Positions 1 to 64,000 of a stretch of DNA of 64,000 bases are shown here, piece after piece. The position numbers and the translations under genes are program-made. Location: positions 62,001 to 126,000 of the forward strand of contig NZ_BMCR01000011.1 in the NCBI RefSeq assembly GCF_014635285.1. The letters are read 5' to 3'. Under the pieces are notes generated by a model. The model was given only the letters and a program-made list of their open reading frames with translations, was not told the origin of the DNA and ran no database searches. How positions within the stretch are numbered: position 1 is the first letter of the stretch; each line of letters opens with the position of its first letter. Source of the DNA: Stappia taiwanensis. Lineage in GTDB: Bacteria > Pseudomonadota > Alphaproteobacteria > Rhizobiales > Stappiaceae.

Positions 1-633
1 GTGGAGCTGTTCACCAGCCAGGGGTGCTCCTCCTGTCCGCCGGCGGACCGGCTGTTCTCCGAACTTGTCGGCCGCAAGGATCTGGTGGCGCTGTCCTATT
101 CGGTCGACTACTGGGATTATCTCGGCTGGAAGGACACGCTCGCCACGCCGGCCAACAGCGCTCGCCAGCGGGGCTATGCGGAGGCGCGCGGCGATAGGAC
201 GGTCTACACCCCGCAAATGGTGGTCAACGGTGTCCGGCATCTGGTCGGCAGCGACCGGCAGGCGCTGACGCGCGGGCTGGCCGAGGCGCCGGCGCTGTCG
301 GCGCGGGTGGATCTGAAGCGCCAGGGCGATCTGGTCGAGATCCGGGTGAGCGGCACGCTGCCGCCGGCGGTGCGGATGGCGACGGTGTATTTTCTCGGCA
401 TCGGCAGGCGGGTCGAGGTGGCAATCGGCCGGGGCGAAAATACCGGGCGCAGGATCGCCTACTCCAATGTGGTGCGCGACATTCGCGCGGTCGGCATGTG
501 GGAGGGCGGACGCGCCGTCTTTCGCCTGCCGGCAAGTGAGGTGCGCAAGAGCGGTGCCTCCAACTGCGCCGCGCTGGTGCAGGTGGAGGTTCGGGGGCGG
601 CCGGGCCCGATCCTCGGCGCCGGGTTCCTCTGA
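1..633 (+). CDS. DUF1223 family thioredoxin-like protein (5' partial)
   Basis: The frame is open from the first base and already starts inside the conserved thioredoxin-like domain, so the true start and probably a signal peptide lie upstream of the window. The visible N-terminus has ELFTSQGCSSCPPAD with a CxxC pair at residues 9-12, followed by the SYSVDYWDYLGWKD block typical of DUF1223 (COG5429). DUF1223 proteins are usually secreted or periplasmic; their biochemical function is not established, although the CxxC suggests redox or metal chemistry. The apparent GTG at base 1 should not be taken as the start. The next gene is downstream on the same strand after about 170 bases. Confidence 0.85.
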   Translation: MELFTSQGCSSCPPADRLFSELVGRKDLVALSYSVDYWDYLGWKDTLATPANSARQRGYAEARGDRTVYTPQMVVNGVRHLVGSDRQALTRGLAEAPALSARVDLKRQGDLVEIRVSGTLPPAVRMATVYFLGIGRRVEVAIGRGENTGRRIAYSNVVRDIRAVGMWEGGRAVFRLPASEVRKSGASNCAALVQVEVRGRPGPILGAGFL

Positions 634-800
634 GGCGGGCGGTTTTGCCCGTTTTCCTCCATCCCTTTCGTTTTTTGCGCCGGCGGCTTTGTGTTCGCCG
701 GCGATGATGGTAGGCCTTTGCCGTCGGCGGAACCCCGGCCCGGATGACCGGCCCAATGGTTCCGATCCCGGGCATCCGTGGCGAACGAGGGCCGCTTTCC

Positions 801-1688
801 ATGACTTTCAGACTGCGTATCGCCCTTGGGAGCATCGCCGTCGGGCTTCTGGTGCTCGGCTTGAAATTCGTCGCCTATTGGTGGACCGGATCGGTGGCGC
901 TTTATTCCGATGCGCTGGAATCGGTGGTCAACGTCGCCTCGGCGGTGGCGGCCTTCGTCGCCGTCTGGTTCGCCTCCAAGCCGGCGGACAGCAATCACCC
1001 TTACGGGCATGACAAGGCGGAGTATTTCGCCGCCGTGCTGGTCGGCGTGATGATCGTGCTCGCCGCCCTGTCGATCGTGCGCGAGGCCTGGCTTGCCTAT
1101 GTGGCGCCGCAGCCGGTGATCTTCTCCGTCGAGGGGTTGCTGATCAACGGTGCGGCGAGCCTGATCAATGGCGCCTGGGCCTTCGTGCTGATCCGGGTCG
1201 GGCGGGCGCATCGTTCGCTGGCGCTGGTGGCCGATGGCAAGCATCTGGTCACCGATGTGGTGTCCTCGGTCGGGGTGCTGTTCGGCGTGGTGCTGGTGCT
1301 TCTGACCGGCATTCAGGCGCTGGATTCCCTGCTGGCGGGCATCGTTGCCCTCAACATTCTCTGGTCCGGCTGGGGCTTGATGAAGGAATCCGTCGGCGGG
1401 CTGATGGATGAGGCGGTGGCGCCGGCGCTGCAGGAGCGGATCCGCGAGATGATTTCCACGGCGGGCGAAGGCGCGCTGGAAGCCCATGACCTCAGGACCC
1501 GCTCGGCCGGCCATGTGGTGTTCGTCGATTTTCACCTGGTGGTGCCGGGCACCATGACCGTGGAAACCGCCCATGACATCTGCGACCGGATCGAGGAAGC
1601 GATCTCGCGGGATGTACCCGGTGCGCGAACGACGATCCATGTGGAGCCGGAACACAAGGCCAAGCACGCGGGCATCGTCGTCGTCTGA
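801..1688 (+). CDS. Cation diffusion facilitator (CDF) family metal exporter
   Basis: A 295-residue integral membrane protein with about six N-terminal membrane segments and a cytoplasmic C-terminal domain of about 85 residues ending in HVEPEHK. CDF proteins export Zn, Mn, Fe or Co in exchange for protons. The loop motif HPYGHDKAE (residues 66-74) and D145-x2-H148-x3-D152 in the later helix are family hallmarks. The first half of the transport site reads YSDALES (D37, E40, S41), so the second Asp of the YiiP-type DxxxD pair is not conserved and the metal cannot be guessed safely. I chose the ATG that places the first helix directly after the start; an upstream ATG at 744 would add 19 residues without features. 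Confidence 0.9.
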   Translation: MTFRLRIALGSIAVGLLVLGLKFVAYWWTGSVALYSDALESVVNVASAVAAFVAVWFASKPADSNHPYGHDKAEYFAAVLVGVMIVLAALSIVREAWLAYVAPQPVIFSVEGLLINGAASLINGAWAFVLIRVGRAHRSLALVADGKHLVTDVVSSVGVLFGVVLVLLTGIQALDSLLAGIVALNILWSGWGLMKESVGGLMDEAVAPALQERIREMISTAGEGALEAHDLRTRSAGHVVFVDFHLVVPGTMTVETAHDICDRIEEAISRDVPGARTTIHVEPEHKAKHAGIVVV

Positions 1689-1716
1689 GCCCACGCGCCG
1701 TACGAGCGCGCTGCGG

Positions 1717-2865
1717 TCAACCGGCGAGCGCCTCTGCCGGCCTGGCCGGGGAAAAATGGCGCAGCAGCTCCAGCACCTGGCGGGGGGAGACCGGCTTGGC
1801 AAGCACCGCGTCGAACCCGGCCGCTTCGAGCTCTGCCCGGTTCGGATCGGCGGTGACGGCGACCACCGGCAGGTTCGGTTGCGCCGAGCGGCCGCGGATC
1901 CGCGACAGGGCGGCGTAGCCGTCCATCTCCGGCATGTGCACATCCATCAGGACGAGATCGAAGGTGCCATCGGCGATCCGGTCCAATGCCTCACGGCCGC
2001 TTGCCGCCAGCACCGCTTCACCGCCGAAGGATCGCAGCACGGTGGCGATCACCTCGCGGCCGGCGGCGTTGTCATCCACCACCAGATAGCGCCGCCCGGC
2101 CATCGGTGCGCCGGATGCGGTGCTGGGCCGACCGGCGAGGGGCTCGTTGTCGGTCACCGGAGGTGTCTCGGTTTCGGCGGCCAGTGGCAGGGTCAGACGA
2201 AAACGGCTGCCGGCGGGGGTGCTTTCCACCAGATCGAGCCGCCCGCCGGCCAGCGCCGCAGCCCGGGCCGCGCTCCACAGGCCCAGACCGGTGCCGGGTG
2301 CGGTGCCGTCGGCATTGCCGGCGCGGGCGCGCGGTTCGAATATCCAGGCGGTTTCCTGAGGTGGGATGCCGATGCCGGTGTCGGTGAGTTCCACCGTCAA
2401 CCGGTCGTCCTGCCGCCGGGCATCGAGCCTGAGCCCGCCTTCGGGGGTGTATTTCACCGCATTGTCGATGAGGGCGGAGAGAATTTGCCGCAGCGCCAGC
2501 GGCTCCGAGGTCTCATGCGCCTGAAGGGCCGGGTCGATCTCCACGGTCAGGGTCAGCCCACGGGCGCGGGCATGGCCGGCGAACAGATCCGCCACGCCGG
2601 CGATCAGCGGGCCAGCGGCCTGCGGTCCGGGCGGCGGCGCGCCGATCAGATCACCAGTCATCTGCAGCATGGCGTCGATGGCGGCGATCAGGGTTTCCAG
2701 TGCGGCGGCCTGGCGGCGGGTGGTCGGCTCGCAGCCGATCATTTCGGACGCGGTGCGCATGGCGGCGAGCGGCGTGCGCAGGTCATGAACAAGCGCCGCT
2801 TCGCGCTCGGTGACCCCGCCCGAGCCGTCGCTCGCCGACATCGGGCCTTTGTCCTGCTTGTTCAT
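1717..2865 (-). CDS. Soluble hybrid histidine kinase with C-terminal receiver domain
   Basis: A protein of 382 residues. It has a short HisKA helix with phospho-acceptor H27 in LVHDLRTPLAAMR, then an HATPase domain with N-box DNAVKYTP (N135), G1 box DTGIGIP and G2 box GTGLGL. A receiver domain follows from about residue 258, with acidic pair D264/D265, phospho-acceptor D308 in LMDVHMPEMDG, T338 and K357. No transmembrane segment and no PAS, GAF or other sensor domain is visible, so it probably takes its signal from a partner protein and passes phosphate internally and then to an Hpt protein. The start is a methionine about 26 residues before the H-box; longer in-frame starts add Arg/Pro-rich sequence. 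It is convergent with the CDF gene and divergent from the next gene. Confidence 0.85.
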   Translation of the reverse strand: MNKQDKGPMSASDGSGGVTEREAALVHDLRTPLAAMRTASEMIGCEPTTRRQAAALETLIAAIDAMLQMTGDLIGAPPPGPQAAGPLIAGVADLFAGHARARGLTLTVEIDPALQAHETSEPLALRQILSALIDNAVKYTPEGGLRLDARRQDDRLTVELTDTGIGIPPQETAWIFEPRARAGNADGTAPGTGLGLWSAARAAALAGGRLDLVESTPAGSRFRLTLPLAAETETPPVTDNEPLAGRPSTASGAPMAGRRYLVVDDNAAGREVIATVLRSFGGEAVLAASGREALDRIADGTFDLVLMDVHMPEMDGYAALSRIRGRSAQPNLPVVAVTADPNRAELEAAGFDAVLAKPVSPRQVLELLRHFSPARPAEALAG

Positions 2866-3096
2866 TCCGCTTTCATCCGGTTCAAGGCCCCTCGCAAGGG
2901 GGCATCCGCTCGGGCTCTGCCCTTGGGGGACTTTTGCCGCTGCGGGCGGAGGAATCAAGACATTCCATCGCTTATCCGGCCATGAGTGGTGCCGAGTCCA
3001 TGCCCTGTGCCGCAAGGTTCGACGGCGCCGCCACCTGAAGGCGTGCTCGGCGCGCGGCCGCTTGCCGTCCGCCCCGCCCCATGCGAAAGAGCGGGG

Positions 3097-4050
3097 ATGG
3101 TTCAGCAAATCCTTGCCATCGTGCTGCCGGTCTTCGCCCTGATCGGCCTTGGTTACCTTGCCGCGCGCAGTCGGCTGCTCGATCCGTCGATTGGCGACGC
3201 GCTCGGTCAGTTCGTGTTCGTCATCGCCATTCCGGTGCTGATCTTCCGCACGCTCGCCACCAGCTCGCTCGATGGGGCGTCGCCCTGGGGGCTCTGGATC
3301 TCATATTTCACCGGTGTCGCGGTGATCTGGACGGCGGGCACGCTGATCGTCCGGCTGGCGTTCGGCCGCGATGCCCGCGCCGGGGTGATTGCCGGCATTT
3401 CCGCCGGCTTCGCCAACACGGTGCTGGTGGGCATTCCGCTGATCACGGCCATTCACGGCGAAGAGGGGCTGGTGCCGCTGTTTCTCCTGATCTCGGTGCA
3501 TCTGCCGGTGATGACCATTGCCTGTGCGGTGCTGATGGAGCGGGCGGCGGTGCTCGATGGCACCCAGGCGCCGAAGCCGCTGGGCGGTATGCTGCGGGAA
3601 ATCGGCGCCAGCCTGGCGACCAACCCGATCGTGATCGGCATCCTCGCCGGCGGCGCCTGGCGGATCCTCGGCTGGCCGGTCGAAGGGATTCTTGCCGATG
3701 TTCTCGGCCGTATCGCCGGGGCGGCGGTGCCGGTGGCGCTGTTCTCGCTGGGCATGAGCATGGTGGCCTACGGGGTGCGCGGCAACATCGGACCGGCGGT
3801 GCTGCTGAGCGCGCTGAAGCTGGTGGCGATGCCGGCGGTGGTCTATGGCATGGCCGCCCATGTGGTCGGCATGTCGCCGCTCTGGGTGTCGGTGGCAACT
3901 CTGATCGCCGCCTGTCCGACCGGGGTCAATGCCTTTCTGTTCGCCGCCCGCTATGGCACCGGCCATGCCATGTCGGCCAATTCGATCACCTTCACCACCG
4001 CCGCCGCCGTAGTGGTCACCGGCGGCTGGATGGCCTTCCTCGGCCTATAG
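3097..4050 (+). CDS. Auxin efflux carrier (AEC) family permease
   Basis: A 317-residue, very hydrophobic protein with about ten predicted membrane segments and the two-fold repeat typical of the AEC/BASS fold. The N-terminus reads MVQQILAIVLPVFALIGLGYLAARSRLL, with the usual GYLAAR after helix 1. The second half has NTVLVGIPL and ACPTGVNAFLFAARY, which match the crossover regions of bacterial AEC carriers. Bacterial members such as MdcF and malate permeases export or import organic acids; the substrate here is unknown. The start was chosen because GAGCGGGG precedes it and the first helix begins at once. Its last six bases overlap the end of the convergent gluQ gene. Confidence 0.88.
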   Translation: MVQQILAIVLPVFALIGLGYLAARSRLLDPSIGDALGQFVFVIAIPVLIFRTLATSSLDGASPWGLWISYFTGVAVIWTAGTLIVRLAFGRDARAGVIAGISAGFANTVLVGIPLITAIHGEEGLVPLFLLISVHLPVMTIACAVLMERAAVLDGTQAPKPLGGMLREIGASLATNPIVIGILAGGAWRILGWPVEGILADVLGRIAGAAVPVALFSLGMSMVAYGVRGNIGPAVLLSALKLVAMPAVVYGMAAHVVGMSPLWVSVATLIAACPTGVNAFLFAARYGTGHAMSANSITFTTAAAVVVTGGWMAFLGL

Positions 4051-4926
4051 GCCGATCATCCGGCGAATGTCATCCGGGCTGGCGCCGCTTTCGCGCAAGG
4101 CGCCAAGGGCGGTGTCGCCGCGCGATTTCGACAGTTTCCGCCCGGTTTCGTCCAGCACCAGTCGGTGATGGTGGTAGACCGGCCGCGGCAGGTCCAGAAG
4201 CTGTTGCAACAGCCGGTGGACGGCGGTTGCCTGGAAGAGATCCTGGCCGCGCATGACATGGGTCACCCCTTGCGTGGCATCGTCGATCACCACGGAAAGA
4301 TGATAGCTGGTGGGCGTATCCTTGCGCGCCAGCACCACATCGCCCCAGCGGGCCGGATCGGCGGCGATCCGCCCACGCTCCCCGTCCGGACCGGCGCCGG
4401 TCTCCTCCCAGAAAAGCGGCCCGCCCGCCACGCGCAGCGCTTTTTTCATGTCGAGCCGAAGGGCGTGACCGGTGCTGGCCGCGATCCGCTGGTGCAGCGC
4501 CTCGGGGCCAAGCACGGCGGCGTCGCCGGGATAAAGCGGCGCGCCATCGGGATCGCGCGGCCAGAGCTTGCCCGCCGCCTCCGCCCGGGCGACCGCGCCG
4601 GCAATTTCCGCCCGGGTGAGATAGGCCGGGTAGACCAGCCCGAGGGCGGTGAGCCGGTCGAGCGCTGTGCGATAGTCGCCGAAATGGTCGCTCTGGCGGC
4701 GCACGGGGGTTTCCCAGTGAAGGCCGAGCCAGGCAAGGTCGGTGAAGATGCCCGCTTCCAGCTCCGGTGTGCAGCGGGCGCGGTCGATATCCTCGATGCG
4801 CAGGAGGAACCGGCCACCGGCTGCCCGCGCCGCCTCGAAATTGAGGATCGCCGACAGGGCATGGCCGAGGTGCAACTGGCCGTTGGGGGAGGGGGCGAAG
4901 CGAAAGACGGGCGTGGTCATGGCCAT
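4045..4926 (-). CDS. gluQ: Glutamyl-Q tRNA(Asp) synthetase
   Basis: A 293-residue class I synthetase paralogue lacking the anticodon-binding domain of GluRS, which is the defining feature of GluQRS. It attaches glutamate to queuosine in the anticodon of tRNA-Asp. The HIGH-type motif is HLGH (residues 19-22) in FAPSPNGQLHLGHAL and the KMSKS-type motif is KLSKS at about 264-268. The E. coli enzyme carries a zinc site with three cysteines after the ALGLVYP segment; here that stretch is YPAYLTRAEI without cysteine, so this member is of the zinc-free kind. GGAAAG precedes the chosen ATG; another ATG lies two codons later. Confidence 0.93.
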   Translation of the reverse strand: MAMTTPVFRFAPSPNGQLHLGHALSAILNFEAARAAGGRFLLRIEDIDRARCTPELEAGIFTDLAWLGLHWETPVRRQSDHFGDYRTALDRLTALGLVYPAYLTRAEIAGAVARAEAAGKLWPRDPDGAPLYPGDAAVLGPEALHQRIAASTGHALRLDMKKALRVAGGPLFWEETGAGPDGERGRIAADPARWGDVVLARKDTPTSYHLSVVIDDATQGVTHVMRGQDLFQATAVHRLLQQLLDLPRPVYHHHRLVLDETGRKLSKSRGDTALGALRESGASPDDIRRMIGL

Positions 4927-5019
4927 GGTCTTTCCGGTAAAACGGAAGACAGGTCAATGGCCGCGATGGCTCGCGGCGCGCGCGGCAGGACGCGGCGGAG
5001 ACATGGGAAAGGATCGGCG

Positions 5020-5676
5020 ATGCAGGTGATCGCCACGCAAGCGGATCTGGTGGAGGGGCTTGAGCGGCTGCTCGCGCTCGATCCGCGCCTTCGCCCGGTC
5101 GCGCGGGCTGCCGGTCCGCTGCCCTTGCGCCGGCAACCGGCGGATCTTGCCGGGCTGGTGCAGATCGTCACCGCGCAGCAGGTCTCGGTGGCAAGTGCGG
5201 CGGCGATCTTCCAGCGGCTGAGGCTGCTGATCGATCCGTTCGAGCGGGACACGCTGGCGCGCCTTGAGGATGCGGAGCTGACCGCCGCCGGCCTGTCACG
5301 GCCAAAGATCCGGACCTTGCGCGCGGTGGTCGCGGCGATGGGCGAGGGGCTCGATCTTGCCGCGCTCGCCGAATGTCCGGCGCAAGACGCGCATCGGCGG
5401 CTTTGCGAGATCCGGGGCATTGGCCCCTGGACGGCGGATATCTTCCTGCTGTTCTGCGCCGGGCACCCGGATATCTTTCCCTCCGGCGATCTGGCCTTGC
5501 GCGAGGCGGTGCGGCAGGCCTTCGACATGCCCGAGCGCCCGGGGCCGAAGGCGGTCGACGGGCTGGCGCAGCGCTGGGCGCCGCTGCGCGGCATCGCCGC
5601 CCGGCTGTTCTGGTCCTACTATCGGGCGGTGTCCGGACGGTCCGGGCTGCCGGTTGCGGCGGCAGGGGCGGAATGA
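5020..5676 (+). CDS. AlkA-type DNA-3-methyladenine glycosylase
   Basis: A 218-residue helix-hairpin-helix base-excision glycosylase that removes alkylated bases such as 3-methyladenine from DNA. QIVTAQQVSVASA (about 48-60) is the conserved start of the HhH-GPD fold. The hairpin is LCEIRGIGPWTADIFLL (128-144), and the catalytic Asp is D157 in FPSGDLALREA. There is no C-terminal iron-sulfur cysteine loop, which fits AlkA rather than EndoIII or MutY. The AlkA N-terminal domain is missing, as in the short single-domain members. GGGAAAGGA lies just before the ATG. Its stop overlaps the start of the next gene (ATGA), suggesting co-translation. Confidence 0.9.
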   Translation: MQVIATQADLVEGLERLLALDPRLRPVARAAGPLPLRRQPADLAGLVQIVTAQQVSVASAAAIFQRLRLLIDPFERDTLARLEDAELTAAGLSRPKIRTLRAVVAAMGEGLDLAALAECPAQDAHRRLCEIRGIGPWTADIFLLFCAGHPDIFPSGDLALREAVRQAFDMPERPGPKAVDGLAQRWAPLRGIAARLFWSYYRAVSGRSGLPVAAAGAE

Positions 5677-6383
5677 GCGGGGGCGGTCCGGGGCATGGCG
5701 TGGCCGCCGCACAGGGGCTGTTCGCCGACTGGGTTGGATGCGTCCACGTGGTCGAGGATCGCGGCTTCCGACTGGCCGAACCGCTCTTTGCGGAAGAGGA
5801 GGCGGCCATCGCGCGGGCGGTGCCGCAGCGCCGGCGCGAATTCATCGCCGGCCGGACGGCGGCGCGCCGGGCGCTCGCTGGGCTCGATATTGGCCCCTGT
5901 CCGATCCCTGTGGCCGCCGACCGGGCCCCCTGCTGGCCGGGCGGCGTGGTGGGCAGCATTTCGCACAGCCCGGCGCTGGTGCTGGCCGCCGTGGCGCGGG
6001 AGCGGGAGATCGCAGCGCTCGGCATCGATGCGGAGGCGGTGGCCCGGCTGGAGCCGGAGATCATCGCTGCCGTGTGCACCGAGGAGGACCGCCGCTTCCT
6101 CGCCGGCGGCAGGGGCCGGCTGGCCGAGACCGGGCCGCTCCTGGTGTTCTCCGCCAAGGAGGCGTTCTACAAGGCGTTCTATCCGCTTCATCGCCGCTTT
6201 CTCGATCATGATGCGGCGGCGATCCGCTTCTTCGCCGCGCCCGGAGGCGAGACGGGCAGCTTCCGGGTGATCGCCCGGGAGCCGGGTTTGCGGGCGAGCG
6301 GTTTTGCCGACAGGGTTGCCGGGCGCTGGGCGCTTGCCGGCGATCATGTCTACGCCGCTGCGGTGGTTCCGGGGCCCGGCTAG
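5673..6383 (+). CDS. 4'-phosphopantetheinyl transferase (EntD/Sfp superfamily)
   Basis: A 236-residue enzyme that moves 4'-phosphopantetheine from CoA to a serine of a carrier protein. RRREFIAGRTAARRAL (53-68) is the EntD-type N-terminal motif, ISHS carries H98, GIDAE supplies the Mg ligands D119 and E121, and FSAKEAFYKAF has K162, E163 and K167. No polyketide, non-ribosomal peptide or fatty acid carrier gene is in the window, so its client is encoded elsewhere; a general holo-ACP role is possible. It is translationally coupled to the glycosylase gene by an ATGA overlap. Confidence 0.92.
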   Translation: MSGGGPGHGVAAAQGLFADWVGCVHVVEDRGFRLAEPLFAEEEAAIARAVPQRRREFIAGRTAARRALAGLDIGPCPIPVAADRAPCWPGGVVGSISHSPALVLAAVAREREIAALGIDAEAVARLEPEIIAAVCTEEDRRFLAGGRGRLAETGPLLVFSAKEAFYKAFYPLHRRFLDHDAAAIRFFAAPGGETGSFRVIAREPGLRASGFADRVAGRWALAGDHVYAAAVVPGPG

Positions 6384-6453
6384 GGTCCTGATTTTCATCA
6401 GGAAAATGACGCAGGAGCGCGAGCGTGGTCTGGCATCCTCTTCCGCTTGATCT

Positions 6454-6477
6454 TTTATTTATCGTTTGATAAATAAA
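6454..6477. promoter_or_regulatory. Candidate TetR operator upstream of coxG-like gene
   Basis: A perfect inverted repeat with arms TTTATTTATC and GATAAATAAA around the 4-base spacer GTTT. It ends 21 bases before the coxG-like start codon, between that gene and the preceding transferase. A near copy lies before the hydroxylase operon at 8142-8163. A TetR-family gene lies between the two targets. That pairing is what makes the operator call likely; binding itself is inferred. Confidence 0.75.
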
Positions 6478-6498
6478 GGCGAAACCTGGGAGGATGCG

Positions 6499-7158
6499 AT
6501 GAAGCTCGACGGGACCTATGAAGTAGATGCACCGGCCACGGTTGTCTGGGAGGCGCTGACGCGCGCCGACAGCCTGTCGCGGATCCTGCCCGGCTGCGAT
6601 CATCTGGAAGAGACCGGCGAAAACCGGTTCGCCGCGGTGGTCTCCGTCAAGGTCGGGCCGATCCGCGCCCGGTTCCGGGGCAAGGTGGCGCTGACCGATC
6701 TGGTCCAGCCTGTGTCCTTCCAACTGGCGGGGGAGGGCGACGGCGGCGCCTCGGGCCACGCCAAGGGCACGGCGCGGATCGTCCTCCATCCGCTCGACGA
6801 TGGGGCGCGCACCCGTATCGCCTATGAGGCGGAAACCAATATCGGCGGCAAGCTTGCCGCGCTCGGCGGGCGTCTGGTGGAAGCGGTTTCGGCGCGCAAT
6901 ATCGAGCTGATGATGCAAGGGCTGGCCCGGGAAGTGGCCAGCGCCTGCGATGGCGCGTCAGAGGCTCCCGGCACGGTGTCGGCCGGTGCGGCTCCGGCGG
7001 TCTCTCGCACCGTCACTGCCCGTGCGCCGGTGTCGGCGGCGAGTGAACCCCTGTTGGCGACGCTGCTGCGCCAGGGGCGTCTCCAGACCGGATTGCTGGC
7101 GCTGATCGCCGCGCTGCTGCTGGGGCCGGCGCTCGGTCTCTGGTCGTCGGGGTTCTGA
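6499..7158 (+). CDS. CoxG family protein (SRPBCC fold, C-terminal membrane anchor)
   Basis: A 219-residue protein. Residues 1 to about 145 match the CoxG/COG3427 lipid-transfer-like fold: MKLDGTYEVDAPATVVWEALT, then LPGCDHLEE and GPIRARFRGKVAL. The linker is rich in Ala, Ser and Thr. The C-terminal stretch LLALIAALLLGPALGLW should anchor it in the membrane. In carboxydotrophs CoxG helps recruit the CO dehydrogenase to the membrane; relatives often accompany other molybdenum hydroxylases. Here it sits beside such an operon but is separated from it by the TetR gene on the other strand. It probably shares regulation through the twin operators. GGGAGGATGCG precedes the start. Confidence 0.88.
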   Translation: MKLDGTYEVDAPATVVWEALTRADSLSRILPGCDHLEETGENRFAAVVSVKVGPIRARFRGKVALTDLVQPVSFQLAGEGDGGASGHAKGTARIVLHPLDDGARTRIAYEAETNIGGKLAALGGRLVEAVSARNIELMMQGLAREVASACDGASEAPGTVSAGAAPAVSRTVTARAPVSAASEPLLATLLRQGRLQTGLLALIAALLLGPALGLWSSGF

Positions 7159-7213
7159 ACCCGGTCCAATCCGGCCGATCCATCTGAATTGGGGGCGATG
7201 CCCCGCGCCTCGG

Positions 7214-7334
7214 CGTTATCCCGGCCCCCGGGCCGGGATCGGGGAGCCGAAAGGCATGGGTTTTCATGGGGCTGGAACCGACAGGCCGTGGCTCTCCGGT
7301 CCCGGATCGCCGCTTTGCGGCGTCCGGGAGGACG
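7214..7334. repeat. Intergenic palindromic repeat element
   Basis: Between two convergent stops lies a compact element of nested hairpins. Hairpin one has arms ATCCCGGCC and GGCCGGGAT around CCCG (7218-7239). Hairpin two has arms TCCCGGA and TCCGGGA enclosing CGCCGC-TTT-GCGGCG (7300-7329). The two ends also pair imperfectly: CGTTATCCCGG against CCGGGAGGACG, 9 of 11. This architecture resembles dispersed palindromic elements seen between genes in many alphaproteobacteria. It may also end transcription of both neighbours, although no U-tract follows. Copy number in the genome is not visible here. Confidence 0.6.
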
Positions 7335-7392
7335 CGGAGCGCGAGGCGACGTCATCGCACTCAGGCGGAAGATTGGACGGGGCTCATGCGCC

Positions 7393-8055
7393 TCAGTCGA
7401 GCCGGTCGGCGAGGATCTCTGACAGCGCCGCCGGCGCCCCTTCCAGAAAGGCGGTCACGGCGGTCTCGACGATGGTGTCGCTGTCTTCCATCACCGGGAT
7501 GCCATAGACCCATTTGCGGATGCCGCGATAGATGAAGGTGCCGTGGAAGGACCAGACCAGGTCGCGCTCCGCCTCGTCGAGGGGCAGGGTGTCGGGATCG
7601 GGCAGGCCGGCCTCGAAGCGCATTTCCCGGCACAGCGGTTCGATGATCTTCTCGCGGACCTGGTCGAGGTAGCGGCGGTTGAGGCTTTCGCCCTTCATGC
7701 CGGCGAGGATCAGGATGCGCACCCATTCCCGATTGTCGATCACCTCGGCATATTCGCCGTAAAGGCGCAGCAGCCGCTGCCGGATCGGCCGCGACCGGTC
7801 GGTGATCAGGCTTTGCCAGTTTTCCTTCCAGCGGCCGACGAACACATCCTGATAGACCCGCTCGATCAGCGCTTCCTTGCTGGAGAAATAGCGATAAAGC
7901 AGCGGCTGGGTGATCCCCAGCCGTTTCGCCAGTTCCCGGGTCTGGCCGCCGAACCCCTGTTCGGCGAAAAACCGAATGGCCTCGTCGACGATCTGCCGTT
8001 CCCGCTCCTGCGGGGACAGCCGTTTCTTTTCGGTCATCGCCTGGTCACGTCCCAT
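7393..8055 (-). CDS. TetR family transcriptional regulator
   Basis: A 220-residue regulator. The N-terminal DNA-binding domain runs IVDEAIRFFAEQGFGGQTRELAKRLGITQPLLYRYFSSKEALIERV, with the helix-turn-helix at about residues 38-58. The C-terminal ligand domain is not assignable to a known effector. It is divergent from the molybdenum hydroxylase operon and convergent with the coxG-like gene; matching inverted repeats lie before both targets, so it probably represses both and itself. The start was chosen because GGGGAAG precedes it at good spacing; a second ATG six codons on is possible. Confidence 0.92.
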   Translation of the reverse strand: MGRDQAMTEKKRLSPQERERQIVDEAIRFFAEQGFGGQTRELAKRLGITQPLLYRYFSSKEALIERVYQDVFVGRWKENWQSLITDRSRPIRQRLLRLYGEYAEVIDNREWVRILILAGMKGESLNRRYLDQVREKIIEPLCREMRFEAGLPDPDTLPLDEAERDLVWSFHGTFIYRGIRKWVYGIPVMEDSDTIVETAVTAFLEGAPAALSEILADRLD

Positions 8056-8116
8056 CTGCGTCTTCCCCGTTCCTATCGGCTGGCCTTCCCGGCAGCAAGC
8101 GCGGCGAAAAACCGGA

Positions 8117-8145
8117 TTGACATTCCGTCGCGGCGGTGATGTTAT
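8117..8145 (+). promoter_or_regulatory. Candidate sigma70-type promoter of the molybdenum hydroxylase operon
   Basis: A perfect -35 hexamer TTGACA (8117-8122) is followed after 17 bases by TGTTAT (8140-8145) as -10. The -10 enters the inverted repeat at 8142-8163, so a bound regulator would block RNA polymerase. This supports repression. The start of transcription would fall within the repeat. It is a match to consensus only. Confidence 0.55.
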
Positions 8146-8163
8146 TTATCAAACGATAAACAA
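8142..8163. promoter_or_regulatory. Candidate TetR operator before the hydroxylase operon
   Basis: Arms TTATTTATC and GATAAACAA around the spacer AAAC, with one mismatch. The same element, perfect and with the spacer on the opposite strand (GTTT is the complement of AAAC), precedes the coxG-like gene. It lies 21 bases before the chosen start of the first subunit gene, the same distance as at coxG, and overlaps the predicted -10 box. Confidence 0.78.
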
Positions 8164-8184
8164 ATGCACCATGGGGAGGAAGCG

Positions 8185-9060
8185 ATGAAGGCAGCGCCAT
8201 TCGATTATGTGCGCGTCTCCAGCCTCGATGAGCTGGGCGAGCTTGCCGCCGCCTATGGCGACGACGCCCAGGTGATCGCCGGCGGGCAGAGCCTCGTTCC
8301 GGCGATGGCCATGCGCATGGCGCGTCCGAAACTGCTTCTCGATCTGTGCGATCTGCCCGGTCTCGCCGATATCCGCCTGACCCCGGAGGGTCTCGAAATC
8401 GGGGCGATGGTTCGCTATTTCGAACTGGCCGCTTCGCCGCTGGTGGCGGCCCATGCGCCGCTCGTCAGCGCCGCCGTGCCGCTGATCGCCCATGAGGCAA
8501 TCCGCTCGCGCGGAACCCTTGGCGGCAATCTCGCCCATGCGGATCCGGCCTCGGAAATGCCGGCGGTGATGCTGGCGCTCGGCGCGGTGATCACCATTGC
8601 CGGCAGCAATGGCGCGCGGCGGATCCCGGCGGCGGAGTTCTTCATCGGCACCTATGAGACCGCCCTGCGGCCGGGCGAAATCATCACCGCCATTACCCTG
8701 CCGGCCGCGCCCGTCGGTCGCCGGGGCGCCATCGACGAGGTGGTGCGCCGCTCCGGCGATTATGCCGCCGTCGGCGCGGCCTTCGCAATCGACCTGGAGG
8801 GGGAGACGGTCGCTGGCGCCCGGCTGGCGTTCTTCGCCGTCTGCGAGCGGGCGGTGCTGGCGGAGAAGGCCGCCGCCGCCCTGTGCGGCCAGCGGCTCGG
8901 GCATGTCGATCCGGCGCCGGTGCTGGATGCGCTGGCGGAGGAGATCACGCCGGTCGCCGATCTGCACAACCGGGCCGAGACCAAGCGCCACCTGATGAAG
9001 GTGCTGGCCGGCCGCCTTTTGCAGCGCCTGCTGAGCGGGGAGAAAAGCACGCATGGATAG
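8185..9060 (+). CDS. Molybdenum hydroxylase FAD-binding subunit (CoxM/XdhB-like)
   Basis: A 291-residue medium subunit of a xanthine dehydrogenase/CO dehydrogenase family enzyme; it takes electrons from the iron-sulfur subunit to FAD and on to an acceptor. The first FAD motif is VIAGGQSLVPAM (about 31-42) and the second is GTLGGNLAHADPASEMPA (about 112-129). The C-terminal CO_deh_flav_C domain ends near NRAETKRHLMKVLAGRLL. GGGGAGGA sits five bases before the ATG, so this start is preferred over the ATG seven codons upstream, which lies against the operator. Its end overlaps the next gene by eight bases. Confidence 0.94.
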   Translation: MKAAPFDYVRVSSLDELGELAAAYGDDAQVIAGGQSLVPAMAMRMARPKLLLDLCDLPGLADIRLTPEGLEIGAMVRYFELAASPLVAAHAPLVSAAVPLIAHEAIRSRGTLGGNLAHADPASEMPAVMLALGAVITIAGSNGARRIPAAEFFIGTYETALRPGEIITAITLPAAPVGRRGAIDEVVRRSGDYAAVGAAFAIDLEGETVAGARLAFFAVCERAVLAEKAAAALCGQRLGHVDPAPVLDALAEEITPVADLHNRAETKRHLMKVLAGRLLQRLLSGEKSTHG

Positions 9061-9562
9061 TCTGTTTCCGGTCACGCTGACCCTGAACGGCGTCACCGCG
9101 ACCCATGAGGTTTCCCAGCGCACCACGCTGGCCGATTTCCTGCGCCAGACGGTGGGGCTGACCGCCACTCATATCGGCTGCGAGCATGGGGTGTGCGGCG
9201 CCTGCACCGTGTTTGTCGATGGGCGCATCGCCCGGGCCTGCCTGATGTTCGCCATCCAGGCCGAGGGGCGGGACATTCGCACGCTGGAAGGCTTTGCCGG
9301 CGACCGGCGGATGGAGGTGCTGCAACGGCATTTCCACGAGCGCAACGCGCTGCAATGCGGCTTCTGCACCAGCGGCATGCTGGCCACCGCCCATCAGCTT
9401 CTGGAGGGCTCGCCCGACCCCAGCCGTGAGGAGGTGCGCGAGAGCCTTTCGGGCAACTTCTGCCGCTGCACCGGCTATCACGCGATTGTCGATGCCACCC
9501 TCGATGCGGCGGCGGAGCTGAATGCCGCCGCTGTGGCAACGGGAGGCGAGGCCGCATGCTGA
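9053..9562 (+). CDS. Molybdenum hydroxylase 2Fe-2S subunit (CoxS/XdhC-like)
   Basis: A 169-residue small subunit with two [2Fe-2S] clusters. The plant-ferredoxin type cluster uses C43, C48 and C51 in IGCEHGVCGAC plus C63. The second cluster uses C102, C105, C137 and C139 in CGFCTSG and FCRCTGYH. It passes electrons from the molybdenum site to the FAD subunit. All eight ligands are present. It overlaps both neighbours by a few bases, so the three subunits are translated as a unit. Confidence 0.96.
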   Translation: MDSLFPVTLTLNGVTATHEVSQRTTLADFLRQTVGLTATHIGCEHGVCGACTVFVDGRIARACLMFAIQAEGRDIRTLEGFAGDRRMEVLQRHFHERNALQCGFCTSGMLATAHQLLEGSPDPSREEVRESLSGNFCRCTGYHAIVDATLDAAAELNAAAVATGGEAAC

Positions 9563-11931
9563 AGCCCGATCCGTCCAAGCCCCTCGATGGCGCCTATGTC
9601 GGCCAGCCGGTGCCGCGCGAGAACGCCCGCCGCCTGTCGCAAGGGCGGGGCCGCTATGTCGATGACATCGCCTTTCGCAATCTGGCTCATGTCGCCTTTG
9701 TCCGCAGCCCTCATGCCCATGCGCGGATCCTGTCGATCGACACGGATGCGGCGCGGGCGCTGCCCGGCGTCGTCGATGTGGTCACCGGCGAGGATCTGAA
9801 GGGGCTCTGTGCTCCCTGGGTCGGCGTTCTTGCCCATTTTCCGGGGCTGAAATCGGCCGAGCAATATCCGCTCGCCGTCGAGGTGGCCCGCTGGCATGGT
9901 GAGCCGGTGGTGGCGGTCGTCGGCGAAAGCCGGGCGCTGGCCGAGGATGGTGCCGATCTCGTCGAGGTGGCGTGGGAAGAGCTGCCGGCGGTGGTCGATG
10001 CACAGGCGGCGCTCGCCGGCGACGCGCCCGCGATCCATCCGGAGCTCGGCGACAACCGGGCGTTCCGGCTGGAGGTCGGGCAGGGCGATACCGCCAGCGC
10101 CTTCGCCGAGGCGGCGGTGATCGCCGAGGAGGAGTTCCGCTTTGGCCGGCACACCGGGCTGACGCTGGAGCCCCGCTCCATCGTTGCCGATTTCGATCCT
10201 TCCCTGCGCCAGATGACGGTGCATCACTCGACCCAGACGCCGTTCCAGATGCAGGATGTGCTGGCCCGGCATTTCGGCCTTGAGGAGGGCAATGTGCGGG
10301 TGATCGCCCCGGATGTCGGCGGCTCCTTCGGGCTGAAGCTGCATGTCTATGGCGAGGAAATGGCGGCCTGCGCCCTGTCGATCCGCCTCGGCCGTCCGGT
10401 GAAGTTCATCGCCGACCGGCTGGAGGCGTTCCAGACCGACATTCACGCCCGCGATCACCGGGTGAAGGCGCGCATGGCGCTGTCGCAGAACGGCGAGATC
10501 CTGGCCATGGAGGTCGATGACCTGACCGGGATCGGCCCCTATTCGGTCTATCCGCGCACCAGCGCGGTGGAGGGCAACCAGGCCATTCGCCTGATGGGCG
10601 GCCCGTACCGGATGCCGAACTATCGCGGCGAGCTGAACATCGTCTTCCAGAACAAGACGCCGATGTGTCAGTACCGGGCGGTCGGGCATCCGATTGCCTG
10701 CGCGGTGACCGAGGGGCTTTTGGACAAGGGCGCGCGGGCGTTGAAGCTCGACCCGCTGGCGGTGCGCCAGCGCAATGTGGTCACCGCCGACATGTATCCG
10801 CACACCTCGCCGACCGGCTATGTGTTCGAGCGGCTGTCGCATGAGGAATGCATTGCCAGTCTCGCCAGCCTGATGGACTACGAGCGGCTGCGGCGGGAGC
10901 AGGCCGAGGCACGGCAGCGCGGCGTCTATCGCGGCATTGGCCTTGCCACCTTCATCGAGATCACCAACCCCGGCCCGGCGTTCTATGGCGTTGGCGGGGC
11001 GCGGATTTCCGCGCAGGACGGTTGCGTGATGAAGATGGAGCCCTCCGGCGATATCCGGGTGATGGTCAGCGTCACCGAGCAGGGGCAGGGCACCGAAACC
11101 ATCATGGCGCAGGTCGCGGCCACCCATCTCGGTGTGCCGCTCGACCGGGTGTCGGTCTATACCGGCGATACCCAGACCTCTCCTTATGGCGGGGCCACCT
11201 GGGCCTCGCGCGGCGCCGGCATCGGTGGCCCGGCGGTGATGAAGACCGCGCTGGCGCTGAAGGCCAATCTCCTTGAAACGGCGGCGGTGATCCTGCAGGC
11301 GGAGGCCGAAGATCTCGACATTCGCGGCGGGGCGGTGGTCAACCGCGGTGACGGCACCCAGCGCATGAAGCTCGCCGAGCTGGGGCGGATCGCCTATTTC
11401 CGGCCGGACACGCTGCCCAGCGATTTCCATCCCGAGATGACCGCCGCGCGCCACTACGTGCCGCAGGGCTATCCCTTCGCCTTCACCAACGGCATTCAGG
11501 CCTCGCATCTGGAGGTGGATGTGGAGACAGGGCTGGTCCGGCTGCTCGATCACTGGGTGGTGGAGGATTGCGGGAAGGTGATCAATCCGCTGCTGGTGGA
11601 AGAACAGATCCGCGGCGGCGTTGTCCAGGGGCTCGGCGGGGCGCTGTTCGAGGAATGTCTCTACAGCCCGGAAGGCCAGCTCCTGTGCGGCACCATGGCC
11701 GATTACCTGACGCCGATGGCCGGGGAAATGCCGGACATCCACATGGCGCATGTGGAAACGCCGACGCTGACCTCGCCGCTGGGGGCGAAGGGGGTTGGCG
11801 AGGCCGGCACCGCCGCCGCGCCGGCTGCGGTGATGAACGCGATCAACGATGCGCTGGCGCCGTTTTCGGCGGAGGTCACGCAGATGCCCTTCACCCCGGA
11901 ACGGATCCTGACGGCGCTGGGCAAGGTGTAA
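9556..11931 (+). CDS. Molybdenum hydroxylase large subunit (Mo-cofactor binding)
   Basis: A 791-residue catalytic subunit of the xanthine oxidase family. It holds the molybdopterin cofactor and hydroxylates or oxidises the substrate with oxygen from water. The N-terminal a/b hammerhead domain starts at GQPVPRENARRLSQGRGRYVDDI. GGSFGLKLHVYGEE marks the cofactor domain, and the catalytic Glu is E749 in GAKGVGEAGTAAAP. The active-site loop reads MCQYRAVGHPIACAVTEG (Y373, R374), not AYxCSFR, so it is not a form I CO dehydrogenase. N-heteroaromatic, aldehyde or purine substrates are all possible; the sequence does not decide. The TRAP transporter genes directly downstream suggest an anionic or small polar substrate. 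Confidence 0.94.
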   Translation: MLKPDPSKPLDGAYVGQPVPRENARRLSQGRGRYVDDIAFRNLAHVAFVRSPHAHARILSIDTDAARALPGVVDVVTGEDLKGLCAPWVGVLAHFPGLKSAEQYPLAVEVARWHGEPVVAVVGESRALAEDGADLVEVAWEELPAVVDAQAALAGDAPAIHPELGDNRAFRLEVGQGDTASAFAEAAVIAEEEFRFGRHTGLTLEPRSIVADFDPSLRQMTVHHSTQTPFQMQDVLARHFGLEEGNVRVIAPDVGGSFGLKLHVYGEEMAACALSIRLGRPVKFIADRLEAFQTDIHARDHRVKARMALSQNGEILAMEVDDLTGIGPYSVYPRTSAVEGNQAIRLMGGPYRMPNYRGELNIVFQNKTPMCQYRAVGHPIACAVTEGLLDKGARALKLDPLAVRQRNVVTADMYPHTSPTGYVFERLSHEECIASLASLMDYERLRREQAEARQRGVYRGIGLATFIEITNPGPAFYGVGGARISAQDGCVMKMEPSGDIRVMVSVTEQGQGTETIMAQVAATHLGVPLDRVSVYTGDTQTSPYGGATWASRGAGIGGPAVMKTALALKANLLETAAVILQAEAEDLDIRGGAVVNRGDGTQRMKLAELGRIAYFRPDTLPSDFHPEMTAARHYVPQGYPFAFTNGIQASHLEVDVETGLVRLLDHWVVEDCGKVINPLLVEEQIRGGVVQGLGGALFEECLYSPEGQLLCGTMADYLTPMAGEMPDIHMAHVETPTLTSPLGAKGVGEAGTAAAPAAVMNAINDALAPFSAEVTQMPFTPERILTALGKV

Positions 11932-12018
11932 CGACGAAACCGCGACACGGCGGTCTTGCAAAAAAGACGGGGCGCCAAAGACCCCGAAAACGAAACGGAC
12001 GCGAACGGAGGAAATGCC

Positions 12019-13095
12019 ATGAACGGAAGAAGCCTGATTGTCGCGGCGGCCGCCTGGCTGGCGCTGCCGGTGGCCGGGGCCTCGGCAACCGAAACCATCA
12101 ATCTGACCATTGCCTCGAGCCATCCGCAGACGATCCACTGGGTCGGGGTGATGGACCGGGTGTTCAAGCCGGCGGTGAACCGGCTGCTGGAAGAAAAGGG
12201 CTCGGATTACCGCGTCGCCTGGACCGAGGCCTATGGCGGCTCGCTCTACAAGTACCGGGAGACCCTGAGCGCGGTTGCCAACAACATCACCGATATCGGC
12301 TGGATCGGCACCTTGTGGGAAAGCTCGGCCCTGCCGCTGCAGAACGTCACCTATTTCGCCCCCTTCGCCACCGATGATCTGGGCACGGTGCTGTCGGTGG
12401 TCGACAGCATTCAGGAGGAGTTCCCGGAGATCAAGGCGACCTGGGAAAACAACGACGTTGTGTTCCTCGGCGGTGCCGGCACGGACAGCTACGACCTTCT
12501 GACCACCTTCCCGGTCAATTCCGTTGCCGATCTTGAGGGCCGGAAGATCTCCGCGCCGGGCGTGTCAGCGACGTGGCTGGAAGGCACCGGGGCGATCCCG
12601 GTCGATGGTGGCCTGACCACCTACTACACCGACATCCAGACCGGCGTTTCGGAAGGCACCCTGTCGTTTGCCACCGGCATCCTGCCGACCAAGGTGCATG
12701 AGGTCGCCCCCTACATCACCCGGGTGAACATCGGCGCGATGTATCTGGGCGCGGTCGGCATGAACAAGGACCGGTTCGACAGCATGCCCGCCGATGTACA
12801 GGAAGCGATCCTGGCCGCCGGCAAGCTCTACCGCGATGCGCTGGCCAAGGAGATCACCGAAAACAGCGCGGCGGCGATGGCGCAAATGGAAAAGGAAGGT
12901 GCGAAGATCAGCACCCTTCCCGAGGCCGAGCGCCGCAAGTGGGTCGAGGGCCTGCCGGACATCGCCGCCAAATGGGTGGATACCAACGAGGCGGCCGGGC
13001 TTCCGGCCGGGCTCGTGATGAAGGAATACATGACGCGCCTGCGCGCCGCCGGTCAGGAGCCGGCCCGCGATTGGTCGGCGGGTCTGTCCAACTGA
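12019..13095 (+). CDS. TRAP transporter substrate-binding protein (DctP type)
   Basis: A 358-residue periplasmic binding protein with the signal peptide MNGRSLIVAAAAWLALPVAGASA. It captures a substrate for the DctQM-like permease encoded just downstream. The fold is visible in TINLTIASSHP, the ADIGWIGTLWESSALPL-like block and GRKISAPG. Most DctP proteins carry an Arg in the GLKIR motif that binds the substrate carboxylate; here that position is S178. The ligand may therefore not be a plain carboxylate. CGGAGGAAATGCC precedes the ATG. It follows the hydroxylase operon by 87 bases, so the imported compound is probably the hydroxylase substrate or its precursor. Confidence 0.93.
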   Translation: MNGRSLIVAAAAWLALPVAGASATETINLTIASSHPQTIHWVGVMDRVFKPAVNRLLEEKGSDYRVAWTEAYGGSLYKYRETLSAVANNITDIGWIGTLWESSALPLQNVTYFAPFATDDLGTVLSVVDSIQEEFPEIKATWENNDVVFLGGAGTDSYDLLTTFPVNSVADLEGRKISAPGVSATWLEGTGAIPVDGGLTTYYTDIQTGVSEGTLSFATGILPTKVHEVAPYITRVNIGAMYLGAVGMNKDRFDSMPADVQEAILAAGKLYRDALAKEITENSAAAMAQMEKEGAKISTLPEAERRKWVEGLPDIAAKWVDTNEAAGLPAGLVMKEYMTRLRAAGQEPARDWSAGLSN

Positions 13096-13102
13096 TCGTC
13101 TG

Positions 13103-13147
13103 CGGTTCTTCGCCGGGCGGGGGCGTTCCCCTCGCGGCGGAGGACCG
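13103..13147 (+). terminator. Intercistronic stem-loop between dctP- and dctQ-like genes
   Basis: Arms CGGTTCTTCGCCG and CGGCGGAGGACCG pair over 13 positions with two G-U wobbles, and the loop can fold further. No U-run follows. Such structures after binding-protein genes commonly protect the upstream message or partly end transcription, giving more binding protein than permease. Similar hairpins follow two other binding-protein genes in this window. Confidence 0.6.
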
Positions 13148-13176
13148 AAGCGCCTTTAAAGCGAAGGGAGGGTCGG

Positions 13177-13770
13177 ATGACCGTCGAGGCAGGGGACGTC
13201 GGGGCACGGGAAGTCGGGGCAGGGGAAACGGGGCGCGCGCGCCCGTTGGCGGGGCCGAGCCTGCCCTATCGGCTCCTGGAACTGGCCCTGACCGGGCTCG
13301 CCTGGCTCGGCGGGCTCTGGCTTGTCGGGCTGATGCTGCTGATCTGCTGCGATGTGATCGGCCGGTCCTTCTTCAACGCGCCGATCACCGGCGTTGCCGA
13401 GATCGCCGCCTTTTCGGTGATCGGCATCGTCAGCCTGCAGCTTCCCGAAACGGTGCTGCACAACCGGCTGACGCGCACGGATCTGTTGATCGAACCGCTT
13501 GGCAGGTGGCTGCCCCGGAGCGCCGAGCTGCTGGAGGGGCTGTTCGCTCTTGCCGGGCTTTTGGTCTTTGCCGTGATCTTTTACGGCAGCCTTGCCTTCC
13601 TGCAAAAGAGCCTCGCCTCCTCCGAGTTCTACGGCGTGCAAGGGGTGTTCACCTTCCCGACCTGGCCGGTGCGGCTGATCCTGGTGATCGGAACAGCCGC
13701 GTCGATCGTCGCCTTTCTGGTGCGCGTTCTTGTCCATCTTCGTGCCTGCCGCACGGGCGTGCGCGCCTGA
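13177..13770 (+). CDS. TRAP transporter small permease (DctQ type)
   Basis: A 197-residue membrane protein with four predicted helices, the small subunit that couples the binding protein to the large permease. ICCDVIGRSFFNAPITGVAEIAAFSVIGIVSLQLPE matches the conserved helix 1-2 region of DctQ. The first 25 residues are a Gly/Ala/Glu-rich tail encoded by G-rich imperfect repeats, unusual for this family. AAGGGAGGG precedes the ATG. An extended hairpin separates it from the binding-protein gene. Confidence 0.9.
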   Translation: MTVEAGDVGAREVGAGETGRARPLAGPSLPYRLLELALTGLAWLGGLWLVGLMLLICCDVIGRSFFNAPITGVAEIAAFSVIGIVSLQLPETVLHNRLTRTDLLIEPLGRWLPRSAELLEGLFALAGLLVFAVIFYGSLAFLQKSLASSEFYGVQGVFTFPTWPVRLILVIGTAASIVAFLVRVLVHLRACRTGVRA

Positions 13771-13809
13771 TCGCGCCGCGCCAGCCTGACTGATAAGGAG
13801 ACCTTCGCG

Positions 13810-15129
13810 GTGAGCGCACTTGAAATCGGCCTCGTCCTGATCGGATTGCTTCTGCCGCTGATCCTGATCGGCCTTCATATCGGCATCGCCCTGATGCTGC
13901 TGTCCTTCGTCGGCGTCTGGATGATGCGCGGAAATTTCGAACTGGCGACCAAGCTGGTGTCGATGACCGTCTATGGCGGCATTTCCGATTACATCTTCGC
14001 CACCATTCCCATGTTCGTGCTGATGGGCCTGTTGATCAGCATTTCCAATGTGGGCAAGGACACCTTTGATGTCGCCGAATGGGCGCTGCGCAAGATCAAG
14101 GGCGGGCTCGGCGTGGCGACGGTGCTGTCGAACACGGTGTTCGCCGCCGTGACCGGCATTTCCATCGCCTCGGCGGCGGTGTTCACCCGGGTCGCCGTGC
14201 CGGAGATGATCCGTCATGGCTACCAGCCGAAATTCGCTGTCGGCACGGTGGCCGGCAGCTCGATCCTCGGAATGCTGATTCCGCCCAGCCTGCTCCTGAT
14301 CATCTACGGGGTTCTGGCGGAGGAATCCATCGGCCGCATGTTCGTCGCCGGCGTTATTCCCGGCCTGCTGATGGCCGCCGCCTTCATGGCGATGATCCTG
14401 ATCGCCGCGCGCCTCGCGCCGGACACGGTGATCGTGCCCGGGCATCAGCGGCGGGTCGATCATCACGAGACGCTGGGCTCGGCCACGGTCAAGCTCGTGC
14501 CGCTGGTGGCGCTGGTGGTTCTGGTGCTGGGCGGGCTCTACAGCGGCTATTTCACCCCGACCGAGGCCGGGGCGGTGGGTGCGGCCGGCGCGCTGGTGGT
14601 GACGGTGCTGCGTCGCCGGCTCACCGGCGAGAACAGCCGGCAGGTGATGCGCGAGACCGGCTATATCTCGGTCGGCATCCTGTTCCTGCTGATCGCCGCC
14701 GGCATGTATTCGCGGATGCTGACCATGGCCGGCATTCCGATGGAGGTGGGCAACCTGATCGCCCATCTCGGCCTTGGCGTCTACGGCTTCCTGGCGGTCT
14801 ATATCTTGTTGGTGCTGCTGCTCGGCATGATCCTCGACAGCACTTCGATCCTCCTGATCGTCGTGCCGATCGCCGCGCCGATCGCCAAGAGCATGGGGCT
14901 CGATCTGATCCATTTCGGCGTGATTTCGGTGATCGCGGTGGAAATCGGCCTGCTGACGCCGCCGTTCGGCATCTCCGCCTTCACGGTGAAATCCTCGCTG
15001 GATGATAACAGCATCAAGGTCGAGACCATCTTCCTCGGCGCCTTGCCCTATGTGGCGATCATGCTGCTGGTGCTGGCCTTCATCGTCTTTGTCCCCGGTT
15101 CGACCACCTGGCTGGCCCGCAGCTTCTAA
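13810..15129 (+). CDS. TRAP transporter large permease (DctM type)
   Basis: A 439-residue membrane protein of the IT/DctM superfamily with about 12 helices; it moves the substrate inward with sodium or protons. Family blocks include PMFVLMGLLIS, GSSILGMLIPPSLLLIIYGVLAEESIGRMFVAG, YFTPTEAGAVGAAGAL and EIGLLTPPFGISAF. It starts with GTG after AAGGAG at normal distance. It closes the hydroxylase-TRAP locus, and the next gene is convergent. Confidence 0.94.
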   Translation: MSALEIGLVLIGLLLPLILIGLHIGIALMLLSFVGVWMMRGNFELATKLVSMTVYGGISDYIFATIPMFVLMGLLISISNVGKDTFDVAEWALRKIKGGLGVATVLSNTVFAAVTGISIASAAVFTRVAVPEMIRHGYQPKFAVGTVAGSSILGMLIPPSLLLIIYGVLAEESIGRMFVAGVIPGLLMAAAFMAMILIAARLAPDTVIVPGHQRRVDHHETLGSATVKLVPLVALVVLVLGGLYSGYFTPTEAGAVGAAGALVVTVLRRRLTGENSRQVMRETGYISVGILFLLIAAGMYSRMLTMAGIPMEVGNLIAHLGLGVYGFLAVYILLVLLLGMILDSTSILLIVVPIAAPIAKSMGLDLIHFGVISVIAVEIGLLTPPFGISAFTVKSSLDDNSIKVETIFLGALPYVAIMLLVLAFIVFVPGSTTWLARSF

Positions 15130-15140
15130 GAAACGCGGAG

Positions 15141-15159
15141 CCGGCCGGAAGGTGGCCGG
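15141..15159. terminator. Small stem-loop between convergent genes
   Basis: CCGGCC and GGCCGG flank a seven-base loop in the 30 bases between the dctM-like stop and the lactonase stop. It could act as a bidirectional terminator, but the stem is short and has no U-run. Confidence 0.35.
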
Positions 15160-15984
15160 TCAGAGCCGGTAGAACGCGCGGGCCGTGCCGCCCCAGACCC
15201 GGGCGCGGTCTTCCGGCGACAGCGGCGCCAGCAAGGTGTCGACCATCGCCGCCCAGCCGGCATAGTCGGCGGCCAGGTTCAGAACCGGCCAGTCGCTGCC
15301 GAACATCACCCGGTCCGGGCCGAATTCGCGCAGCACATGCTCCGCCGCGGGCTGGACGGTGGCAAGCTCGGGATGGTCGCCGGCCTCGGTCAGCAGGCCG
15401 GAGAGCTTGCAAGAGCACCGGGTCTCGCGCGCCAGCCGGGTCATGTCCGCGCGCCACTGGGAAAGATCGCCGCTGGCAAGCGCCGGTTTGGCCGCATGGT
15501 CGATGACGCAGGCAAGCTGCGGATGGCGCTCAAGCCGGGCGGAAAGCTGCGGCAGGTGCCGGGGCAGCACCAGTGCGTCGAAACTCAGGCCGAGCTCGAT
15601 CAGCGCGTCGAACGCCGGGTCGAGCGCTGGGCGCAGGATCCAGTCGTCGTCGGCAAGGTCCTGGATCATCGGCCGGATGCCCTTGAAGAGGGGCCGCGCG
15701 GCAAGGCGGGTCAGGGTTGCCACCGCATCGGGCGCTTCCATGTCGATCCAGCCGACGACCCCGGCGATCCAGTCGGTCGCCTCGGCAAGGTCGAGCAGGT
15801 ATTCGGTCTCCGCCACGGTGTCGGCGGCCTGGACGACCACGGTCCGCTCGATGCCGGCGGCCCTGAGATGCGGCGCCAGATCGACGGGGGCGAAGTCGCG
15901 GTAGATCGGGCCGAGCTCCGGGCTCATCCAGCCATAGTCGCCACGGGTAAGGGACCAGAGATGGTGGTGACTGTCGATCTTCAT
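15160..15984 (-). CDS. Amidohydrolase family sugar lactonase (L-fuconolactonase-like)
   Basis: A 274-residue COG3618 amidohydrolase. The N-terminal metal motif is MKIDSHHHLW, the mid-barrel has VQAADTVAETEYLLDLA, and the late Asp motif is FGSDWPVLN. Members hydrolyse L-fuconolactone, L-rhamnonolactone or related aldonolactones. Here it would open the lactone made by the aldo/keto reductase encoded directly before it, and its start overlaps that stop as ATGA. The chosen start leaves the metal motif at residues 5-7. Its exact sugar preference cannot be read from sequence. Confidence 0.87.
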   Translation of the reverse strand: MKIDSHHHLWSLTRGDYGWMSPELGPIYRDFAPVDLAPHLRAAGIERTVVVQAADTVAETEYLLDLAEATDWIAGVVGWIDMEAPDAVATLTRLAARPLFKGIRPMIQDLADDDWILRPALDPAFDALIELGLSFDALVLPRHLPQLSARLERHPQLACVIDHAAKPALASGDLSQWRADMTRLARETRCSCKLSGLLTEAGDHPELATVQPAAEHVLREFGPDRVMFGSDWPVLNLAADYAGWAAMVDTLLAPLSPEDRARVWGGTARAFYRL

Positions 15985-16985
15985 GACACGCTCTCTTCCT
16001 CCGGGACCGGTGCATCGGCGCGCAGCACGCCGGCCGCCTTCAGATCGCGCCAGAGCGCCGGCGGAACGGGGGTGTGCCACCAGGTGAGGATATCAGCCAG
16101 TTCACTGGGGCTGCGCGGGCCGGGAATGGTGCTGCGCACCAGCGGATGGGCGCGGCAGAACTGCAGCGCGGCGGCGGGCAGCGGCACATCATGCGCCCGG
16201 CAGATCTCCGTCATGGTCCGGACCCTGGCGGCGATTGTCTCGGGCACGGCGCCATAATCGAAGGTGTCGCCGCCCACGAGCACGCCGGAATTGAACGGGC
16301 CGCCGATGACGATGTCCGTGCCGGCGGCGGCGCAGGCGGGAAAGAGGTCGTCGAGCGGGGCCTGCTCCAGAAGGGTGTAGCGACCGGCCAACAGGAACAG
16401 GTCCCAGTCGCCATGGTCGAGGGCGGCGCGGCAGACCTCGCGCTCGTTGACCCCGAGGCCGATGGCGCGGATCGCACCGCTGCGGCGCAGCTCGTCGAGC
16501 GCCCGGTAGCCGCCCTCCATGGCGATGCGGAACAGTGCCGGGCCGGCCTCCGGTCCGTGGGTCAGGTTGCCAATGTCATGCATGTAGAGGATGTCGATGC
16601 GGTCGAGCCCGAGCCGCTGCAAGGACGCCTCGAAACTGCGCATCACCCCCTCGTAGGAGTAGTCATAGACGGGAGTGAAGGGCAGGGCCGTGACCCAGGC
16701 GCCCGGATCGGCGGCCGTGCCCGGACGCAGCAGGCGGCCCACCTTGGTGGACAGCACATAGCCCGGGTCGCCGCGCAGGGCATCGCCGACGAGCCGTTCC
16801 GACAGCCCGTGGCCATAAAAGGGGGCTGTGTCCACATAGGCGATGCCGGCATCGCGGGCAGCCTTGAGGGTGGCGCGGGCGTCGCCTTCGGGCACGGGGG
16901 TGAAGATGCCGGCGAGGGACGCAGCGCCGAGGCCAAGTTCGGTGAGCTCCAGGCCGGTGCGGCCGACCGGGGTTTTGGCGATCAT
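15981..16985 (-). CDS. Aldo/keto reductase, aldose 1-dehydrogenase type
   Basis: A 334-residue TIM-barrel oxidoreductase. The tetrad residues are visible in YVDTAPFYGHGLSERLVG (Asp and Tyr), STKVGRLL (Lys) and LYMHDIGN (His). It belongs to the D-threo-aldose 1-dehydrogenase / pyridoxal 4-dehydrogenase group, which oxidises L-fucose, D-arabinose or L-galactose at C1 to the lactone with NAD(P). It lies between iclR and the lactonase, overlapping both by four bases, which fits the first enzyme of a sugar oxidation route. Pyridoxal dehydrogenase is an alternative from family alone, but the cluster argues for a sugar. Confidence 0.87.
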   Translation of the reverse strand: MIAKTPVGRTGLELTELGLGAASLAGIFTPVPEGDARATLKAARDAGIAYVDTAPFYGHGLSERLVGDALRGDPGYVLSTKVGRLLRPGTAADPGAWVTALPFTPVYDYSYEGVMRSFEASLQRLGLDRIDILYMHDIGNLTHGPEAGPALFRIAMEGGYRALDELRRSGAIRAIGLGVNEREVCRAALDHGDWDLFLLAGRYTLLEQAPLDDLFPACAAAGTDIVIGGPFNSGVLVGGDTFDYGAVPETIAARVRTMTEICRAHDVPLPAAALQFCRAHPLVRSTIPGPRSPSELADILTWWHTPVPPALWRDLKAAGVLRADAPVPEEESVS

Positions 16986-17773
16986 TCGGGCGCCTCCGGC
17001 AAGGTTCCGTTGAGCTGCTGGCTGATGCGCGCGGCGGTCTCGCCCATGATCCCGGTCACCGTTTCCAGCGGGGGCGCGGCATAGGCGTCGATGCGCTCCA
17101 GATAGGGGCAGGTGAGCGCGGCGACCGCATGGCCGAACGGGTCGAGGATCGGAAAGGAGATGTTGACGACGCCGACCGTGTGACGGCTCGGCTCGCAGGC
17201 ATGGCCCAGCTCCCGGGTCTCCTGCAGGATCTTGAGGAACGCCGGCTCCGGCATCAGCTCCTCGCCGCCGACAAGGGTGTGCTCGCGCAACATCCGGCCG
17301 CGCATGTTCTCGTCCTGGAAGGCGGCGAGCACCAGTCCCGAGCCGGTGTTGTAAAGGCCGATCTGCGATCCGGGCCGCAGCGACAGCCGCCAGTTCCCAG
17401 GCGCGGAGAAGGAGGAGGCGATAACGATATCGCCATCCTCCCAAAGGGCGAGGTGGACCGACTGTTCCGCCTTCTGGGCCGCATGGCGCATGGGCGGATC
17501 GGCAATGTCGAGCAGTCTCCGGCGCGGCGGGTGCATGTTGGCCAGCACCAGCAGGCGCAGGCTGAGCATGTACTTGTCATCCTCCGCGCGCACCACGTAG
17601 CTGCGCCGCACCAGCGTGTCGAGCATCCGGTAGATCTCGTTCGCGCCGCGTCCAAGCCCCTTGGCGATGTCCGCCTGGGTCAGGCCGACCGGCGACGCGG
17701 CCAGGAGTTCCAATATGTCCAGCCCCTTGTCGAGCGCCGGCGCCCGGTATTTGTCCGCGCTGCCTTCTGCCAT
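16982..17773 (-). CDS. IclR family transcriptional regulator
   Basis: A 263-residue regulator with an N-terminal winged helix (ALDKGLDILELLAASPVGLTQADIAKGLGRGANEIYRMLDTLVRRSYV) and a C-terminal IclR effector domain with SVHLALWEDGDIVIASSF and LETVTGIMGETAARI. It heads a short minus-strand operon with the dehydrogenase and lactonase. It is divergent from the sugar transporter and catabolic operon. The 120-base gap between them holds overlapping inverted repeats that are its probable target. An upstream ATG would extend it into that operator region, so the shorter start was chosen. Confidence 0.92.
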   Translation of the reverse strand: MAEGSADKYRAPALDKGLDILELLAASPVGLTQADIAKGLGRGANEIYRMLDTLVRRSYVVRAEDDKYMLSLRLLVLANMHPPRRRLLDIADPPMRHAAQKAEQSVHLALWEDGDIVIASSFSAPGNWRLSLRPGSQIGLYNTGSGLVLAAFQDENMRGRMLREHTLVGGEELMPEPAFLKILQETRELGHACEPSRHTVGVVNISFPILDPFGHAVAALTCPYLERIDAYAAPPLETVTGIMGETAARISQQLNGTLPEAPE

Positions 17774-17844
17774 CGCGTCGCCCCCGTTGTTTCGACCGAC
17801 ACGGTTACACAGCATATCGGTTGACACAATCAAATTATTCGTCA

Positions 17845-17873
17845 ATGAATGGATCATTCATATAAGAATGAAT
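17845..17873. promoter_or_regulatory. Overlapping inverted repeats, candidate IclR operator
   Basis: ATGAATG and CATTCAT form a perfect 7-base repeat around GAT (17845-17861). Its right arm also pairs with a third half-site, giving ATTCAT-N6-ATGAAT (17856-17873). Three half-sites of the same core thus alternate in orientation. The element lies between the divergent iclR-led operon and the sugar operon. IclR proteins bind such short palindromes as dimers or tetramers; the assignment rests on position. Confidence 0.68.
17861..17866 (+). promoter_or_regulatory. Candidate -10 box of the sugar operon
   Basis: TATAAG matches TATAAT at five of six positions and lies 28 bases before the start codon, inside the overlapping inverted repeats. 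No good -35 is present at 17 bases (TTCGTC), which would fit a promoter needing or blocked by a regulator. TTGACA at 17821-17826 is too far away to pair with it. Confidence 0.4.
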
Positions 17874-17893
17874 ATGCGCTTTGGGAGGAGCCG

Positions 17894-19210
17894 ATGAGAC
17901 AGTTGAAGATTGCTCTGTTCGCCGCCGTGGCGAGCTGCGCCCTGACGCTTCCGGCTGCGGCGGCGGATGGGGAAAAGTTCGACGGCTACACATTGCGGGT
18001 GAAGCTGATCGGCGGCGCCCAGTACGAGCCGCTCTACACGCTCATTCCGCAGTGGGAGAAGGCGACGGGGGCGAAGGTCGAGGTGATCTCGCGCAAGAGC
18101 CATTTCGAGCTCGACCGGGAGATGAAGCAGGACATCGCCTCGGGCAACATCGACTATTGCGCCTTTTCCAGTCACACCAATTTCGCGCCGCAATACGCGG
18201 TGATGAACCAGCCGCTCGACGATCTGATCGCGGCGGACACCATCGCCGGTTTCGCGCCGCTGGTGATTTCCCACGCTACCGTCAATGGCGAGCTGATGTC
18301 GCTGCCGCGTCATTCGGACGTCTCCAACCTGTTCTACGTCAAGTCGCTCTATGAGGACGCGGACAACAAGGCGCGCTTCAAGGCCGAGTACGGCTATGAC
18401 CTGGCGCCGCCGGAAACCTGGGCCCAGGCGAGCGATCAGGCGGTGTTCTTCACCGCCCCGCCGAACCGCTACGGCACCCATTTCGCCGGCAAGGACGAGG
18501 GCATCGCCGGCCGCTTCTACGAAATGCTGGTCGCCGAGGGCGGGGCGCTGTTCGACGACGACTGGAACCCGACCTTCAACAGCGAGGCCGGTGTCCGGGC
18601 GCTCAACTGGTTCGTCGATCTCTACAGCAAGAAGGCCGTTCCCGCCGGCACCACCAACTATGTCTGGGACGATCTCGGTCTCGGCTTCGCCACCGGCAAT
18701 GTTGCCTTCGATCTCGACTGGGCCGGATGGGCGGCGTTCTTCAACGGGGCGGATTCCAAGATCGGCGGCAATGTCGGCGTGGCGCTGGCGCCGAAGGGAT
18801 CGAGCGGCAAGCGCACCGGTTGGTCCGGCTCGCACAGCTTCTCCATCACCAAGCAATGCGACAACAAACCGGCCGCCGCCAGCTTCATCACCTTCCTGAC
18901 CGGCCATGACGCGCAAATGCTGGAGGCGCGCACCGGCCTGCTGCCGACCCGGGTCAAGGTCTGGGACGATGCGCGGGCGGAGTTCACCGCCAAGGGCGAC
19001 AGCTTCATGGTCGAGGTGTTCGACGTCTGGGGCCAGTCCATGGCCGAGCACGCTTTCACCCCGCCGCTCATTCCCGAATGGGGCGAGATCGCCAATGCGC
19101 TGTGGCCGAAGCTGCAGGCGGCGATCCTCGGCGACATGAGTTCGCAGGCCGCGCTCGATGAGGCTGCCGACGAGGTGCGCGAAGTCATGGAAGACGCGGG
19201 CTACCTCTGA
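17894..19210 (+). CDS. ABC sugar transporter substrate-binding protein (family 1)
   Basis: A 438-residue periplasmic binding protein with the signal peptide MRQLKIALFAAVASCALTLPAAAA. The body fits family 1 extracellular sugar binders: IPQWEKATGAKVEVISR, MKQDIASGNIDYCAFSSH and GNVAFDLDWAGWAAFF. It delivers an oligo- or monosaccharide to the two permeases and ATPase encoded downstream. GGGAGGAG lies before the ATG. It is the first gene of the operon under the candidate IclR operator, as expected for the most abundant component of an uptake system. Confidence 0.92.
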   Translation: MRQLKIALFAAVASCALTLPAAAADGEKFDGYTLRVKLIGGAQYEPLYTLIPQWEKATGAKVEVISRKSHFELDREMKQDIASGNIDYCAFSSHTNFAPQYAVMNQPLDDLIAADTIAGFAPLVISHATVNGELMSLPRHSDVSNLFYVKSLYEDADNKARFKAEYGYDLAPPETWAQASDQAVFFTAPPNRYGTHFAGKDEGIAGRFYEMLVAEGGALFDDDWNPTFNSEAGVRALNWFVDLYSKKAVPAGTTNYVWDDLGLGFATGNVAFDLDWAGWAAFFNGADSKIGGNVGVALAPKGSSGKRTGWSGSHSFSITKQCDNKPAAASFITFLTGHDAQMLEARTGLLPTRVKVWDDARAEFTAKGDSFMVEVFDVWGQSMAEHAFTPPLIPEWGEIANALWPKLQAAILGDMSSQAALDEAADEVREVMEDAGYL

Positions 19211-19225
19211 CCGCCGACCGGTCTT

Positions 19226-19252
19226 CCTCCCGCCGCTGTGTCCGGCGGGAGG
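19226..19252 (+). terminator. Intercistronic stem-loop after the sugar-binding protein gene
   Basis: A perfect 10-bp stem, arms CCTCCCGCCG and CGGCGGGAGG, with a 7-base loop, 15 bases after the stop and without a U-run. Its place between binding protein and permease genes matches the malE-malF pattern, where a hairpin stabilises the upstream message or attenuates the rest. Confidence 0.62.
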
Positions 19253-19333
19253 CCCCTTGTCTCACCTCACCCTGCCTTTGCCTTCGCCAGACCGGGCCGA
19301 ACCGCTGCCACCCGTCAGGAGCTTGCCGCGCCG

Positions 19334-20242
19334 ATGACCAGATTTCGCCGATATGCCAGGGATCATGCGGTACCGCTGGCGCTGCTGTCGCCGGCTGTGC
19401 TGGTGATCCTGCTGGTGGTGCTGCTGCCGCTGCTGTTTTCCTTCTACACCAGCTTTTCCAACTACCGGCTGATCCGGCCGGACTCGCTCTGGGACTGGGT
19501 CGGCTTTCGCAACTATGCCCGGGTGCTGGGCGATGGCGACTTCTGGTCCGCCTTCGGCCGCACGGTGCTGTTCCTGACGGTGGCGCTCAATCTGGAAATG
19601 CTGCTGGGGCTCGGGCTGGCGCTGATGGTCAACCGCATCACCTGGGGCCAGCGCACCATGCGCACCATCATGATGTTCCCGATGATGTTCTCGCCGATCC
19701 TGGTCGGCTTCCAGTTCAAGTACCTGTTCAACGACACCATCGGCCTGGTCAACAACGCGCTGCAGTCGCTGGGGCTGGCCAGCGAGCCGATCCCGTTTCT
19801 GGTCGACCGCTGGCTGGCCTTCGCCGCCATCTCCTTCGCCGAAATCTGGATGAGCACCTCGATCTTCGCCATCCTGATCCTGGCCGGGCTGTTCGCCATG
19901 CCGAAGGATCCGATCGAGGCGGCGCGGGTCGATGGCTGTTCCAACTGGCAGGTGTTCCGTCACATCACCCTGCCGTTCCTGATGCCCTTCATCTACATCG
20001 CCATGACCATCCGTTCGCTCGATGTGGCCCGCGCCTATGACATCGTCGACGTGATGACCGGCGGCGGACCGGCGGGGCGAACCGAGCTTCTGTGGACCCT
20101 GATCGCGCGCACCGCCTATGACGATGCGCGCATGGGGCGGGCAAACGCCATGGCCTATTTCTCGATCCTGCTGTCGATCTTCTTCACCTGGTTCTTCTTC
20201 CGCAAGCTGATGGCCGCCCGGCGCCATCTGGGGGCGTTCTGA
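19334..20242 (+). CDS. ABC sugar transporter permease (MalF/UgpA type)
   Basis: A 302-residue inner-membrane permease with six helices. The EAA loop that docks the ATPase reads EAARVDGCSNWQVFRHITLPFLMPF. The N-terminus PLALLSPAVLVILLVVLLPLLFSFYTSFSNY is typical of the CUT1 subfamily. AGGAG lies 11 bases before the ATG. The gene ends in a TGATG overlap with the partner permease. An upstream ATG inside the hairpin would be less likely. Confidence 0.93.
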   Translation: MTRFRRYARDHAVPLALLSPAVLVILLVVLLPLLFSFYTSFSNYRLIRPDSLWDWVGFRNYARVLGDGDFWSAFGRTVLFLTVALNLEMLLGLGLALMVNRITWGQRTMRTIMMFPMMFSPILVGFQFKYLFNDTIGLVNNALQSLGLASEPIPFLVDRWLAFAAISFAEIWMSTSIFAILILAGLFAMPKDPIEAARVDGCSNWQVFRHITLPFLMPFIYIAMTIRSLDVARAYDIVDVMTGGGPAGRTELLWTLIARTAYDDARMGRANAMAYFSILLSIFFTWFFFRKLMAARRHLGAF

Positions 20243-21087
20243 TGTCGCGGGCGATGAAGGACCGGCTGATCTGGGCGGTGACCTTTCTGGTCATGCTGAT
20301 CATCTGCCTGCCGGGGCTGTGGGTGGTGCTGTCCGCCTTCCGCACCAATGGCGAAATCCTGACCAAGCCGGCGGTGTGGATCCCGCAGAATCTGACCCTC
20401 GACAACTTTCGCGCCATCTTCGGGCTCGGCGAGAACGTGCTGGCGATCCCGGTCGGCTCCTATTTCCTCAACTCGCTGGTGATCTCCGTCACCTCCACGG
20501 TGCTGGCGGTGGTGATCGGCATGTCGGGCGGCTACGCCTTCGCCCGCCATCGCTTTCCCGGCAAGAGCGGCGCCTTTCTCTGGCTGATGCTGTCGCGCAC
20601 GGTGCCGGGCATCGCCCTGTCGCTGCCGCTGTTCATCCTGTGGAGCTGGATCGGCCTGATCGACACCAAGCTGGGCGTGATCGTCGTCTATACGGCGATC
20701 AACGTGCCCTTCACCGTCTGGCTGACCGAAGGCTTCTTCCGCCAGGTGCCGCGCGATCTCAGCGAGGCGGCGCAGATCGACGGCTGCACCCCGTGGCAGG
20801 CGTTCTGGAAGGTGGAGTTTCCGCTGGCGCGGTCGGGCATCGCCTCCGCCGGTATCTTCGCCTTCCTCACCTCCTGGAACGAATACGCGCTGGCCAGCCA
20901 GCTCACCCGGTCGACCGACAGCAAGACCCTGCCGGTCGGGCTGATGGATTTCACCGCGCAGTTCACCATCGACTGGGCCGGCATGTGCGCCATGGCCGTC
21001 ATCATCATCATTCCCGCGCTGATCCTCACCTTCCTGGTGCAGAAGCACCTGATCGCCGGGCTGACATTCGGGGGCGTGAAGGGATAG
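20242..21087 (+). CDS. ABC sugar transporter permease (MalG/UgpE type)
   Basis: A 281-residue partner permease with six helices. The EAA loop reads SEAAQIDGCTPWQAFWKVEFPLARSGI, and FAFLTSWNEYALASQL is the usual MalG-type block. It pairs with the preceding permease to form the channel; the start and stop codons overlap by one base. Confidence 0.94.
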   Translation: MSRAMKDRLIWAVTFLVMLIICLPGLWVVLSAFRTNGEILTKPAVWIPQNLTLDNFRAIFGLGENVLAIPVGSYFLNSLVISVTSTVLAVVIGMSGGYAFARHRFPGKSGAFLWLMLSRTVPGIALSLPLFILWSWIGLIDTKLGVIVVYTAINVPFTVWLTEGFFRQVPRDLSEAAQIDGCTPWQAFWKVEFPLARSGIASAGIFAFLTSWNEYALASQLTRSTDSKTLPVGLMDFTAQFTIDWAGMCAMAVIIIIPALILTFLVQKHLIAGLTFGGVKG

Positions 21088-21090
21088 GAC

Positions 21091-22182
21091 ATGGCCGAGG
21101 TCACCCTCAGGAAAATCGTCAAGAGCTACGGCGCGCTGGAGGTGGTGCATGGCATCGACCTCGACATCGCCCACAATGAATTCGTCGTCCTGGTCGGTCC
21201 GTCCGGCTGCGGCAAGTCCACCACCTTGCGGATGATCGCCGGGCTGGAGGAGGTCTCCGGCGGCGAGATCGCCATCGGCGGGCGGGTGGTCAACACCCTG
21301 CCGCCGCGCGCCCGCAACATCTCCATGGTGTTCCAGAACTACGCGCTCTACCCGCATATGACGGTGCGCGAGAACCTCGGTTTCAGCCTGAAGATCGCCG
21401 GCCGGCCGCCGGCGGAGATTGACAAGGCCACCGACGAGGCGGCGGCGATCCTCGGGCTTGCCGACTACATGGACCGCACGCCGGGCGAATTGTCCGGCGG
21501 CCAGCGCCAGCGGGTGGCGATGGGGCGGGCCATCGTCCGCCATCCGGATGTGTTCCTGTTCGACGAACCGCTGTCGAACCTTGATGCCAAGCTGCGCACC
21601 CAGATGCGGGTCGAGATCAAGAAGCTGCATCAGAAGGTGAAGACCACAATCGTCTATGTCACCCACGATCAGGTGGAGGCGATGACCCTGGCCGACCGGA
21701 TCGTCATCATGAAGGACGGCCATATCGTCCAGACCGGGACGCCGCTGGAGGTGTTCGAGCGGCCGGCCAACACCTTCGTCGCCACCTTCATCGGCTCGCC
21801 GCCGATGAACCTGGTCGATGGCGTGGTCGCGGGCGGTGCGGTGCGCTTTGCCGGCGATGTCAGCCTGCCGGTGCCGCCGGCCTTTCGCGGCCGGGTGCAG
21901 GAGGGCCAGCGGGTCACCTACGGTTTTCGCGCCGACAACCTGATGCCGGCCGGCCATGCCATGACCGGGATCGGCGAGACGGCCGAGATCGACCTGACCA
22001 TCGCCCTGGCCGAACCGCTCGGCGCGGAAACCATTCTCCTGTCGGAGCTCGCCGGGGTGGAGATCCAGGGCAAGATGTACAACCCCCGCCCGGTGGCCGC
22101 CGGCGAGCGGCTTTCTTGCCTGCTCGCCCTTGATCACGCCCATCTGTTCGACGCCGAAACCGGCGCCAGCCTCAGGACCTAG
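21091..22182 (+). CDS. ABC sugar transporter ATP-binding protein (UgpC/MalK type)
   Basis: A 363-residue ATPase. Walker A is GPSGCGKST (36-44), the Q-loop lies in [13 protein letters not shown], the signature is [14 protein letters not shown] and Walker B is [12 protein letters not shown]. The C-terminal TOBE/OB domain (about 240-363) is typical of CUT1 transporters. It powers the two permeases just upstream. It is followed after three bases by the dehydratase gene, so transport and catabolism are transcribed together. Confidence 0.96.
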
Positions 22183-22185
22183 ACC

Positions 22186-23295
22186 ATGGCCCGCATTGAA
22201 AAGGTCGAGATCTTCATGGTCGACCTGAAGCCGAAGGTGCGCCGCACCGACGCGATCCAGAGCTTCGAAAGTCAGGAGACGCCGATTGTCCGCATCACCG
22301 ACGCGGATGGCGCCACCGGCACCGGCTACAGCTACACCATCGGCACCGGCGGTCCCTCGGTGATCGCGCTGCTGGAGCGAACCCTTGTGCCGCTGCTGAT
22401 CGGCCGCGACGCGGACCGCATTCAGGACATCTGGCATGCGATGCTGTTTCGCACCCATGCCACCGCCGTCGGCGCGATCACCTCGCTGGCGATGGCGGCG
22501 GTGGACACCGCCCTGTGGGACCTGCGCTGCCGCCGCGCGGCACTGCCTCTGTGGAAGATGGCCGGCGGGGCGCGCGCCTCCGTCCCGCTCTACACCACCG
22601 AGGGCGGCTGGCTGCATATCGAGACCACGGCGCTGGTGGAGGACGCGCTGGCGGCGCGGGAGGCAGGCTTTCGCGGCTCCAAGGTGAAGATCGGCAAGCC
22701 GCATCTGGCCGAGGACCGGGCACGACTGCTGGCGATGCGCGAAGCGCTTGGGGCGGATTACGAGATCATGACCGACGCCAATCAGGCCTTCACCCTTGCC
22801 GAGGCGCGGCGCCGGGCAAAGGTGTTGGAGGAGGCCGGCGTGGCCTGGTTCGAGGAACCGCTGCCGGCCGATGATGTGGCTGCCCATCGGCAGCTTGCCG
22901 CCGGCACCTTCGTGCCCGTCGCCGTTGGCGAGAGCCTTTATTCCCTGAGCCAGTTCAAGGACTACCTGCAGGCGGGCGCCTGCTCGGTGGTTCAGGCCGA
23001 TGTCGCCCGGGTCGGTGGCATCACCCCCTGGCTGAAGATTGCGCATCTGGCGGAGGCCCACAACGTGGCGATCTGCCCGCATTTCCTGATGGAGCTGCAT
23101 GTCAGCCTCGTTTGCGCGGTCGAGAACGCCCCCTGGCTGGAATACATCCCGCAGCTCGATCTAATCGCTCCGGAAGGCATGCGGATCGAGAACGGGCAGG
23201 CATTTCCTTCCGACGCGCCGGGGCTCGGCATTGCCTGGGACTGGGACGAGATCCTGGCGCGCGGCGTGATGACGCCGATCGCGCTTGCCGCATGA
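22186..23295 (+). CDS. Enolase-superfamily sugar acid dehydratase (mandelate racemase-like)
   Basis: A 369-residue MR-MLE family protein. The metal ligands are D197 (MTDANQ), E223 (WFEEP) and E249 (VGESL). The bases are K166/K168 in SKVKIGK and the D272-H299 dyad (QADVARVGG and CPHFLMELH), the arrangement of acid-sugar dehydratases. It should dehydrate an aldonate such as L-fuconate, L-rhamnonate or L-galactonate to the 2-keto-3-deoxy acid, using Mg. Neighbouring dehydrogenase, lactonase and mutarotase genes support this. The precise sugar acid is not readable. Confidence 0.9.
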   Translation: MARIEKVEIFMVDLKPKVRRTDAIQSFESQETPIVRITDADGATGTGYSYTIGTGGPSVIALLERTLVPLLIGRDADRIQDIWHAMLFRTHATAVGAITSLAMAAVDTALWDLRCRRAALPLWKMAGGARASVPLYTTEGGWLHIETTALVEDALAAREAGFRGSKVKIGKPHLAEDRARLLAMREALGADYEIMTDANQAFTLAEARRRAKVLEEAGVAWFEEPLPADDVAAHRQLAAGTFVPVAVGESLYSLSQFKDYLQAGACSVVQADVARVGGITPWLKIAHLAEAHNVAICPHFLMELHVSLVCAVENAPWLEYIPQLDLIAPEGMRIENGQAFPSDAPGLGIAWDWDEILARGVMTPIALAA

Positions 23296-23324
23296 CGGAT
23301 GGGGGGACGGATGGGAGGAAGGCG

Positions 23325-23654
23325 ATGCAGCGCATGGGCATGGTAATCGGCCTGAAGGCCGAAAAGCTGGCGGAGTACAAGCGGCTGCACGCGGTCGTCT
23401 GGCCCGAGGTGCTGGAGCGGATCAGCCGCAGCAACATCCGCAATTACACGATTTTCCTGAAGGAGCCGGAGAACCTGTTGTTCGGCTACTGGGAGTACCA
23501 CGGCGCGGATTTTTCCGCCGATGCCGCCGCCATTGCCGCCGACCCGGTGACCCGGGACTGGTGGGCCCTGACCGACCCGTGCCAGCAGCCGCTGGAAACC
23601 CGGGCGGAGGGCGAATGGTGGGCGATGATGGAGGAGGTTTTTCACCATGACTGA
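23325..23654 (+). CDS. L-rhamnose/L-fucose mutarotase family protein
   Basis: A 109-residue ferredoxin-like protein of COG3254. It has the RhaM landmarks EYKRLHAVVWPEVLERI, NYTIFLKEPENLLFGYWEY and the tryptophan-rich end EGEWWAMMEEVFHHD. It interconverts sugar anomers so that the aldose dehydrogenase receives the right one. GGGAGGAAGGCG directly before the chosen ATG favours it over an ATG 33 bases upstream that overlaps the dehydratase stop. The gene overlaps the start of the next by eight bases. Confidence 0.88.
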   Translation: MQRMGMVIGLKAEKLAEYKRLHAVVWPEVLERISRSNIRNYTIFLKEPENLLFGYWEYHGADFSADAAAIAADPVTRDWWALTDPCQQPLETRAEGEWWAMMEEVFHHD

Positions 23655-24315
23655 CACGCAAACGGCGCTGGACCCGATCACCGAACGCCTGTCCACCTGC
23701 TACAGCGGCGTGGTGCATGACGTGATGCGGGCCATGGGGTTGGCGAATTTCATCCTGCCGCGCGAGATCGCGCCCTTGATGCCGGAAAAGACCCTGTGCG
23801 GCCCGGTCTTCACCATCGAGGGATGCAGCGACGAGACCGCCGATCCGCACCAGACCTTGCTGGACTGGACCGGTCTTCTGTCGAAGGCCAAGCCGGGACA
23901 CATCTGGGTGAGCCAGCCGCATGACGACACCATCGCGCAGATGGGCGAGCTTTCGGCGGAAACCCTGCAGCGCAAGGGGGTGCTCGGCTGCGTGCTCGAT
24001 GGCGGCGCGCGCGACACTCATTTCCTGATGGATCTGGGGTTCCAGACCTGGCGGCGGTTCCATACCCCGCGCGATGTGGTCGGTCGTTGGCGTCCGACCG
24101 GCTTCGACGTGCCGATCCACATCGGCGATGTGCTGATCCAGCCGGGCGATTATCTGCTTGGCGACCGGGACGGCATGGTGCGGGTGCCGCGTGCGCTGGC
24201 CGCCGAGGTGACGGAAAAATCCGTCGAGGCGATGCAGACGGAAAACAAGGTGCGCACGGCGATCCTCGCCGGCACCGATCCGCAACAGGCCTATCTGCAA
24301 TATGGCAAGTTCTGA
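23647..24315 (+). CDS. RraA-like / HMG aldolase family protein
   Basis: A 222-residue member of the RraA-like fold. The hallmark is GELSAETLQRKGVLGCVLDGGARDTH followed by PVHIGDVLIQPGDYLLGDRDGMVRVP. Catalytic members are Mg-dependent aldolases or decarboxylases for 4-hydroxy-2-oxo acids, with the Arg and Asp of GARD binding pyruvate and metal. In this cluster it could cleave or decarboxylate a keto acid intermediate. A role as RNase E inhibitor is unlikely given the context. The true reaction is unknown. Confidence 0.82.
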   Translation: MTDTQTALDPITERLSTCYSGVVHDVMRAMGLANFILPREIAPLMPEKTLCGPVFTIEGCSDETADPHQTLLDWTGLLSKAKPGHIWVSQPHDDTIAQMGELSAETLQRKGVLGCVLDGGARDTHFLMDLGFQTWRRFHTPRDVVGRWRPTGFDVPIHIGDVLIQPGDYLLGDRDGMVRVPRALAAEVTEKSVEAMQTENKVRTAILAGTDPQQAYLQYGKF

Positions 24316-24323
24316 GGGGGCCG

Positions 24324-24647
24324 ATGTCCGACACCAGCGAAGCGCCGCAGCTGTTGCGGCTTGCGGCCAGCGACAATGTTCTGGTGGCCCTTGGCCCCGT
24401 TCCGGCGGGCCCGGCCCGCATCACCGGCGGCGGCGTGCTCACCGTCGAGCGGCCGGTGACCCTTGGGCACAAGGTGGCTGCCCGCGACATCGCGGCGGGA
24501 GAGAAGATCGTCAAATACGGCGTGCCGATCGGCTCGGCGACGGCGGCGATCGCCAGCGGCAGTCATGTGCACACCCACAACATGAAGAGCGATTACACGC
24601 CGACCTATGTGCTGGACGAGACATCGCAGGGAGGCCGCGGTGATTGA
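24324..24647 (+). CDS. UxaA-like dehydratase, N-terminal (SAF) subunit
   Basis: A 107-residue protein equal to the SAF domain at the start of altronate dehydratase UxaA. It ends in GSATAAIASGSHVHTHNMKSDY, where the VHxHN motif is the family mark. The second part is a separate gene that overlaps it by eight bases, so the two form a split enzyme. Split UxaA pairs also occur in sugar acid operons of other bacteria. Confidence 0.88.
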   Translation: MSDTSEAPQLLRLAASDNVLVALGPVPAGPARITGGGVLTVERPVTLGHKVAARDIAAGEKIVKYGVPIGSATAAIASGSHVHTHNMKSDYTPTYVLDETSQGGRGD

Positions 24648-25827
24648 GGGGTTCCTGAGACAGGATGGGCGCAAGGGCATCCGCAATCATGTGGCGGTCG
24701 CCTATCTGGTGGAATGCGCGCGGCATGTGGCCAGCGAGATCGTGCTGCCCTACCGCGAGGCGGGCGCGCAGGTGATCGGCTTTCCCGGCTGTTTTCCTAA
24801 CGACTACGCTCAGAAGATGATGGAGCGGCTGTGCACCCATCCGAATGTGGGGGCGGTGCTTCTGGTCTCGCTCGGCTGCGAGAGCTTCAACCGGTTCCAG
24901 CTTGCCGAGGCGATTGCCAAAAGCGGCCGGCCGGTGGAGACCATCGTCATCCAGAAGGCCGGCGGTACCCGAACCTCGGTGGCCGAAGGCCAGGCCTGGG
25001 TGGCGGCGCGGATCGAGGAGCTGTCCCGGGCCGAACGGGTGCCGATGGGGCTTGAGGAACTGGTGGTCGGCACCGTCTGCGGCGGCTCCGACGGCACCAG
25101 CGGCATCACCGGCAATCCGGCGGTGGGGCTTGCCTTCGACCGGCTGGTCGGCGAGGGCGCCACCTGCATCTTCGAGGAGACCGGCGAACTGATCGGCTGC
25201 GAGGAGGTGATGGCCGCCCGGGCGGCAACACCGGAGCTGGGCCGCGAGCTGACCCGCTCGGTGGAAAAGGCGGCCCGCTACTACGCCACCCTCGGCTATG
25301 GCAGCTTTGCCGCCGGCAATGCCGAGGGTGGGCTCTCCACCATCGAGGAAAAGTCGATGGGCGCCTATGCCAAATCCGGTTCCGCGCGGATCGACGGTCT
25401 GATCAAACCCGGCGACCTGCCGCCGAAGGGTGGGCTCTACCTGATGGATGTGGTGCCCGATGGCGAGGTGCGGTTCGGCTTTCCCAACATCAGCGACAAT
25501 GCGGAAATCGCCGAGATGATGGCCTCGGGCGCGCATCTGACCCTGTTCGTCACCGCGCGCGGCTCGGTGGTCGGCTCGGCCATCGCGCCGGTGATCAAGA
25601 TCTGCGCCAATCCGGAAACCTACGCCCGGCTCAGCGAGGACATGGATGTGAATGCCGGGCGGATCCTGTCCGGCTCCAGCCTGACCGAGGTGGGTGCGGA
25701 GATCTTCGACCTGACGCTGGCCGTCGCCTCCGGCCGCAAGACTGCGTCCGAACAGCTCGGCCATGCCGAATTCATCCTGACCTACAAGAGCTTCGAGCCC
25801 ATCGGGCCGGCCTGCCTGCCCAGTTGA
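24640..25827 (+). CDS. UxaA-like dehydratase, C-terminal catalytic subunit
   Basis: A 395-residue protein matching the large domain of altronate/galactarate dehydratases: GRKGIRNHVAVAYLVECARHVASEI, FPGCFPND, LVSLGCESFN, VVGTVCGGSDGTSGITGNPAVG and the end TYKSFEPIGPACLPS. Such enzymes dehydrate aldonates with Fe or Mn. A GTG start is used, preceded by GGGAGG and inside the previous gene. With the enolase-type dehydratase upstream, the operon has two candidate aldonate dehydratases, perhaps for two epimeric sugar acids. Confidence 0.88.
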   Translation: MIEGFLRQDGRKGIRNHVAVAYLVECARHVASEIVLPYREAGAQVIGFPGCFPNDYAQKMMERLCTHPNVGAVLLVSLGCESFNRFQLAEAIAKSGRPVETIVIQKAGGTRTSVAEGQAWVAARIEELSRAERVPMGLEELVVGTVCGGSDGTSGITGNPAVGLAFDRLVGEGATCIFEETGELIGCEEVMAARAATPELGRELTRSVEKAARYYATLGYGSFAAGNAEGGLSTIEEKSMGAYAKSGSARIDGLIKPGDLPPKGGLYLMDVVPDGEVRFGFPNISDNAEIAEMMASGAHLTLFVTARGSVVGSAIAPVIKICANPETYARLSEDMDVNAGRILSGSSLTEVGAEIFDLTLAVASGRKTASEQLGHAEFILTYKSFEPIGPACLPS

Positions 25828-25837
25828 GGAGAACACC

Positions 25838-26566
25838 ATGGGACGATTGAGCGGAAAGACCTGTCTGATCACGGCCGCGGGCCAGGGGATCGGCCGGGCG
25901 ACGGCGGAGGCCTTTATCGCCGCCGGGGCGACGGTCTGGGCGACCGATATCAACGGCGACGCGGTGGCCTCGATCGATGGGGCGCGGGCGCGGGCGCTCG
26001 ATGTCACCAGCGTCGAGGCGATTTCAGCGCTTCTGGCCGAGACCGGGCCGGTGGATGTCTTGTTCAACTGCGCCGGCGTGGTCCACGCCGGGGCGTTGCT
26101 CGACTGCCTGGAAGAGGACTGGGATTTCGCCTTCGAGCTGAACGCCAAGGCGATGTACCGGATGATCCGCGCCTATTTGCCGGGGATGCTGGAGGCGGGC
26201 GGCGGCTCGATCATCAACATGTCCTCGGTCGCCTCCTCGGTGAAGGGCGTGCCGAACCGTTTTGCCTATTGCGCCTCCAAGGCGGCGGTGGTCGGGCTGA
26301 CCAAATCGGTCGCCGCCGACTATGTCACCCGGGGCATCCGCTGCAACGCCATCTGTCCGGGCACGGTGGAAAGTCCCTCGCTGCATGAGCGGCTGCGCGC
26401 CACCGGCGACTATGAGCAGGCGATGCGCGACTTCATCGCTCGCCAACCAATGGGGCGGATCGGCCGGGCGGAGGAAATCGCCGCGCTGGCGCTTTACCTC
26501 GCCTCGGATGAGGCCGCCTTCACAACAGGGCAAACTCATGTGATCGATGGCGGCTGGGCCGTTTAG
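25838..26566 (+). CDS. Short-chain dehydrogenase, 2-keto-3-deoxy-aldonate 4-dehydrogenase-like
   Basis: A 242-residue SDR. The nucleotide motif is ITAAGQGIGRATAEAF (TAAGQGIG in place of TGxxxGIG), NCAGVV follows, and the catalytic residues are N102, S130 or S133, Y144 and K148 in YCASKAAV. The family placed next to a FAH hydrolase in L-fucose and L-rhamnose clusters oxidises 2-keto-3-deoxy-L-fuconate or -rhamnonate at C4 with NAD. That is the most likely role here. AGGAG precedes the ATG. Confidence 0.87.
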   Translation: MGRLSGKTCLITAAGQGIGRATAEAFIAAGATVWATDINGDAVASIDGARARALDVTSVEAISALLAETGPVDVLFNCAGVVHAGALLDCLEEDWDFAFELNAKAMYRMIRAYLPGMLEAGGGSIINMSSVASSVKGVPNRFAYCASKAAVVGLTKSVAADYVTRGIRCNAICPGTVESPSLHERLRATGDYEQAMRDFIARQPMGRIGRAEEIAALALYLASDEAAFTTGQTHVIDGGWAV

Positions 26567-26597
26567 AGCCAGGCCGACAAGACAAGGAAAGACATCC

Positions 26598-27437
26598 ATG
26601 AAATTCGTACGTTTTGGGCCGCGCGGGGCGGAAAAGCCGGGTGTTCTCGATGCCGAGGGCGGCATCCGCGATCTGTCCGGGCTGATCGGCGATCTCGCCG
26701 GTCCGGTGCTGGAAAACCTCGATGCGCTGGCCGGCATGAATGTGGCGGCGCTGCCAAAGGTCGCCGGCACGCCGCGCCTCGGGCCGCCGGTCGCCGGTAC
26801 GGGCAAGTTCATCTGTATCGGCCTCAACTACGCGGACCACGCGGCCGAATCCGGCCTCGCCGTGCCGTCCGAGCCGGTGATCTTCATGAAGGCGACTTCG
26901 GCAATCTGCGGTCCGAATGACCCAATCGTCATCCCGCGCGGATCGGAGAAGACCGACTGGGAGGTGGAGCTGGCGGTGATCATCGGCAAGCCGGCGAAAT
27001 ACGTCTCGGAAGCCGAGGCGCTGTCACATGTGGCCGGCTATGCCATCACCAATGACGTGTCCGAGCGGGCCTTCCAGATCGAGCGCGAAGGCCAGTGGAC
27101 CAAGGGCAAGTCCTGCGACAACTACGGCCAGATCGGCCCCTGGCTGGTGACCCCGGACGAAGCGGGCGATCCGCAGGACCTGAAGATGTGGCTCAAGGTC
27201 AATGGCGAGACCAAGCAGGACGGCTCATCGGCCACCATGGTCTATGGCGTTGCCCATCTGATCAGCTACCTCAGCCAGTTCATGACGTTGCAGCCGGGAG
27301 ACGTGATCTCCACCGGCACGCCGCCGGGCGTCGGCATGGGTCAGACCCCGCCGCAGTACCTGAAAGCCGGGGATGTGGTCGAACTGGGCATCGAGGGCCT
27401 GGGCAGCCAGCGCCAGGAGGTGGTGGCGGACGCCTGA
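26598..27437 (+). CDS. FAH family hydrolase, 2,4-diketo-3-deoxy-L-fuconate hydrolase-like
   Basis: A 279-residue fumarylacetoacetate hydrolase-fold protein. The core begins at KFICIGLNYADHAAESG, the metal Glu residues lie in DWEVELAVIIGK, and KGKSCDNYGQIGPWLVT and TGTPPGVGMGQ are further family blocks. It would split the diketo acid made by the SDR into pyruvate and L-lactate. AAGGAAAG lies before the ATG. It ends the enzyme block; the TRAP genes follow after about 100 bases that include a GC hairpin (27488-27510). Confidence 0.9.
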   Translation: MKFVRFGPRGAEKPGVLDAEGGIRDLSGLIGDLAGPVLENLDALAGMNVAALPKVAGTPRLGPPVAGTGKFICIGLNYADHAAESGLAVPSEPVIFMKATSAICGPNDPIVIPRGSEKTDWEVELAVIIGKPAKYVSEAEALSHVAGYAITNDVSERAFQIEREGQWTKGKSCDNYGQIGPWLVTPDEAGDPQDLKMWLKVNGETKQDGSSATMVYGVAHLISYLSQFMTLQPGDVISTGTPPGVGMGQTPPQYLKAGDVVELGIEGLGSQRQEVVADA

Positions 27438-27538
27438 CCGGCCCGAACGACAAGGTGGCGCGACCGGGAGGAGTTCGGCCGCGCTGCCGCCGGCAAGGCA
27501 CAGGCCGGCGCGCATAACAACAAACCGGAGGAAATCTC

Positions 27539-28519
27539 ATGAGCATCAAGACGAGCTGCAAGTCCCTTCTTCTCGCCGGTGCCGCGCTGGCGCTGATGGC
27601 AACCGGTGCCTCGGCCGTGGAATGGCGGCTTGGCCATATCCTGCCGCCGGATCATCCGGGCAACCGGGCGCTGGAACGGGCGGCGGAGGAGATCGCCGAG
27701 CGCACCGACAACCGGATCGAGATCAAGGTGTTTCCCGCCGGCCAGATCGGCGGTGCCAAGGAAATCCTGACCGGAATGACCATCGGCACCCATCAGATGG
27801 CCTTCGACGGGGCGGGGATCCTGAGCCAGTGGTCGAGCCAGTTGGGGGTGCTGGAGGCGCCCTATCTTGCCAAGGATTTCCGCCATCTTGAGCGTCTCAT
27901 CGACAGCAAGAAGGGGCATGAGCTGGTCGAGGCCTTGCGCACCGAGCACGGCTTGCGCCTGCTCGATGTCTGGTACTACGGCACGCGGCACATGACCAAC
28001 AACGCCCGGCCGATCGAAACGCCGGCGGATGTTGAGGGGCTGAAGCTGCGGGTGCCGGAGGTGGCGCTCAGCCTGGAATTCGTCAAGGCGCTGGGCGGCC
28101 GGCCGACGCCGATGGCCTTCCCGGAGCTTTATCTCGGGCTGCAGACCGGGGTCGTCGACGGGCAGGAGAACCCGCTGCCGACCATCAACGCGGCGAAGTT
28201 CTACGAGGTGCAGACCCATCTGGCGCTGACCGGGCATCTGGTGCAGTTCGTCGCCCCGCTGGTGGCCGAGGATGCCTGGAACGCCGCCTCGGAAGGCGAC
28301 CGTGCGGTGGTGATGGAGGTGCTGCAGACCGTTGGCGACGACTACAACGCCAGCGTGATCGCGCTGGAGAAGGAACTGGTCGCGGCCCTTGAGGAAAAGG
28401 GGATGGCGGTGACCCGGCCGGACCGGGAGGCCTTTGCCACGGCGGTACAGCCGATCTTCGGCCAGTTCGCCGAGGTTTGGGGCCCCGACACCTACGGGGC
28501 GCTCGCGGAAATCGACTGA
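27539..28519 (+). CDS. TRAP transporter substrate-binding protein (DctP type)
   Basis: A 326-residue periplasmic protein with a signal peptide ending near ATGASA. It keeps the carboxylate-binding Arg (R171 in GLKLRVPE), and the early PPDHPGNRALERAAEEI and FPAGQIGG blocks are typical. It probably binds an acidic sugar derivative such as an aldonate or uronate, giving the regulon a second entry point beside the ABC system. CGGAGGAAAT precedes the ATG. Confidence 0.92.
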   Translation: MSIKTSCKSLLLAGAALALMATGASAVEWRLGHILPPDHPGNRALERAAEEIAERTDNRIEIKVFPAGQIGGAKEILTGMTIGTHQMAFDGAGILSQWSSQLGVLEAPYLAKDFRHLERLIDSKKGHELVEALRTEHGLRLLDVWYYGTRHMTNNARPIETPADVEGLKLRVPEVALSLEFVKALGGRPTPMAFPELYLGLQTGVVDGQENPLPTINAAKFYEVQTHLALTGHLVQFVAPLVAEDAWNAASEGDRAVVMEVLQTVGDDYNASVIALEKELVAALEEKGMAVTRPDREAFATAVQPIFGQFAEVWGPDTYGALAEID

Positions 28520-28527
28520 TCCGCTTC

Positions 28528-28558
28528 GGGGACGGGTGCGCCTGCCGCGCCCGTCCCC
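28528..28558 (+). terminator. Intercistronic stem-loop between dctP- and dctQ-like genes
   Basis: Arms GGGGACGGGTGCG and CGCGCCCGTCCCC pair over 13 positions with one G-U, closed by a 5-base loop, only eight bases after the stop. No U-run follows. As after the other binding-protein genes, it likely stabilises the upstream message or reduces permease expression. Confidence 0.65.
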
Positions 28559-28603
28559 CGCACACCGCCACAACAGGCGGGACGCCATCGGGGGACTTCA
28601 ACC

Positions 28604-29086
28604 ATGAAATGGCTGCACCGGGCCGAGGATGCGTTTCTCCTCGGGCTCTTCCTGGTCGCGCTGGGGGCGCTCACCGCCCAGTTGGCCAGCCGCTACTTCC
28701 TGCCCTACCAGTTTCCCTGGACAGAGGAGCTGGCGCGGTTCCTGTTTCTCTGGCTGGTGTTCTTCGGCGCGGCCAATGCCATGCGGCGCGGTGGGCTGGT
28801 CGCGGTGACCATGCTGGCCGACCTGTTGCCGGACCGGCTGCGCGACGCGGTCGCCATCCTCATGCATCTTTTCGGCGCGCTGTTTCTCGCCGTTGTCGCC
28901 TGGACGGGCCTGTTCCTGGCGATCAAGGTCGCCAAGCTGCCGACCATCGCCATGGGGATCTCCTCCAGTTTCGAATATGCGGCGGTTCCCGCCGCCTGCG
29001 CCCTGATGTGCGTTCGGTCGCTGCGGGCGGCCTGGCAGGTCTATCGCCATGGCCTGCCGCGCGACGGCGCCGCCACCTTGATGTAG
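28604..29086 (+). CDS. TRAP transporter small permease (DctQ type)
   Basis: A 160-residue protein with four predicted helices. RYFLPYQFPWTEELARFLFLWLVFFGAANAMRRG matches the DctQ core, in which the TEE(L/I)AR segment is conserved. It works with the large permease encoded 12 bases further on. Confidence 0.92.
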   Translation: MKWLHRAEDAFLLGLFLVALGALTAQLASRYFLPYQFPWTEELARFLFLWLVFFGAANAMRRGGLVAVTMLADLLPDRLRDAVAILMHLFGALFLAVVAWTGLFLAIKVAKLPTIAMGISSSFEYAAVPAACALMCVRSLRAAWQVYRHGLPRDGAATLM

Positions 29087-29098
29087 GAGCGCCTCCCC

Positions 29099-30379
29099 AT
29101 GGGTTTGATGTTTGGTCTCTGGATGCTGCTGCTGCTCCTGGGCATGAGCGTGGCGTTGACGCTCGGTGTCGCCTCGATGGTGCAGCTTTGGGCCGATGGC
29201 ACGCCGATGGTGGTGATGGCCCAGCGGATGACGAAGTCGATTTCCGATTCCTTCCCGCTGCTGGCGGTGCCCTTCTTCATCTTCGCCGGCAACCTGATGA
29301 ACAGTGGCGGGGTGACCGAGCGGATCTTCACCTTCGCCCGGGTGCTGGTCGGGCATTTTCGCGGCGGTCTCGGCCATGTCAACGTGCTCGCCTCGGTGAT
29401 CTTTTCCGGCATGTCCGGATCGGCGCTGGCGGATGCGGGCGGTCTTGGCAACATGGAAATCAAGGCGATGCGTTCGGCCGGCTATGACGCGGGGTTTTCC
29501 GGCGCCGTCACCGTCGCCTCCTGCGTGATCGGGCCGATGATCCCGCCGTCGATCCCGATGGTGCTTTACGGGGTGCTTGCCGATGTGTCGATTGGCCGGC
29601 TATTTCTCGGTGGTGTGGTGCCGGGGCTGCTGACCGCGGGCGCGCTGATGGCGATGATCGCCTTCATTTCGAAGAAACGCGACTATCCGCGCGATCCGGT
29701 GCCGACGCTCAGTGAGGTCGGCCGCGCCTTCAAGCGGGCGCTTCTGCCGATCATCACCCCGGGGATCATCATCGCCGGTATCGCCTTCGGCTTCTTCTCG
29801 CCGACAGAGGCGGCGGTGGTCGCCTCGCTCTACGCCTTGGTGCTGTCGATGGGCGTTTATCGGGAAATGACCTGGCGGGACCTGCAACGGGTGGTGCTGG
29901 AGACGGTGCGGATGACGGCGATGGTCTGTCTGATCGTTGCCACCGCCAGCGTGTTCGCCTGGATCCTTGCCGCCAATCAGGCGCCGATGCGGCTTGCCGG
30001 CTGGCTGCTGACCCTGTCGAAGGATCCGCTGGTGCTGCTGCTTGTCATCAACGCCGCGATCCTGATCGCCGGGTTCTTCATCGAAGGGCTGGCGATCATG
30101 ATCCTGGTGGTGCCGGCACTGGCGCCGACCCTGATGGCGGCGGGCATCGATCCGGTGCATTTCGGTGTCGTCTTCATCTTCAACCTGATGATCGGGCTGA
30201 TGACGCCGCCGATGGGGGTGGGGCTGTTCGTGGTCTCCGGCGTCTCCGGCATCCGGCTGGAAACCCTGGCCCGCGCCTCGGTTCCCTTCCTGCTGCCACT
30301 GGCGGCGGTGCTGCTGTTGCTGATGTTCGTGCCGCAGCTCGTTACCTGGCTGCCGGACATGGTCCTCGGTCCGCAATAG
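29099..30379 (+). CDS. TRAP transporter large permease (DctM type)
   Basis: A 426-residue permease of the DctM family. Blocks include SFPLLAVPFFIFAGNLMNSGG, SGSALADAGGLGNMEIKAM, GPMIPPSIPMVLYGVLADVSIGRLFLGG, FFSPTEAAVVASLYAL and MIGLMTPPMGVGLFV. It is the last gene of the sugar regulon. No clear terminator follows; a GC-rich imperfect stem near 30393-30420 might serve. Confidence 0.95.
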   Translation: MGLMFGLWMLLLLLGMSVALTLGVASMVQLWADGTPMVVMAQRMTKSISDSFPLLAVPFFIFAGNLMNSGGVTERIFTFARVLVGHFRGGLGHVNVLASVIFSGMSGSALADAGGLGNMEIKAMRSAGYDAGFSGAVTVASCVIGPMIPPSIPMVLYGVLADVSIGRLFLGGVVPGLLTAGALMAMIAFISKKRDYPRDPVPTLSEVGRAFKRALLPIITPGIIIAGIAFGFFSPTEAAVVASLYALVLSMGVYREMTWRDLQRVVLETVRMTAMVCLIVATASVFAWILAANQAPMRLAGWLLTLSKDPLVLLLVINAAILIAGFFIEGLAIMILVVPALAPTLMAAGIDPVHFGVVFIFNLMIGLMTPPMGVGLFVVSGVSGIRLETLARASVPFLLPLAAVLLLLMFVPQLVTWLPDMVLGPQ

Positions 30380-30625
30380 GCGCAGCCTATCGGCCCCCGC
30401 GTCCCGCAATCGGGGCGTGGGGCGCCGGTGTGCGAATCGCGCGCAGAATCGCGGGCAGCAACAGCGTCGCCCGAGGCGCGCCGTGCAAGCCACGTGGCGG
30501 ACGGCATGCCGGAATGCTGCGCGAGACAGGCGCGTTCAGCGACATTATTTCTGATTTTCGGAAAGATCAGTCAGAAGCACTTCGGTCCATTTGGCGCTGC
30601 CTGAGCGGCTGGACTCTGAAGTGAT

Positions 30626-30700
30626 TGGAGCGGGCGATGAGATTCGAACTCACGACCCCAACCTTGGCAAGGTTGTGCTCTACCCCTGAGCTACGCCCGC
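30626..30700 (-). tRNA. tRNA-Gly (anticodon GCC)
   Basis: A full cloverleaf on the minus strand: acceptor GCGGGCG pairing with CGCCCGC, D-arm GCTCAGGGGTAGAGC, anticodon loop TTGCCAA with GCC, T-loop TTCGAAT, discriminator T and an encoded CCA. The anticodon is at 30666-30668. Length is 75 with CCA. Confidence 0.97.
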
Positions 30701-31007
30701 ATCCATGTTGGTCGCCGGTCGAGGCCGGCGCCTGAGGTGATGTGTATATGAACCAAGCCGATTGGGATTGCAACACTGTTTTTTCATCTGATGACATTGC
30801 GCCGCAAATTGTGGATGAACAGTGGATTACGGAGCCGGAAGTGGCCGAAAATCAAGGATTTTCCGCGCCCTTTCAGGTGTCCGCTTGTGCCGGGCGGGTG
30901 GCATCGGATAGACCGGAAAATGGCGGATTTTTCCCATTTCGGTGCGCCGGGGCACTGGTCGTGACCGGCAGGGAAATGGGCGCGAAAGCGCAAGGGGAGG
31001 GCTTTCA
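30701..31007. other. Intergenic region without a supported gene
   Basis: About 300 bases between the tRNA-Gly 5' end and the prolyl-tRNA editing gene. It holds a small hairpin (CGCCGG and CCGGCG, 30713-30730) and a possible minus-strand -10 TATACA (30743-30748) for the tRNA. An open frame from 30742 has no recognisable product and runs into the next gene in another frame, so I do not call it. Confidence 0.6.
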
Positions 31008-31529
31008 ATGGCAGCGACGCGGGCGGATCTTTTCACCTTTTTCGAGGATCTGGGGATCGAGGTGACCACCGAGGACCATCCGGCGGTCTTCACCGTTTCG
31101 GAGTCGGTCGCAGTGCATGACCGGATCCCGGGGGGGCATACGAAAAACCTGTTCCTGAAGGACAAGAAGGGGCGTCTGTTCCTGGTCGTGGCGCTGCATG
31201 ACGCGGTGATCGACCTGAAGACGATCCACCAGAAGATCGGCGCGCAGGGGCGCGTGTCCTTCGGCAAGGGCGATCTTCTTGCAGAGGTGCTTGGCGTTCA
31301 GCCCGGTTCGGTGACGCCCTTCGCCCTGATCAACGACCGGGAGGCGCACCGGGTGACGCCGATTCTCGATGCGGCGATGATGCAGGTCGATCCGCTGAAT
31401 TTTCATCCTCTGGAAAACACCGCGACCACCACCGTCGGACGGGACGACCTGCTGCGTTTCGTGCAAGGGTGCGGCCATGAGCCGAAGGTGATCGCGGTCA
31501 GCGAGGAGAGTGCCCGGCAAGAGGCCTGA
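31008..31529 (+). CDS. Prolyl-tRNA editing domain protein (YbaK/ProX family)
   Basis: A 173-residue single-domain trans-editing protein that removes alanine or another wrong amino acid from tRNA-Pro. The N-terminus reads EDLGIEVTTEDHPAVFTVSES, the catalytic Lys lies in GGHTKNLFLKDKKGRLFLVVA, and GSVTPFALIND is the conserved later motif of ProX. GGGGAGG precedes the ATG. ProX deacylates Ala-tRNA-Pro in alphaproteobacteria, which fits this member best. Confidence 0.92.
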   Translation: MAATRADLFTFFEDLGIEVTTEDHPAVFTVSESVAVHDRIPGGHTKNLFLKDKKGRLFLVVALHDAVIDLKTIHQKIGAQGRVSFGKGDLLAEVLGVQPGSVTPFALINDREAHRVTPILDAAMMQVDPLNFHPLENTATTTVGRDDLLRFVQGCGHEPKVIAVSEESARQEA

Positions 31530-31643
31530 GCCGCGGGGTGACAGGCGGTTTGATATTTGCCGGCGAGGTGCCCATGTTAGGGCCAATTGGAACTGGATCG
31601 CGCCAGAGGCCGAGAGCCGCGCGCGTTACTTGGGGATGGTGCG

Positions 31644-32645
31644 ATGAGCAATGACGGGTTTTCGGTTGGCGGCAGCTTTGGCGGAGCGTTCGGCGGTGGC
31701 ATGGGCGGACCGGCGGCAGCCAATGGCGCCCCGGCCAATGGCGGGGCGATGGGGGGCAACAGCGCGACCCCTCCGGCCGCGCTGATCAGCGATGTCACCA
31801 CCCAGACCTTCATGGCGGAGGTGATCGAAGCCTCGCGCAGCCAGCCGGTGCTGGTCGACTTCTGGGCGCCCTGGTGCGGCCCGTGCAAACAGTTGACGCC
31901 GATCATCGAAAAGGCGGTGAACGATGCCCGCGGCGCCGTGCGGCTGGCCAAGATGAACATCGACGACCATCCGGAGGTGGCCGGCCAGCTCGGCATCCAG
32001 TCGATCCCGGCGGTGATTGCCTTCAAGGACGGTCAGCCGGTCGATGGTTTCATGGGCGCGCAGCCGGAAAGCCAGATCAAGGCGTTCATCGAGCGGGTGG
32101 CCGGTCCGGTCGGGCCGAGCGATCTGGAGCAGATCCTCACCGAGGCCGAGGCCGCGCGCGAGGCCGGCGATCTCGCCCGTGCCGCCCAGCTTTATGGCGG
32201 TGCATTGTCGATGGAGCCGGAAAACGCGCAGGCGCTCAGCGGATTGGCTCAGTGCCATGTGGCGCTGGAGGACCTGGAGAAGGCCCGCGCCGTTCTCGAC
32301 ATGGTGCCGGAAGCTGCGACCGGAGACCCGGCGGTGGCGGCGGCCCGCGCGGCGCTGGAGCTTGCCGAACAGGCCGGCGCGCTCGGCGATCTTGCCGAGC
32401 TTCAGGCGCGGATCGACGTGAACCCGGCGGACCATCAGGCCCGTTTCGATCTGGCGGTGGCGCTGGGATCGGGCGCGGACAAGGTTGCTGCCGTCGATCA
32501 TCTGATCGAGATCGTTCGCCGGGATCGGGAGTGGAACGAGGATGGCGCGCGCAAGCAGCTGCTGCAGTTCTTCGAGGCCTGGGGCGCGAAGGACGCGGCG
32601 ACCAAGCATGGCCGGCGCCGGTTGTCGTCCGTTCTGTTCTCGTGA
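31644..32645 (+). CDS. Thioredoxin with C-terminal TPR region (CnoX/YbbN-like)
   Basis: A 333-residue protein with three parts: a Gly/Ala-rich N-terminal tail of about 45 residues; a thioredoxin domain with FWAPWCGPCKQL, active-site C78 and C81; and a TPR-like helical half (about 155-333, EAAREAGDLARAAQLYGGALSMEPENAQAL). COG3118 proteins such as E. coli CnoX are holdases linking oxidative damage to GroEL. The intact CxxC suggests redox activity, unlike E. coli CnoX which lacks it. The long Gly tail is common in alphaproteobacterial members. Confidence 0.9.
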   Translation: MSNDGFSVGGSFGGAFGGGMGGPAAANGAPANGGAMGGNSATPPAALISDVTTQTFMAEVIEASRSQPVLVDFWAPWCGPCKQLTPIIEKAVNDARGAVRLAKMNIDDHPEVAGQLGIQSIPAVIAFKDGQPVDGFMGAQPESQIKAFIERVAGPVGPSDLEQILTEAEAAREAGDLARAAQLYGGALSMEPENAQALSGLAQCHVALEDLEKARAVLDMVPEAATGDPAVAAARAALELAEQAGALGDLAELQARIDVNPADHQARFDLAVALGSGADKVAAVDHLIEIVRRDREWNEDGARKQLLQFFEAWGAKDAATKHGRRRLSSVLFS

Positions 32646-32735
32646 GCGTATGATCTTCCAGGAAAGGGCGTCCGGGCCGCCGTGAGCGGGCCGGAAATCC
32701 CATCCGGAGCAACACACGCATCAGGGGACAGCGGA

Positions 32736-33419
32736 ATGCACGCGGGAAATGCCATCTACTCCGAGCCGGCCGATCTGCCGCGGTCCGTGCCGCTGTTCCC
32801 GTTGTCCGGGGCCTTGCTGCTGCCGCAGACGCAGATGCCGCTGAACATCTTCGAGCCGCGCTATGTGGCGATGATCGATGCGGCGCTGCAGGGCGACCGG
32901 CTGATCGGCATCATCCAGCCCGACCACACGGTGCCGGGCGCCGAACAGGCGGAGGTGCCGCCGCTGATGCGGGTTGGCTGCGTCGGCCGGATCATCGCCT
33001 ATCAGGAAACCGGCGATGGGCGCTATCTCGTCACCCTCAACGGCATTGCCCGCTTCACCCTCGTGGAGGAGCTGGACAGCGTGACCCCGTTCCGCATCGG
33101 CGTGATTTCGGCGGAGGATTTCGCCGATGACTTCCGCGCCGGTTTCGGCGAGGAAACCGTCGACCGCGAGGGCTTGATCAAGACCCTGAAGGACTATCTG
33201 GAGGCCAACAGCCTGGAGGCTGACTGGGACAGCATCGAGCGGGCCTCGACCGAGGTGCTGGTCAACGCGCTGGCGATGATGAGCCCTTACGGTCCGGCGG
33301 AAAAGCAGGCGCTGCTGGAGGCGCCGGATCTGCGTACCCGCGCCGACACGCTGGTGGCGCTGACAGAGGTGGAACTTGCCCGGCAGGGCGGGGGCGACGA
33401 CGGGGTGACCCTGCAATGA
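32736..33419 (+). CDS. LON peptidase N-terminal domain protein
   Basis: A 227-residue protein consisting of the substrate-recognition domain of Lon without ATPase or protease parts. PRSVPLFPLSGALLLPQTQMPLNIFEPRYVAMIDAAL is the hallmark, followed by VGCVGRIIAYQETGDGRYLVTLNGIARF. Its role as a free-standing protein is not known; it may bind unfolded proteins. AGGGGACAG precedes the ATG. A GTG 54 bases upstream is a less likely start. It sits with the thioredoxin and Trm112-like genes, a common alphaproteobacterial trio. Confidence 0.9.
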   Translation: MHAGNAIYSEPADLPRSVPLFPLSGALLLPQTQMPLNIFEPRYVAMIDAALQGDRLIGIIQPDHTVPGAEQAEVPPLMRVGCVGRIIAYQETGDGRYLVTLNGIARFTLVEELDSVTPFRIGVISAEDFADDFRAGFGEETVDREGLIKTLKDYLEANSLEADWDSIERASTEVLVNALAMMSPYGPAEKQALLEAPDLRTRADTLVALTEVELARQGGGDDGVTLQ

Positions 33420-33493
33420 GGCCGGCCCGCCCTTGCTGATGGGACGGCGTTTCGGCGCCGCCTCAAGGATCGTGCGACAATCGGAGAAACATC

Positions 33494-33703
33494 ATGGCCG
33501 CTGACGCCAGGCATGAGCTCGACCGCAAGCTTCTGGAGCTTCTGGTCTGTCCCGTGACCAAGACCACGCTGGAATACGACGCCGAAGCGCAGGAGCTGAT
33601 CTCCCGCGCGGCGAAGCTCGCCTATCCGATCCGCGACGGCATTCCGATCATGCTGCCGGACGAGGCGCGGGTGCTTGACGAGGATGTGCCGCCGGCCACC
33701 TGA
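33494..33703 (+). CDS. Trm112 family protein (UPF0434/YcaR-like)
   Basis: A 69-residue protein: [21 protein letters not shown], then [26 protein letters not shown]. It is the small YcaR/Trm112 fold, which in eukaryotes activates methyltransferases and in bacteria has no settled role. Only one of the usual zinc cysteines (in LVCP) is present. A terminator hairpin begins inside its last codons. Confidence 0.92.
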
Positions 33704-33725
33704 AGCGGGGCCGGCGGCGGTTTTT
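33688..33725 (+). terminator. Rho-independent terminator after the Trm112-like gene
   Basis: A perfect 10-bp stem, GCCGCCGGCC and GGCCGGCGGC, followed by GG and TTTTT. The loop contains the stop codon, so the stem overlaps the end of the coding sequence. It separates this group from the convergent leuB. Confidence 0.85.
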
Positions 33726-33744
33726 CTCGACCCTAAGGCCGCTA

Positions 33745-34854
33745 TCAGGCGCTGAGCGCGTTCAGCTCGGCAATGATCGCATCGCCCATCTGCGTGGTGG
33801 AGATCGTCGCATCGCCAGCCTCGGCGATGTCGGCGGTGCGCAGGCCCTTGTCGAGCGTGGCGGCAATCGCCTTCTCCAGCAGATCGGCCTCCGTGATCAA
33901 CTCGCAGGAGTAGCGCAGCGCCATGGCGAAGCTGGCGATCATGGCGATCGGGTTGGCCTTGCCCTGACCGGCGATGTCCGGAGCGGACCCGTGCACCGGC
34001 TCATACATTGCCTTGCGCTTGCCGGTCGCCGGATCGGGCGCGCCGAGCGAGGCGGAGGGCAGCATGCCGAGCGAGCCGGTGAGCATCGCCGCCACGTCTG
34101 ACAGCATGTCGCCGAACAGGTTGTCGGTGACGATCACGTCGAACTGCTTGGGCCAGCGCACGAGCTGCATGCCGCCGGCATCGGCCAGCATGTGCTCCAG
34201 CTCCACGTCGGCATAGTCGGCATGGGCCTGGGTCACGACCTCGTTCCACAGCACGCCGGACTTCATGACGTTGCGCTTTTCCATCGAGGTGACCTTGCCG
34301 CGCCGGGTGCGCGCCAGATCGAAGGCGACGCGGGCGATGCGGTCGATCTCGTAGGTCTCGTAGACCTGGGTATCGACGGCGCGCTTCTGGCCGTTGCCGA
34401 GATCGGTGACCTCCTTCGGCTCGCCGAAATAGACACCGCCAGTCAGCTCGCGCACGATCAGGATGTCGAGCCCCTCGATCACGTCGCGCTTCAGCGAGGA
34501 AGCACCGGCCAGCGCCGGGTAGCAGATCGCCGGACGCAGGTTGGCGAAGAGCTGCAGATCCTTGCGCAGGCGCAGGAGGCCCGCCTCGGGGCGCACGTCA
34601 TAGGGAACGCCGTCCCACTTCGGACCGCCAACCGCGCCGAAGATCACCGCGTCGGAGGCCTGGGCCAGGTCCATCGCCGCGTCGGAAATCGCCGCGCCGT
34701 GTGCGTCATAGGCTGCACCACCCACAAGATCCTCTTCGGTCTCGAACTGCGCGGTGCCGCGCGCGTTGAACCAGGCGAGGACCTTCTTCACTTCCTGCAT
34801 GATTTCCGTGCCGATGCCGTCGCCCGGCAGGAGGAGGAGCTTGTGGGTGGACAT
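33745..34854 (-). CDS. leuB: 3-isopropylmalate dehydrogenase
   Basis: A 369-residue NAD-dependent beta-decarboxylating dehydrogenase, third step of leucine synthesis. Landmarks are [16 protein letters not shown], the substrate arginines in [43 protein letters not shown] with the metal Asp residues, and [20 protein letters not shown]. The length is normal. A leader with tandem hairpins precedes it. No other leu gene is in the window. Confidence 0.97.
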
Positions 34855-34939
34855 ATTATGCGTTTCCTCTTGAAAGTCTGACGATGGGTCGCTCTGCCGG
34901 ATCGGGAGAGGCGAGGGAGCGTTGCGCTCGTAAAATGAG

Positions 34940-34996
34940 GGCCGCTCGCCCGGGGCGGCCGGAGCAACCTGACGTCCGATGGGACGAAGGTTGCTC
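34940..34996 (-). promoter_or_regulatory. Tandem stem-loops upstream of leuB
   Basis: Stem one has outer arms GAGCAACCT/AGGTTGCTC and inner arms CGTCC/GGACG around a 4-base loop (34962-34996). Stem two is GGCCGC/GCGGCC (34940-34960). Read on the minus strand, ATTTTA follows stem two. The pair may end the upstream dehydratase message or structure the leuB leader. I saw no leucine-rich leader peptide that would support classic attenuation. Confidence 0.55.
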
Positions 34997-35063
34997 TAAA
35001 ACGTTGCGCCGGCCTTGGCAAGCGCGGGACGGGCGCGAAGGGCGCCCGGCCGATGCGATGGCA

Positions 35064-36047
35064 TCACCGCGCTTCGCCGGTTCCAACGGTTGCGGCGAGG
35101 CTTTTGAGCGCGACGTTGCCGCCGCAGACGAGAACGCCGACCCGTTCGCCGGGCGCGGGCCGGTAGGCGCCGCACAGCAGCGCGGCAAGGGCGGTTGCCG
35201 CGCCCGGTTCGGCGGCGATCTGCGCCTCGGTCCAGAGCCGGGCCTGGGCCTCAAGGATCGCCTCGTCCTCGACCAGAACGCTGTGATCGAGCCGGTCCGC
35301 GCAGATCCGGTAGACCAGATCGCCGCAGCGCCGGGCGCCGAGACTGTCGGCGGCAATGCTTTCCACCGGCACGTCGACGGGCCCGCCGGCGGCGAGCGCG
35401 GTGTGGAGCGCGGCGGAGCCGCTGGGCTCGACGCCCACCACCTTCACCCGCCCGTGCAGCCAGGTGGCCATGCCGGAGATGAGGCCGCCGCCGCCGACGG
35501 CGATCAGCACGGTGTCGAGATCCGGCGTCTGCTCTTCCCATTCGGCGGCGGTGGTGCCCTGGCCAGCGATGGTCGGGGCGGCATCATAGGCGTGGATGTC
35601 GCGGGCGCCGGTTTCGGCCCGGTGACGGGCGCAGGCCTCCGCCGCATCGGCATAGCGCGCGCCGCCCACATGCAGCCGGGCGCCATAGGAGTGGATGCGG
35701 GCGATCTTCGCCGGCGAGGAGGTTTCCGGCACGAAGATATCGGCCGGCACGCCGAGCGCCCGGGCCGCATAGGCGACGGCCGCGCCATGGTTTCCGCCAG
35801 AGGCGGCGGCAACGCCGGCCGCCGGAATGTCCTGCGACAGGAGGGTGTTGAACGCGCCGCGCACCTTGAAGGAGCCGGAATGCTGGAACAATTCGAGCTT
35901 GAGGGAGACCGAACAGGGCAGCCCGAAACTGCCGCCACCGCTCTCCATCACCGGCGTTTGCCGGATCCGCTCTCGCACCCGTTGCCAGGCCGCTTCGATA
36001 TCCTGCCGATCCACTGTCATGTCCGGGTCATTCTCCTGTTGCGCCAT
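35064..36047 (-). CDS. Threonine/serine dehydratase-like PLP enzyme
   Basis: A 327-residue fold-type II PLP enzyme. The Schiff-base Lys lies in HSGSFKVRGAFN, SGGNHGAAVAYAA follows, GGGGLISGMATWL is the phosphate-binding Gly loop, and the C-terminal CGGN closes the site. Members deaminate threonine or serine to 2-oxo acids; no regulatory ACT domain is present, so it is of the catabolic or short type. Racemase or ectoine-type eutB-like activity cannot be excluded. A second ATG nine codons on has AGGAG upstream and is an alternative start. Confidence 0.87.
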   Translation of the reverse strand: MAQQENDPDMTVDRQDIEAAWQRVRERIRQTPVMESGGGSFGLPCSVSLKLELFQHSGSFKVRGAFNTLLSQDIPAAGVAAASGGNHGAAVAYAARALGVPADIFVPETSSPAKIARIHSYGARLHVGGARYADAAEACARHRAETGARDIHAYDAAPTIAGQGTTAAEWEEQTPDLDTVLIAVGGGGLISGMATWLHGRVKVVGVEPSGSAALHTALAAGGPVDVPVESIAADSLGARRCGDLVYRICADRLDHSVLVEDEAILEAQARLWTEAQIAAEPGAATALAALLCGAYRPAPGERVGVLVCGGNVALKSLAATVGTGEAR

Positions 36048-36057
36048 CAGCGCGATA

Positions 36058-36828
36058 TCATCCGCCGGCGGCGAGCGCCATCGCGCCGCGCCACACCAGA
36101 CTGACGGCCAGCCCGGTCATCAGAAGGCGCAAGCCGATGCGGAAACCGTGTTCCGGCATGCGCCCGAGCAGCCGGGTTCCAAGCAAGGTGCCGATGAACC
36201 CGGCGGCGATCATCAGAACGATCAGCCCGGCCCAGGGGGCGAAGGCGAAGCCGAGCAGGCCGAAGACGACGATCTTCAGGACATGCATCATCAACGCGGT
36301 CATCGCCTGAGTGGCGACGAAGCCATGGCGGGTCAGATCGAGGGCGGAGAGGACCGCGCCGCCGATGGGGCCGGCGGCGCCGAAGAACATGCTCAGCGTG
36401 GTGGCGACCAGGCCGGCGGCGGCCATTGCCCGTTTCGGCACGTGGCCGAGGCGCGGACCATGACCCCAGACCATCCACAGAAGGAACAGCCCGAGACCGA
36501 TCCGCAGCACCGGTGCCGGCAGGGTGATGGCGATCGAACCGCCGAGCAGGGCGCCGGCCAGCCCGCCGAGGGCGAACCACAGGGCGGCGGGCCAGTTGAC
36601 ATGGCGGCGCAGGACAAGCGCCCGTCCGGCGTTGGAACCAAGCTGCACCACCCCATGGACGGGCACCAGCGCGGGCACCGGTAGCACCTGCGCCATCACC
36701 GCGATCAGGGTAATTCCGCCGCCAAGACCGAGGGCGGCGGACAGCGCCGAGGTCAGCAGGCTGATGGCGATCAGCAACAGGGCAATGGCTGGCGCCATGT
36801 CCGGCGGCAGCCAGGCGGCCAGGCTCAT
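36058..36828 (-). CDS. Sulfite exporter TauE/SafE family permease
   Basis: A 256-residue membrane protein with about eight helices and the two TauE repeats: SALSAALGLGGGITLIAVMAQVLPVPALVPVHGVVQLGSNAGRA, then LSMFFGAAGPIGGAVLSALDLTRHGFVATQA. Members move sulfite, sulfoacetate or other small anions. It overlaps the end of the AlbA_2 gene by four bases and is followed closely by the dehydratase, so the three look like one transcript. Confidence 0.9.
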   Translation of the reverse strand: MSLAAWLPPDMAPAIALLLIAISLLTSALSAALGLGGGITLIAVMAQVLPVPALVPVHGVVQLGSNAGRALVLRRHVNWPAALWFALGGLAGALLGGSIAITLPAPVLRIGLGLFLLWMVWGHGPRLGHVPKRAMAAAGLVATTLSMFFGAAGPIGGAVLSALDLTRHGFVATQAMTALMMHVLKIVVFGLLGFAFAPWAGLIVLMIAAGFIGTLLGTRLLGRMPEHGFRIGLRLLMTGLAVSLVWRGAMALAAGG

Positions 36829-37619
36829 GTCCAGCGGGTCCGGGCGTAGTCCATGGCCTCGCGCAGATCGAGCTTGCGGGTGGAGTTGCCGCTGCGGACA
36901 TAGAAATGCAGCTTGCCGCCCTCGCTCAGATAGACCGCGCGCGGCGCCGGCTGGACCAGCACCATGCACACATCCTTGCCGTCGATGACGGTAAAGGTGG
37001 TCTGGATCGCCGGGCAGAGGTCGCCGCCGAGAAAGCGGGTGACGATGTCGTTGATGGTCCGTTCGAAACCGTCGCGGTTGGGATGGCGCAAGGTGGCGTA
37101 GTCGGCCTCAAGCCCGAGCACCGTGCCATCGTCGGCCACGCCGATCAGCAGCCGGCCGCCATGGGCATTGAAGAAGCCGGCGATGGTCTTGGCGATGACC
37201 GTTTCCAGCCCCTTGTTGATGTTCCGCTCCTTCAGATCCCAGCGCATGGTCGACTTGAATTCCACCTCGGCGGTTTCGCCGCCGCTGATGAACTCGGGAA
37301 TCTGCTCGCCATGGGCGGCGCTGAGAAAGCGCAGGCGGCGGGAGGTTTCGAGGTAGGAACGGGTGAAGAGGCCGAAACCGAGGCCGATCAGCCCGCCGAC
37401 GAAGGCGAAGGCGATCACCATATGCAGGTGCCGGGGCACTACCAGCAGGAGCAGCCGGTCGGTGAGAAAGTCCCCCAGCGAGGGGACATTCGGCTGGATC
37501 GCCCGGTATTCCAGCCAGACAATGGTCAGCACCGCCGGATGCAGCAGAACGATGCCGATCAACGCGCCGGCAAGCACGTAGACGACAAGAAGAGACAGGC
37601 GTGAACTTAGGAGAGCCAT
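36825..37619 (-). CDS. Membrane-anchored Schlafen AlbA_2 domain protein
   Basis: A 264-residue protein with two N-terminal membrane helices (about 7-32 and 65-87) and a cytoplasmic AlbA_2 domain (about 115-264): ETAEVEFKSTMRWDLK, VIAKTIAGFFNAHGGRLLIGVADDGTVLGLE, then VYLSEGGKLHFYVRSGNSTRKLDLREA. AlbA_2 domains occur in Schlafen proteins and bacterial regulators and bind nucleic acid or nucleotides. The combination with two membrane helices suggests tethering at the inner membrane. Function unknown. It is coupled by ATGA overlap to the TauE-like permease gene. Confidence 0.85.
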   Translation of the reverse strand: MALLSSRLSLLVVYVLAGALIGIVLLHPAVLTIVWLEYRAIQPNVPSLGDFLTDRLLLLVVPRHLHMVIAFAFVGGLIGLGFGLFTRSYLETSRRLRFLSAAHGEQIPEFISGGETAEVEFKSTMRWDLKERNINKGLETVIAKTIAGFFNAHGGRLLIGVADDGTVLGLEADYATLRHPNRDGFERTINDIVTRFLGGDLCPAIQTTFTVIDGKDVCMVLVQPAPRAVYLSEGGKLHFYVRSGNSTRKLDLREAMDYARTRWT

Positions 37620-37730
37620 GAACCGCTCTTGGATGATGGGTGGGCAATGGAAACCGCCTGCCCGCCCGTGTCAAGGCACCGGACCGGGGAGGTGGCCTTC
37701 TGCCTTCCCCGGTCCGCGTCGGTTCTGGCC

Positions 37731-38900
37731 TCAGGCGGCCGGCATGGCGGTTTCCACCAGCTTGACCCAATAGGAGCAGCCAACCGGGATCAGCTCGTCA
37801 TTGAAGTCATAGGCCGGGTGGTGAAGTCCGGCGCTGTCGCCATTGCCGGCGAAAATGAAGGCGCCGGGCCGTTCTTCCAGCATGAAGGAGAAATCCTCGC
37901 CGCCCATGGTCGGCGCGATGTCGGTGTTGACATTGTCCTTGCCGACAATGTCACGGGCGACGGAGACGGCGAAGTCGGTCTGGTCGGCGTGATTGGCGGT
38001 GATGGGATAGTCGCGCCGATAGGTGACGGTGGCCTTGGCGCCATAGGCTTCGGCGATGGTCGGGACGAGCGCCTTCAGCCGCGCTTCGGCCAGATCGCGG
38101 ATATCCGGATCGAGGGTGCGCACCGTGCCGCGCAGGGTGGCGGTCTGCGGGATCACATTGTCGGTGAAGCCGGCGTTGAAGGTGGTGATCGACACCACCA
38201 CCGACTTCAGCGGATCGGCGTTGCGGCTGGCGATCGACTGCACCGCCTGGACGATGTGGCTGCCGACCAGAATGGTGTCGATCCCCTCATGCGGCTTGGC
38301 GGCATGGCAGCCCTTGCCCTCGATGTCGATCTGCAGCCGGTCTGCGGCGGCCATGATCGAGCCGGGGCGAATGTGGAAGGTGCCGACCGGCGCGCCGGGC
38401 AGGTTGTGCATGCCATAGACTTCCTGGATGCCGAACCGGTCCATCAGCCCGTCGTCGATCATCGCCTTGGCGCCGGCCCCACCTTCTTCCGCCGGCTGGA
38501 AGATGACGATGACCGTGCCGTCGAAATTGCGGGTTTCGGCCAGATACTTCGCCGCGCCAAGCAGCATGGCGGTGTGGCCGTCATGGCCGCAGGCGTGCAT
38601 CTTGCCCGGAATGGTCGAGGCATAGGGCTTGCCGGTGATTTCCTCCAGCGGCAGCGCGTCCATGTCGGCGCGCAGGCCGATCACCTTGCCGGAGCCGTTG
38701 GCGCGGCCCCTGATCACGCCGACAACACCGGTGCGGCCGATGCCGGTGGCGATCTCATCGACGCCGAAGGCCTTCAGCTTGTCGGCCACCAGCTCCGCCG
38801 TGCGGTGGGTGTCGTAGAGCAGCTCCGGATGGGCATGGATATCCCGGCGCCATTCGGTGATTTCCTCGGCAAGGTCGGCAAAGCGGTTGATTGTCGGCAT
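37731..38900 (-). CDS. M20 family amidohydrolase (hippurate hydrolase-like)
   Basis: A 389-residue di-metal aminoacylase of the HipO/AbgB group. Metal motifs are HACGHDGHTAM and QPAEEGGAGAKAMI, with a late TMGGEDFSFML. HPELLYDTHRTAELV is the usual start. It should split N-acyl amino acids or similar amides, giving carboxylate plus amino acid. GGGGA precedes the ATG. There are no tightly linked neighbours. Confidence 0.92.
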   Translation of the reverse strand: MPTINRFADLAEEITEWRRDIHAHPELLYDTHRTAELVADKLKAFGVDEIATGIGRTGVVGVIRGRANGSGKVIGLRADMDALPLEEITGKPYASTIPGKMHACGHDGHTAMLLGAAKYLAETRNFDGTVIVIFQPAEEGGAGAKAMIDDGLMDRFGIQEVYGMHNLPGAPVGTFHIRPGSIMAAADRLQIDIEGKGCHAAKPHEGIDTILVGSHIVQAVQSIASRNADPLKSVVVSITTFNAGFTDNVIPQTATLRGTVRTLDPDIRDLAEARLKALVPTIAEAYGAKATVTYRRDYPITANHADQTDFAVSVARDIVGKDNVNTDIAPTMGGEDFSFMLEERPGAFIFAGNGDSAGLHHPAYDFNDELIPVGCSYWVKLVETAMPAA

Positions 38901-39068
38901 GGGGTCCCCGGTGAAGTCGATAGACGGCTGGCGCCAGGCGCCGAACGGCGCGTGGCGAGAGGTGTATATCTGACGCGGACAACCGGCCGGGCGCAAGCCC
39001 TTCCCGGCGCCTGCCGGGCACAATTCGCCCGTTCGCGACGGGACAGGGCCCATCAAATCGGGAGGGGG

Positions 39069-39725
39069 TCAGGCCAGCAGCCGGTAGACGCTGCTGCGTT
39101 TGATCGCCAGATCCTCCAGCGAGCGGTTGACCGGCACTTCGTAGGTGGCGACAGCGCGCAGCCGGTCGGTCGGCAGGTAGGTACGGCCCGGATCGCCGAT
39201 ATAGACCTCGCTGCCGGCGGCGAGCACCGGGTCGAGCCAGGCAAGCACCTGATCGGCCATCGGCTTTTCGTAAAAGACGTCGCCGCAGAACAGAATATCC
39301 GCTTGCGGTGGTGGTTCCTTCAGGCGGTCGCCCTCGGCGAAGTCGATCCGCACATTGTTGAGCTCGGCATTGAGGGCGGTGGCGGCGCGGGCGAAGCGGT
39401 CGATATCGCAGGCGGCAACGCTGGCCGCCCCGGCCCGGGCGGCGGCGATGGCGACGAGACCGGAACCGGTGGCGAAATCGAACACCTGGCGGCCTGCGAC
39501 CAACTCCGGCGTGTCGAGGACAAACCGGGCGAGCGCCTGCCCCCCGGCCCAGGCAAAGGCCCAGAACGGTGGCGGCAGGCCGAGTTCGCCCAGATCGTCC
39601 TCGGTCTTCTGCCAGAGGGCGACGGCCTCGTCCGCCAGATGGAGGCGGAGTTCCGGTGCGTGCGGGACCGGGTGCACCCGGGTGTTCTCGCGAATGAAGC
39701 GCACCGGATCGGTGATGGCGCTCAT
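39069..39725 (-). CDS. SAM-dependent methyltransferase (ETFB lysine methyltransferase-like)
   Basis: A 218-residue class I methyltransferase. PPPFWAFAWAGGQALARFVL and the SAM loop DFATGSGLVAIAAARAGA are typical of the group related to PrmA and ETF-beta lysine methyltransferase (METTL20-like), with GDVFYEKPM as the post-core motif. It may methylate electron-transfer flavoprotein in this bacterium. Its start overlaps the EVE gene stop by four bases. Confidence 0.85.
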   Translation of the reverse strand: MSAITDPVRFIRENTRVHPVPHAPELRLHLADEAVALWQKTEDDLGELGLPPPFWAFAWAGGQALARFVLDTPELVAGRQVFDFATGSGLVAIAAARAGAASVAACDIDRFARAATALNAELNNVRIDFAEGDRLKEPPPQADILFCGDVFYEKPMADQVLAWLDPVLAAGSEVYIGDPGRTYLPTDRLRAVATYEVPVNRSLEDLAIKRSSVYRLLA

Positions 39726-40144
39726 TCCGGGTCGAGGCCGCCCATTTCGCAGACGATGGCCCATTCCTCCGCGGTCACCGGCTGGACCGACAGGCGCATG
39801 GAGGTGACCAGCGACATCTCCGAAAGGCGCGGCTCGGCCTTGACGGCGGCCAGGGTGACCGGTTTGGGCATGTCGCGCACGGCCTTCACGTCCACGCATT
39901 CCCAGCGCGGATCGTCGGTGGTGCTGTCCGGATGGATCTCGCGGCAAACCTCGACAATGCCGACGACTTCCTTGCCGATGTTGGAATGGTAGAAGAAGCC
40001 ACGGTCGCCGATCTTCATCTCGCGCATGTTGTTGCGCGCCTGATAGTTGCGGATGCCGTCCCATTCCTCTCCGGCGTCGCCCTTGGCCTTTTGCATCTCC
40101 CACGACCATTTGTCGGGTTCGGATTTGAACAGCCAGTACCGCAC
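39722..40144 (-). CDS. EVE domain protein (UPF0310-like)
   Basis: A 140-residue PUA-like EVE domain: YWLFKSEPDKWSWEMQK, EWDGIRNYQARNNMREMKIGDRGFFYHS and LTSMRLSVQPVTAEEW-type end. EVE proteins recognise modified bases in DNA or RNA; the bacterial housekeeping role is unsettled. The start is a GTG one base after the YciI stop. Order with YciI and gpsA is common in the Hyphomicrobiales. Confidence 0.92.
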   Translation of the reverse strand: MRYWLFKSEPDKWSWEMQKAKGDAGEEWDGIRNYQARNNMREMKIGDRGFFYHSNIGKEVVGIVEVCREIHPDSTTDDPRWECVDVKAVRDMPKPVTLAAVKAEPRLSEMSLVTSMRLSVQPVTAEEWAIVCEMGGLDPE

Positions 40145-40145
40145 C

Positions 40146-40433
40146 TCAGGCCTCCGGATTCTTGAGGGCCCAGTTCCAGGGCCGGATCTCGACGGTTTCG
40201 AACAGGCCGGCCCGCGCATAGGGGTCTTCCTGAGAGACGGCGAGCGCCTCGTCGCGGCTTTCGGCCTCGATCACCACCAGGCTGCCGGTCATGCCGCCAT
40301 CGTCATCGAGGAACGGTCCGGCGGCCTTCAGCCGGTCGCCCATGGCGGTGAGGAAGGCGAGATGGTCGGCGCGGGTGTCGAGGCGAATTTGCTGGGCACC
40401 GGGCTTGTCGGTGCAAATCAAGGCGTAGAGCAT
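40146..40433 (-). CDS. YciI family protein
   Basis: A 95-residue ferredoxin-like protein: MLYALICTDKPGAQQIRLDTRADHL, GGMTGSLVVIEAESRDEALAVSQEDPYARAGLFETVEIRPW. YciI proteins form dimers with a His-Asp pair and their reaction is mostly unknown. It is directly followed by the EVE gene. About 115 bases separate it from gpsA upstream. Confidence 0.93.
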   Translation of the reverse strand: MLYALICTDKPGAQQIRLDTRADHLAFLTAMGDRLKAAGPFLDDDGGMTGSLVVIEAESRDEALAVSQEDPYARAGLFETVEIRPWNWALKNPEA

Positions 40434-40549
40434 GGAAGGTCCTTGTCTGTCGTGGACGCCGGTCTGTCTGGGACGCCGGATCGGCGATCGCCGCTGGCGG
40501 GAAGGATAGACGGAACGGCGCGGTCTTCAAGATGGGGAAACCGGGCCGA

Positions 40550-41551
40550 TCAGGTCTCGCGCCGGAGCGGCCGGGTCATCAGCCGGGTCAGCGCATCGTC
40601 AAGGTCGAGCTCGCCCGCCAGAACGGCGGCCACCGCCTCGCAGATCGGCAGGTCGACCCCGGTCTTGCGGCCAAGCGCCACGGCGACGGGGGCGGAAAAG
40701 ACCCCTTCGGCCAGCTTCTGCCCCTTCTCGGTCAGGGAGGCGACCGTCGCCCCTTCGCCGAGCGCAATGCCGAAGGCGAAATTGCGCGATTGCGGCGAGG
40801 CGCAGGTCAGCACCAAGTCGCCCAGGCCGGACAGCCCGGTCAGCGTCTCGCGCCGGGCGCCAAGGGCAAGGCCGAGGCGGGTCAGCTCCGCAAAGCCGCG
40901 CGCGGTCAGCGCGGCAAGGGCACTCGCGCCCCACTTCTTGCCGGCGACGGCACCGCAGGCGATGGCCAGCACGTTCTTCAGCGCGCCGCCGATCTGCACC
41001 CCGGCGATGTCGGTGGCCGCGTAGGGGCGAAACTGCGGGCTGGCGAGGGCCTGGGACAGGGCGTCGGCGAGGGCGCCATCCGTGGCGGCGACGGTGACGG
41101 CGGTCGGCAGGCCGGCGGCAACGTCGGTGGCAAAACTCGGCCCGGAGAGGATTGCCGGCCGGGCCGCCTTGAGCGTTTCGCCAAGCACGTCGGTCAGCAG
41201 GAGGCCGCTGTCGCGTTCAATGCCCTTGGCGCAGAGCACCACCGGGGTTCCCGGGGCGAGCAGCGGGGAAAGCGCGGCGGCCATCGTCCGGGTGGTCTGC
41301 GCCGGGGTGACCAAGAGCACCGCATCGGCGCCGGTCACCGCCTCGGCAAGATCGGAGGTGGCGGGAAGACGCGGGGTCAAGGTCAGGCCGGGCAGATAGG
41401 CCGGGTTCTCGCCGCGTGCGTTGAGCGCGGCGACGGTGGCCGGATCGCGTGCCCACAGCACGGTGTCGCGGCCGGCGCGGGCGGCGACGAGGGCAAGCGC
41501 CGTTCCCCAGGCGCCGCCCCCCAGAACGGCAATCCGCCGGATCTCGCTCAT
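40550..41551 (-). CDS. gpsA: Glycerol-3-phosphate dehydrogenase [NAD(P)+]
   Basis: A 333-residue enzyme that reduces dihydroxyacetone phosphate to sn-glycerol-3-phosphate for phospholipid synthesis. The Rossmann motif is VLGGGAWGTALAL, CAKGIERDSGLLL has an active-site Lys, KNVLAIACGA has the second catalytic Lys, and GLGDLVLTCASPQSRNFAFG is the family signature. It overlaps the NUDIX gene by four bases. Confidence 0.97.
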   Translation of the reverse strand: MSEIRRIAVLGGGAWGTALALVAARAGRDTVLWARDPATVAALNARGENPAYLPGLTLTPRLPATSDLAEAVTGADAVLLVTPAQTTRTMAAALSPLLAPGTPVVLCAKGIERDSGLLLTDVLGETLKAARPAILSGPSFATDVAAGLPTAVTVAATDGALADALSQALASPQFRPYAATDIAGVQIGGALKNVLAIACGAVAGKKWGASALAALTARGFAELTRLGLALGARRETLTGLSGLGDLVLTCASPQSRNFAFGIALGEGATVASLTEKGQKLAEGVFSAPVAVALGRKTGVDLPICEAVAAVLAGELDLDDALTRLMTRPLRRET

Positions 41552-42060
41552 GCGCCGGCTCCGAGCCGGTCCGACAGCGCCGGCAGCGGGGCATGAAAGC
41601 CGGTGAAGAAACGGGCGGGCAGCGAGGCGGCGGCCTCGGCGATATCCAGCCAGAACAGTTCGAAGCGGATCGGGTCGCCGCCGGCGGAGGGGCTCATCTC
41701 GAAATGCTCCCAGGAGGCATGCGGCTTGCGTGGGGCGCGGGCATGGTAGAGGCGGCGCAGATGCACATCCCGCCCCTGGTCGTTGTCGAACAACACGGTC
41801 TGTTCGGCGATCGGCTCCAGCGCGTGCGGCAAGGCGAGGCCGGTTTCCTCGGAAAACTCGCGCAAGGCCGCTTGCAGGTGGCTTTCGCCCGGATCGACGG
41901 TGCCGCCGGGGACCTGGAGCCCGACATAGGGCTGGTCCGGCTGGCGGAAGACCAAGAGATCCCGGCCCACGGTCAGGTAGACATAGGCCTTGTGCTTGAT
42001 CCGGTCGATCCGCTCCGGCATGGCCGTGACGACGACGCCTTCAAGGAAGCGGGCATCCAT
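41548..42060 (-). CDS. NUDIX hydrolase
   Basis: A 170-residue protein with the NUDIX box GGTVDPGESHLQAALREFSEETGLAL. It hydrolyses a nucleoside diphosphate linked to another moiety; the substrate is not evident. It overlaps the tsaD stop by one base (TGATG) and the gpsA start by four, so tsaD-NUDIX-gpsA is one operon. Confidence 0.93.
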   Translation of the reverse strand: MDARFLEGVVVTAMPERIDRIKHKAYVYLTVGRDLLVFRQPDQPYVGLQVPGGTVDPGESHLQAALREFSEETGLALPHALEPIAEQTVLFDNDQGRDVHLRRLYHARAPRKPHASWEHFEMSPSAGGDPIRFELFWLDIAEAAASLPARFFTGFHAPLPALSDRLGAGA

Positions 42061-43223
42061 CAGGCTTTCGCTCCCTTGCGGCCGGAGCCCAGGAGGGCGG
42101 CGGCATTGGCGTCGAGCGGCCAGCGCGGGCGCGGCGGCACGGCGCGGTCGTCGATGCGCTCGCCCCGGGCGGCGGCATCGCGAAGCCGTTCGATCCCGGC
42201 CCAGGCGATCATCGCCGCGTTGTCGGTGCACAGCCGCGCCGGCGGGGCGGCGAGGCGGGCGCCGGCCTCGCTGGCCATCTGCGACAGGCGCTGGCGGATC
42301 GCGCCATTGGCGGCGACACCGCCGGCCACCACCAGCACGGGCGGGGTGTCGGGGTAGGCCTCGGAAAAGAGGGACAGCGCCCGCCGGCTCTTCTCGCCAA
42401 TGACATCGGCAACCGCGCTCTGAAAGGCGGCGCACAGGTCGCCGACATCGGCCGGGGACAGCGGCGCGGCGGCGTGGGCGGTGGTGCGCACGGCGGTCTT
42501 CAAGCCGGCAAAGGACATGTCGATCCCGGGCCGGTCGAGCATCGGCCGGGGCAGGGCAAAACGGGTCGGATCGACTGAGGCGGCGGCGGCCTGTTCCACC
42601 GCCGGTCCGCCTGGATAGGCAAGGCCGAGCAGCTTGGCGGTCTTGTCGAACGCTTCGCCCACCGCATCGTCGATGGTCGAGCCGAGGCGGCGGTAGGCGC
42701 CGACGCCCTCCACCAGCAGGAACTGGGTGTGGCCGCCGGAGACCAGCAGCAACAGATAGGGGAAGGCGAGATCCTCGGTCAGCCGGGCGGTGAGGGCATG
42801 GCCCTCCAGATGGTTCACCGCCACCAGCGGCTTGCCGGCGGCCATGGCCACCGCCTTGGCGGTCATCAGGCCGACGATCACTCCGCCGATCAGCCCGGGG
42901 CCGGCGGTGGCGGCCACCGCATCAAGGTCGTCCCAGCCGGTGTCGGCCTCTTCCATGGCGCTCTGGACGATCCGGTCCAGCAGGCTGATATGGGCGCGGG
43001 CGGCGATTTCCGGCACGACGCCACCAAATGCCGCATGTTCACTTGCCTGCGAGCGTATGATGTTGGACAACACATGGGCGCGCCCGTCGGCGTCAAGACG
43101 CACCACGGCGGCCGCGGTCTCATCGCAGCTCGTCTCGATGCCGAGCACGGTCAGTGGCGCCGGGGCGCTCGATTGGGATATCATGCCGGCCGCATCGGCC
43201 GACGACAGGTCAGGGCTTATCAT
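42060..43223 (-). CDS. tsaD: tRNA N6-adenosine threonylcarbamoyltransferase
   Basis: A 387-residue Kae1/TsaD protein that transfers threonylcarbamoyl to A37 of ANN-decoding tRNAs. [15 protein letters not shown] starts the ASKHA fold, VNHLEGH supplies the metal histidines, and [15 protein letters not shown] and [12 protein letters not shown] follow. Several in-frame ATGs lie near the N-terminus; I chose the one with GGCGGAG before it. It is divergent from hemC across 48 bases, the usual alphaproteobacterial arrangement. Confidence 0.96.
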
Positions 43224-43271
43224 TCCACTCCGCCTACCGGACATCACCGCCTAACACCAGGAACGATCTCC

Positions 43272-44261
43272 TTGCAAACAAAACAATCCGGGCACACGCA
43301 ACAATCCGGGCAGCCGGACGCAGGCAACGAGGCCTGGCCCGCCGGCCGCATCCTTCGAATCGGCACGCGCGGCAGCGCGCTGGCGCTCGCCCAGGCGCAT
43401 GAAACCCGCGCCCGTCTGATGGCCGCCCACGGCTTGAGCGAAGAAGCGTTCGAGATCGTCGTCATCAAGACCTCCGGCGACCGGATTCTCGACCGGCCTC
43501 TGTCGGAAGCCGGCGGCAAGGGGCTGTTCACCAAGGAGCTGGAAAACGCCATGCTGGCGGGCGAGATCGATATCGCCGTCCATTCCTCCAAGGACATGCC
43601 CACGGTGCTGCCCGACGGGCTGGAGCTGGTCGCCTTCCTGCCGCGCGAGGATGTGCGCGACGCGTTCATCTCGCCCAAGGCCGCGCGGCTGCAGGATCTG
43701 CCGCAAGGGGCGGTGGTCGGCTCGTCGAGCCTGCGCCGCCAGGCGATGATCAAGCGCCTCAGGCCGGATATCGAGGTGGTGATGTATCGCGGCAACGTGC
43801 AGCGGCGGCTGGAAAAGCTGGCCGAGGGCGTGGTCGATGCGACCCTTCTGGCCAATGCCGGATTGCGCCGGCTCGGCATGGCCCACGTGATCACCTCGGT
43901 GATCGAGACCTCGGAGTTCCTGCCGGCGGTGGGACAGGGGGCGATCTGCATCGAGGCCCGGGGCGACGATCAGGCTGTGCGGGCGTTTCTGGCGCCGATT
44001 CATCACCGGGAGACGGAAATCTGCCTTGCCGCTGAGCGGGCGTTCCTGTTCGAGCTGGATGGCTCCTGCCGCACGCCGATCGGCGGGCTGGCGCGGCTTG
44101 AGGGCGACACCCTGTCGTTTCGCGGGCTGATCCTGTCGCCGGATGGGCGCGAGGCGCATGAGACCGAGCGTGAGGGGCCGGCGGCGCAGGCGGCGGCCCT
44201 TGGCCAGGATGCGGGCGCGGAGCTGAAACGGCGTGGCGGACCGGATTTCTTCAAGGTCTGA
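43272..44261 (+). CDS. hemC: Hydroxymethylbilane synthase (porphobilinogen deaminase)
   Basis: A 329-residue enzyme that joins four porphobilinogens. [16 protein letters not shown] opens the fold, [14 protein letters not shown] and [16 protein letters not shown] bind substrate, and the dipyrromethane cofactor attaches to C266 in [11 protein letters not shown]. No ATG or GTG exists close before the conserved start; a TTG with AGGAA upstream is the best choice and gives a polar tail of about 35 residues rich in Gln. Starting with TTG may lower translation. It is followed by hemD after four bases. Confidence 0.94.
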
Positions 44262-44265
44262 CCCG

Positions 44266-44973
44266 GTGGCGCGGGTGCTCGTCACACGTCCGGAACCGGC
44301 CGCCTCGCGGACGGCGGAACTCTTGCGCCGCCACGGCCACGAGCCTGTCGTTGCGCCGCTGTTCGAGCCGTTCGATCTGGATGTGACCGACTGGCCGGAG
44401 CCTGAGGGGCTCGGGGCGCTGGCGGTGACCAGCGCGCGGGCGATCGCGGCCATGGAGACACGTCCGATCTGGCCACGGCTCGCCGGCCTGCCGGTGTTCG
44501 CGGTCGGTCCGGCCTGCGGCGCGGCGGCGCAGGCCGCTGGCTGTTCGCGTGTGACGGTTGCCGGTGGTACCATGGACACGCTGGCCGAGACGATCACAAT
44601 GGCGCGTCCCGCGCGGCCGGTGCTCTATCTTGCCGGGCGGCACCGCTCAGGCGATCTGTGCGCCGCGCTGGCGCGGTCGGGAATTGGCTGCATGATGCGC
44701 GAGGTCTACGCCATGGAGCGGGCCGGTGATCCGCCCGCGCGGGTGCGCGAGGCACTCACCTCGGGCGCGCTGCGGCATGTGCTGGTGTATTCGCGGCGGG
44801 GCGGACAGGCGCTGGCCGATGTGCTGGGGCGCTTCGACCGGCCGCCGCCGCCCTTGCGGATCTATGCGCTGTCGGAGAACGCAGGGGCACCGCTGCGGCC
44901 CTTCGGCGCATTGGCGGTCGCCGAAAACCCGAGCGAGGCGGCGTTGATCGCGCTTTTTGACGCTGCATGTTAA
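44266..44973 (+). CDS. hemD: Uroporphyrinogen-III synthase
   Basis: A 235-residue protein with the two-lobe HemD fold. VLVTRPEPAASRTAELLRRHGHEPVVAPLFE begins lobe one, LGALAVTSARAIAAM is the conserved strand, and VYAMERAG and VLVYSRRGGQALADVL mark lobe two. HemD varies strongly in sequence, so identity rests also on its position directly after hemC. A GTG start is used. Confidence 0.92.
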   Translation: MARVLVTRPEPAASRTAELLRRHGHEPVVAPLFEPFDLDVTDWPEPEGLGALAVTSARAIAAMETRPIWPRLAGLPVFAVGPACGAAAQAAGCSRVTVAGGTMDTLAETITMARPARPVLYLAGRHRSGDLCAALARSGIGCMMREVYAMERAGDPPARVREALTSGALRHVLVYSRRGGQALADVLGRFDRPPPPLRIYALSENAGAPLRPFGALAVAENPSEAALIALFDAAC

Positions 44974-45077
44974 GCAGGGTTTGTTTTGCGCTGCGAAACC
45001 GGCGATCCTGAAGGCAGGGCCGGGACGGGCGAGGATGGACAGCGGGCGCCGAGCGCCCGGGAAGGGAGAGACAGTCG

Positions 45078-46985
45078 ATGGCTGCTGACAGCAAGAAGCC
45101 GGATTCCAAGGGCGCAAGCGGCAAGGCAAAGCCCGGGGCTGCCTCGGCTTCGGGCCGGAAACCTGTCACGATCGACCTGGAGGCTAGGGAAGTGAAGGGC
45201 GGAGCGGCGGCCAAGACCGCTTCTGGCTCCACAACGGCTGCCGCCGCGGCGCGCGGCGCATCGGCGTCGGCCCAAGGCAAAACGCCGGCTCAGGGCAAGG
45301 CCGCCTCCCCGACCACCGGCCAGACCACTGACCAGGCAACCAGCCAGACGACAGCCAGTAAGGCGGCGGGTGGCAAGACGACGGCTGAAAAGCCGGCGAG
45401 CGACAAGCCGGCAGCGGCAAAACCGACGGGCGCTCAGGCCTCGTCTCAGGCCGCTTCTGCGAAACCGGCTGCGACCGTCGGGCAATCCGCCGCGACCGGT
45501 GCGGCGGCCAGTGCCAGCGGCGCTTCGACAAAGCCGGGCTCCGGTACTTCAGCTTCTGGCACGTCTGCCTCCGGCACGGCGTCCTCCCCCAAGGCGGCGG
45601 GCGCTGGTCAGACAGAGACGACCAAGGACGACAAGAGTGCAGCCGCTGCCGAAAAACCGACATCCTCTGGTGCTGCGCCGGCAAAGGAGCCGGTCAAGAC
45701 AGAGCCGGCAGCACGGCAATCCGGCAGTGGCATCGGCGGTCTTCTGATTGCCGCTCTGGCCGGCGGTGCGGTGGCGCTTGGCGGTGCCTACGGGCTGCAG
45801 CGGGGCGGATATCTGCCGACAGGCTCCGCTCCAGCGGGGCAGGAAATGCAGGCGGAGGTCGCGGCCACGCAAAGTCGCATCGCCGGGCTTGAGGATCGGC
45901 TTGCGGAGCTGGCCAAGGGCGGTGACACCGGCACGGCGCTGACCGCGCTGACGACCCGGGTTGCCGCGCTTGAAGCCGCAGTGAAGTCGGCGGAGGGCGC
46001 CGGTGCGCAGGAGCTTGCCGCGCGGGTGGCTGAGGTCGAGGCGGGCCTTGGCGAATTGCGCCGCTTCGTCTCCTCCGGCGGGGCCGGCGAAACCGCCGGG
46101 CTGGCCAGCCTGCAGGAGAGCCAGGCGGAAATGGACAAGACCCTTGGCGCGATGCGCAAGAGCCTTGGCGAACAGGGCGAGCGGATCGCGGCGCTGGCAA
46201 CCAGCGTCGAGCCGCTTGGCGCGCGTCTCGACCAGACCGGCGGCGCGCTCGCCGGGTTGACGCAGACGGTGACGGAACTTGGCGAGAAGACCGCGTCGCT
46301 CGGCACGAAACTGGAAGAACGGGCCGGCGAGATGGCCAGCCTGGCCACCCGTGTCACCACTTTGGGCGATCAAGCGGGCGCGGCGCGCGAGGCGCTTGGC
46401 GAACGGCTTGCCACCCTGGAGGGTCGTCTCGCACCTCTGGAAGAACAGCTTGGCGGCATCGGCGCGCGGGAAACCGCCGCCCGCGCCATCGCCGTATCGA
46501 CGCTGAAGGCGACACTCGATCAGAGCAGGCCGTTCGAGACCGAGCTTGCCGCCGTCGCCTCGGCCTTGCCGAAGGACACCGACCTCAGTGCCCTGCGCGC
46601 GGTGGCGAAAACCGGTGTCGCGACCCGGCAGGCGCTACTTGCCGAGTTCCCGCCGGTGGCGCGGGCGATGACGGCGCGGCTGGACAAGCCGGCACAGGGC
46701 GATTTCGTCGACAGCTTCCTGTCCAACGCCCGCTCTCTGGTGTCGATCCGGCAGCCGGGTGAGAGCGATGCAGCAACGCCAGAGGGTGCGCTGGGCCGCA
46801 TGGAGGCGCGGGTCGCCCGGGGCGATCTTGCAGGCGCGCTGGAAGCCTATGACAGCCTTCCGGAAAACGTTCGCTCGGCCGGTGCCGACTGGGCTGCGGC
46901 GGCGCGGGCGCGGCTTGCCGCCGACCGGCTGCTGGATCAGGTGACCGGGGAGGTGCTGTCCTCCCTGTCCGGATCCGGAGGCTAA
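45078..46985 (+). CDS. Mitofilin-like inner membrane protein (alphaproteobacterial Mic60)
   Basis: A 635-residue protein. Residues 1-215 are a disordered Ala/Lys/Thr/Ser-rich stretch with short repeats (GTSASGTSASG). One membrane helix lies at about 219-240. A long periplasmic coiled coil covers about 255-480 with evenly spaced Leu/Ala heptads. The C-terminal mitofilin domain includes SFLSNARSLVSIRQPGESDAATPEGALGRMEARVARGDL. Mic60 shapes intracytoplasmic or cristae membranes; its place between hemCD and hemY is characteristic of alphaproteobacteria and supports the call. GGGAGAG precedes the ATG. Confidence 0.9.
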   Translation: MAADSKKPDSKGASGKAKPGAASASGRKPVTIDLEAREVKGGAAAKTASGSTTAAAAARGASASAQGKTPAQGKAASPTTGQTTDQATSQTTASKAAGGKTTAEKPASDKPAAAKPTGAQASSQAASAKPAATVGQSAATGAAASASGASTKPGSGTSASGTSASGTASSPKAAGAGQTETTKDDKSAAAAEKPTSSGAAPAKEPVKTEPAARQSGSGIGGLLIAALAGGAVALGGAYGLQRGGYLPTGSAPAGQEMQAEVAATQSRIAGLEDRLAELAKGGDTGTALTALTTRVAALEAAVKSAEGAGAQELAARVAEVEAGLGELRRFVSSGGAGETAGLASLQESQAEMDKTLGAMRKSLGEQGERIAALATSVEPLGARLDQTGGALAGLTQTVTELGEKTASLGTKLEERAGEMASLATRVTTLGDQAGAAREALGERLATLEGRLAPLEEQLGGIGARETAARAIAVSTLKATLDQSRPFETELAAVASALPKDTDLSALRAVAKTGVATRQALLAEFPPVARAMTARLDKPAQGDFVDSFLSNARSLVSIRQPGESDAATPEGALGRMEARVARGDLAGALEAYDSLPENVRSAGADWAAAARARLAADRLLDQVTGEVLSSLSGSGG

Positions 46986-47100
46986 GGGAATGCGAAAGGC
47001 AGGCGTTGCCGCCGAGCCCAAGATATGTCCGGTGTGCGCCGGATCACCCGGGACGCGGCACGCGCCGGGCGGTCGGTGACCTCAGGGGGAGAACAAGGCC

Positions 47101-48957
47101 ATGATACGTGTACTGATTTTCATCGCCCTGGTGTTTGCCGCGGCGCTCGGTCTCGCCTGGGTGGCGGACCGTCCCGGCATGTTGACCCTGGACTGGCAGG
47201 GCTACCGGATCGAAACCGGTCTGATGACCGCGGCGGTGGCGCTGGTGGCGTTCGTGGCGCTGGCGATCATCGTCTGGAACGTGGTGCTGGTCATCCTGCG
47301 CTCGCCCGATCTGCTCGGCCGGTTCTGGCGCCGGCGGCGCAAGGATCGCGGCTATGCCGCCCTCTCCAAGGGCATGCTGGCGCTGGGCGTTGGCGATGCG
47401 GCGGGTGCGACCCGCTATGGCGGCGAGGCGGCCAAGCTCCTGAAGGATGAGCCGGCCAGCGCCTTGCTGCTGGCCCAGACCGCGCAGCTCGCCGGTCGTC
47501 ATGACGAGGCGCGGGCCCGGTTCGAGAAGATGCTGGAGGATCCGGCACTGCGTCCGGTTGGCCTGCACGGGCTTTACGTGGAGGCGGAGCGGCTCAACGA
47601 GCCGGTGGCGGCGCGCCACTATGCGGAAGAGGCGGCGGCGCTGGTGCCCGGTCTCGATTGGGCCGGGCGCGCGGTGCTTGGCTATCAGGCGGTGGCCGGC
47701 GACTGGGCCGAGGCGATCAAGACGCTGGAGAAGAACTACGCGGCCAAGCTGGTCGACAAGAAGACCTTCCGCCGGCACAAGGCGGTGCTGCTCACCGCCC
47801 ATGCGCTCGAACAAGAAGACCGGGATCCGGACGGCGCGCGGGCGCTGGCCAACGAGGCGGCGGGCCTCGCGCCGGGGCTGGTTCCGGCGGCGGTGCTGGC
47901 GGCGCGGCTGGCCACCCGGCGCGGCGATATCCGCAAGGCGCTGAAGGTGGTCGAGGCGGCCTGGAAGGTGACGCCGCATCCGGAGCTGGCCGAGGCCTAC
48001 GCGCATGCGCGCACCGGCGATTCGGCGCAGGACCGGCTGAAGCGGGTCAAGACGCTGGCGGCGCTGCGGGCCCATAGCGCGGAAGGCACGCTGGCGCTGG
48101 CCCGGGCGGCAATCGAGGCGGGCGATTTCGCCCTGGCCCGGACCCAGCTCAAGGGCGCGCTGCGCAATGCGCCGACCCAGCGGGTGTTCCTGATGATGGC
48201 CGATCTGGAAGAGAAGGAACACGGCGACCGGGGCCGGGTGCGCGAATGGCTGGCCCGGGCGGTACGGGCACCGGCGGATCCCATGTGGGTCGCGGATGGC
48301 GCGGTGAGCGAGACCTGGGCGCCGGTGTCCCCGGTGGATGGGCGGCTCGATGCGTTCGAATGGACCACGCCGCCGGCAACCCTCGACCATCATGGCGATG
48401 CGCTTGAGGCGATTGACGATGCACTGTTGGAAGCACTGCCCGAGCCGGTCGGCGGGGCGGAAGACGATGCGCTGGTGATCCTGCCGTCGACGCCAACGGA
48501 GGCGGAAGACGAGTCCTCCGGTGATGCGGAAGTGCCTGCCGTGACGTCCGCACCGCAGCCCGAGCGCGCCGATGTAGCGGCGGAAGACGCTAAGACTGAA
48601 ACCGCGAAGACGGAGATGGAGAAACCCGCCGAGGCCAAGCCCACGGCTGGCGATGCTTCGCCTGCGAAGACCGAGGCGCCGCAGAGCACGGAGCCCGCGC
48701 CGGAGAAGAAGGCGGCGACCGGTGACGGCGGGGCCAAGGTGGGGGACGAGGCGAAGCCCGCGCCGGAATCCGGGACGGGCAAGGCAGCTTCGGCGAAGGG
48801 ACCGGGCTCGGTCGCCGATGTGATCGCCGGCGGCGACGCCTCGCGGCCAATCGAGTTTCCGCTGAAGCACATGCCGGACGATCCGGGGCCGGATGGGGCC
48901 TCGGGGGAGGAGGATGACGAGGCGCCGCGCAAGCCGGGGTTCCGCTTCTTCAACTGA
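47101..48957 (+). CDS. HemY-like membrane TPR protein
   Basis: A 618-residue protein with two N-terminal helices (1-21 and about 43-66), a HemY_N domain (WVADRPGMLTLDWQGYRIETGLM) and TPR repeats to about residue 420 (GDWAEAIKTLEKNY, DIRKALKVVEAAWKV). A long acidic and Lys/Glu/Ala-rich tail follows and ends FPLKHMPDD...FRFFN. It is not protoporphyrinogen oxidase despite the shared HemY name. It probably helps organise haem enzymes at the membrane. It follows mic60, and a terminator lies just after its stop. Confidence 0.92.
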   Translation: MIRVLIFIALVFAAALGLAWVADRPGMLTLDWQGYRIETGLMTAAVALVAFVALAIIVWNVVLVILRSPDLLGRFWRRRRKDRGYAALSKGMLALGVGDAAGATRYGGEAAKLLKDEPASALLLAQTAQLAGRHDEARARFEKMLEDPALRPVGLHGLYVEAERLNEPVAARHYAEEAAALVPGLDWAGRAVLGYQAVAGDWAEAIKTLEKNYAAKLVDKKTFRRHKAVLLTAHALEQEDRDPDGARALANEAAGLAPGLVPAAVLAARLATRRGDIRKALKVVEAAWKVTPHPELAEAYAHARTGDSAQDRLKRVKTLAALRAHSAEGTLALARAAIEAGDFALARTQLKGALRNAPTQRVFLMMADLEEKEHGDRGRVREWLARAVRAPADPMWVADGAVSETWAPVSPVDGRLDAFEWTTPPATLDHHGDALEAIDDALLEALPEPVGGAEDDALVILPSTPTEAEDESSGDAEVPAVTSAPQPERADVAAEDAKTETAKTEMEKPAEAKPTAGDASPAKTEAPQSTEPAPEKKAATGDGGAKVGDEAKPAPESGTGKAASAKGPGSVADVIAGGDASRPIEFPLKHMPDDPGPDGASGEEDDEAPRKPGFRFFN

Positions 48958-48959
48958 CG

Positions 48960-48985
48960 GGCGGCCCGGGGCCCGGGCGCCTTTT
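48960..48985 (+). terminator. Rho-independent terminator after the hemY-like gene
   Basis: A GC stem of nine pairs (GGCG-CCCGG against CCGGGCGCC, one bulged G) ends in TTTT, three bases after the stop. It closes the hemC-hemD-mic60-hemY unit. A second stem, GGCGCAA/TTGCGCC, follows at 49014-49034. Confidence 0.75.
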
Positions 48986-49161
48986 CGGCGGCGGGTGAAA
49001 ACCGATGGGGTCAGGCGCAAAACCCTCTTGCGCCCGGCCGCCCGGTCCGCTATCAAGCGGCCACCTCGGTCGTTCTTCGCGTGCGGGACCAAACCGGTTT
49101 GCGGGCGGTGATTTTGAACGATGAGGGAAACATACGGGGCCTTACCGCCCCGATTTGGTGC

Positions 49162-49237
49162 GCCGGTGTAGCTCAGTTGGTAGAGCACGTCATTCGTAAT
49201 GATGGGGTCGGCGGTTCGAGTCCGTTCACCGGCACCA
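49162..49237 (+). tRNA. tRNA-Thr (anticodon CGT)
   Basis: Acceptor GCCGGTG pairs with CACCGGC, D-arm GCTCAGTTGGTAGAGC, anticodon stem CGTCA/TGATG with loop TTCGTAA, T-arm with TTCGAGT, discriminator A and encoded CCA. It reads ACG codons, useful in a high-GC genome. Confidence 0.97.
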
Positions 49238-49273
49238 CTTCCCCAAACGTTCTTTCAGATCAGACTTTCGCTG

Positions 49274-50212
49274 TCAGGCCTCCGCGAGCGGCCGTCGCGG
49301 CGCGGCGGGGCTTTCCCCTTGCGGGTATCCCAGACACAACAGGATCTGCGCCGCGCCCTTGTGCCGGCAAAGCTCCTGAAGCTTTGGCCGCAGTGGCGCC
49401 ACCTGAACGGGTTGATTGAGAAACGAGGCCTGCAGACCAAGGCTTGCGGCGACCAGCAACAGGCGTTGCAGGGCCTGCCCCGCCTTGAGCCAATCCGATG
49501 GGGTGTTGGCATCCGTGCCGAGCACCGCAAGGAAAGGCGCCGTCGCCGCGCGCTTCCGGTCGCCGGCGGCAACCACCCGGCCAAGATCCACATGGCGCAC
49601 AAGATATCGGGCAAGCGGCACTGCCGCAGCGGGCAAGGTCAGACCGTCGCCGACGCTTTTGGGGCGCATCCAGGTGGCCAGTTCCCGCCGCCAGCGTCGG
49701 TTGCCCCATTGCACCTTGTCGCCGTCGCCAACCAGAGAGGCCACCGCCGTGCGCCGCTCCGGGTCGAGGATTGGCTCCAGCCATGCTCCTTCTTCGCTGC
49801 TTGCGGCGGTCAGGCGGTCGCGGATATCGGGTGAAAGCGTCCGGGCCTCATACCGGCCACGGTGGGTGCGCCGTGTGGCAATCGCACGTGTCAGCGGGGC
49901 AAGCGCAGCCTCCGGATCACCGCCGAAATGGAGATTGCCGAGATGCCCCCTGCCATCAAACCGGGGGGTCTTGACCAGATGCGCGCCAAGCCCGGCGCCG
50001 GCTGCGGCCACGCGCAAGGTCATCGTCAGGCAGCCAAGGCTGATGGTCAGTTCACGATTGTCGGGATCGTTTTCCGGCAGAGCGCGGGCCGGGTCAGCCG
50101 AAAGGCCGATCCGGTCCGCGTGAAGCTCGAACGCCCAGGACTGGGTGTTGTGGCTGGAGGGCGCGCGCACCGCCTGACGGAGCAGGGCTTCGATCAGGTC
50201 GCGAGGCGGCAT
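49274..50212 (-). CDS. Acg-type nitroreductase-family protein
   Basis: A 312-residue protein of the duplicated nitroreductase fold seen in mycobacterial Acg/Rv3131: AVRAPSSHNTQSWAFELHADRIGLSAD, then RRTHRGRYEARTLSPD and ASLGLQASFLNQPVQVAPLRPKLQEL. Acg-like proteins bind FMN but often have a covered site and may store flavin rather than reduce nitro compounds. The role here is open. It lies alone after tRNA-Thr. Confidence 0.83.
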   Translation of the reverse strand: MPPRDLIEALLRQAVRAPSSHNTQSWAFELHADRIGLSADPARALPENDPDNRELTISLGCLTMTLRVAAAGAGLGAHLVKTPRFDGRGHLGNLHFGGDPEAALAPLTRAIATRRTHRGRYEARTLSPDIRDRLTAASSEEGAWLEPILDPERRTAVASLVGDGDKVQWGNRRWRRELATWMRPKSVGDGLTLPAAAVPLARYLVRHVDLGRVVAAGDRKRAATAPFLAVLGTDANTPSDWLKAGQALQRLLLVAASLGLQASFLNQPVQVAPLRPKLQELCRHKGAAQILLCLGYPQGESPAAPRRPLAEA

Positions 50213-50246
50213 GGCTTCCCTTTCGGGCTCCGGTCAGTGCTGGCGC

Positions 50247-50759
50247 TTAAACGCCGCAGACGGCGGCGGTGGCAAGATCGCCGGCCACCGGCTCCCAGGC
50301 GTTCTCGGGCAGGCTGACCGGGTCGACGGTCTCATTCGGCATCAGGTCGATGCGCCGCTGGCCCTGGCAATCATAAACCTGGCGCAACTCGCGCGGCGGC
50401 ATCAGCCGGGTGAACAGGTGCAGGTTTACCTGGCGATAGCGGGCGGCCTTGGCGTTGATCTGCACGCTGCCAATGTCGACGGCGGCGAAGCGGTTGATGC
50501 GCGGCACCAGATAGGTCCAGGGCTGCAGCAGGTTCGAGGTCTCGTAGGTCTGAGTCACCGTGAAACTGTCGGGCAATTCCTGCGCGGTGCGGCTGAACCA
50601 GGTGTATTCCGACCAGATGGTGAAGGTGATCATGGCGATGGCGGCGGCGAAGGGGGCGATCCAGCCCGGCATCCGCCGACCGGTGGTGCGATTGATGATG
50701 ATGAAAGTGCCGGCAACGGCGATACCGAGGACAAAGGTGCCGATCAGGGTAAAAATCAT
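50247..50759 (-). CDS. Small membrane protein of unknown function
   Basis: A 170-residue protein. Two N-terminal helices (about 1-21 and 31-48) are followed by a soluble part with VTQTYETSNLLQPWTYLVPRINRFAAVDI and LFTRLMPPRELRQVYDCQGQRRIDLMP. I do not recognise a named family. It sits upstream of the nitroreductase-like gene on the same strand, 34 bases away, and 67 bases after the CBS-DUF294 gene. The organised helix pattern and good codon use make it a likely real gene. Confidence 0.75.
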   Translation of the reverse strand: MIFTLIGTFVLGIAVAGTFIIINRTTGRRMPGWIAPFAAAIAMITFTIWSEYTWFSRTAQELPDSFTVTQTYETSNLLQPWTYLVPRINRFAAVDIGSVQINAKAARYRQVNLHLFTRLMPPRELRQVYDCQGQRRIDLMPNETVDPVSLPENAWEPVAGDLATAAVCGV

Positions 50760-50826
50760 GCTCTGTGCCGTCTTTCGTGGTTGTTCGCCGGTGTCGGGAT
50801 GCGGTGCGGGGCTCGGGGCCGTGCGG

Positions 50827-52677
50827 TCAGCTCAGCGCGGCATGACCGTAGCTGATGGCCGACTGCATGGTCTTGATCACGCCGAACGCATCCCGGAGAT
50901 GGTTGCGCTCCAGCTCCGACAGGCTGTTCGGAGCCATGAAGTTATCCGGTTTCTGGCCGGCGCGCACCTGCCGCGCCTGATGGGCGAGGCGAATGTTGCA
51001 GATCAGGTCATAGGCGTCGAGAAGATCGCTGCCGCCGGAAGGGCTGAGCACGGGGGTGTCGCGCGCGGCGATCAGCCGGTCGCGGGTGTTGGCCGGTTCG
51101 AGCCCTGCTTGCAGCGCATAGAGCCGGGCCAGATCGACGATCGGCACGACACCGGAGTGTTTCAGGTCGACCGTGTGCTTGTGCTCGCCCGAGCGGATCA
51201 GGGCAAAGCCCCGGAAAAGGCTGAGCGGCGGGGTGTGTTTCAGGGAATTGGCGGTCATGTGCGCGCGAAAGATCGAGTTGCGCCGGGCCTTGTCCAGGGT
51301 CGCGCGGTGCATGCCGGCATAAAGGCTTTCCTCGCCATGGATCGGCCGCAGGTCGAACATGACGCTGGCCAGCATCTGCGCCATCGGATCGGGCCGGGCG
51401 ATCCAGCCGTCGAAGTAGCCCTTCCAGACCGACACCGGCTGCCGCCAGCGCGGATTGGTCGCCATCATGTCGCCCGGACAATAATAGTAGCCGCAGGCGT
51501 CCAGCCCATCGCTGACGAAGCGGGCGAAGTCAGCAAACCAGGCGTCATGCTCTTCAGGAACAAAGGCGTCGTCGAGGATCAGGCAATTGTCCTGGTCGGA
51601 CACGCCGGTCTGCTCGCACCGTCCCTGCGAGCCGCAGGCAAGCCAGAGATAGGGCACGGGCGGCGGGCCGAGATCGGCCTCGGCCAGCTGGATCAGCCGG
51701 CGGGTCAGGGCATCGGTGACGCTGGTGATCAGATGGCCGATCCGATGCGCCTCGACGCCAAGGCCGACGAGCTTGGCAAGCAGGCGCGGCACCGTTCCGA
51801 CCACGGCGGCAAGGTCGGCGATCTCGGTCAGACCGCCAATGTCGGAAATGATCGCCACCGCCGACAGGGACTGGCGCTGAATGAGGTTGGTGCGGGTCAG
51901 GATGCCGATGGGCCGGCCATCATCGACGACCGGCAGATGGCCGATGCCGTGCGAGCTCATGGCCAGCAGTGCCTCGAACAACAAGGCTCCCGGGGCCAGG
52001 GACAGGGGCGTGGGAGTGACCACCTCGCCGATCGGCAATTGCGGATCGCGGCCCTCGGCAAGCACCCGGGTGGTGAGGTCGCTGGTGGTCAGGATGCCGT
52101 CGAGGTGGTCCTTCGCGCCGACCAGGACGCAGGAGATGCCCCGGTCGCGCATCACTTCCGCCGCGGCCCTGGCGCTGGTGTTCGCCGGCAGGATCACCGG
52201 TGCAGGCATCATCACATCGCGGATCTCGGCGAGCCCCAGGGCGGCGCCGTTGTCGGGGTTGGCGGCGGGGCGGCGCTGGGGAGTGTTGCGCAGCCGGTCG
52301 AAATAGGCGCCAAAGGAGGGGTGGCGCTCCAGCAACTGGCGAAACACGGTCACTGGAAGGCGCAGGATGGTGGTGTCGCTTTCCGCGACCGCCCGATGGG
52401 CGGACCGACCGTCGCGCAAGAGGCTGCGGGCGGCGAAGATTTCGCCGGGCACGGAGCGGGAAATCAACCGTCCTTCGGGAGAATAAAGGTCGACCACGCC
52501 GTCACGAACGATGTGCAGCGCGTCCAGCGGGGCGTCGATGTCGAGGATCTCGGCGTCCGCCGGATAGCTCTGCGGATCGAGCAGGCCGGAGAGGGTGTCC
52601 AGCGCGGAGGCGGGCAGCAGGTCGAAGGGGTGATGGCGGGAAATGAAGCTGTGCAGCGCGGCCGGATCTGCGGTCAT
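50827..52677 (-). CDS. cNMP-binding, CBS pair and DUF294 nucleotidyltransferase protein
   Basis: A 616-residue signalling protein. It has a cyclic-nucleotide-binding-like domain (about 15-130), two CBS motifs (about 155-275: MMPAPVILPANTSARAAAEVM and GIGHLPVVDDGRPIGILTR), a GlnD-like nucleotidyltransferase at about 349 (GSQGRCEQTGVSDQDN, with the SDxD Asp pair) and a DUF294 C-terminal domain. Such proteins are usually encoded beside the sodium-solute symporter of the next gene and are thought to control it by nucleotide sensing. A 26-base palindrome separates the two. Confidence 0.9.
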   Translation of the reverse strand: MTADPAALHSFISRHHPFDLLPASALDTLSGLLDPQSYPADAEILDIDAPLDALHIVRDGVVDLYSPEGRLISRSVPGEIFAARSLLRDGRSAHRAVAESDTTILRLPVTVFRQLLERHPSFGAYFDRLRNTPQRRPAANPDNGAALGLAEIRDVMMPAPVILPANTSARAAAEVMRDRGISCVLVGAKDHLDGILTTSDLTTRVLAEGRDPQLPIGEVVTPTPLSLAPGALLFEALLAMSSHGIGHLPVVDDGRPIGILTRTNLIQRQSLSAVAIISDIGGLTEIADLAAVVGTVPRLLAKLVGLGVEAHRIGHLITSVTDALTRRLIQLAEADLGPPPVPYLWLACGSQGRCEQTGVSDQDNCLILDDAFVPEEHDAWFADFARFVSDGLDACGYYYCPGDMMATNPRWRQPVSVWKGYFDGWIARPDPMAQMLASVMFDLRPIHGEESLYAGMHRATLDKARRNSIFRAHMTANSLKHTPPLSLFRGFALIRSGEHKHTVDLKHSGVVPIVDLARLYALQAGLEPANTRDRLIAARDTPVLSPSGGSDLLDAYDLICNIRLAHQARQVRAGQKPDNFMAPNSLSELERNHLRDAFGVIKTMQSAISYGHAALS

Positions 52678-52727
52678 GAATGCGCCTTTCGCCGGAAAGC
52701 GGATCGGGCAGGCCGGTCCGGGAGGGG

Positions 52728-52753
52728 TGAACCCCGCCCATGGGCGGGGTTCA
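52728..52753. terminator. Perfect 26-base palindrome between symporter and DUF294 genes
   Basis: TGAACCCCGCCCA is followed at once by its reverse complement. It can fold as a 10-11 bp hairpin in the message. It lies between the symporter stop and the start of the DUF294 gene, so it may attenuate or process the shared transcript. No U-run follows. Confidence 0.65.
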
Positions 52754-52777
52754 GGCTTGTCACGGTGACCGACGGCC

Positions 52778-54565
52778 TTAGTGGTCGACGGCGGCCCCGG
52801 CTCCGGAGGGAACGCGAATGCTCTCCACCAGTTCCTGGATCTCCTGCGGCGGGGCTTCCGACGCATTGGAGACGAAATAGGCAACGGCGAAGTTGATGAT
52901 CGCGCCAACCGCACCGAAGGCCTCCGGCGAGATGCCGAGCAGCCAGTTGGATGCATTGTTGGGCAGCATATTGGTTCCCGGAATGAAGAACCAGCCCTTG
53001 TAAATGAAGATGTAGACCACGGTGATGATCAGACCCGACAGCATGCCGGCGATCGCCCCCTTGGAGTTCATCCGCTTGGAGAAGATGCCCAGCATCAGCA
53101 CCGGGAACAGGGACGCGGCGGCGATGCCGAAGGCCAGTGCCACCACCTGTGCCGCGAAGCCCGGCGGGTTGAGGCCGAGATAGGCGGCGATCATGATCGC
53201 CACGGCCATGGACAGACGGGCCGCCAGAAGCTCTCCCTTTTCCGAGATGTTCGGATTGTAGATGCTCTTGATCAGATCGTGCGACACGGCCGAGGAAATG
53301 GCCATCAGGAGACCGGCCGCCGTGGACAGCGCCGCGGCAAGACCGCCGGCGGCCACCAGGGCGATCACCCAGTTGGGCAGGTTGGCGATTTCCGGGTTGG
53401 CGAGCACCATGATGTCCCGGTCAACCTTGACCATTTCGTTGCCCTTCCAGCCGAACTCGGCTGCCTTGGCGTTAAAGGCCTCGTTCTTGTCGTTGTAGTA
53501 CTGGATCCGGCCGTCGCCGTTTTTGTCTTCGAACTTGAGAAGACCGGTGGTCTCCCAGCTCTTGAACCAGCGCGGACGCTCGTCATAGGCAAGATTGCCA
53601 TCCGGAGCGCCGATCTCGCCGGTCTGGATGGTGTTCATCAGGTTGAGCCGCGCCATGGCACCGACGCCCGGAGCGGTGGTGTAGAGAAGGGCGATGAAGA
53701 CCAGCGCCCAGCCGGCGGACCAGCGGGCATCGGCCACCTTCGGCACCGTGAAGAAGCGGATGATCACATGCGGCAACCCGGCGGTGCCGATCATCAGCGA
53801 CAGGGTGAAGAGGGTCATGTTGAGGACACTGAGTGGATCGCCGCTTTGGGCTGTGTACTCATTGAACCCCAGATCGGTCACCACCTGGTCAAGCGTGGCG
53901 AGAAGCGGCTGGCCGCTGCCCACGTGGTCGGAGAACAGGCCGATCTGCGGCAGAGCATTGCCGGTCAGGGCCAGCGAGATGAAGATCGCCGGAACGGTGT
54001 AGGCAAGGATCAGCACGCAATACTGCGCCACCTGGGTGTAGGTGATGCCCTTCATGCCGCCAAGCACGGCGTAGATGAAGACGATGCCGGTGCCGATCAG
54101 GAGACCGGTGGAGGCATCCACCTCCAGGAAGCGCGAGAAGGCAACGCCGACGCCCTTCATCTGGCCGATCACATAGGTGATCGAGGCGACGATCAGGCAG
54201 ATCACCGCGACGATGCGGGCGGTCTGCGAGTAGAAGCGGTCGCCGATGAATTCCGGCACGGTGTATTTGCCGAACTTGCGCAGATAGGGCGCAAGCAACA
54301 TGGCCAGCAGCACGTAGCCGCCGGTCCAGCCCATCAGGTAGAGCGAGGCGCCATAGCCATTGAAGGCGATGATGCCGGCCATGGAAATGAAGGAGGCGGC
54401 CGACATCCAGTCCGCCGCGGTGGCCATGCCGTTGGTGACCGGGTGAACCCCGCGGCCGGCGGCATAGAATTCACTCGTCGATCCGGCACGGGCCCAGATG
54501 GCGATGCCGATATAAAGCGCGAAGGACGCGCCGACGACGATATAGGTAAGTGTCCTGAGATCCAT
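52778..54565 (-). CDS. Sodium:solute symporter (ActP-like, VC_2705 subfamily)
   Basis: A 595-residue SSS-family transporter with about 13 helices. FYAAGRGVHPVTNGMATAADWMSAASFISMAGIIAFNGYG is the family start, GTAGLPHVIIRFFTVPKVADARWSAGWAL the sodium-site region, and a soluble insert with EDKNGDGRIQYYNDKNEAF resembling an EF-hand lies in the middle. The subfamily takes up acetate or related short acids. The partner DUF4212 subunit is encoded just before it and the CBS-DUF294 regulator just after. Confidence 0.94.
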   Translation of the reverse strand: MDLRTLTYIVVGASFALYIGIAIWARAGSTSEFYAAGRGVHPVTNGMATAADWMSAASFISMAGIIAFNGYGASLYLMGWTGGYVLLAMLLAPYLRKFGKYTVPEFIGDRFYSQTARIVAVICLIVASITYVIGQMKGVGVAFSRFLEVDASTGLLIGTGIVFIYAVLGGMKGITYTQVAQYCVLILAYTVPAIFISLALTGNALPQIGLFSDHVGSGQPLLATLDQVVTDLGFNEYTAQSGDPLSVLNMTLFTLSLMIGTAGLPHVIIRFFTVPKVADARWSAGWALVFIALLYTTAPGVGAMARLNLMNTIQTGEIGAPDGNLAYDERPRWFKSWETTGLLKFEDKNGDGRIQYYNDKNEAFNAKAAEFGWKGNEMVKVDRDIMVLANPEIANLPNWVIALVAAGGLAAALSTAAGLLMAISSAVSHDLIKSIYNPNISEKGELLAARLSMAVAIMIAAYLGLNPPGFAAQVVALAFGIAAASLFPVLMLGIFSKRMNSKGAIAGMLSGLIITVVYIFIYKGWFFIPGTNMLPNNASNWLLGISPEAFGAVGAIINFAVAYFVSNASEAPPQEIQELVESIRVPSGAGAAVDH

Positions 54566-54581
54566 CGAATTTCCCCCCGGT

Positions 54582-54842
54582 CTATTCTTCGACGCCGTAC
54601 TTCTTGTCCATGGCGTTCATGCGCCAGGCATAGAAGAAGATCAGGACCAGAAAGACGTAGATCGATCCTTGCTGGGCGAACCAGAATCCGAGATCGCTGC
54701 CGCCGATCTTGATCGAAGTCAGCAGGGGCCGGAACAGAATGCCCAGGCCAAACGAGACAAACGCCCAGACGATCAGGCAGTTCCGGATCAGGCTCACATT
54801 GGCCTTCCAATAGGCCTGGCCGGAGTCACTTTCGCTGCTCAT
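54582..54842 (-). CDS. DUF4212 small subunit of the sodium:solute symporter
   Basis: An 86-residue protein with two helices: YWKANVSLIRNCLIVWAFVSFGLGILF and FWFAQQGSIYVFLVLIFFYAWRMNAMDKKYG. DUF4212 proteins always accompany VC_2705-type symporters and probably form a heteromer. GGAGGAAAT lies before the ATG. The gene starts the operon. Confidence 0.95.
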   Translation of the reverse strand: MSSESDSGQAYWKANVSLIRNCLIVWAFVSFGLGILFRPLLTSIKIGGSDLGFWFAQQGSIYVFLVLIFFYAWRMNAMDKKYGVEE

Positions 54843-55213
54843 GCAATTTCCTCCACTTTGTTCTTTCCGTTCGCGCGGGGGGAAGGGCATCTGCATGGTT
54901 TGCGGCGACTGGGCCGGAGGGAGCGCTGGCGCCACCTTCCAAGGTCCCGATCCGCCCGACGCAATCGGCGCTCCTCTCGCCATGCGTCATCGCCCTTGTC
55001 CACACGTGCCGATTGATGGATCCGCTCCGCTCGACCGGCCAGCAATGGACCGCGCAACTGCCGCACGGTCATCACCATGATCTCGACAATACAGGCAAGT
55101 CCGGAGCGGGCGAACCGCGACATTCGGGTAATACGGCAGTGACAAGAGGACCGGGAGTCGCGCAGGGGCGAGTGGAGAAAGCCCCATTCAGGTCATTGAA
55201 TTTTCGAGAAAAA
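54843..55213. other. Intergenic region upstream of the DUF4212-symporter operon
   Basis: About 370 bases between two minus-strand genes. Open frames here are short, Arg-rich and without family resemblance. I found no RNA gene, strong hairpin or convincing promoter; the operon promoter must lie here on the minus strand. Confidence 0.55.
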
Positions 55214-55657
55214 CTACTTCTTGGCCGGGGCGCGGTCGATCAACCGGGTGAGGGCGGTGCGCAGGGTGTCGATTTCCTCAAGACCGATGGCCGCGATCAA
55301 CCGGTCCTGGTGTTTCTGGGCGCGCGCAATCAGTTCGTCTGCCCGGGCTTCCCCTTGCGGGGTGAGCTCGACCCAGACCCGGCGCCGGTCGTCGGGGTCG
55401 GTGGTGCGGGTGAGGAGCTGCTGGCCGACCAGCTTGTCGACCGTCTTGCTGATCGCCGGCTGGTTGGCAAGGCAACTGCTGGTAAGCTCGCCGATGGTCA
55501 GCCCGTCGGTTCCCTTCAAGGAGGCAAGAACCCGCCAGACGGCGACGGAGACCCCGCTGGCGCGGACCTGGTCGTGAAACTCGGCGCTGGCGACGCTGGA
55601 GGCGCGGGCCAGAAGATAGAGCAGATAGCCGTCGACGAACCGGTGCTCTGTGCTCAT
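55214..55657 (-). CDS. MarR family transcriptional regulator
   Basis: A 147-residue winged-helix regulator: SVAVWRVLASLKGTDGLTIGELTSSCLANQPAISKTVDKLVGQQLLTRTTDPDDRRRVWVELTPQG, with the DxRxxR wing. NicR and PicR, which control nicotinate and picolinate degradation, are also MarR proteins. It overlaps the flavin reductase stop by four bases and together they lie divergent from the NicX-like operon. It is the probable local repressor, released by a pathway compound. Confidence 0.93.
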   Translation of the reverse strand: MSTEHRFVDGYLLYLLARASSVASAEFHDQVRASGVSVAVWRVLASLKGTDGLTIGELTSSCLANQPAISKTVDKLVGQQLLTRTTDPDDRRRVWVELTPQGEARADELIARAQKHQDRLIAAIGLEEIDTLRTALTRLIDRAPAKK

Positions 55658-56151
55658 GGGCTGGAAATCCCATAGTGCGGCGTTGCATAGCGGCCGCCAT
55701 GATAGATCAGCGGTTCGCGATCGGCGTGGTCGAAGGCCTCGACCTGCCCGAGAAACACCACGTGGTCGCCCCCATCCACCCGGGTGTTGTTGCGGCATTC
55801 GAACACGGCGGTGACGCCGGCCAGCACCGGGACGCCGCAGGTGCCCAGGTGCCAGTCGACACCTTGGAAACGATCCTGCGCCGGGCGGGCGAAGCGGTTT
55901 GACAGCCCGGTCTGGTCGGAGGCGAGAATGTTGATCGCGTAATGCTCGGCGTTCTCGAAGGCGGCCATGTTTCGCGAGCTGCGGGCAAGGCTCCACAGCA
56001 CCATCGGCGGGTCGAGCGACACCGAGTTGAAGGAATTGGCGGTCAGGCCCAGCGGCCGGCCCGAGGCGTCGACGGTGGTAACGATCGTCACCCCGGTGAC
56101 GAAGCGGCCCAATGCGCGGCGCAGGCTGCGGTGATCGGTCGACATCGCCAT
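55654..56151 (-). CDS. Flavin reductase (NAD(P)H:FMN oxidoreductase, split-barrel type)
   Basis: A 165-residue protein of the HpaC/ flavin reductase family: RRALGRFVTGVTIVTT, GLTANSFNSVSLDPPMVLWSLARSSRN, and the end GDHVVFLGQVEAFDHADREPLIYHGGRY. It makes reduced flavin for a separate monooxygenase. The only flavoprotein candidate nearby is the acyl-CoA dehydrogenase-fold protein of the divergent operon. GAGGA five bases before the ATG supports the start. Confidence 0.93.
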   Translation of the reverse strand: MAMSTDHRSLRRALGRFVTGVTIVTTVDASGRPLGLTANSFNSVSLDPPMVLWSLARSSRNMAAFENAEHYAINILASDQTGLSNRFARPAQDRFQGVDWHLGTCGVPVLAGVTAVFECRNNTRVDGGDHVVFLGQVEAFDHADREPLIYHGGRYATPHYGISSP

Positions 56152-56194
56152 CCGGATCCTCGAGTTCGTTCAGAGTTCAAAATATTCCTTTTCA

Positions 56195-56200
56195 TATAAT
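56195..56200. promoter_or_regulatory. Candidate -10 box in the divergent marR/nicX-like region
   Basis: TATAAT matches consensus exactly on the plus strand, but no good -35 stands at 16-18 bases. On the minus strand the overlapping TATTAT (56196-56201) has TTGCAG at 16 bases (56218-56223). Back-to-back promoters sharing this AT-rich patch are plausible, and the surrounding TCAT-N6-ATGA could be a regulator site. Confidence 0.45.
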
Positions 56201-56241
56201 AATGATATTGCTACGATCTGCAAAATTCTTTCTGCATCCTG

Positions 56242-56261
56242 CGCGGAATGGGGGTTCCGCG
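56242..56261. promoter_or_regulatory. Perfect inverted repeat upstream of the nicX-like gene
   Basis: CGCGGAA and TTCCGCG flank TGGGGG. It ends 18 bases before the start codon, just ahead of the GGGAGGGG ribosome site. It could be a MarR operator or a 5' leader hairpin; position and symmetry are the only evidence. Confidence 0.5.
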
Positions 56262-56279
56262 TAATATTGGGAGGGGTGG

Positions 56280-57326
56280 ATGCTGGCAGACCGGATTGAG
56301 GGCAAGTGGATCGAGGCCTTCGCGGCGGTGTTTCGTCTGTGCAAGGTCACTGAGAACGAGACCGTGGCGATCCTGTCGGAAACCCAGTCGCGGCAACTCA
56401 ATGTGCATCTCGCCGAATTGGCGTTGCAGCGGCTCGGAGCAAAGGTGTTTCATGTGGTGGTGCCGACGCCGCGCCAGGACGCGCCGGTGCCGGTGCGCTC
56501 CACCGGTGCCTCCTCGGCGCTTACCGGGCAGGAGGCGGCGATTGCCGGGCTGGCGGCCAGTTCCATGGTGGTCGATCTGACGGTCGATGGGCTGCTGCAT
56601 GCACCGGAATTGCCGCAGGTCATTGCCCAGGGCGCGCGGCTCTTGATGATCTCCAACGAGCATCCGGAGGCGCTGGAACGGCTGGTGCCGGCCGTGCGCG
56701 ACAAGGAGCGGGTGAAAAAGGCGATTGCCCTGTGCAAGGGCGCGGCGCGCATGCGGGTTACCTCTCCCGCCGGCACCGATCTGACAATCGACATGGACGG
56801 CGCCAGCACGGTCGGTGTCTGGGGCTGGTGCGACCGGCCGGGCAGCGTCGCCCATTGGCCGGCCGGGCTGGTGGTCAGTTTCCCCGCCGCCGGCAAGGTC
56901 AATGGCACGCTGGTGCTCGACGCGGGCGACGTCAATCTCACCTTCAAGCGCTATCTGGAGCGGCCGGTCACGCTCACCATCGCCGATGATTATGTCACTG
57001 CAATCGACGGCGAGGGAACGGACGCGGAGCTGACCCGGCGCTATTTCGCCGCCTGGAAGGACAAGGACGCCTATGCGGTGTCGCATGTGGGGTTCGGCAT
57101 GAACGAGGGCGCCCGCTACGAGGCGCTCGCCATGTACGACCAGCGCGAGACCAACGGCACCGAGGTGCGGGCCTTTGCCGGCAACTTCCTGTTCTCCACC
57201 GGCGCCAATGAATTCGCCGGCCGCTACACCAAGGGCCATTTCGACATTCCGGTGCGCGGCTGCACCATCGCGCTCGACGGGGTGCCGGTGGTGAAGGACG
57301 GCAATCTGGTGGAGGATTTGCGGTGA
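56280..57326 (+). CDS. 2,5-dihydroxypyridine 5,6-dioxygenase-like (NicX family)
   Basis: A 348-residue protein matching NicX, an iron dioxygenase with the fold of M29 aminopeptidases. NicX opens 2,5-dihydroxypyridine to N-formylmaleamate. Its iron ligands His, His and Asp correspond to H269 (SHVGFG), H320 and D322 (GHFDIPVRGC); FAGNFLFSTGANEFAGRYTKGH and WCDRPGSVAHWPAG are further matching blocks. Automatic annotation may call it a leucyl aminopeptidase. The gene after it encodes a NicD-like hydrolase, as in nicotinate clusters. Start preceded by GGGAGGGG; stop overlaps the next GTG. Confidence 0.85.
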   Translation: MLADRIEGKWIEAFAAVFRLCKVTENETVAILSETQSRQLNVHLAELALQRLGAKVFHVVVPTPRQDAPVPVRSTGASSALTGQEAAIAGLAASSMVVDLTVDGLLHAPELPQVIAQGARLLMISNEHPEALERLVPAVRDKERVKKAIALCKGAARMRVTSPAGTDLTIDMDGASTVGVWGWCDRPGSVAHWPAGLVVSFPAAGKVNGTLVLDAGDVNLTFKRYLERPVTLTIADDYVTAIDGEGTDAELTRRYFAAWKDKDAYAVSHVGFGMNEGARYEALAMYDQRETNGTEVRAFAGNFLFSTGANEFAGRYTKGHFDIPVRGCTIALDGVPVVKDGNLVEDLR

Positions 57327-58114
57327 GCGTGGCCGGGATCGTGCGGCCCGCGCCTGGCGGGTCGCCGGTCATCCTGTTGCATGGCATCGGTGCGGGCGCT
57401 GAGATGTTCGCGCCGCAGCTCGCCGGTCTTGCGGCCAGCCATGACGTGATCGGCTGGAACCTGCCGGGCTACGGCGGCACCAGGCTTGCCGGGTCGATGA
57501 GCTTCGAGAGCCTGTCGGACGGGCTGTTGGCGCTATTCGATGAGCTGGGGCTGACCCAAGCGGTGATCGTCGGCCATTCCATCGGCGGTATGGTGGCGCA
57601 GGAGTTCACCGCCCGCTATCCAGAGCGGGTGCGGGCGCTGGTGTTGTCGGCCACCACCTCCGCCTTCGGCAGCCGCGACGGGGCCTTTCAGAAGAAATTC
57701 GTTGCCGACCGGCTGGCGCCGCTCGATGCGGGCCGGACCATGGCGGAGCTCGCCGGGCAGTTCGTGCCGGGCCTCGTCGGGTCGGCGGCGCACCCGGATG
57801 CGGTGCCAGCGGCCATGGCCGCCATGAGCCGGGTGCCGGACGACACCTTCCGCGCGGGGATCCGCTGCCTTGCCACATTCGACCGGCGGGCGGATCTCCC
57901 CCGGATCTGCGTTCCCACGTTGCTGATCGCCGGGGAGGAGGACCGCAACGCGCCGGAGCCGACCATGCGCAAGATGGCCGAACGGATCGCCGGCGCGCGC
58001 CTTGTGGTGCTGCCCGGCATCGGTCATCTCGCCCCGCTGGAATGCCCGGAGGTCTTTACCGATCATTTGCGGGGGTTTCTAGCGTCCCTGCCGGAGGAGG
58101 AGAGCCGATCATGA
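57323..58114 (+). CDS. Alpha/beta hydrolase (NicD-like N-formylmaleamate deformylase candidate)
   Basis: A 263-residue alpha/beta hydrolase with nucleophile S86 in GHSIGG, acid D207 in GEEDRNAP and H235 in GIGHLAPLE. The oxyanion loop is LLHGIGAGAEMF. NicD, of similar length, deformylates the NicX product to maleamate. The direct overlap with the NicX-like gene (GTGA) makes that role likely. A 3-oxoadipate enol-lactonase-like hydrolase for another ring-cleavage product is the alternative. Confidence 0.83.
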   Translation: MSVAGIVRPAPGGSPVILLHGIGAGAEMFAPQLAGLAASHDVIGWNLPGYGGTRLAGSMSFESLSDGLLALFDELGLTQAVIVGHSIGGMVAQEFTARYPERVRALVLSATTSAFGSRDGAFQKKFVADRLAPLDAGRTMAELAGQFVPGLVGSAAHPDAVPAAMAAMSRVPDDTFRAGIRCLATFDRRADLPRICVPTLLIAGEEDRNAPEPTMRKMAERIAGARLVVLPGIGHLAPLECPEVFTDHLRGFLASLPEEESRS

Positions 58115-59382
58115 ACGCCGCCGACCCAGATACGTTCGACCTGGATGCCCCGATTTTCGATCCGGATGCGTTTCGTCTGACCGATCAGGAGCGGGAGTTG
58201 ACGGCGCTGGCCCGGCGCACCGGCAAGGCCCGGTTCGCCCCGCGCGCGGCGGAGTTCGACCGCGATGCCCGCTTTCCCACCGAGAACTACCGGGACATGC
58301 ATGAGGCGGGCCTGCTGGGCGCCTGCGTGCCGAAGGAAAACGGTGGGCACGGGGCGCCATTCCGCACCTATATGATGACGGCGGCGGAAATCGGCCGCTA
58401 CTGCGGCTCCACCGCGCTGACCTGGAACATGCATGTGTGTTCCTGCCTGTGGACCGGCGCCCTGACCGACGATCTCGACATGACGGCGGAGCAGCGCGCC
58501 AAGCACATGGAGCGGCGGGCCGTTCACTACGCGCGCATTCTCGATGAGGGGGCGATCTACTCCCAGCCGTTTTCCGAGGGCGGCGCGGCGGCGGCCGGCG
58601 CGGTGCCGTTTTCCACCAGTGTCCGGAAGGTCGATGGCGGCTGGCTGATCAACGGCAAGAAGATCTTCGCCTCGCTCTCCGGTCACGCGGACTACTACGG
58701 CGTCTTGTGCGGCGAGATGAAGGAGGGGGCGCGGCCTTCGCGCCGGGACACCATGTATATCGCCGTGCCGGCCCGGGCCGAGGGGGTAGAGGTCGTCGGC
58801 GACTGGGATCCGCTGGGCATGCGCGGCACGGTCTCGCGCACCCTGCTGTTCAAGGATGTGTTCGTCTCCGAGGATGAGCAACTGATGCCGCGCGGCGTCT
58901 ATTATCAGGCAGCGAGCCGCTGGCCGCACATGTTCATGACCCTGTCGCCGACCTACATGGGCATTGCCCAGGCGGCGTTCGACTTCACCGTCAAGTATCT
59001 GCGCGGCGAATGGCCGGGCCTGCCGCCGGTCAAGCGGCGGATGTTCCCGACCAAGCAGATGGGTGTCGCCCAGATGCACCTGATGCTGGAGCAGACCAAG
59101 GCGCTGTGGTTCCAGGCGATCACCGAGGCGGGGCCCGATCCGTCGCGCGAACAGATGCTGCGCGCCTGGGCCGCCCATTACACGGTGATGGAAAACGCCA
59201 ACGAGATCTGCCAGCTCGCCATTCGCACCTGCGGCGGCCAGTCGATGCTGAAGACCCTGCCGCTGGAGCGGCTTTACCGCGACAGCCGTTGCGGCGCGCT
59301 GATGCTGCCCTGGACGGCGGAAATCTGCCTTGACCGGATCGGCCGGGAGAGCCTTTACCTGCCGGGGGAAGACGACACGTGA
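58111..59382 (+). CDS. Acyl-CoA dehydrogenase-fold flavoprotein lacking the usual catalytic Glu
   Basis: A 423-residue protein of the acyl-CoA dehydrogenase superfamily: RFAPRAAEFDRDARFPTENYRDMHEAGLLGACVPKENGGHGA, then YSQPFSEGG and NGKKIFASLSGHADYYGV. In true dehydrogenases the base lies in a YEGT-like motif near the C-terminus; here the segment reads RDSRCGALMLPWTAEI (P400-W401-T402) without Glu. The RxxFG flavin-binding motif is also replaced (YLRGEWPG); E300 there might be a relocated base. The fold also includes two-component monooxygenases such as HsaA and DszC. With a flavin reductase nearby, hydroxylation is a fair alternative to CoA-ester oxidation. ATGA overlap with the hydrolase gene. 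Confidence 0.82.
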   Translation: MNAADPDTFDLDAPIFDPDAFRLTDQERELTALARRTGKARFAPRAAEFDRDARFPTENYRDMHEAGLLGACVPKENGGHGAPFRTYMMTAAEIGRYCGSTALTWNMHVCSCLWTGALTDDLDMTAEQRAKHMERRAVHYARILDEGAIYSQPFSEGGAAAAGAVPFSTSVRKVDGGWLINGKKIFASLSGHADYYGVLCGEMKEGARPSRRDTMYIAVPARAEGVEVVGDWDPLGMRGTVSRTLLFKDVFVSEDEQLMPRGVYYQAASRWPHMFMTLSPTYMGIAQAAFDFTVKYLRGEWPGLPPVKRRMFPTKQMGVAQMHLMLEQTKALWFQAITEAGPDPSREQMLRAWAAHYTVMENANEICQLAIRTCGGQSMLKTLPLERLYRDSRCGALMLPWTAEICLDRIGRESLYLPGEDDT

Positions 59383-60920
59383 TGTCGATCGACAGCTGGA
59401 TCGAGGCCCATGCACGGTTCACGCCGGACAAGGCGGCGATCCGGTTTGCGTCGGGCGACCTGACCTATGCACAGCTCGCCGATGCCATTGGCGGGGCGGC
59501 GCACTGGCTGGCCCGAACCCAGGGCATCGGCCGGGGCGACCGGGTGGCGTTTCTCGGCACCAACGCGCCGGACATGCTGGTGCTCTTGTTCGCCGCCGCT
59601 CGCCTCGGCGCGATCCTGGTGCCGCTCAACTGGCGTCTGGCACCGCCGGAACTGGCTCATGCGGTCCGTGACAGCGGGGCGGCGTTGCTGGTGCACCAGC
59701 CGGCATTTGCCGCAACTGTGGCGGAGATGGCGGGGCTTGGCGCGGCGCCGCGGGTCCATGTGAGCGATGCCCGCTCCGGCGGGCTTGCCACGCTCCTGGC
59801 CGGCGGCGCCGGGTTGTCGGCTGAAGAAGGCGAAGGCGGGGCGGAAGATCCGCTGCTGATCGTCTACACCTCCGGCACCACCGGCCGGCCGAAGGGGGCG
59901 GTGCTGTCCCAGCGGGCAATCTCCGCCAATGCGCTGAACGCCCTGCACATGCATGACATGACCAGCCGGGACCTGGTGCTGACCGTGCTGCCGATGTTCC
60001 ATGTGGGCGGGCTCAACATCCAGACCACACCGGCGCTCTATGCCGGGGCTACGGTGTTGTTGCATGAGCGTTTCCATCCCGAGAGCTGTCTGGAGGCGAT
60101 TGCCGGCGAGCGGCCCGACCTCACAGTGCTGGTGCCGGCGACCTTGTCGGCGCTGATCGCCCATCCGCGCTGGAGCGACGCGGATCTGTCCTCCTTGCGG
60201 GCGATTGCCACCGGCTCCTCCGATGTGCCCCGGCATCTGATGCAGGCGTTTTGCGAACGCGGCGTGCCGGTGATCCAGATCTACGGCTCGACCGAGACCG
60301 GTCCGGTGGCAATCTACCAACGGGTGCAGGATGCGGCGGAGGAATTCGGCGCCATTGGCCGGCCGGGTCTGCACACCGAAGCGCGGATCACCCGGGACGG
60401 GGAGCCGGCGGGGGTCGGCGAGATCGGCGAGATCGAACTGCGCGGCACCAACATCACCGAAGGCTACTGGAACCGGCCGGAGGCACGAACGGAGAGTTTT
60501 CGCACCGGCGGGTGGTTTCGCACCGGAGATCTTGGGAGCATCGACGCGCGGGGTGTGTTCTGGTTTCGCGACCGGCTGAAGAACGTGATCATCTCCGGCG
60601 GCGAGAACATCTACCCTGCCGAACTGGAACGGGTGCTGGGGGAGCTTGCCCAGGTGGCCGAGGCGGCGGTGGTCGGGGTCAAGGACCCGCAATGGGGCGA
60701 ATGTCCCGTCGCGGTGGTGGTTGCCCGCGCACCGCAGGAACGGGACGCGCGGGCGGTGCTGGAGGGGTTCAACGGCCGTCTTGCCCGCTACAAGCACCCT
60801 AAATCGGTTGTTTTCGTTGAGGAGTTGCCGAGAAATGCCCTCGGCAAAGTGAGGCTGGACCGGGTAAGAAATATGGCGGAGGATGCGCTTGCATCCGGGA
60901 CGGAGACAAAAAAAGCCTGA
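59382..60920 (+). CDS. AMP-dependent acyl/aryl-CoA ligase
   Basis: A 512-residue adenylate-forming enzyme. The P-loop-like motif is YTSGTTGRPKGAV (about 161-173), ending motifs are YGSTETGPV and WFRTGDLGSID, and the catalytic Lys is K489 in PRNALGKVRLD. It activates a carboxylic acid to its CoA thioester. Fatty, aryl and heteroaryl acids are all handled by this family. Its place after the NicX-like and ACAD-fold genes suggests the pathway substrate or an intermediate is used as a CoA ester. The ATG overlaps the previous stop by one base. Confidence 0.9.
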   Translation: MSIDSWIEAHARFTPDKAAIRFASGDLTYAQLADAIGGAAHWLARTQGIGRGDRVAFLGTNAPDMLVLLFAAARLGAILVPLNWRLAPPELAHAVRDSGAALLVHQPAFAATVAEMAGLGAAPRVHVSDARSGGLATLLAGGAGLSAEEGEGGAEDPLLIVYTSGTTGRPKGAVLSQRAISANALNALHMHDMTSRDLVLTVLPMFHVGGLNIQTTPALYAGATVLLHERFHPESCLEAIAGERPDLTVLVPATLSALIAHPRWSDADLSSLRAIATGSSDVPRHLMQAFCERGVPVIQIYGSTETGPVAIYQRVQDAAEEFGAIGRPGLHTEARITRDGEPAGVGEIGEIELRGTNITEGYWNRPEARTESFRTGGWFRTGDLGSIDARGVFWFRDRLKNVIISGGENIYPAELERVLGELAQVAEAAVVGVKDPQWGECPVAVVVARAPQERDARAVLEGFNGRLARYKHPKSVVFVEELPRNALGKVRLDRVRNMAEDALASGTETKKA

Positions 60921-60961
60921 TTTGCGCCGGTCGCGGAACGATAACAAGGAGAGGGAACTTC

Positions 60962-61975
60962 ATGCGGAAAGTCATTGCAGCGCTGGCGACGGCGGTCACG
61001 CTTGGCCTGGCACCGGCGGCTCTTGCCGACACCACCTTGCGGGTTTCGAACTGGCTTCCGCCCTCGCATCCGATCGTCAAGGACATCCTCGCGCCCTGGG
61101 GCAAGCAGGTGGAAACGGCAACGGACGGCAGGGTCAAGGTGGAGATCATGTCCTCGCCGATCGGCAAGCCGCCGGCTCAGTTCGACCTGATCCGCTCCGG
61201 CGCGGCCGATATCGGCTATGGCGTGCACGGCTATACGCCGGGCCGCTTCAAGCTGACGCCGCTGGTCGAGGGGCCGTTCCTGTCCGACAGCGCCGAGGCC
61301 CTGTCCGTCGCCTACTGGAAGGTGCATGAGGCGATGCTCGCCAAGGCGGAGGAGCACAAGGGCGTCAAGGTTCTGACCGTCTTCACCCATGGCCCGGGCA
61401 TGATCTACACCACCGCCAAACCGGTGGCGAAGCTGGCCGACGCCGCCGGGCTGAAGATGCGGATCGGTGGCGGTATCGTTGCCGAAGTGGCCAAGCGGCT
61501 TGGCATGGTCGGCGTTCCGGCGCCCTCGCCGCAGGTCTATGAAATTCTCGCCAATGGCGTGGCCGATGGCATCCTGTTTCCGGCCGAATCCGTTCCGTTC
61601 TTCCGCATCGAGGAGGTCATTCGGCACGGGGTATCGGTGCCTGGCGGGCTCTACAACACCTCCTTCTTCGTGGTCATGAACGCCAAGACCTGGAACCGGC
61701 TGTCCGATGAGGACAAGGCCGCGATCGACAGCGTCTCCGGCGAGGCAATGGCACGGCTGGCAGGCGCCGCCTGGGATGCGGCGGATGAGGCCGGGCTTTC
61801 CGTGATGACCGAGAAGGGCGTTGCCCTGACCGAGGCCGACGACGCCATGACGGCGGAACTGGCCGAGGCGCTGACCGGCATCGAGGACGGCTTCCTTGCC
61901 GCCGCGCAGGAACGGGGCATCGACGGCAAGGCGGCGCTGGAAATGCTGCGGGCGGAAGTCGACGCGGCCGAATGA
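60962..61975 (+). CDS. TRAP transporter substrate-binding protein (DctP type)
   Basis: A 337-residue periplasmic binder with signal peptide MRKVIAALATAVTLGLAPAALA. The carboxylate-binding Arg is present (R167 in GLKMRIGG). WLPPSHPIVKDILAPWG and SSPIGKPPAQFDLIRSGAADIGYG match the family. It should bind the acid degraded by the operon. Unlike the other two DctP genes here, it overlaps the next gene by four bases and no hairpin follows. Confidence 0.93.
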   Translation: MRKVIAALATAVTLGLAPAALADTTLRVSNWLPPSHPIVKDILAPWGKQVETATDGRVKVEIMSSPIGKPPAQFDLIRSGAADIGYGVHGYTPGRFKLTPLVEGPFLSDSAEALSVAYWKVHEAMLAKAEEHKGVKVLTVFTHGPGMIYTTAKPVAKLADAAGLKMRIGGGIVAEVAKRLGMVGVPAPSPQVYEILANGVADGILFPAESVPFFRIEEVIRHGVSVPGGLYNTSFFVVMNAKTWNRLSDEDKAAIDSVSGEAMARLAGAAWDAADEAGLSVMTEKGVALTEADDAMTAELAEALTGIEDGFLAAAQERGIDGKAALEMLRAEVDAAE

Positions 61976-62469
61976 GCGCCTCTTCTACCAGAACCCCGGG
62001 GTCGAGCGATCCCGAGGGCGTTGCCGGAGTGCTTGCCTGGGGCTTGCGGCTCGCCGCGTCCCTGCTGCTGCTGGCGATGATGATCGTCACCTTTGTCGAT
62101 GTGGTCGGGCGCTATGTCTTCAACGCGCCGCTCGCCGGTGCCTATGAACTGACCGAGGTGCTGCTGGCGCTGGTCGTGTTCATCGGCCTGCCGATCGTCA
62201 CCTTTCGCCGCGAGCATGTCACCGTCGATCTGGTCACCAGCCGGCTGCCTTCCGTGCTGCGTCGGGGCCTTGCGGTGCTCGCCGGGGTGGTGATGCTCCT
62301 GGTGCTGGCGGTGCTGGCCTGGCGGCTCGGGCTTCTGGCCGTCGACTTCACCGATTATGGCGACACCACCGTCAATCTGAAGATCCCGCTCGGCCCCGTG
62401 GCCGCCGTGATGGCGGTGCTGGCCGCCATGTCCGCGCTCGCCGCTCTTCTGGCGCTGTTCCGGCGCTGA
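61972..62469 (+). CDS. TRAP transporter small permease (DctQ type)
   Basis: A 165-residue protein with four helices and the family block FVDVVGRYVFNAPLAGAYELTEVLLALVVFIGLPIVTFRREHVTVDL. It is translationally coupled to the binding protein by ATGA. Confidence 0.93.
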   Translation: MSASSTRTPGSSDPEGVAGVLAWGLRLAASLLLLAMMIVTFVDVVGRYVFNAPLAGAYELTEVLLALVVFIGLPIVTFRREHVTVDLVTSRLPSVLRRGLAVLAGVVMLLVLAVLAWRLGLLAVDFTDYGDTTVNLKIPLGPVAAVMAVLAAMSALAALLALFRR

Positions 62470-62487
62470 AACCTGGACCTCTCTGCC

Positions 62488-63780
62488 ATGGAAACCTGGC
62501 TTCCCGGCCTTGTCATCCTCCTGATCGTGATGTTTGCCGGCGTGCCCATCGCCATGGCGATGGCCGCCGTCGGCGGTCTCGGCCTTGCGGTGATCCTCGG
62601 CTTCCAGCCGGCGATGACCATCGTCGGCCAGACCACCTTCGATACCGGCCTGTCCTATCCGCTCTCGGTGGTGCCGCTGTTCGTGCTGATGGGCAATCTG
62701 GTGACGCGCGCCGGGCTGTCGGACGAGCTTTACGCCGCCTGTCATGCCTGGCTGGGGCATCGGCGCGGCGGTCTGGCGATGGCGACGGCGGTTGCCTGCG
62801 GCGGTTTCTCGGCGGTGTGCGGCTCCTCTCTGGCAACGGCGGCGACCATGGGCAAGGTGGCGCTGCCGCAGATGCGGCGCTACCGCTATGACGACGGGCT
62901 GGCGAGCGGGGTGATCGCCGCCGGCGGCACGCTGGGCATCCTCATTCCGCCAAGTGTCATTCTGGTGCTCTACGGCGTGACCGCTCAGCAGGACATCGCC
63001 CGGCTGTTCATCGCCGGCATCGTGCCCGGACTGCTCGGCGTCCTCGGCTATATGGCGGCGGTGCAGGTGGTGTGCTGGCGCCGTCCGGAGGCGGGGCCGC
63101 GCGCTGAGCGCATGGGATACCGCGACCGGTTCGCGGCGCTTGGCGGGGTCGCCGGCATTCTCTCGCTGTTCGTCTTGGTGATTGGCGGCATCTACGCCGG
63201 CATTTTCACCGCCACCGAGGCGGCGGGCATCGGCGCCACCGGCGCCTTCGTCATTGCGCTGGCCCGGCGCCGGCTGACCTTGCGCACCCTCCTGGAAACA
63301 CTCGCTGATACGGCGGCGACGACGACCATGATGTTCATGGTGCTGATCGGCGCGCTGATCTTTTCCAATTTCGTCAACATCGCCGGCTTGCCCGACTTCC
63401 TGTCGCAGCTGGCGCGGACCTCCGAGCTGCCGGCCTGGGCGATCCTGGCGGCGGTGCTCCTGGTTTATCTCTGCCTCGGCATGGTGCTGGAGAGCCTGTC
63501 GATGGTGCTCCTGACCGTGCCGATCTTCGCGCCCGTCATGGCCGGGCTCGGCTACGATCTGGTGTGGTTCGGCATCATCGTCGTGGTGGTTACGGAGATC
63601 AGCCTGATCACCCCGCCGGTCGGTCTCAATGTCTTCGTGCTGAAGACGGTGCTGCCGGACGTACCGCTGTCGACGATCTTCCGTGGCATCCTGCCGTTCG
63701 TCGCCGCCGATGTGGTGCGGCTGGCCTTGCTGGCGGCGGTCCCGGCGCTGGTCCTCTTCCTGCCGGACCTGATGCGGTAG
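62488..63780 (+). CDS. TRAP transporter large permease (DctM type)
   Basis: A 430-residue DctM-family permease: SYPLSVVPLFVLMGNLVTRAGLSDELY, GGTLGILIPPSVILVLYGVTAQQDIARLFIAGI, IFTATEAAGIGATGAFV and EISLITPPVGLNVFVLKTV. It imports the operon substrate with the two partners encoded upstream. It is the last gene in the operon seen here. Confidence 0.95.
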   Translation: METWLPGLVILLIVMFAGVPIAMAMAAVGGLGLAVILGFQPAMTIVGQTTFDTGLSYPLSVVPLFVLMGNLVTRAGLSDELYAACHAWLGHRRGGLAMATAVACGGFSAVCGSSLATAATMGKVALPQMRRYRYDDGLASGVIAAGGTLGILIPPSVILVLYGVTAQQDIARLFIAGIVPGLLGVLGYMAAVQVVCWRRPEAGPRAERMGYRDRFAALGGVAGILSLFVLVIGGIYAGIFTATEAAGIGATGAFVIALARRRLTLRTLLETLADTAATTTMMFMVLIGALIFSNFVNIAGLPDFLSQLARTSELPAWAILAAVLLVYLCLGMVLESLSMVLLTVPIFAPVMAGLGYDLVWFGIIVVVVTEISLITPPVGLNVFVLKTVLPDVPLSTIFRGILPFVAADVVRLALLAAVPALVLFLPDLMR

Positions 63781-64000
63781 CGGCAAGGCGCGCGGGGCAG
63801 GAGTGCCGGTTCTGGCGTCAATCACGATGATTTGCCGGGTCGGAGAGGCCGGTTTGACGGCTGAAGGGCGCATTTGCGGCAACTCCAATCTTGACCCGGA
63901 TCGCGTTTCTGCGCCATTGAAGGGCGTGGGTGCGATAGATCCACCCAAAGGTTTGGAGCGGATGCGGATCACGGGCATATCAACACGCGACAGGCGGGCC
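63781..64000. other. Intergenic tail of the window
   Basis: The last 220 bases hold no coding frame that I can support, no clear terminator and no RNA. The next gene probably begins beyond the window edge. Confidence 0.5.

Follow-up and report, generated by a model that had tools for sequence, protein, structure and literature searches.

Which acid is broken down by an operon that joins a relative of NicX to a CoA ligase, an ACAD-fold flavoprotein and a TRAP transporter? We address this question for a locus of Stappia taiwanensis, within a stretch of 64,000 nucleotides (the window). The original prediction was the import of a pyridine- or other N-heterocyclic carboxylate, its activation as a CoA ester, oxidation by the ACAD-fold enzyme and opening by the NicX-type dioxygenase. 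Our analysis keeps this generic scheme and makes the pyridine substrate improbable. Instead, the operon is probably of an IadR-type, auxin-sensing kind and would degrade an indole acid aerobically to the level of anthranilate, with indole-3-acetic acid (IAA) as the likeliest substrate. The evidence supports a locus for N-heteroaromatic acids, with a NicX-type iron site, for which we found no description in the literature.

Organisation of the locus

An ORF check and profile searches bear out the gene set and order originally described: the nine genes are intact open reading frames, Pfam backing MarR, Flavin_Reduct, Abhydrolase_1, Acyl-CoA_dh, AMP-binding, DctP, DctQ and DctM (Table 1). Two starts were corrected, that of MarR to 55657 and that of the ACAD-fold protein to 58111, where the ATG lies a little 3' of GGAGGAGGAG. 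At its stop, the flavin reductase gene shares 4 bases with the MarR gene. Overlaps of the same length join the NicX-like, alpha/beta hydrolase (ABH), ACAD-fold and CoA ligase genes in series, and 41 bases separate the last of these from dctP.

Table 1 Features of the locus, with positions counted along the window.
Feature	Positions	Strand	Support and predicted role
MarR regulator, predicted IadR (auxin-sensing) type	55214..55657	-	147 aa; PDB matches; binding residues aligned
Flavin reductase	55654..56151	-	PF01613, E 3e-42; would supply FMN/FAD to the ACAD-fold enzyme
Operator-like site, divergent promoter region	56180..56201	+	Also conserved ahead of NicX genes of related loci; similar in iad promoter regions
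NicX-family non-heme Fe(II) dioxygenase, cassette clade	56280..57326	+	PDB 7cn3; putative ring cleavage
Alpha/beta hydrolase (ABH)	57323..58114	+	PF00561, E 3e-27; putative deformylase or C-C/thioester hydrolase
ACAD-fold flavoprotein without catalytic Glu	58111..59382	+	Pfam Acyl-CoA_dh domains; putative ring monooxygenase
Acyl/aryl-CoA ligase	59379..60920	+	PF00501, E 2e-80; would act on the imported acid
TRAP solute-binding protein DctP, aromatic-acid type	60962..61975	+	Pfam DctP; fold comparison
TRAP small permease DctQ	61972..62469	+	PF04290, E 5e-27
TRAP large permease DctM	62488..63780	+	PF06808, E 1e-94

The NicX-like dioxygenase

The NicX-like protein has a sole match in the PDB, the NicX structure 7cn3 (E 7.4e-63), and none in Pfam at 0.01 or in NCBIfam at 0.001. 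On sequence evidence, its relationship to NicX, an iron dioxygenase, is genuine. The iron ligands H265, H318 and D320 are kept in all 102 aligned proteins of its clade and S302 in 101 of them; H105 and H189 of NicX are kept as well. It had been considered that the protein might be a true M29 aminopeptidase or lack a three-residue iron site. At the level of sequence, the conserved ligands speak against the second; as to the first, the M29 profile (PF02073) matches neither this protein nor any other in the host genome, while 4 of 14 control genomes are positive. Relatives of the NicX-like protein carry the database name 'peptidase M29'.

NicX-type cleavage is reported for dihydroxypyridine only, as far as the accessible text of one article goes (PMC7910607). 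The residue that contacts the 2-OH of this substrate in NicX, E177, is replaced by V, G or I in 102/102 clade proteins and kept in the three canonical proteins compared; E308 is replaced throughout the clade too. The window protein falls inside this cassette clade (100/99), which is separate from canonical NicX. The uniform loss of E177 makes a pyridine substrate unlikely.

A pyridine or other N-heterocyclic carboxylate, taken through import, CoA activation, ACAD oxidation and NicX-type opening, would agree with the sole PDB match and with the kept iron ligands and histidines. We nevertheless hold it to be improbable, given the two replaced glutamates, the separation of the clade, the iad-type regulator, transporter and operator-like site, and the repeated linkage to 2-aminobenzoyl-CoA genes described below. 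In addition, NicE and NicF find no match in the host genome, in a search with no positive control in the same tool; local tblastn with the same queries found homologues in two loci, L063 and L064. For homarine or another N-methylpyridine as substrate, a literature search gave no link.

Accompanying enzymes

The catalytic glutamate of acyl-CoA dehydrogenases (E376/E368-type position) is absent from all 19 proteins aligned, 17 from cassettes and two sister proteins; three true-ACAD controls in the same alignment have it. By fold search, the protein is not separable as a monooxygenase or a dehydrogenase. The database name of its relatives is 'acyl-CoA dehydrogenase family protein'. A flavin reductase, such as a two-component flavin monooxygenase would need as its partner, is encoded in the window; it scores 208 bits against NF045919, the reductase of p-hydroxyphenylacetate hydroxylase, under the 340-bit cut-off. 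In one relative, locus L040, the flavin reductase is fused to MarR.

The hydrolase is 44-67% identical to five other cassette hydrolases. As a NicD orthologue it was rejected, with only 22-23% identity to two NicD proteins. Of the names first given to these genes, 'NicX-like' thus holds, with the 7cn3 match and the iron ligands, and 'NicD-like' is too strong. Against the two alpha/beta hydrolases of pAL1, the protein gave no match at 1e-5.

The best PDB match of the CoA ligase is feruloyl-CoA synthetase (8wev/8weu). With 28.6% identity to the tested anthranilate-CoA ligase of pAL1, against 56% for the ligase of the abm-type cluster in the same genome, it was rejected as an anthranilate-CoA ligase. 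Because of this low identity, the cassette ligase probably acts on an acid upstream of anthranilate.

The database names quoted above would suit an ordinary fatty-acid or peptide operon, in which M29 peptidase, acyl-CoA dehydrogenase and long-chain ligase similarities mislead. Such an operon is scarcely credible here: M29 is unmatched in the genome, the NicX iron ligands are kept and the ACAD glutamate is missing in 19/19.

Regulator and transporter

The best PDB matches of the MarR protein are 3cdh, 7kki, 7kfo and 7krh, which are IadR, at 80.6-67.2 bits; the next family scores 48.6. Residues Ser28, His32, Trp45 and Arg46 of MarR_73, which bind IAA, align with identical residues in the window protein, and Ala18 corresponds, by eye, to Tyr. 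The regulator is thus closest to the IadR auxin-sensor type, and its retained residues predict IAA binding. The corresponding pattern S-x3-H-x12-W-R occurs in 28 of 33 cassette MarRs. Beyond the MarR cluster, just two of 1857 predicted proteins carry it, and one of the two is a fusion of flavin reductase with MarR.

The operator-like site precedes the NicX gene and resembles sites in iad promoters. In the scan for its conservation, the loci reported are those beating 30 shuffles. In the comparison with iad promoters, the promoter of L154 ACMR-SDR, taken as a control, likewise outscored most of its shuffles (12 of 1000), which counts against the likeness.

For comparison we used three iad loci of the Variovorax type, from Sulfitobacter dubius (L157), Roseibium aggregatum (L158) and Paracoccus saliphilus (L160). 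The window DctP is 42%, 42% and 52% identical to their DctPs and is closest by fold to aromatic-acid solute-binding proteins, and the window DctM is 56% identical to that of S. dubius. The ABC binding protein of the Bradyrhizobium locus, whose best PDB match is an aliphatic sulphonate protein, showed no connection to IadK2 and was set aside.

The cassette in related genomes

A NicX-like relative is encoded in 588 stretches of the genome collection. Of these we kept 80 loci, 31 of them from Bradyrhizobium or Bradyrhizobiaceae by title and others from genera including Stappia and Roseibium. Among the loci whose NicX belongs to the clade, 109 in total, tblastn, rather than gene calls, finds ABH in 93, ACAD in 96 and the CoA ligase in 88, all three together in 81, flavin reductase in 40, MarR in 33 and DctP in 15; all seven tested genes co-occur in nine. 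These loci are not independent, as the Bradyrhizobium share of the 80 illustrates; at least one genome enters twice (L036 = L091) and some contigs stop within the cassette. The cassette architecture exceeds chance. ABH was missed by tblastn in 16 of the 109 loci, and MarR has no match in 76, most Bradyrhizobium loci included; contig ends explain part of the missing MarR, flavin reductase and ABH genes.

Some members depart from the common pattern. Three loci (L057, L059 and L060) combine NicX with a FAD_binding_3 hydroxylase and lack both ACAD and CoA ligase, which suggests that the NicX clade serves more than one substrate. In some lineages, 3-hydroxyacyl-CoA dehydrogenase genes accompany the cassette. 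Furthermore, 3 of the 28 cassette-clade genomes have iad beside the cassette, and Roseibium aggregatum has both in different strains; with such coexistence, the cassette's substrate need not be IAA. These observations all speak for the same logic applied to another indole acid (indole-3-carboxylate, -propionate, -lactate, -acrylate or an oxindole acid), with IAA at most an inducer. We give this reading a real, if minor, chance; the full tested set of IadR residues contacting IAA and the iad-like DctP favour IAA itself.

Link to 2-aminobenzoyl-CoA genes

On another contig, the host genome carries a full abm-type cluster. Its ACMR fusion is 52% identical to the pAL1 protein; on the opposing side, the NCBIfam name for this fusion is salicylyl-CoA 5-hydroxylase/oxidoreductase, and the pAL1 record is named likewise. 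Among the 109 cassette loci, an ACMR piece is found at 28 and any of three abm genes at 37, in what we count as about six separate lineages.

Across genomes, ACMR is present in 21 of the 28 of the cassette clade, a set that takes in two partial NicX matches (G127 and G191), versus 50 of 357 others (Fisher p 1e-11), counts that leave out 13 of 84 positive genomes with a match to one half of the fusion alone. It was not found in the remaining 7 of the 28, and it is also enriched in genomes with other NicX-like proteins (9/23, p 0.014).

The same end point could be reached from another anthranilate precursor, for instance an acid of the quinoline or kynurenine type; the regulator, for all its likeness to auxin sensors, would then be a broad aromatic-acid sensor. 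According to the available text on it, the pAL1 quinaldine pathway ends in anthranilate and has an alpha/beta hydrolase acting on N-acylanthranilate, and in Sagittula tryptophan enters the same abm cluster by way of kynureninase. This origin seems to us quite improbable, as molybdenum hydroxylase, tryptophan dioxygenase and kynureninase are all absent among the locus genes and MarR is nearest to IadR.

Proposed route

The case for an indole acid rests on the IadR-type MarR, the iad-like DctP, the operator-like site and the abm linkage. In the pathway that we propose, the TRAP system would import the acid and the CoA ligase would convert it to indole-3-acetyl-CoA. Hydroxylation of the pyrrole ring would fall to the ACAD-fold flavoprotein, supplied by the flavin reductase. 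Next, the NicX-like Fe(II) enzyme may open the ring at the bond next to the nitrogen, C2-C3 of the indole, yielding an N-formyl or N-carboxy 2-aminobenzoyl derivative from which the alpha/beta hydrolase would complete the release. Anthranilate or 2-aminobenzoyl-CoA would finally pass to the abm-type cluster elsewhere in the genome.

The accessible parts of two articles (PMC9613470, PMC11630574) describe two gene sets for aerobic auxin degradation, iac and iad; the second article recalls an old report of 2-formamidobenzoylacetate in IAA breakdown. We tentatively suggest, at slightly less than even confidence, that the cassette is a third genetic type beside iac and iad, found in marine and soil Alphaproteobacteria, many of them Bradyrhizobium. 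Its NicX-family enzyme would open the pyrrole ring of an IAA derivative and its hydrolase trim the product to anthranilate, so that the cassette would be a candidate for the genes of the unassigned route, dating from 1961, by which IAA yields anthranilate via 2-formamidobenzoylacetate. If true, predictions of which bacteria remove auxin around roots and algae shift, NicX-type cleavage gains a second ring system and the 2-formamidobenzoylacetate report (as recounted in the available text of PMC11630574) becomes testable.

In titles and abstract openings of literature outside subscription journals, no paper connected the degradation of indole or auxin with a relative of NicX. The available part of a B. 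japonicum IAA transcriptome study (PMC3788728) names bll3410, bll3411 and blr4158 and leaves the cassette locus unnamed.

Comparison with known systems

With iad, the cassette shares the predicted IadR-type MarR, a TRAP transporter whose DctP is related (42-52% identical), the operator-like site, a CoA ligase and the expected end product, anthranilate being that of iad in the accessible text of PMC9613470 and PMC12633357. It differs at the entry step: iad starts with the Rieske oxygenase IadCDE, in place of which the cassette has NicX, the ACAD-fold protein and the alpha/beta hydrolase. IadD of S. dubius finds no match in the host genome at E<=1e-60, and matches 27 of 385 class genomes, five at 60-71% identity. 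The cassette ligase is only 27-30% identical to three IadF proteins and, unlike in iad, thiolase (IadG) and SDR are absent among the locus genes.

The iac set (Pseudomonas putida 1290 type) resembles the cassette by description, the accessible text of PMC11373566 listing IacA as an acyl-CoA dehydrogenase beside a flavin reductase, IacG, and a MarR. Also by description, iac is set apart by its product, catechol, and by the Rieske-type IacCD, and the window MarR is closest to the IadR type. For such a Rieske enzyme, the query was the related IadD, with no match in the host genome at the threshold given above. With the nic genes of Pseudomonas putida (NicX-NicD), the likeness lies in the NicX fold family, the iron site and a hydrolase gene beside NicX; the replaced E177 and E308 and the distant hydrolase set the cassette apart, as do the added CoA ligase, ACAD-fold protein and TRAP transporter.

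The 2-aminobenzoyl-CoA pathway is proposed to lie downstream of the cassette and is not part of it. The iaa pathway of Aromatoleum, likened by description, also leads from IAA to 2-aminobenzoyl-CoA in the available text of PMC9613470 and is anaerobic. Finally, the iif/ind indole operons, in the accessible descriptions (PMC12538310, PMC6221969), are without a NicX relative, a substrate CoA ligase or a TRAP transporter; there, a flavin-dependent oxygenase and a reductase take indole towards anthranilate, and one strain has a 2-aminobenzoyl-CoA cluster downstream.

Layout of the locus

All nine genes named in the original prediction are intact and lie in the order claimed, as judged by an ORF and domain check of the window. 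Their overlaps also stood, but two boundaries did not: the extent of MarR and the start of the ACAD-fold gene are corrected in the table. Overlaps of four bases occur at the junctions of the NicX-like dioxygenase with the alpha/beta hydrolase, of the hydrolase with the ACAD-fold flavoprotein, and of the latter with the CoA ligase; 41 bases separate the ligase from DctP. The window genome comprises 4.42 Mb on 20 contigs. Among the 80 loci listed, the nearest relatives of the NicX-like protein (80-82%) come from four Stappia and one Rhodobacteraceae MAG.

Coordinates of features in the window and in loci gathered for comparison (L-numbers)
Feature	Record	Position	Remarks
MarR gene	window	55214-55657	shares 4 bases with the flavin reductase stop
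ACAD-fold gene	window	start ATG 58111
Candidate operator	window	56180-56201	22 bp, conserved upstream of NicX
ORFs upstream of the locus	window	50827-54983	translations resemble an acetate-permease-like set (CBS-domain protein, sodium:solute symporter, small membrane protein)
Flavin reductase-MarR fusion	L040	4937-5929	one 330-aa ORF
Stretch of NicX and FAD_binding_3/Rng_hyd_C hydroxylase	L057	9359-13215
Opine-dehydrogenase-like and 3-hydroxyacyl-CoA dehydrogenase genes	L140	11044-13128	accompany the cassette
Same pair	L076	17629-19715	accompany the cassette
Same pair	L119	14591-16667	accompany the cassette
Solitary cassette-type ACAD gene	L159, Dolichospermum plasmid MAG	7995-9242	57% to the window protein
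2-aminobenzoyl-CoA cluster	L163, Sagittula stellata plasmid	12001-21923	includes tryptophan 2,3-dioxygenase and kynureninase

A distinct clade of NicX-like dioxygenases

The NicX-like protein matches neither a Pfam nor an NCBIfam family, and its sole PDB match is NicX itself (7cn3, E 7.4e-63). A peptidase assignment of the locus was dropped because the M29 family is unmatched in the window genome. NicX-like matches occur in 52 of 385 genomes of the class; by our count 28 of these, two through partial matches, hold the cassette clade. In a tree of 54 rows, the 42 cassette-clade rows form one group (support 100/99), outside which fall the 12 other NicX-like rows, including 7cn3.

The iron ligands of NicX are described as H265, S302, H318 and D320, and H105, H189 and E177 are named among its substrate-binding residues (PMC7910607). 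Across 102 clade proteins the ligands are conserved in 102, 101, 102 and 102 cases, respectively, and H105 and H189 are each retained in all. The E177 position is V, G or I throughout, and E308 is never retained. Three canonical proteins carry E at both positions, one of them (L033) with F for H105. In our reading, a hydroxylated indole could supply the iron-bound hydroxyl carbon, the adjacent CH and the nitrogen as its C3, C2 and N1, and its fused benzene ring would sit where E177 held the 2-OH.

The flavoprotein and the flavin reductase

The catalytic glutamate, present in three true-ACAD controls, is absent from 17 cassette and two sister ACAD-fold proteins. The top sequence matches of the window protein are 5gj7 and 5z8t, the latter titled flavin-containing monooxygenase. 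Since the fold comparison draws no line between monooxygenases and dehydrogenases, we infer rather than observe that it is a monooxygenase. In L040, flavin reductase and MarR are fused with the IadR-like residue pattern kept, recalling the layout of the p-hydroxyphenylacetate hydroxylase reductase (NF045919); this suggests that the ligand may gate flavin reduction besides transcription.

Regulator, transporter and operator-like site

The four top PDB matches of MarR are 3cdh (Ruegeria) and three Variovorax-type entries, with a top score of 80.6 bits versus 48.6 for the next family. Entries 3cdh and 7kfo are IadR, the auxin sensor of the iad degradation genes (PMC9613470); by alignment, 7kki and 7krh are this protein as well, or a mutant form of it. 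R. pomeroyi IadR binds indole-3-acetate (IAA) with a KD of 0.237 uM, and MarR_73 is described as contacting the IAA ring through Tyr15, Ala18, Trp45, Arg46 and Val65 and the carboxylate through Ser28, His32 and Arg46 (PMC9613470). The window MarR aligns exactly at Ser28, His32, Trp45 and Arg46 and, in our reading, has Tyr at the Ala18 position. The contact pattern recurs in 28 of 33 cassette MarRs, being absent in L037, L059, L109, L111 and L112.

MarR relatives occur on 28 plasmid records; the three neighbourhoods opened (L157, L158, L160) are all iad loci, and their TRAP DctPs share 42%, 42% and 52% identity with that of the window. The best matches of the DctP model are aromatic-acid SBPs. 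An opine-dehydrogenase family gene adjoins the iad genes of L160.

At most 101 loci were scanned for the operator-like site, and 22 score at least 13, with a matrix built from the window and seven of those 22 (L036 and L091 are one genome). Five iad intergenic regions hold like sites, whose scores were reached by 1, 13, 2, 5 and 0 of 1000 shuffles. In comparison regions the figures were 224/1000 (L163) and 12/1000 (L154 ACMR-SDR, at a lower score of 9.1). The L154 result indicates that AT-rich promoters can score, so the resemblance to iad promoters is supportive only. The published MarR_73 operator is given as 24 bp.

Substrate and proposed pathway

Assignments to iad and to the nicotinate (nic) pathway were dropped, the window genome having no match to the Rieske subunit IadD at E<=1e-60, nor to NicE or NicF at 1e-3. 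The other auxin set, iac, is set aside less firmly, the search having covered its Rieske-type IacCD only through the related IadD. Cassette and iad occur together in 3 of 28 genomes, and in different strains of one species; another indole acid is therefore a serious rival to IAA as substrate.

For IAA, the acid would be imported, activated to the CoA ester, hydroxylated on the ring, cleaved at C2-C3 by the NicX-type enzyme and hydrolysed down to the anthranilate level. In the iad pathway, too, the acetyl side chain is believed to be activated by a CoA ligase (PMC12633357). The scheme gives no step to the opine-dehydrogenase-like and 3-hydroxyacyl-CoA dehydrogenase genes that accompany the cassette in some lineages. 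Oxygen at C3 would give an N-formyl product, with the hydrolase as deformylase as in NicX-NicD; this better fits the E177 loss and the conserved hydrolase. Oxygen at C2, where IacA reportedly places it (PMC9613470), would give a carbamate and, after loss of CO2, 2-aminobenzoylacetyl-CoA; this better fits a 3-substituted indole. A 1961 report in which IAA is converted to anthranilate by way of 2-formamidobenzoylacetate is listed as poorly classified (PMC11630574). The analysis also drew on PMC6221969, PMC12538310, PMC10374108, PMC11373566, PMC3788728 and PMC3534580.

Linkage to 2-aminobenzoyl-CoA metabolism

A fused FAD_binding_3 and Oxidored_FMN protein and its partners adjoin the cassette in L038, L039, L042, L131 and many Bradyrhizobium loci. 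NCBIfam names it salicylyl-CoA 5-hydroxylase. However, in the window genome its neighbouring ligase shares 56% identity with the anthranilate-CoA ligase tested from the quinaldine plasmid pAL1, whose own fusion protein bears the same name, and in the Sagittula kynureninase cluster the annotation salicylyl-CoA 5-hydroxylase/oxidoreductase looks misleading. On these sequence grounds we call it a putative 2-aminobenzoyl-CoA monooxygenase/reductase (ACMR), of a cluster whose gene name we take to be abm.

Of the 109 loci, 28 have an ACMR piece and 37 at least one of ACMR, AbmA and AbmECH; all but six of the 37 fall in L106-L150, mostly Bradyrhizobium, so we count about six separate linkages. Other abm genes occur in L097 and Shinella L034; in Shinella some 21 kb separate the fusion gene from NicX on one replicon, and in class genome G191 the two share a contig. 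The window genome holds a whole abm-type cluster on contig C4. With genome size and kinship uncontrolled, ACMR is found in 21/28 cassette-clade genomes versus 50/357 others (Fisher p 1e-11) and in 9/23 other NicX-like genomes (p 0.014).

Variants of the cassette

Hydrolase, ACAD and CoA ligase are all present in 81 of 109 loci, and two variants lack the ligase. On Aminobacter, Ensifer and Shinella plasmids (L031, L032, L034), NicX and ACAD accompany a longer hydrolase, fused to a Polyketide_cyc2 domain in Ensifer, with a glutamine-synthetase-like gene, flavin reductase, APC permease and TetR; this variant is perhaps for an indole amine. L057, L059 and L060 yielded neither ACAD nor CoA ligase; in these, a FAD_binding_3/Rng_hyd_C aromatic hydroxylase follows NicX (by domain scan in L057 and L060). 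L057 and L059 retain a hydrolase, and L060 has none between NicX and hydroxylase. We read the common core as flavin monooxygenase, NicX and hydrolase.

The 17-kb stretch from the cyanobacterium Dolichospermum has no annotated cassette partner for its ACAD gene. L057 has a small YCII-domain gene between NicX and the aromatic hydroxylase.
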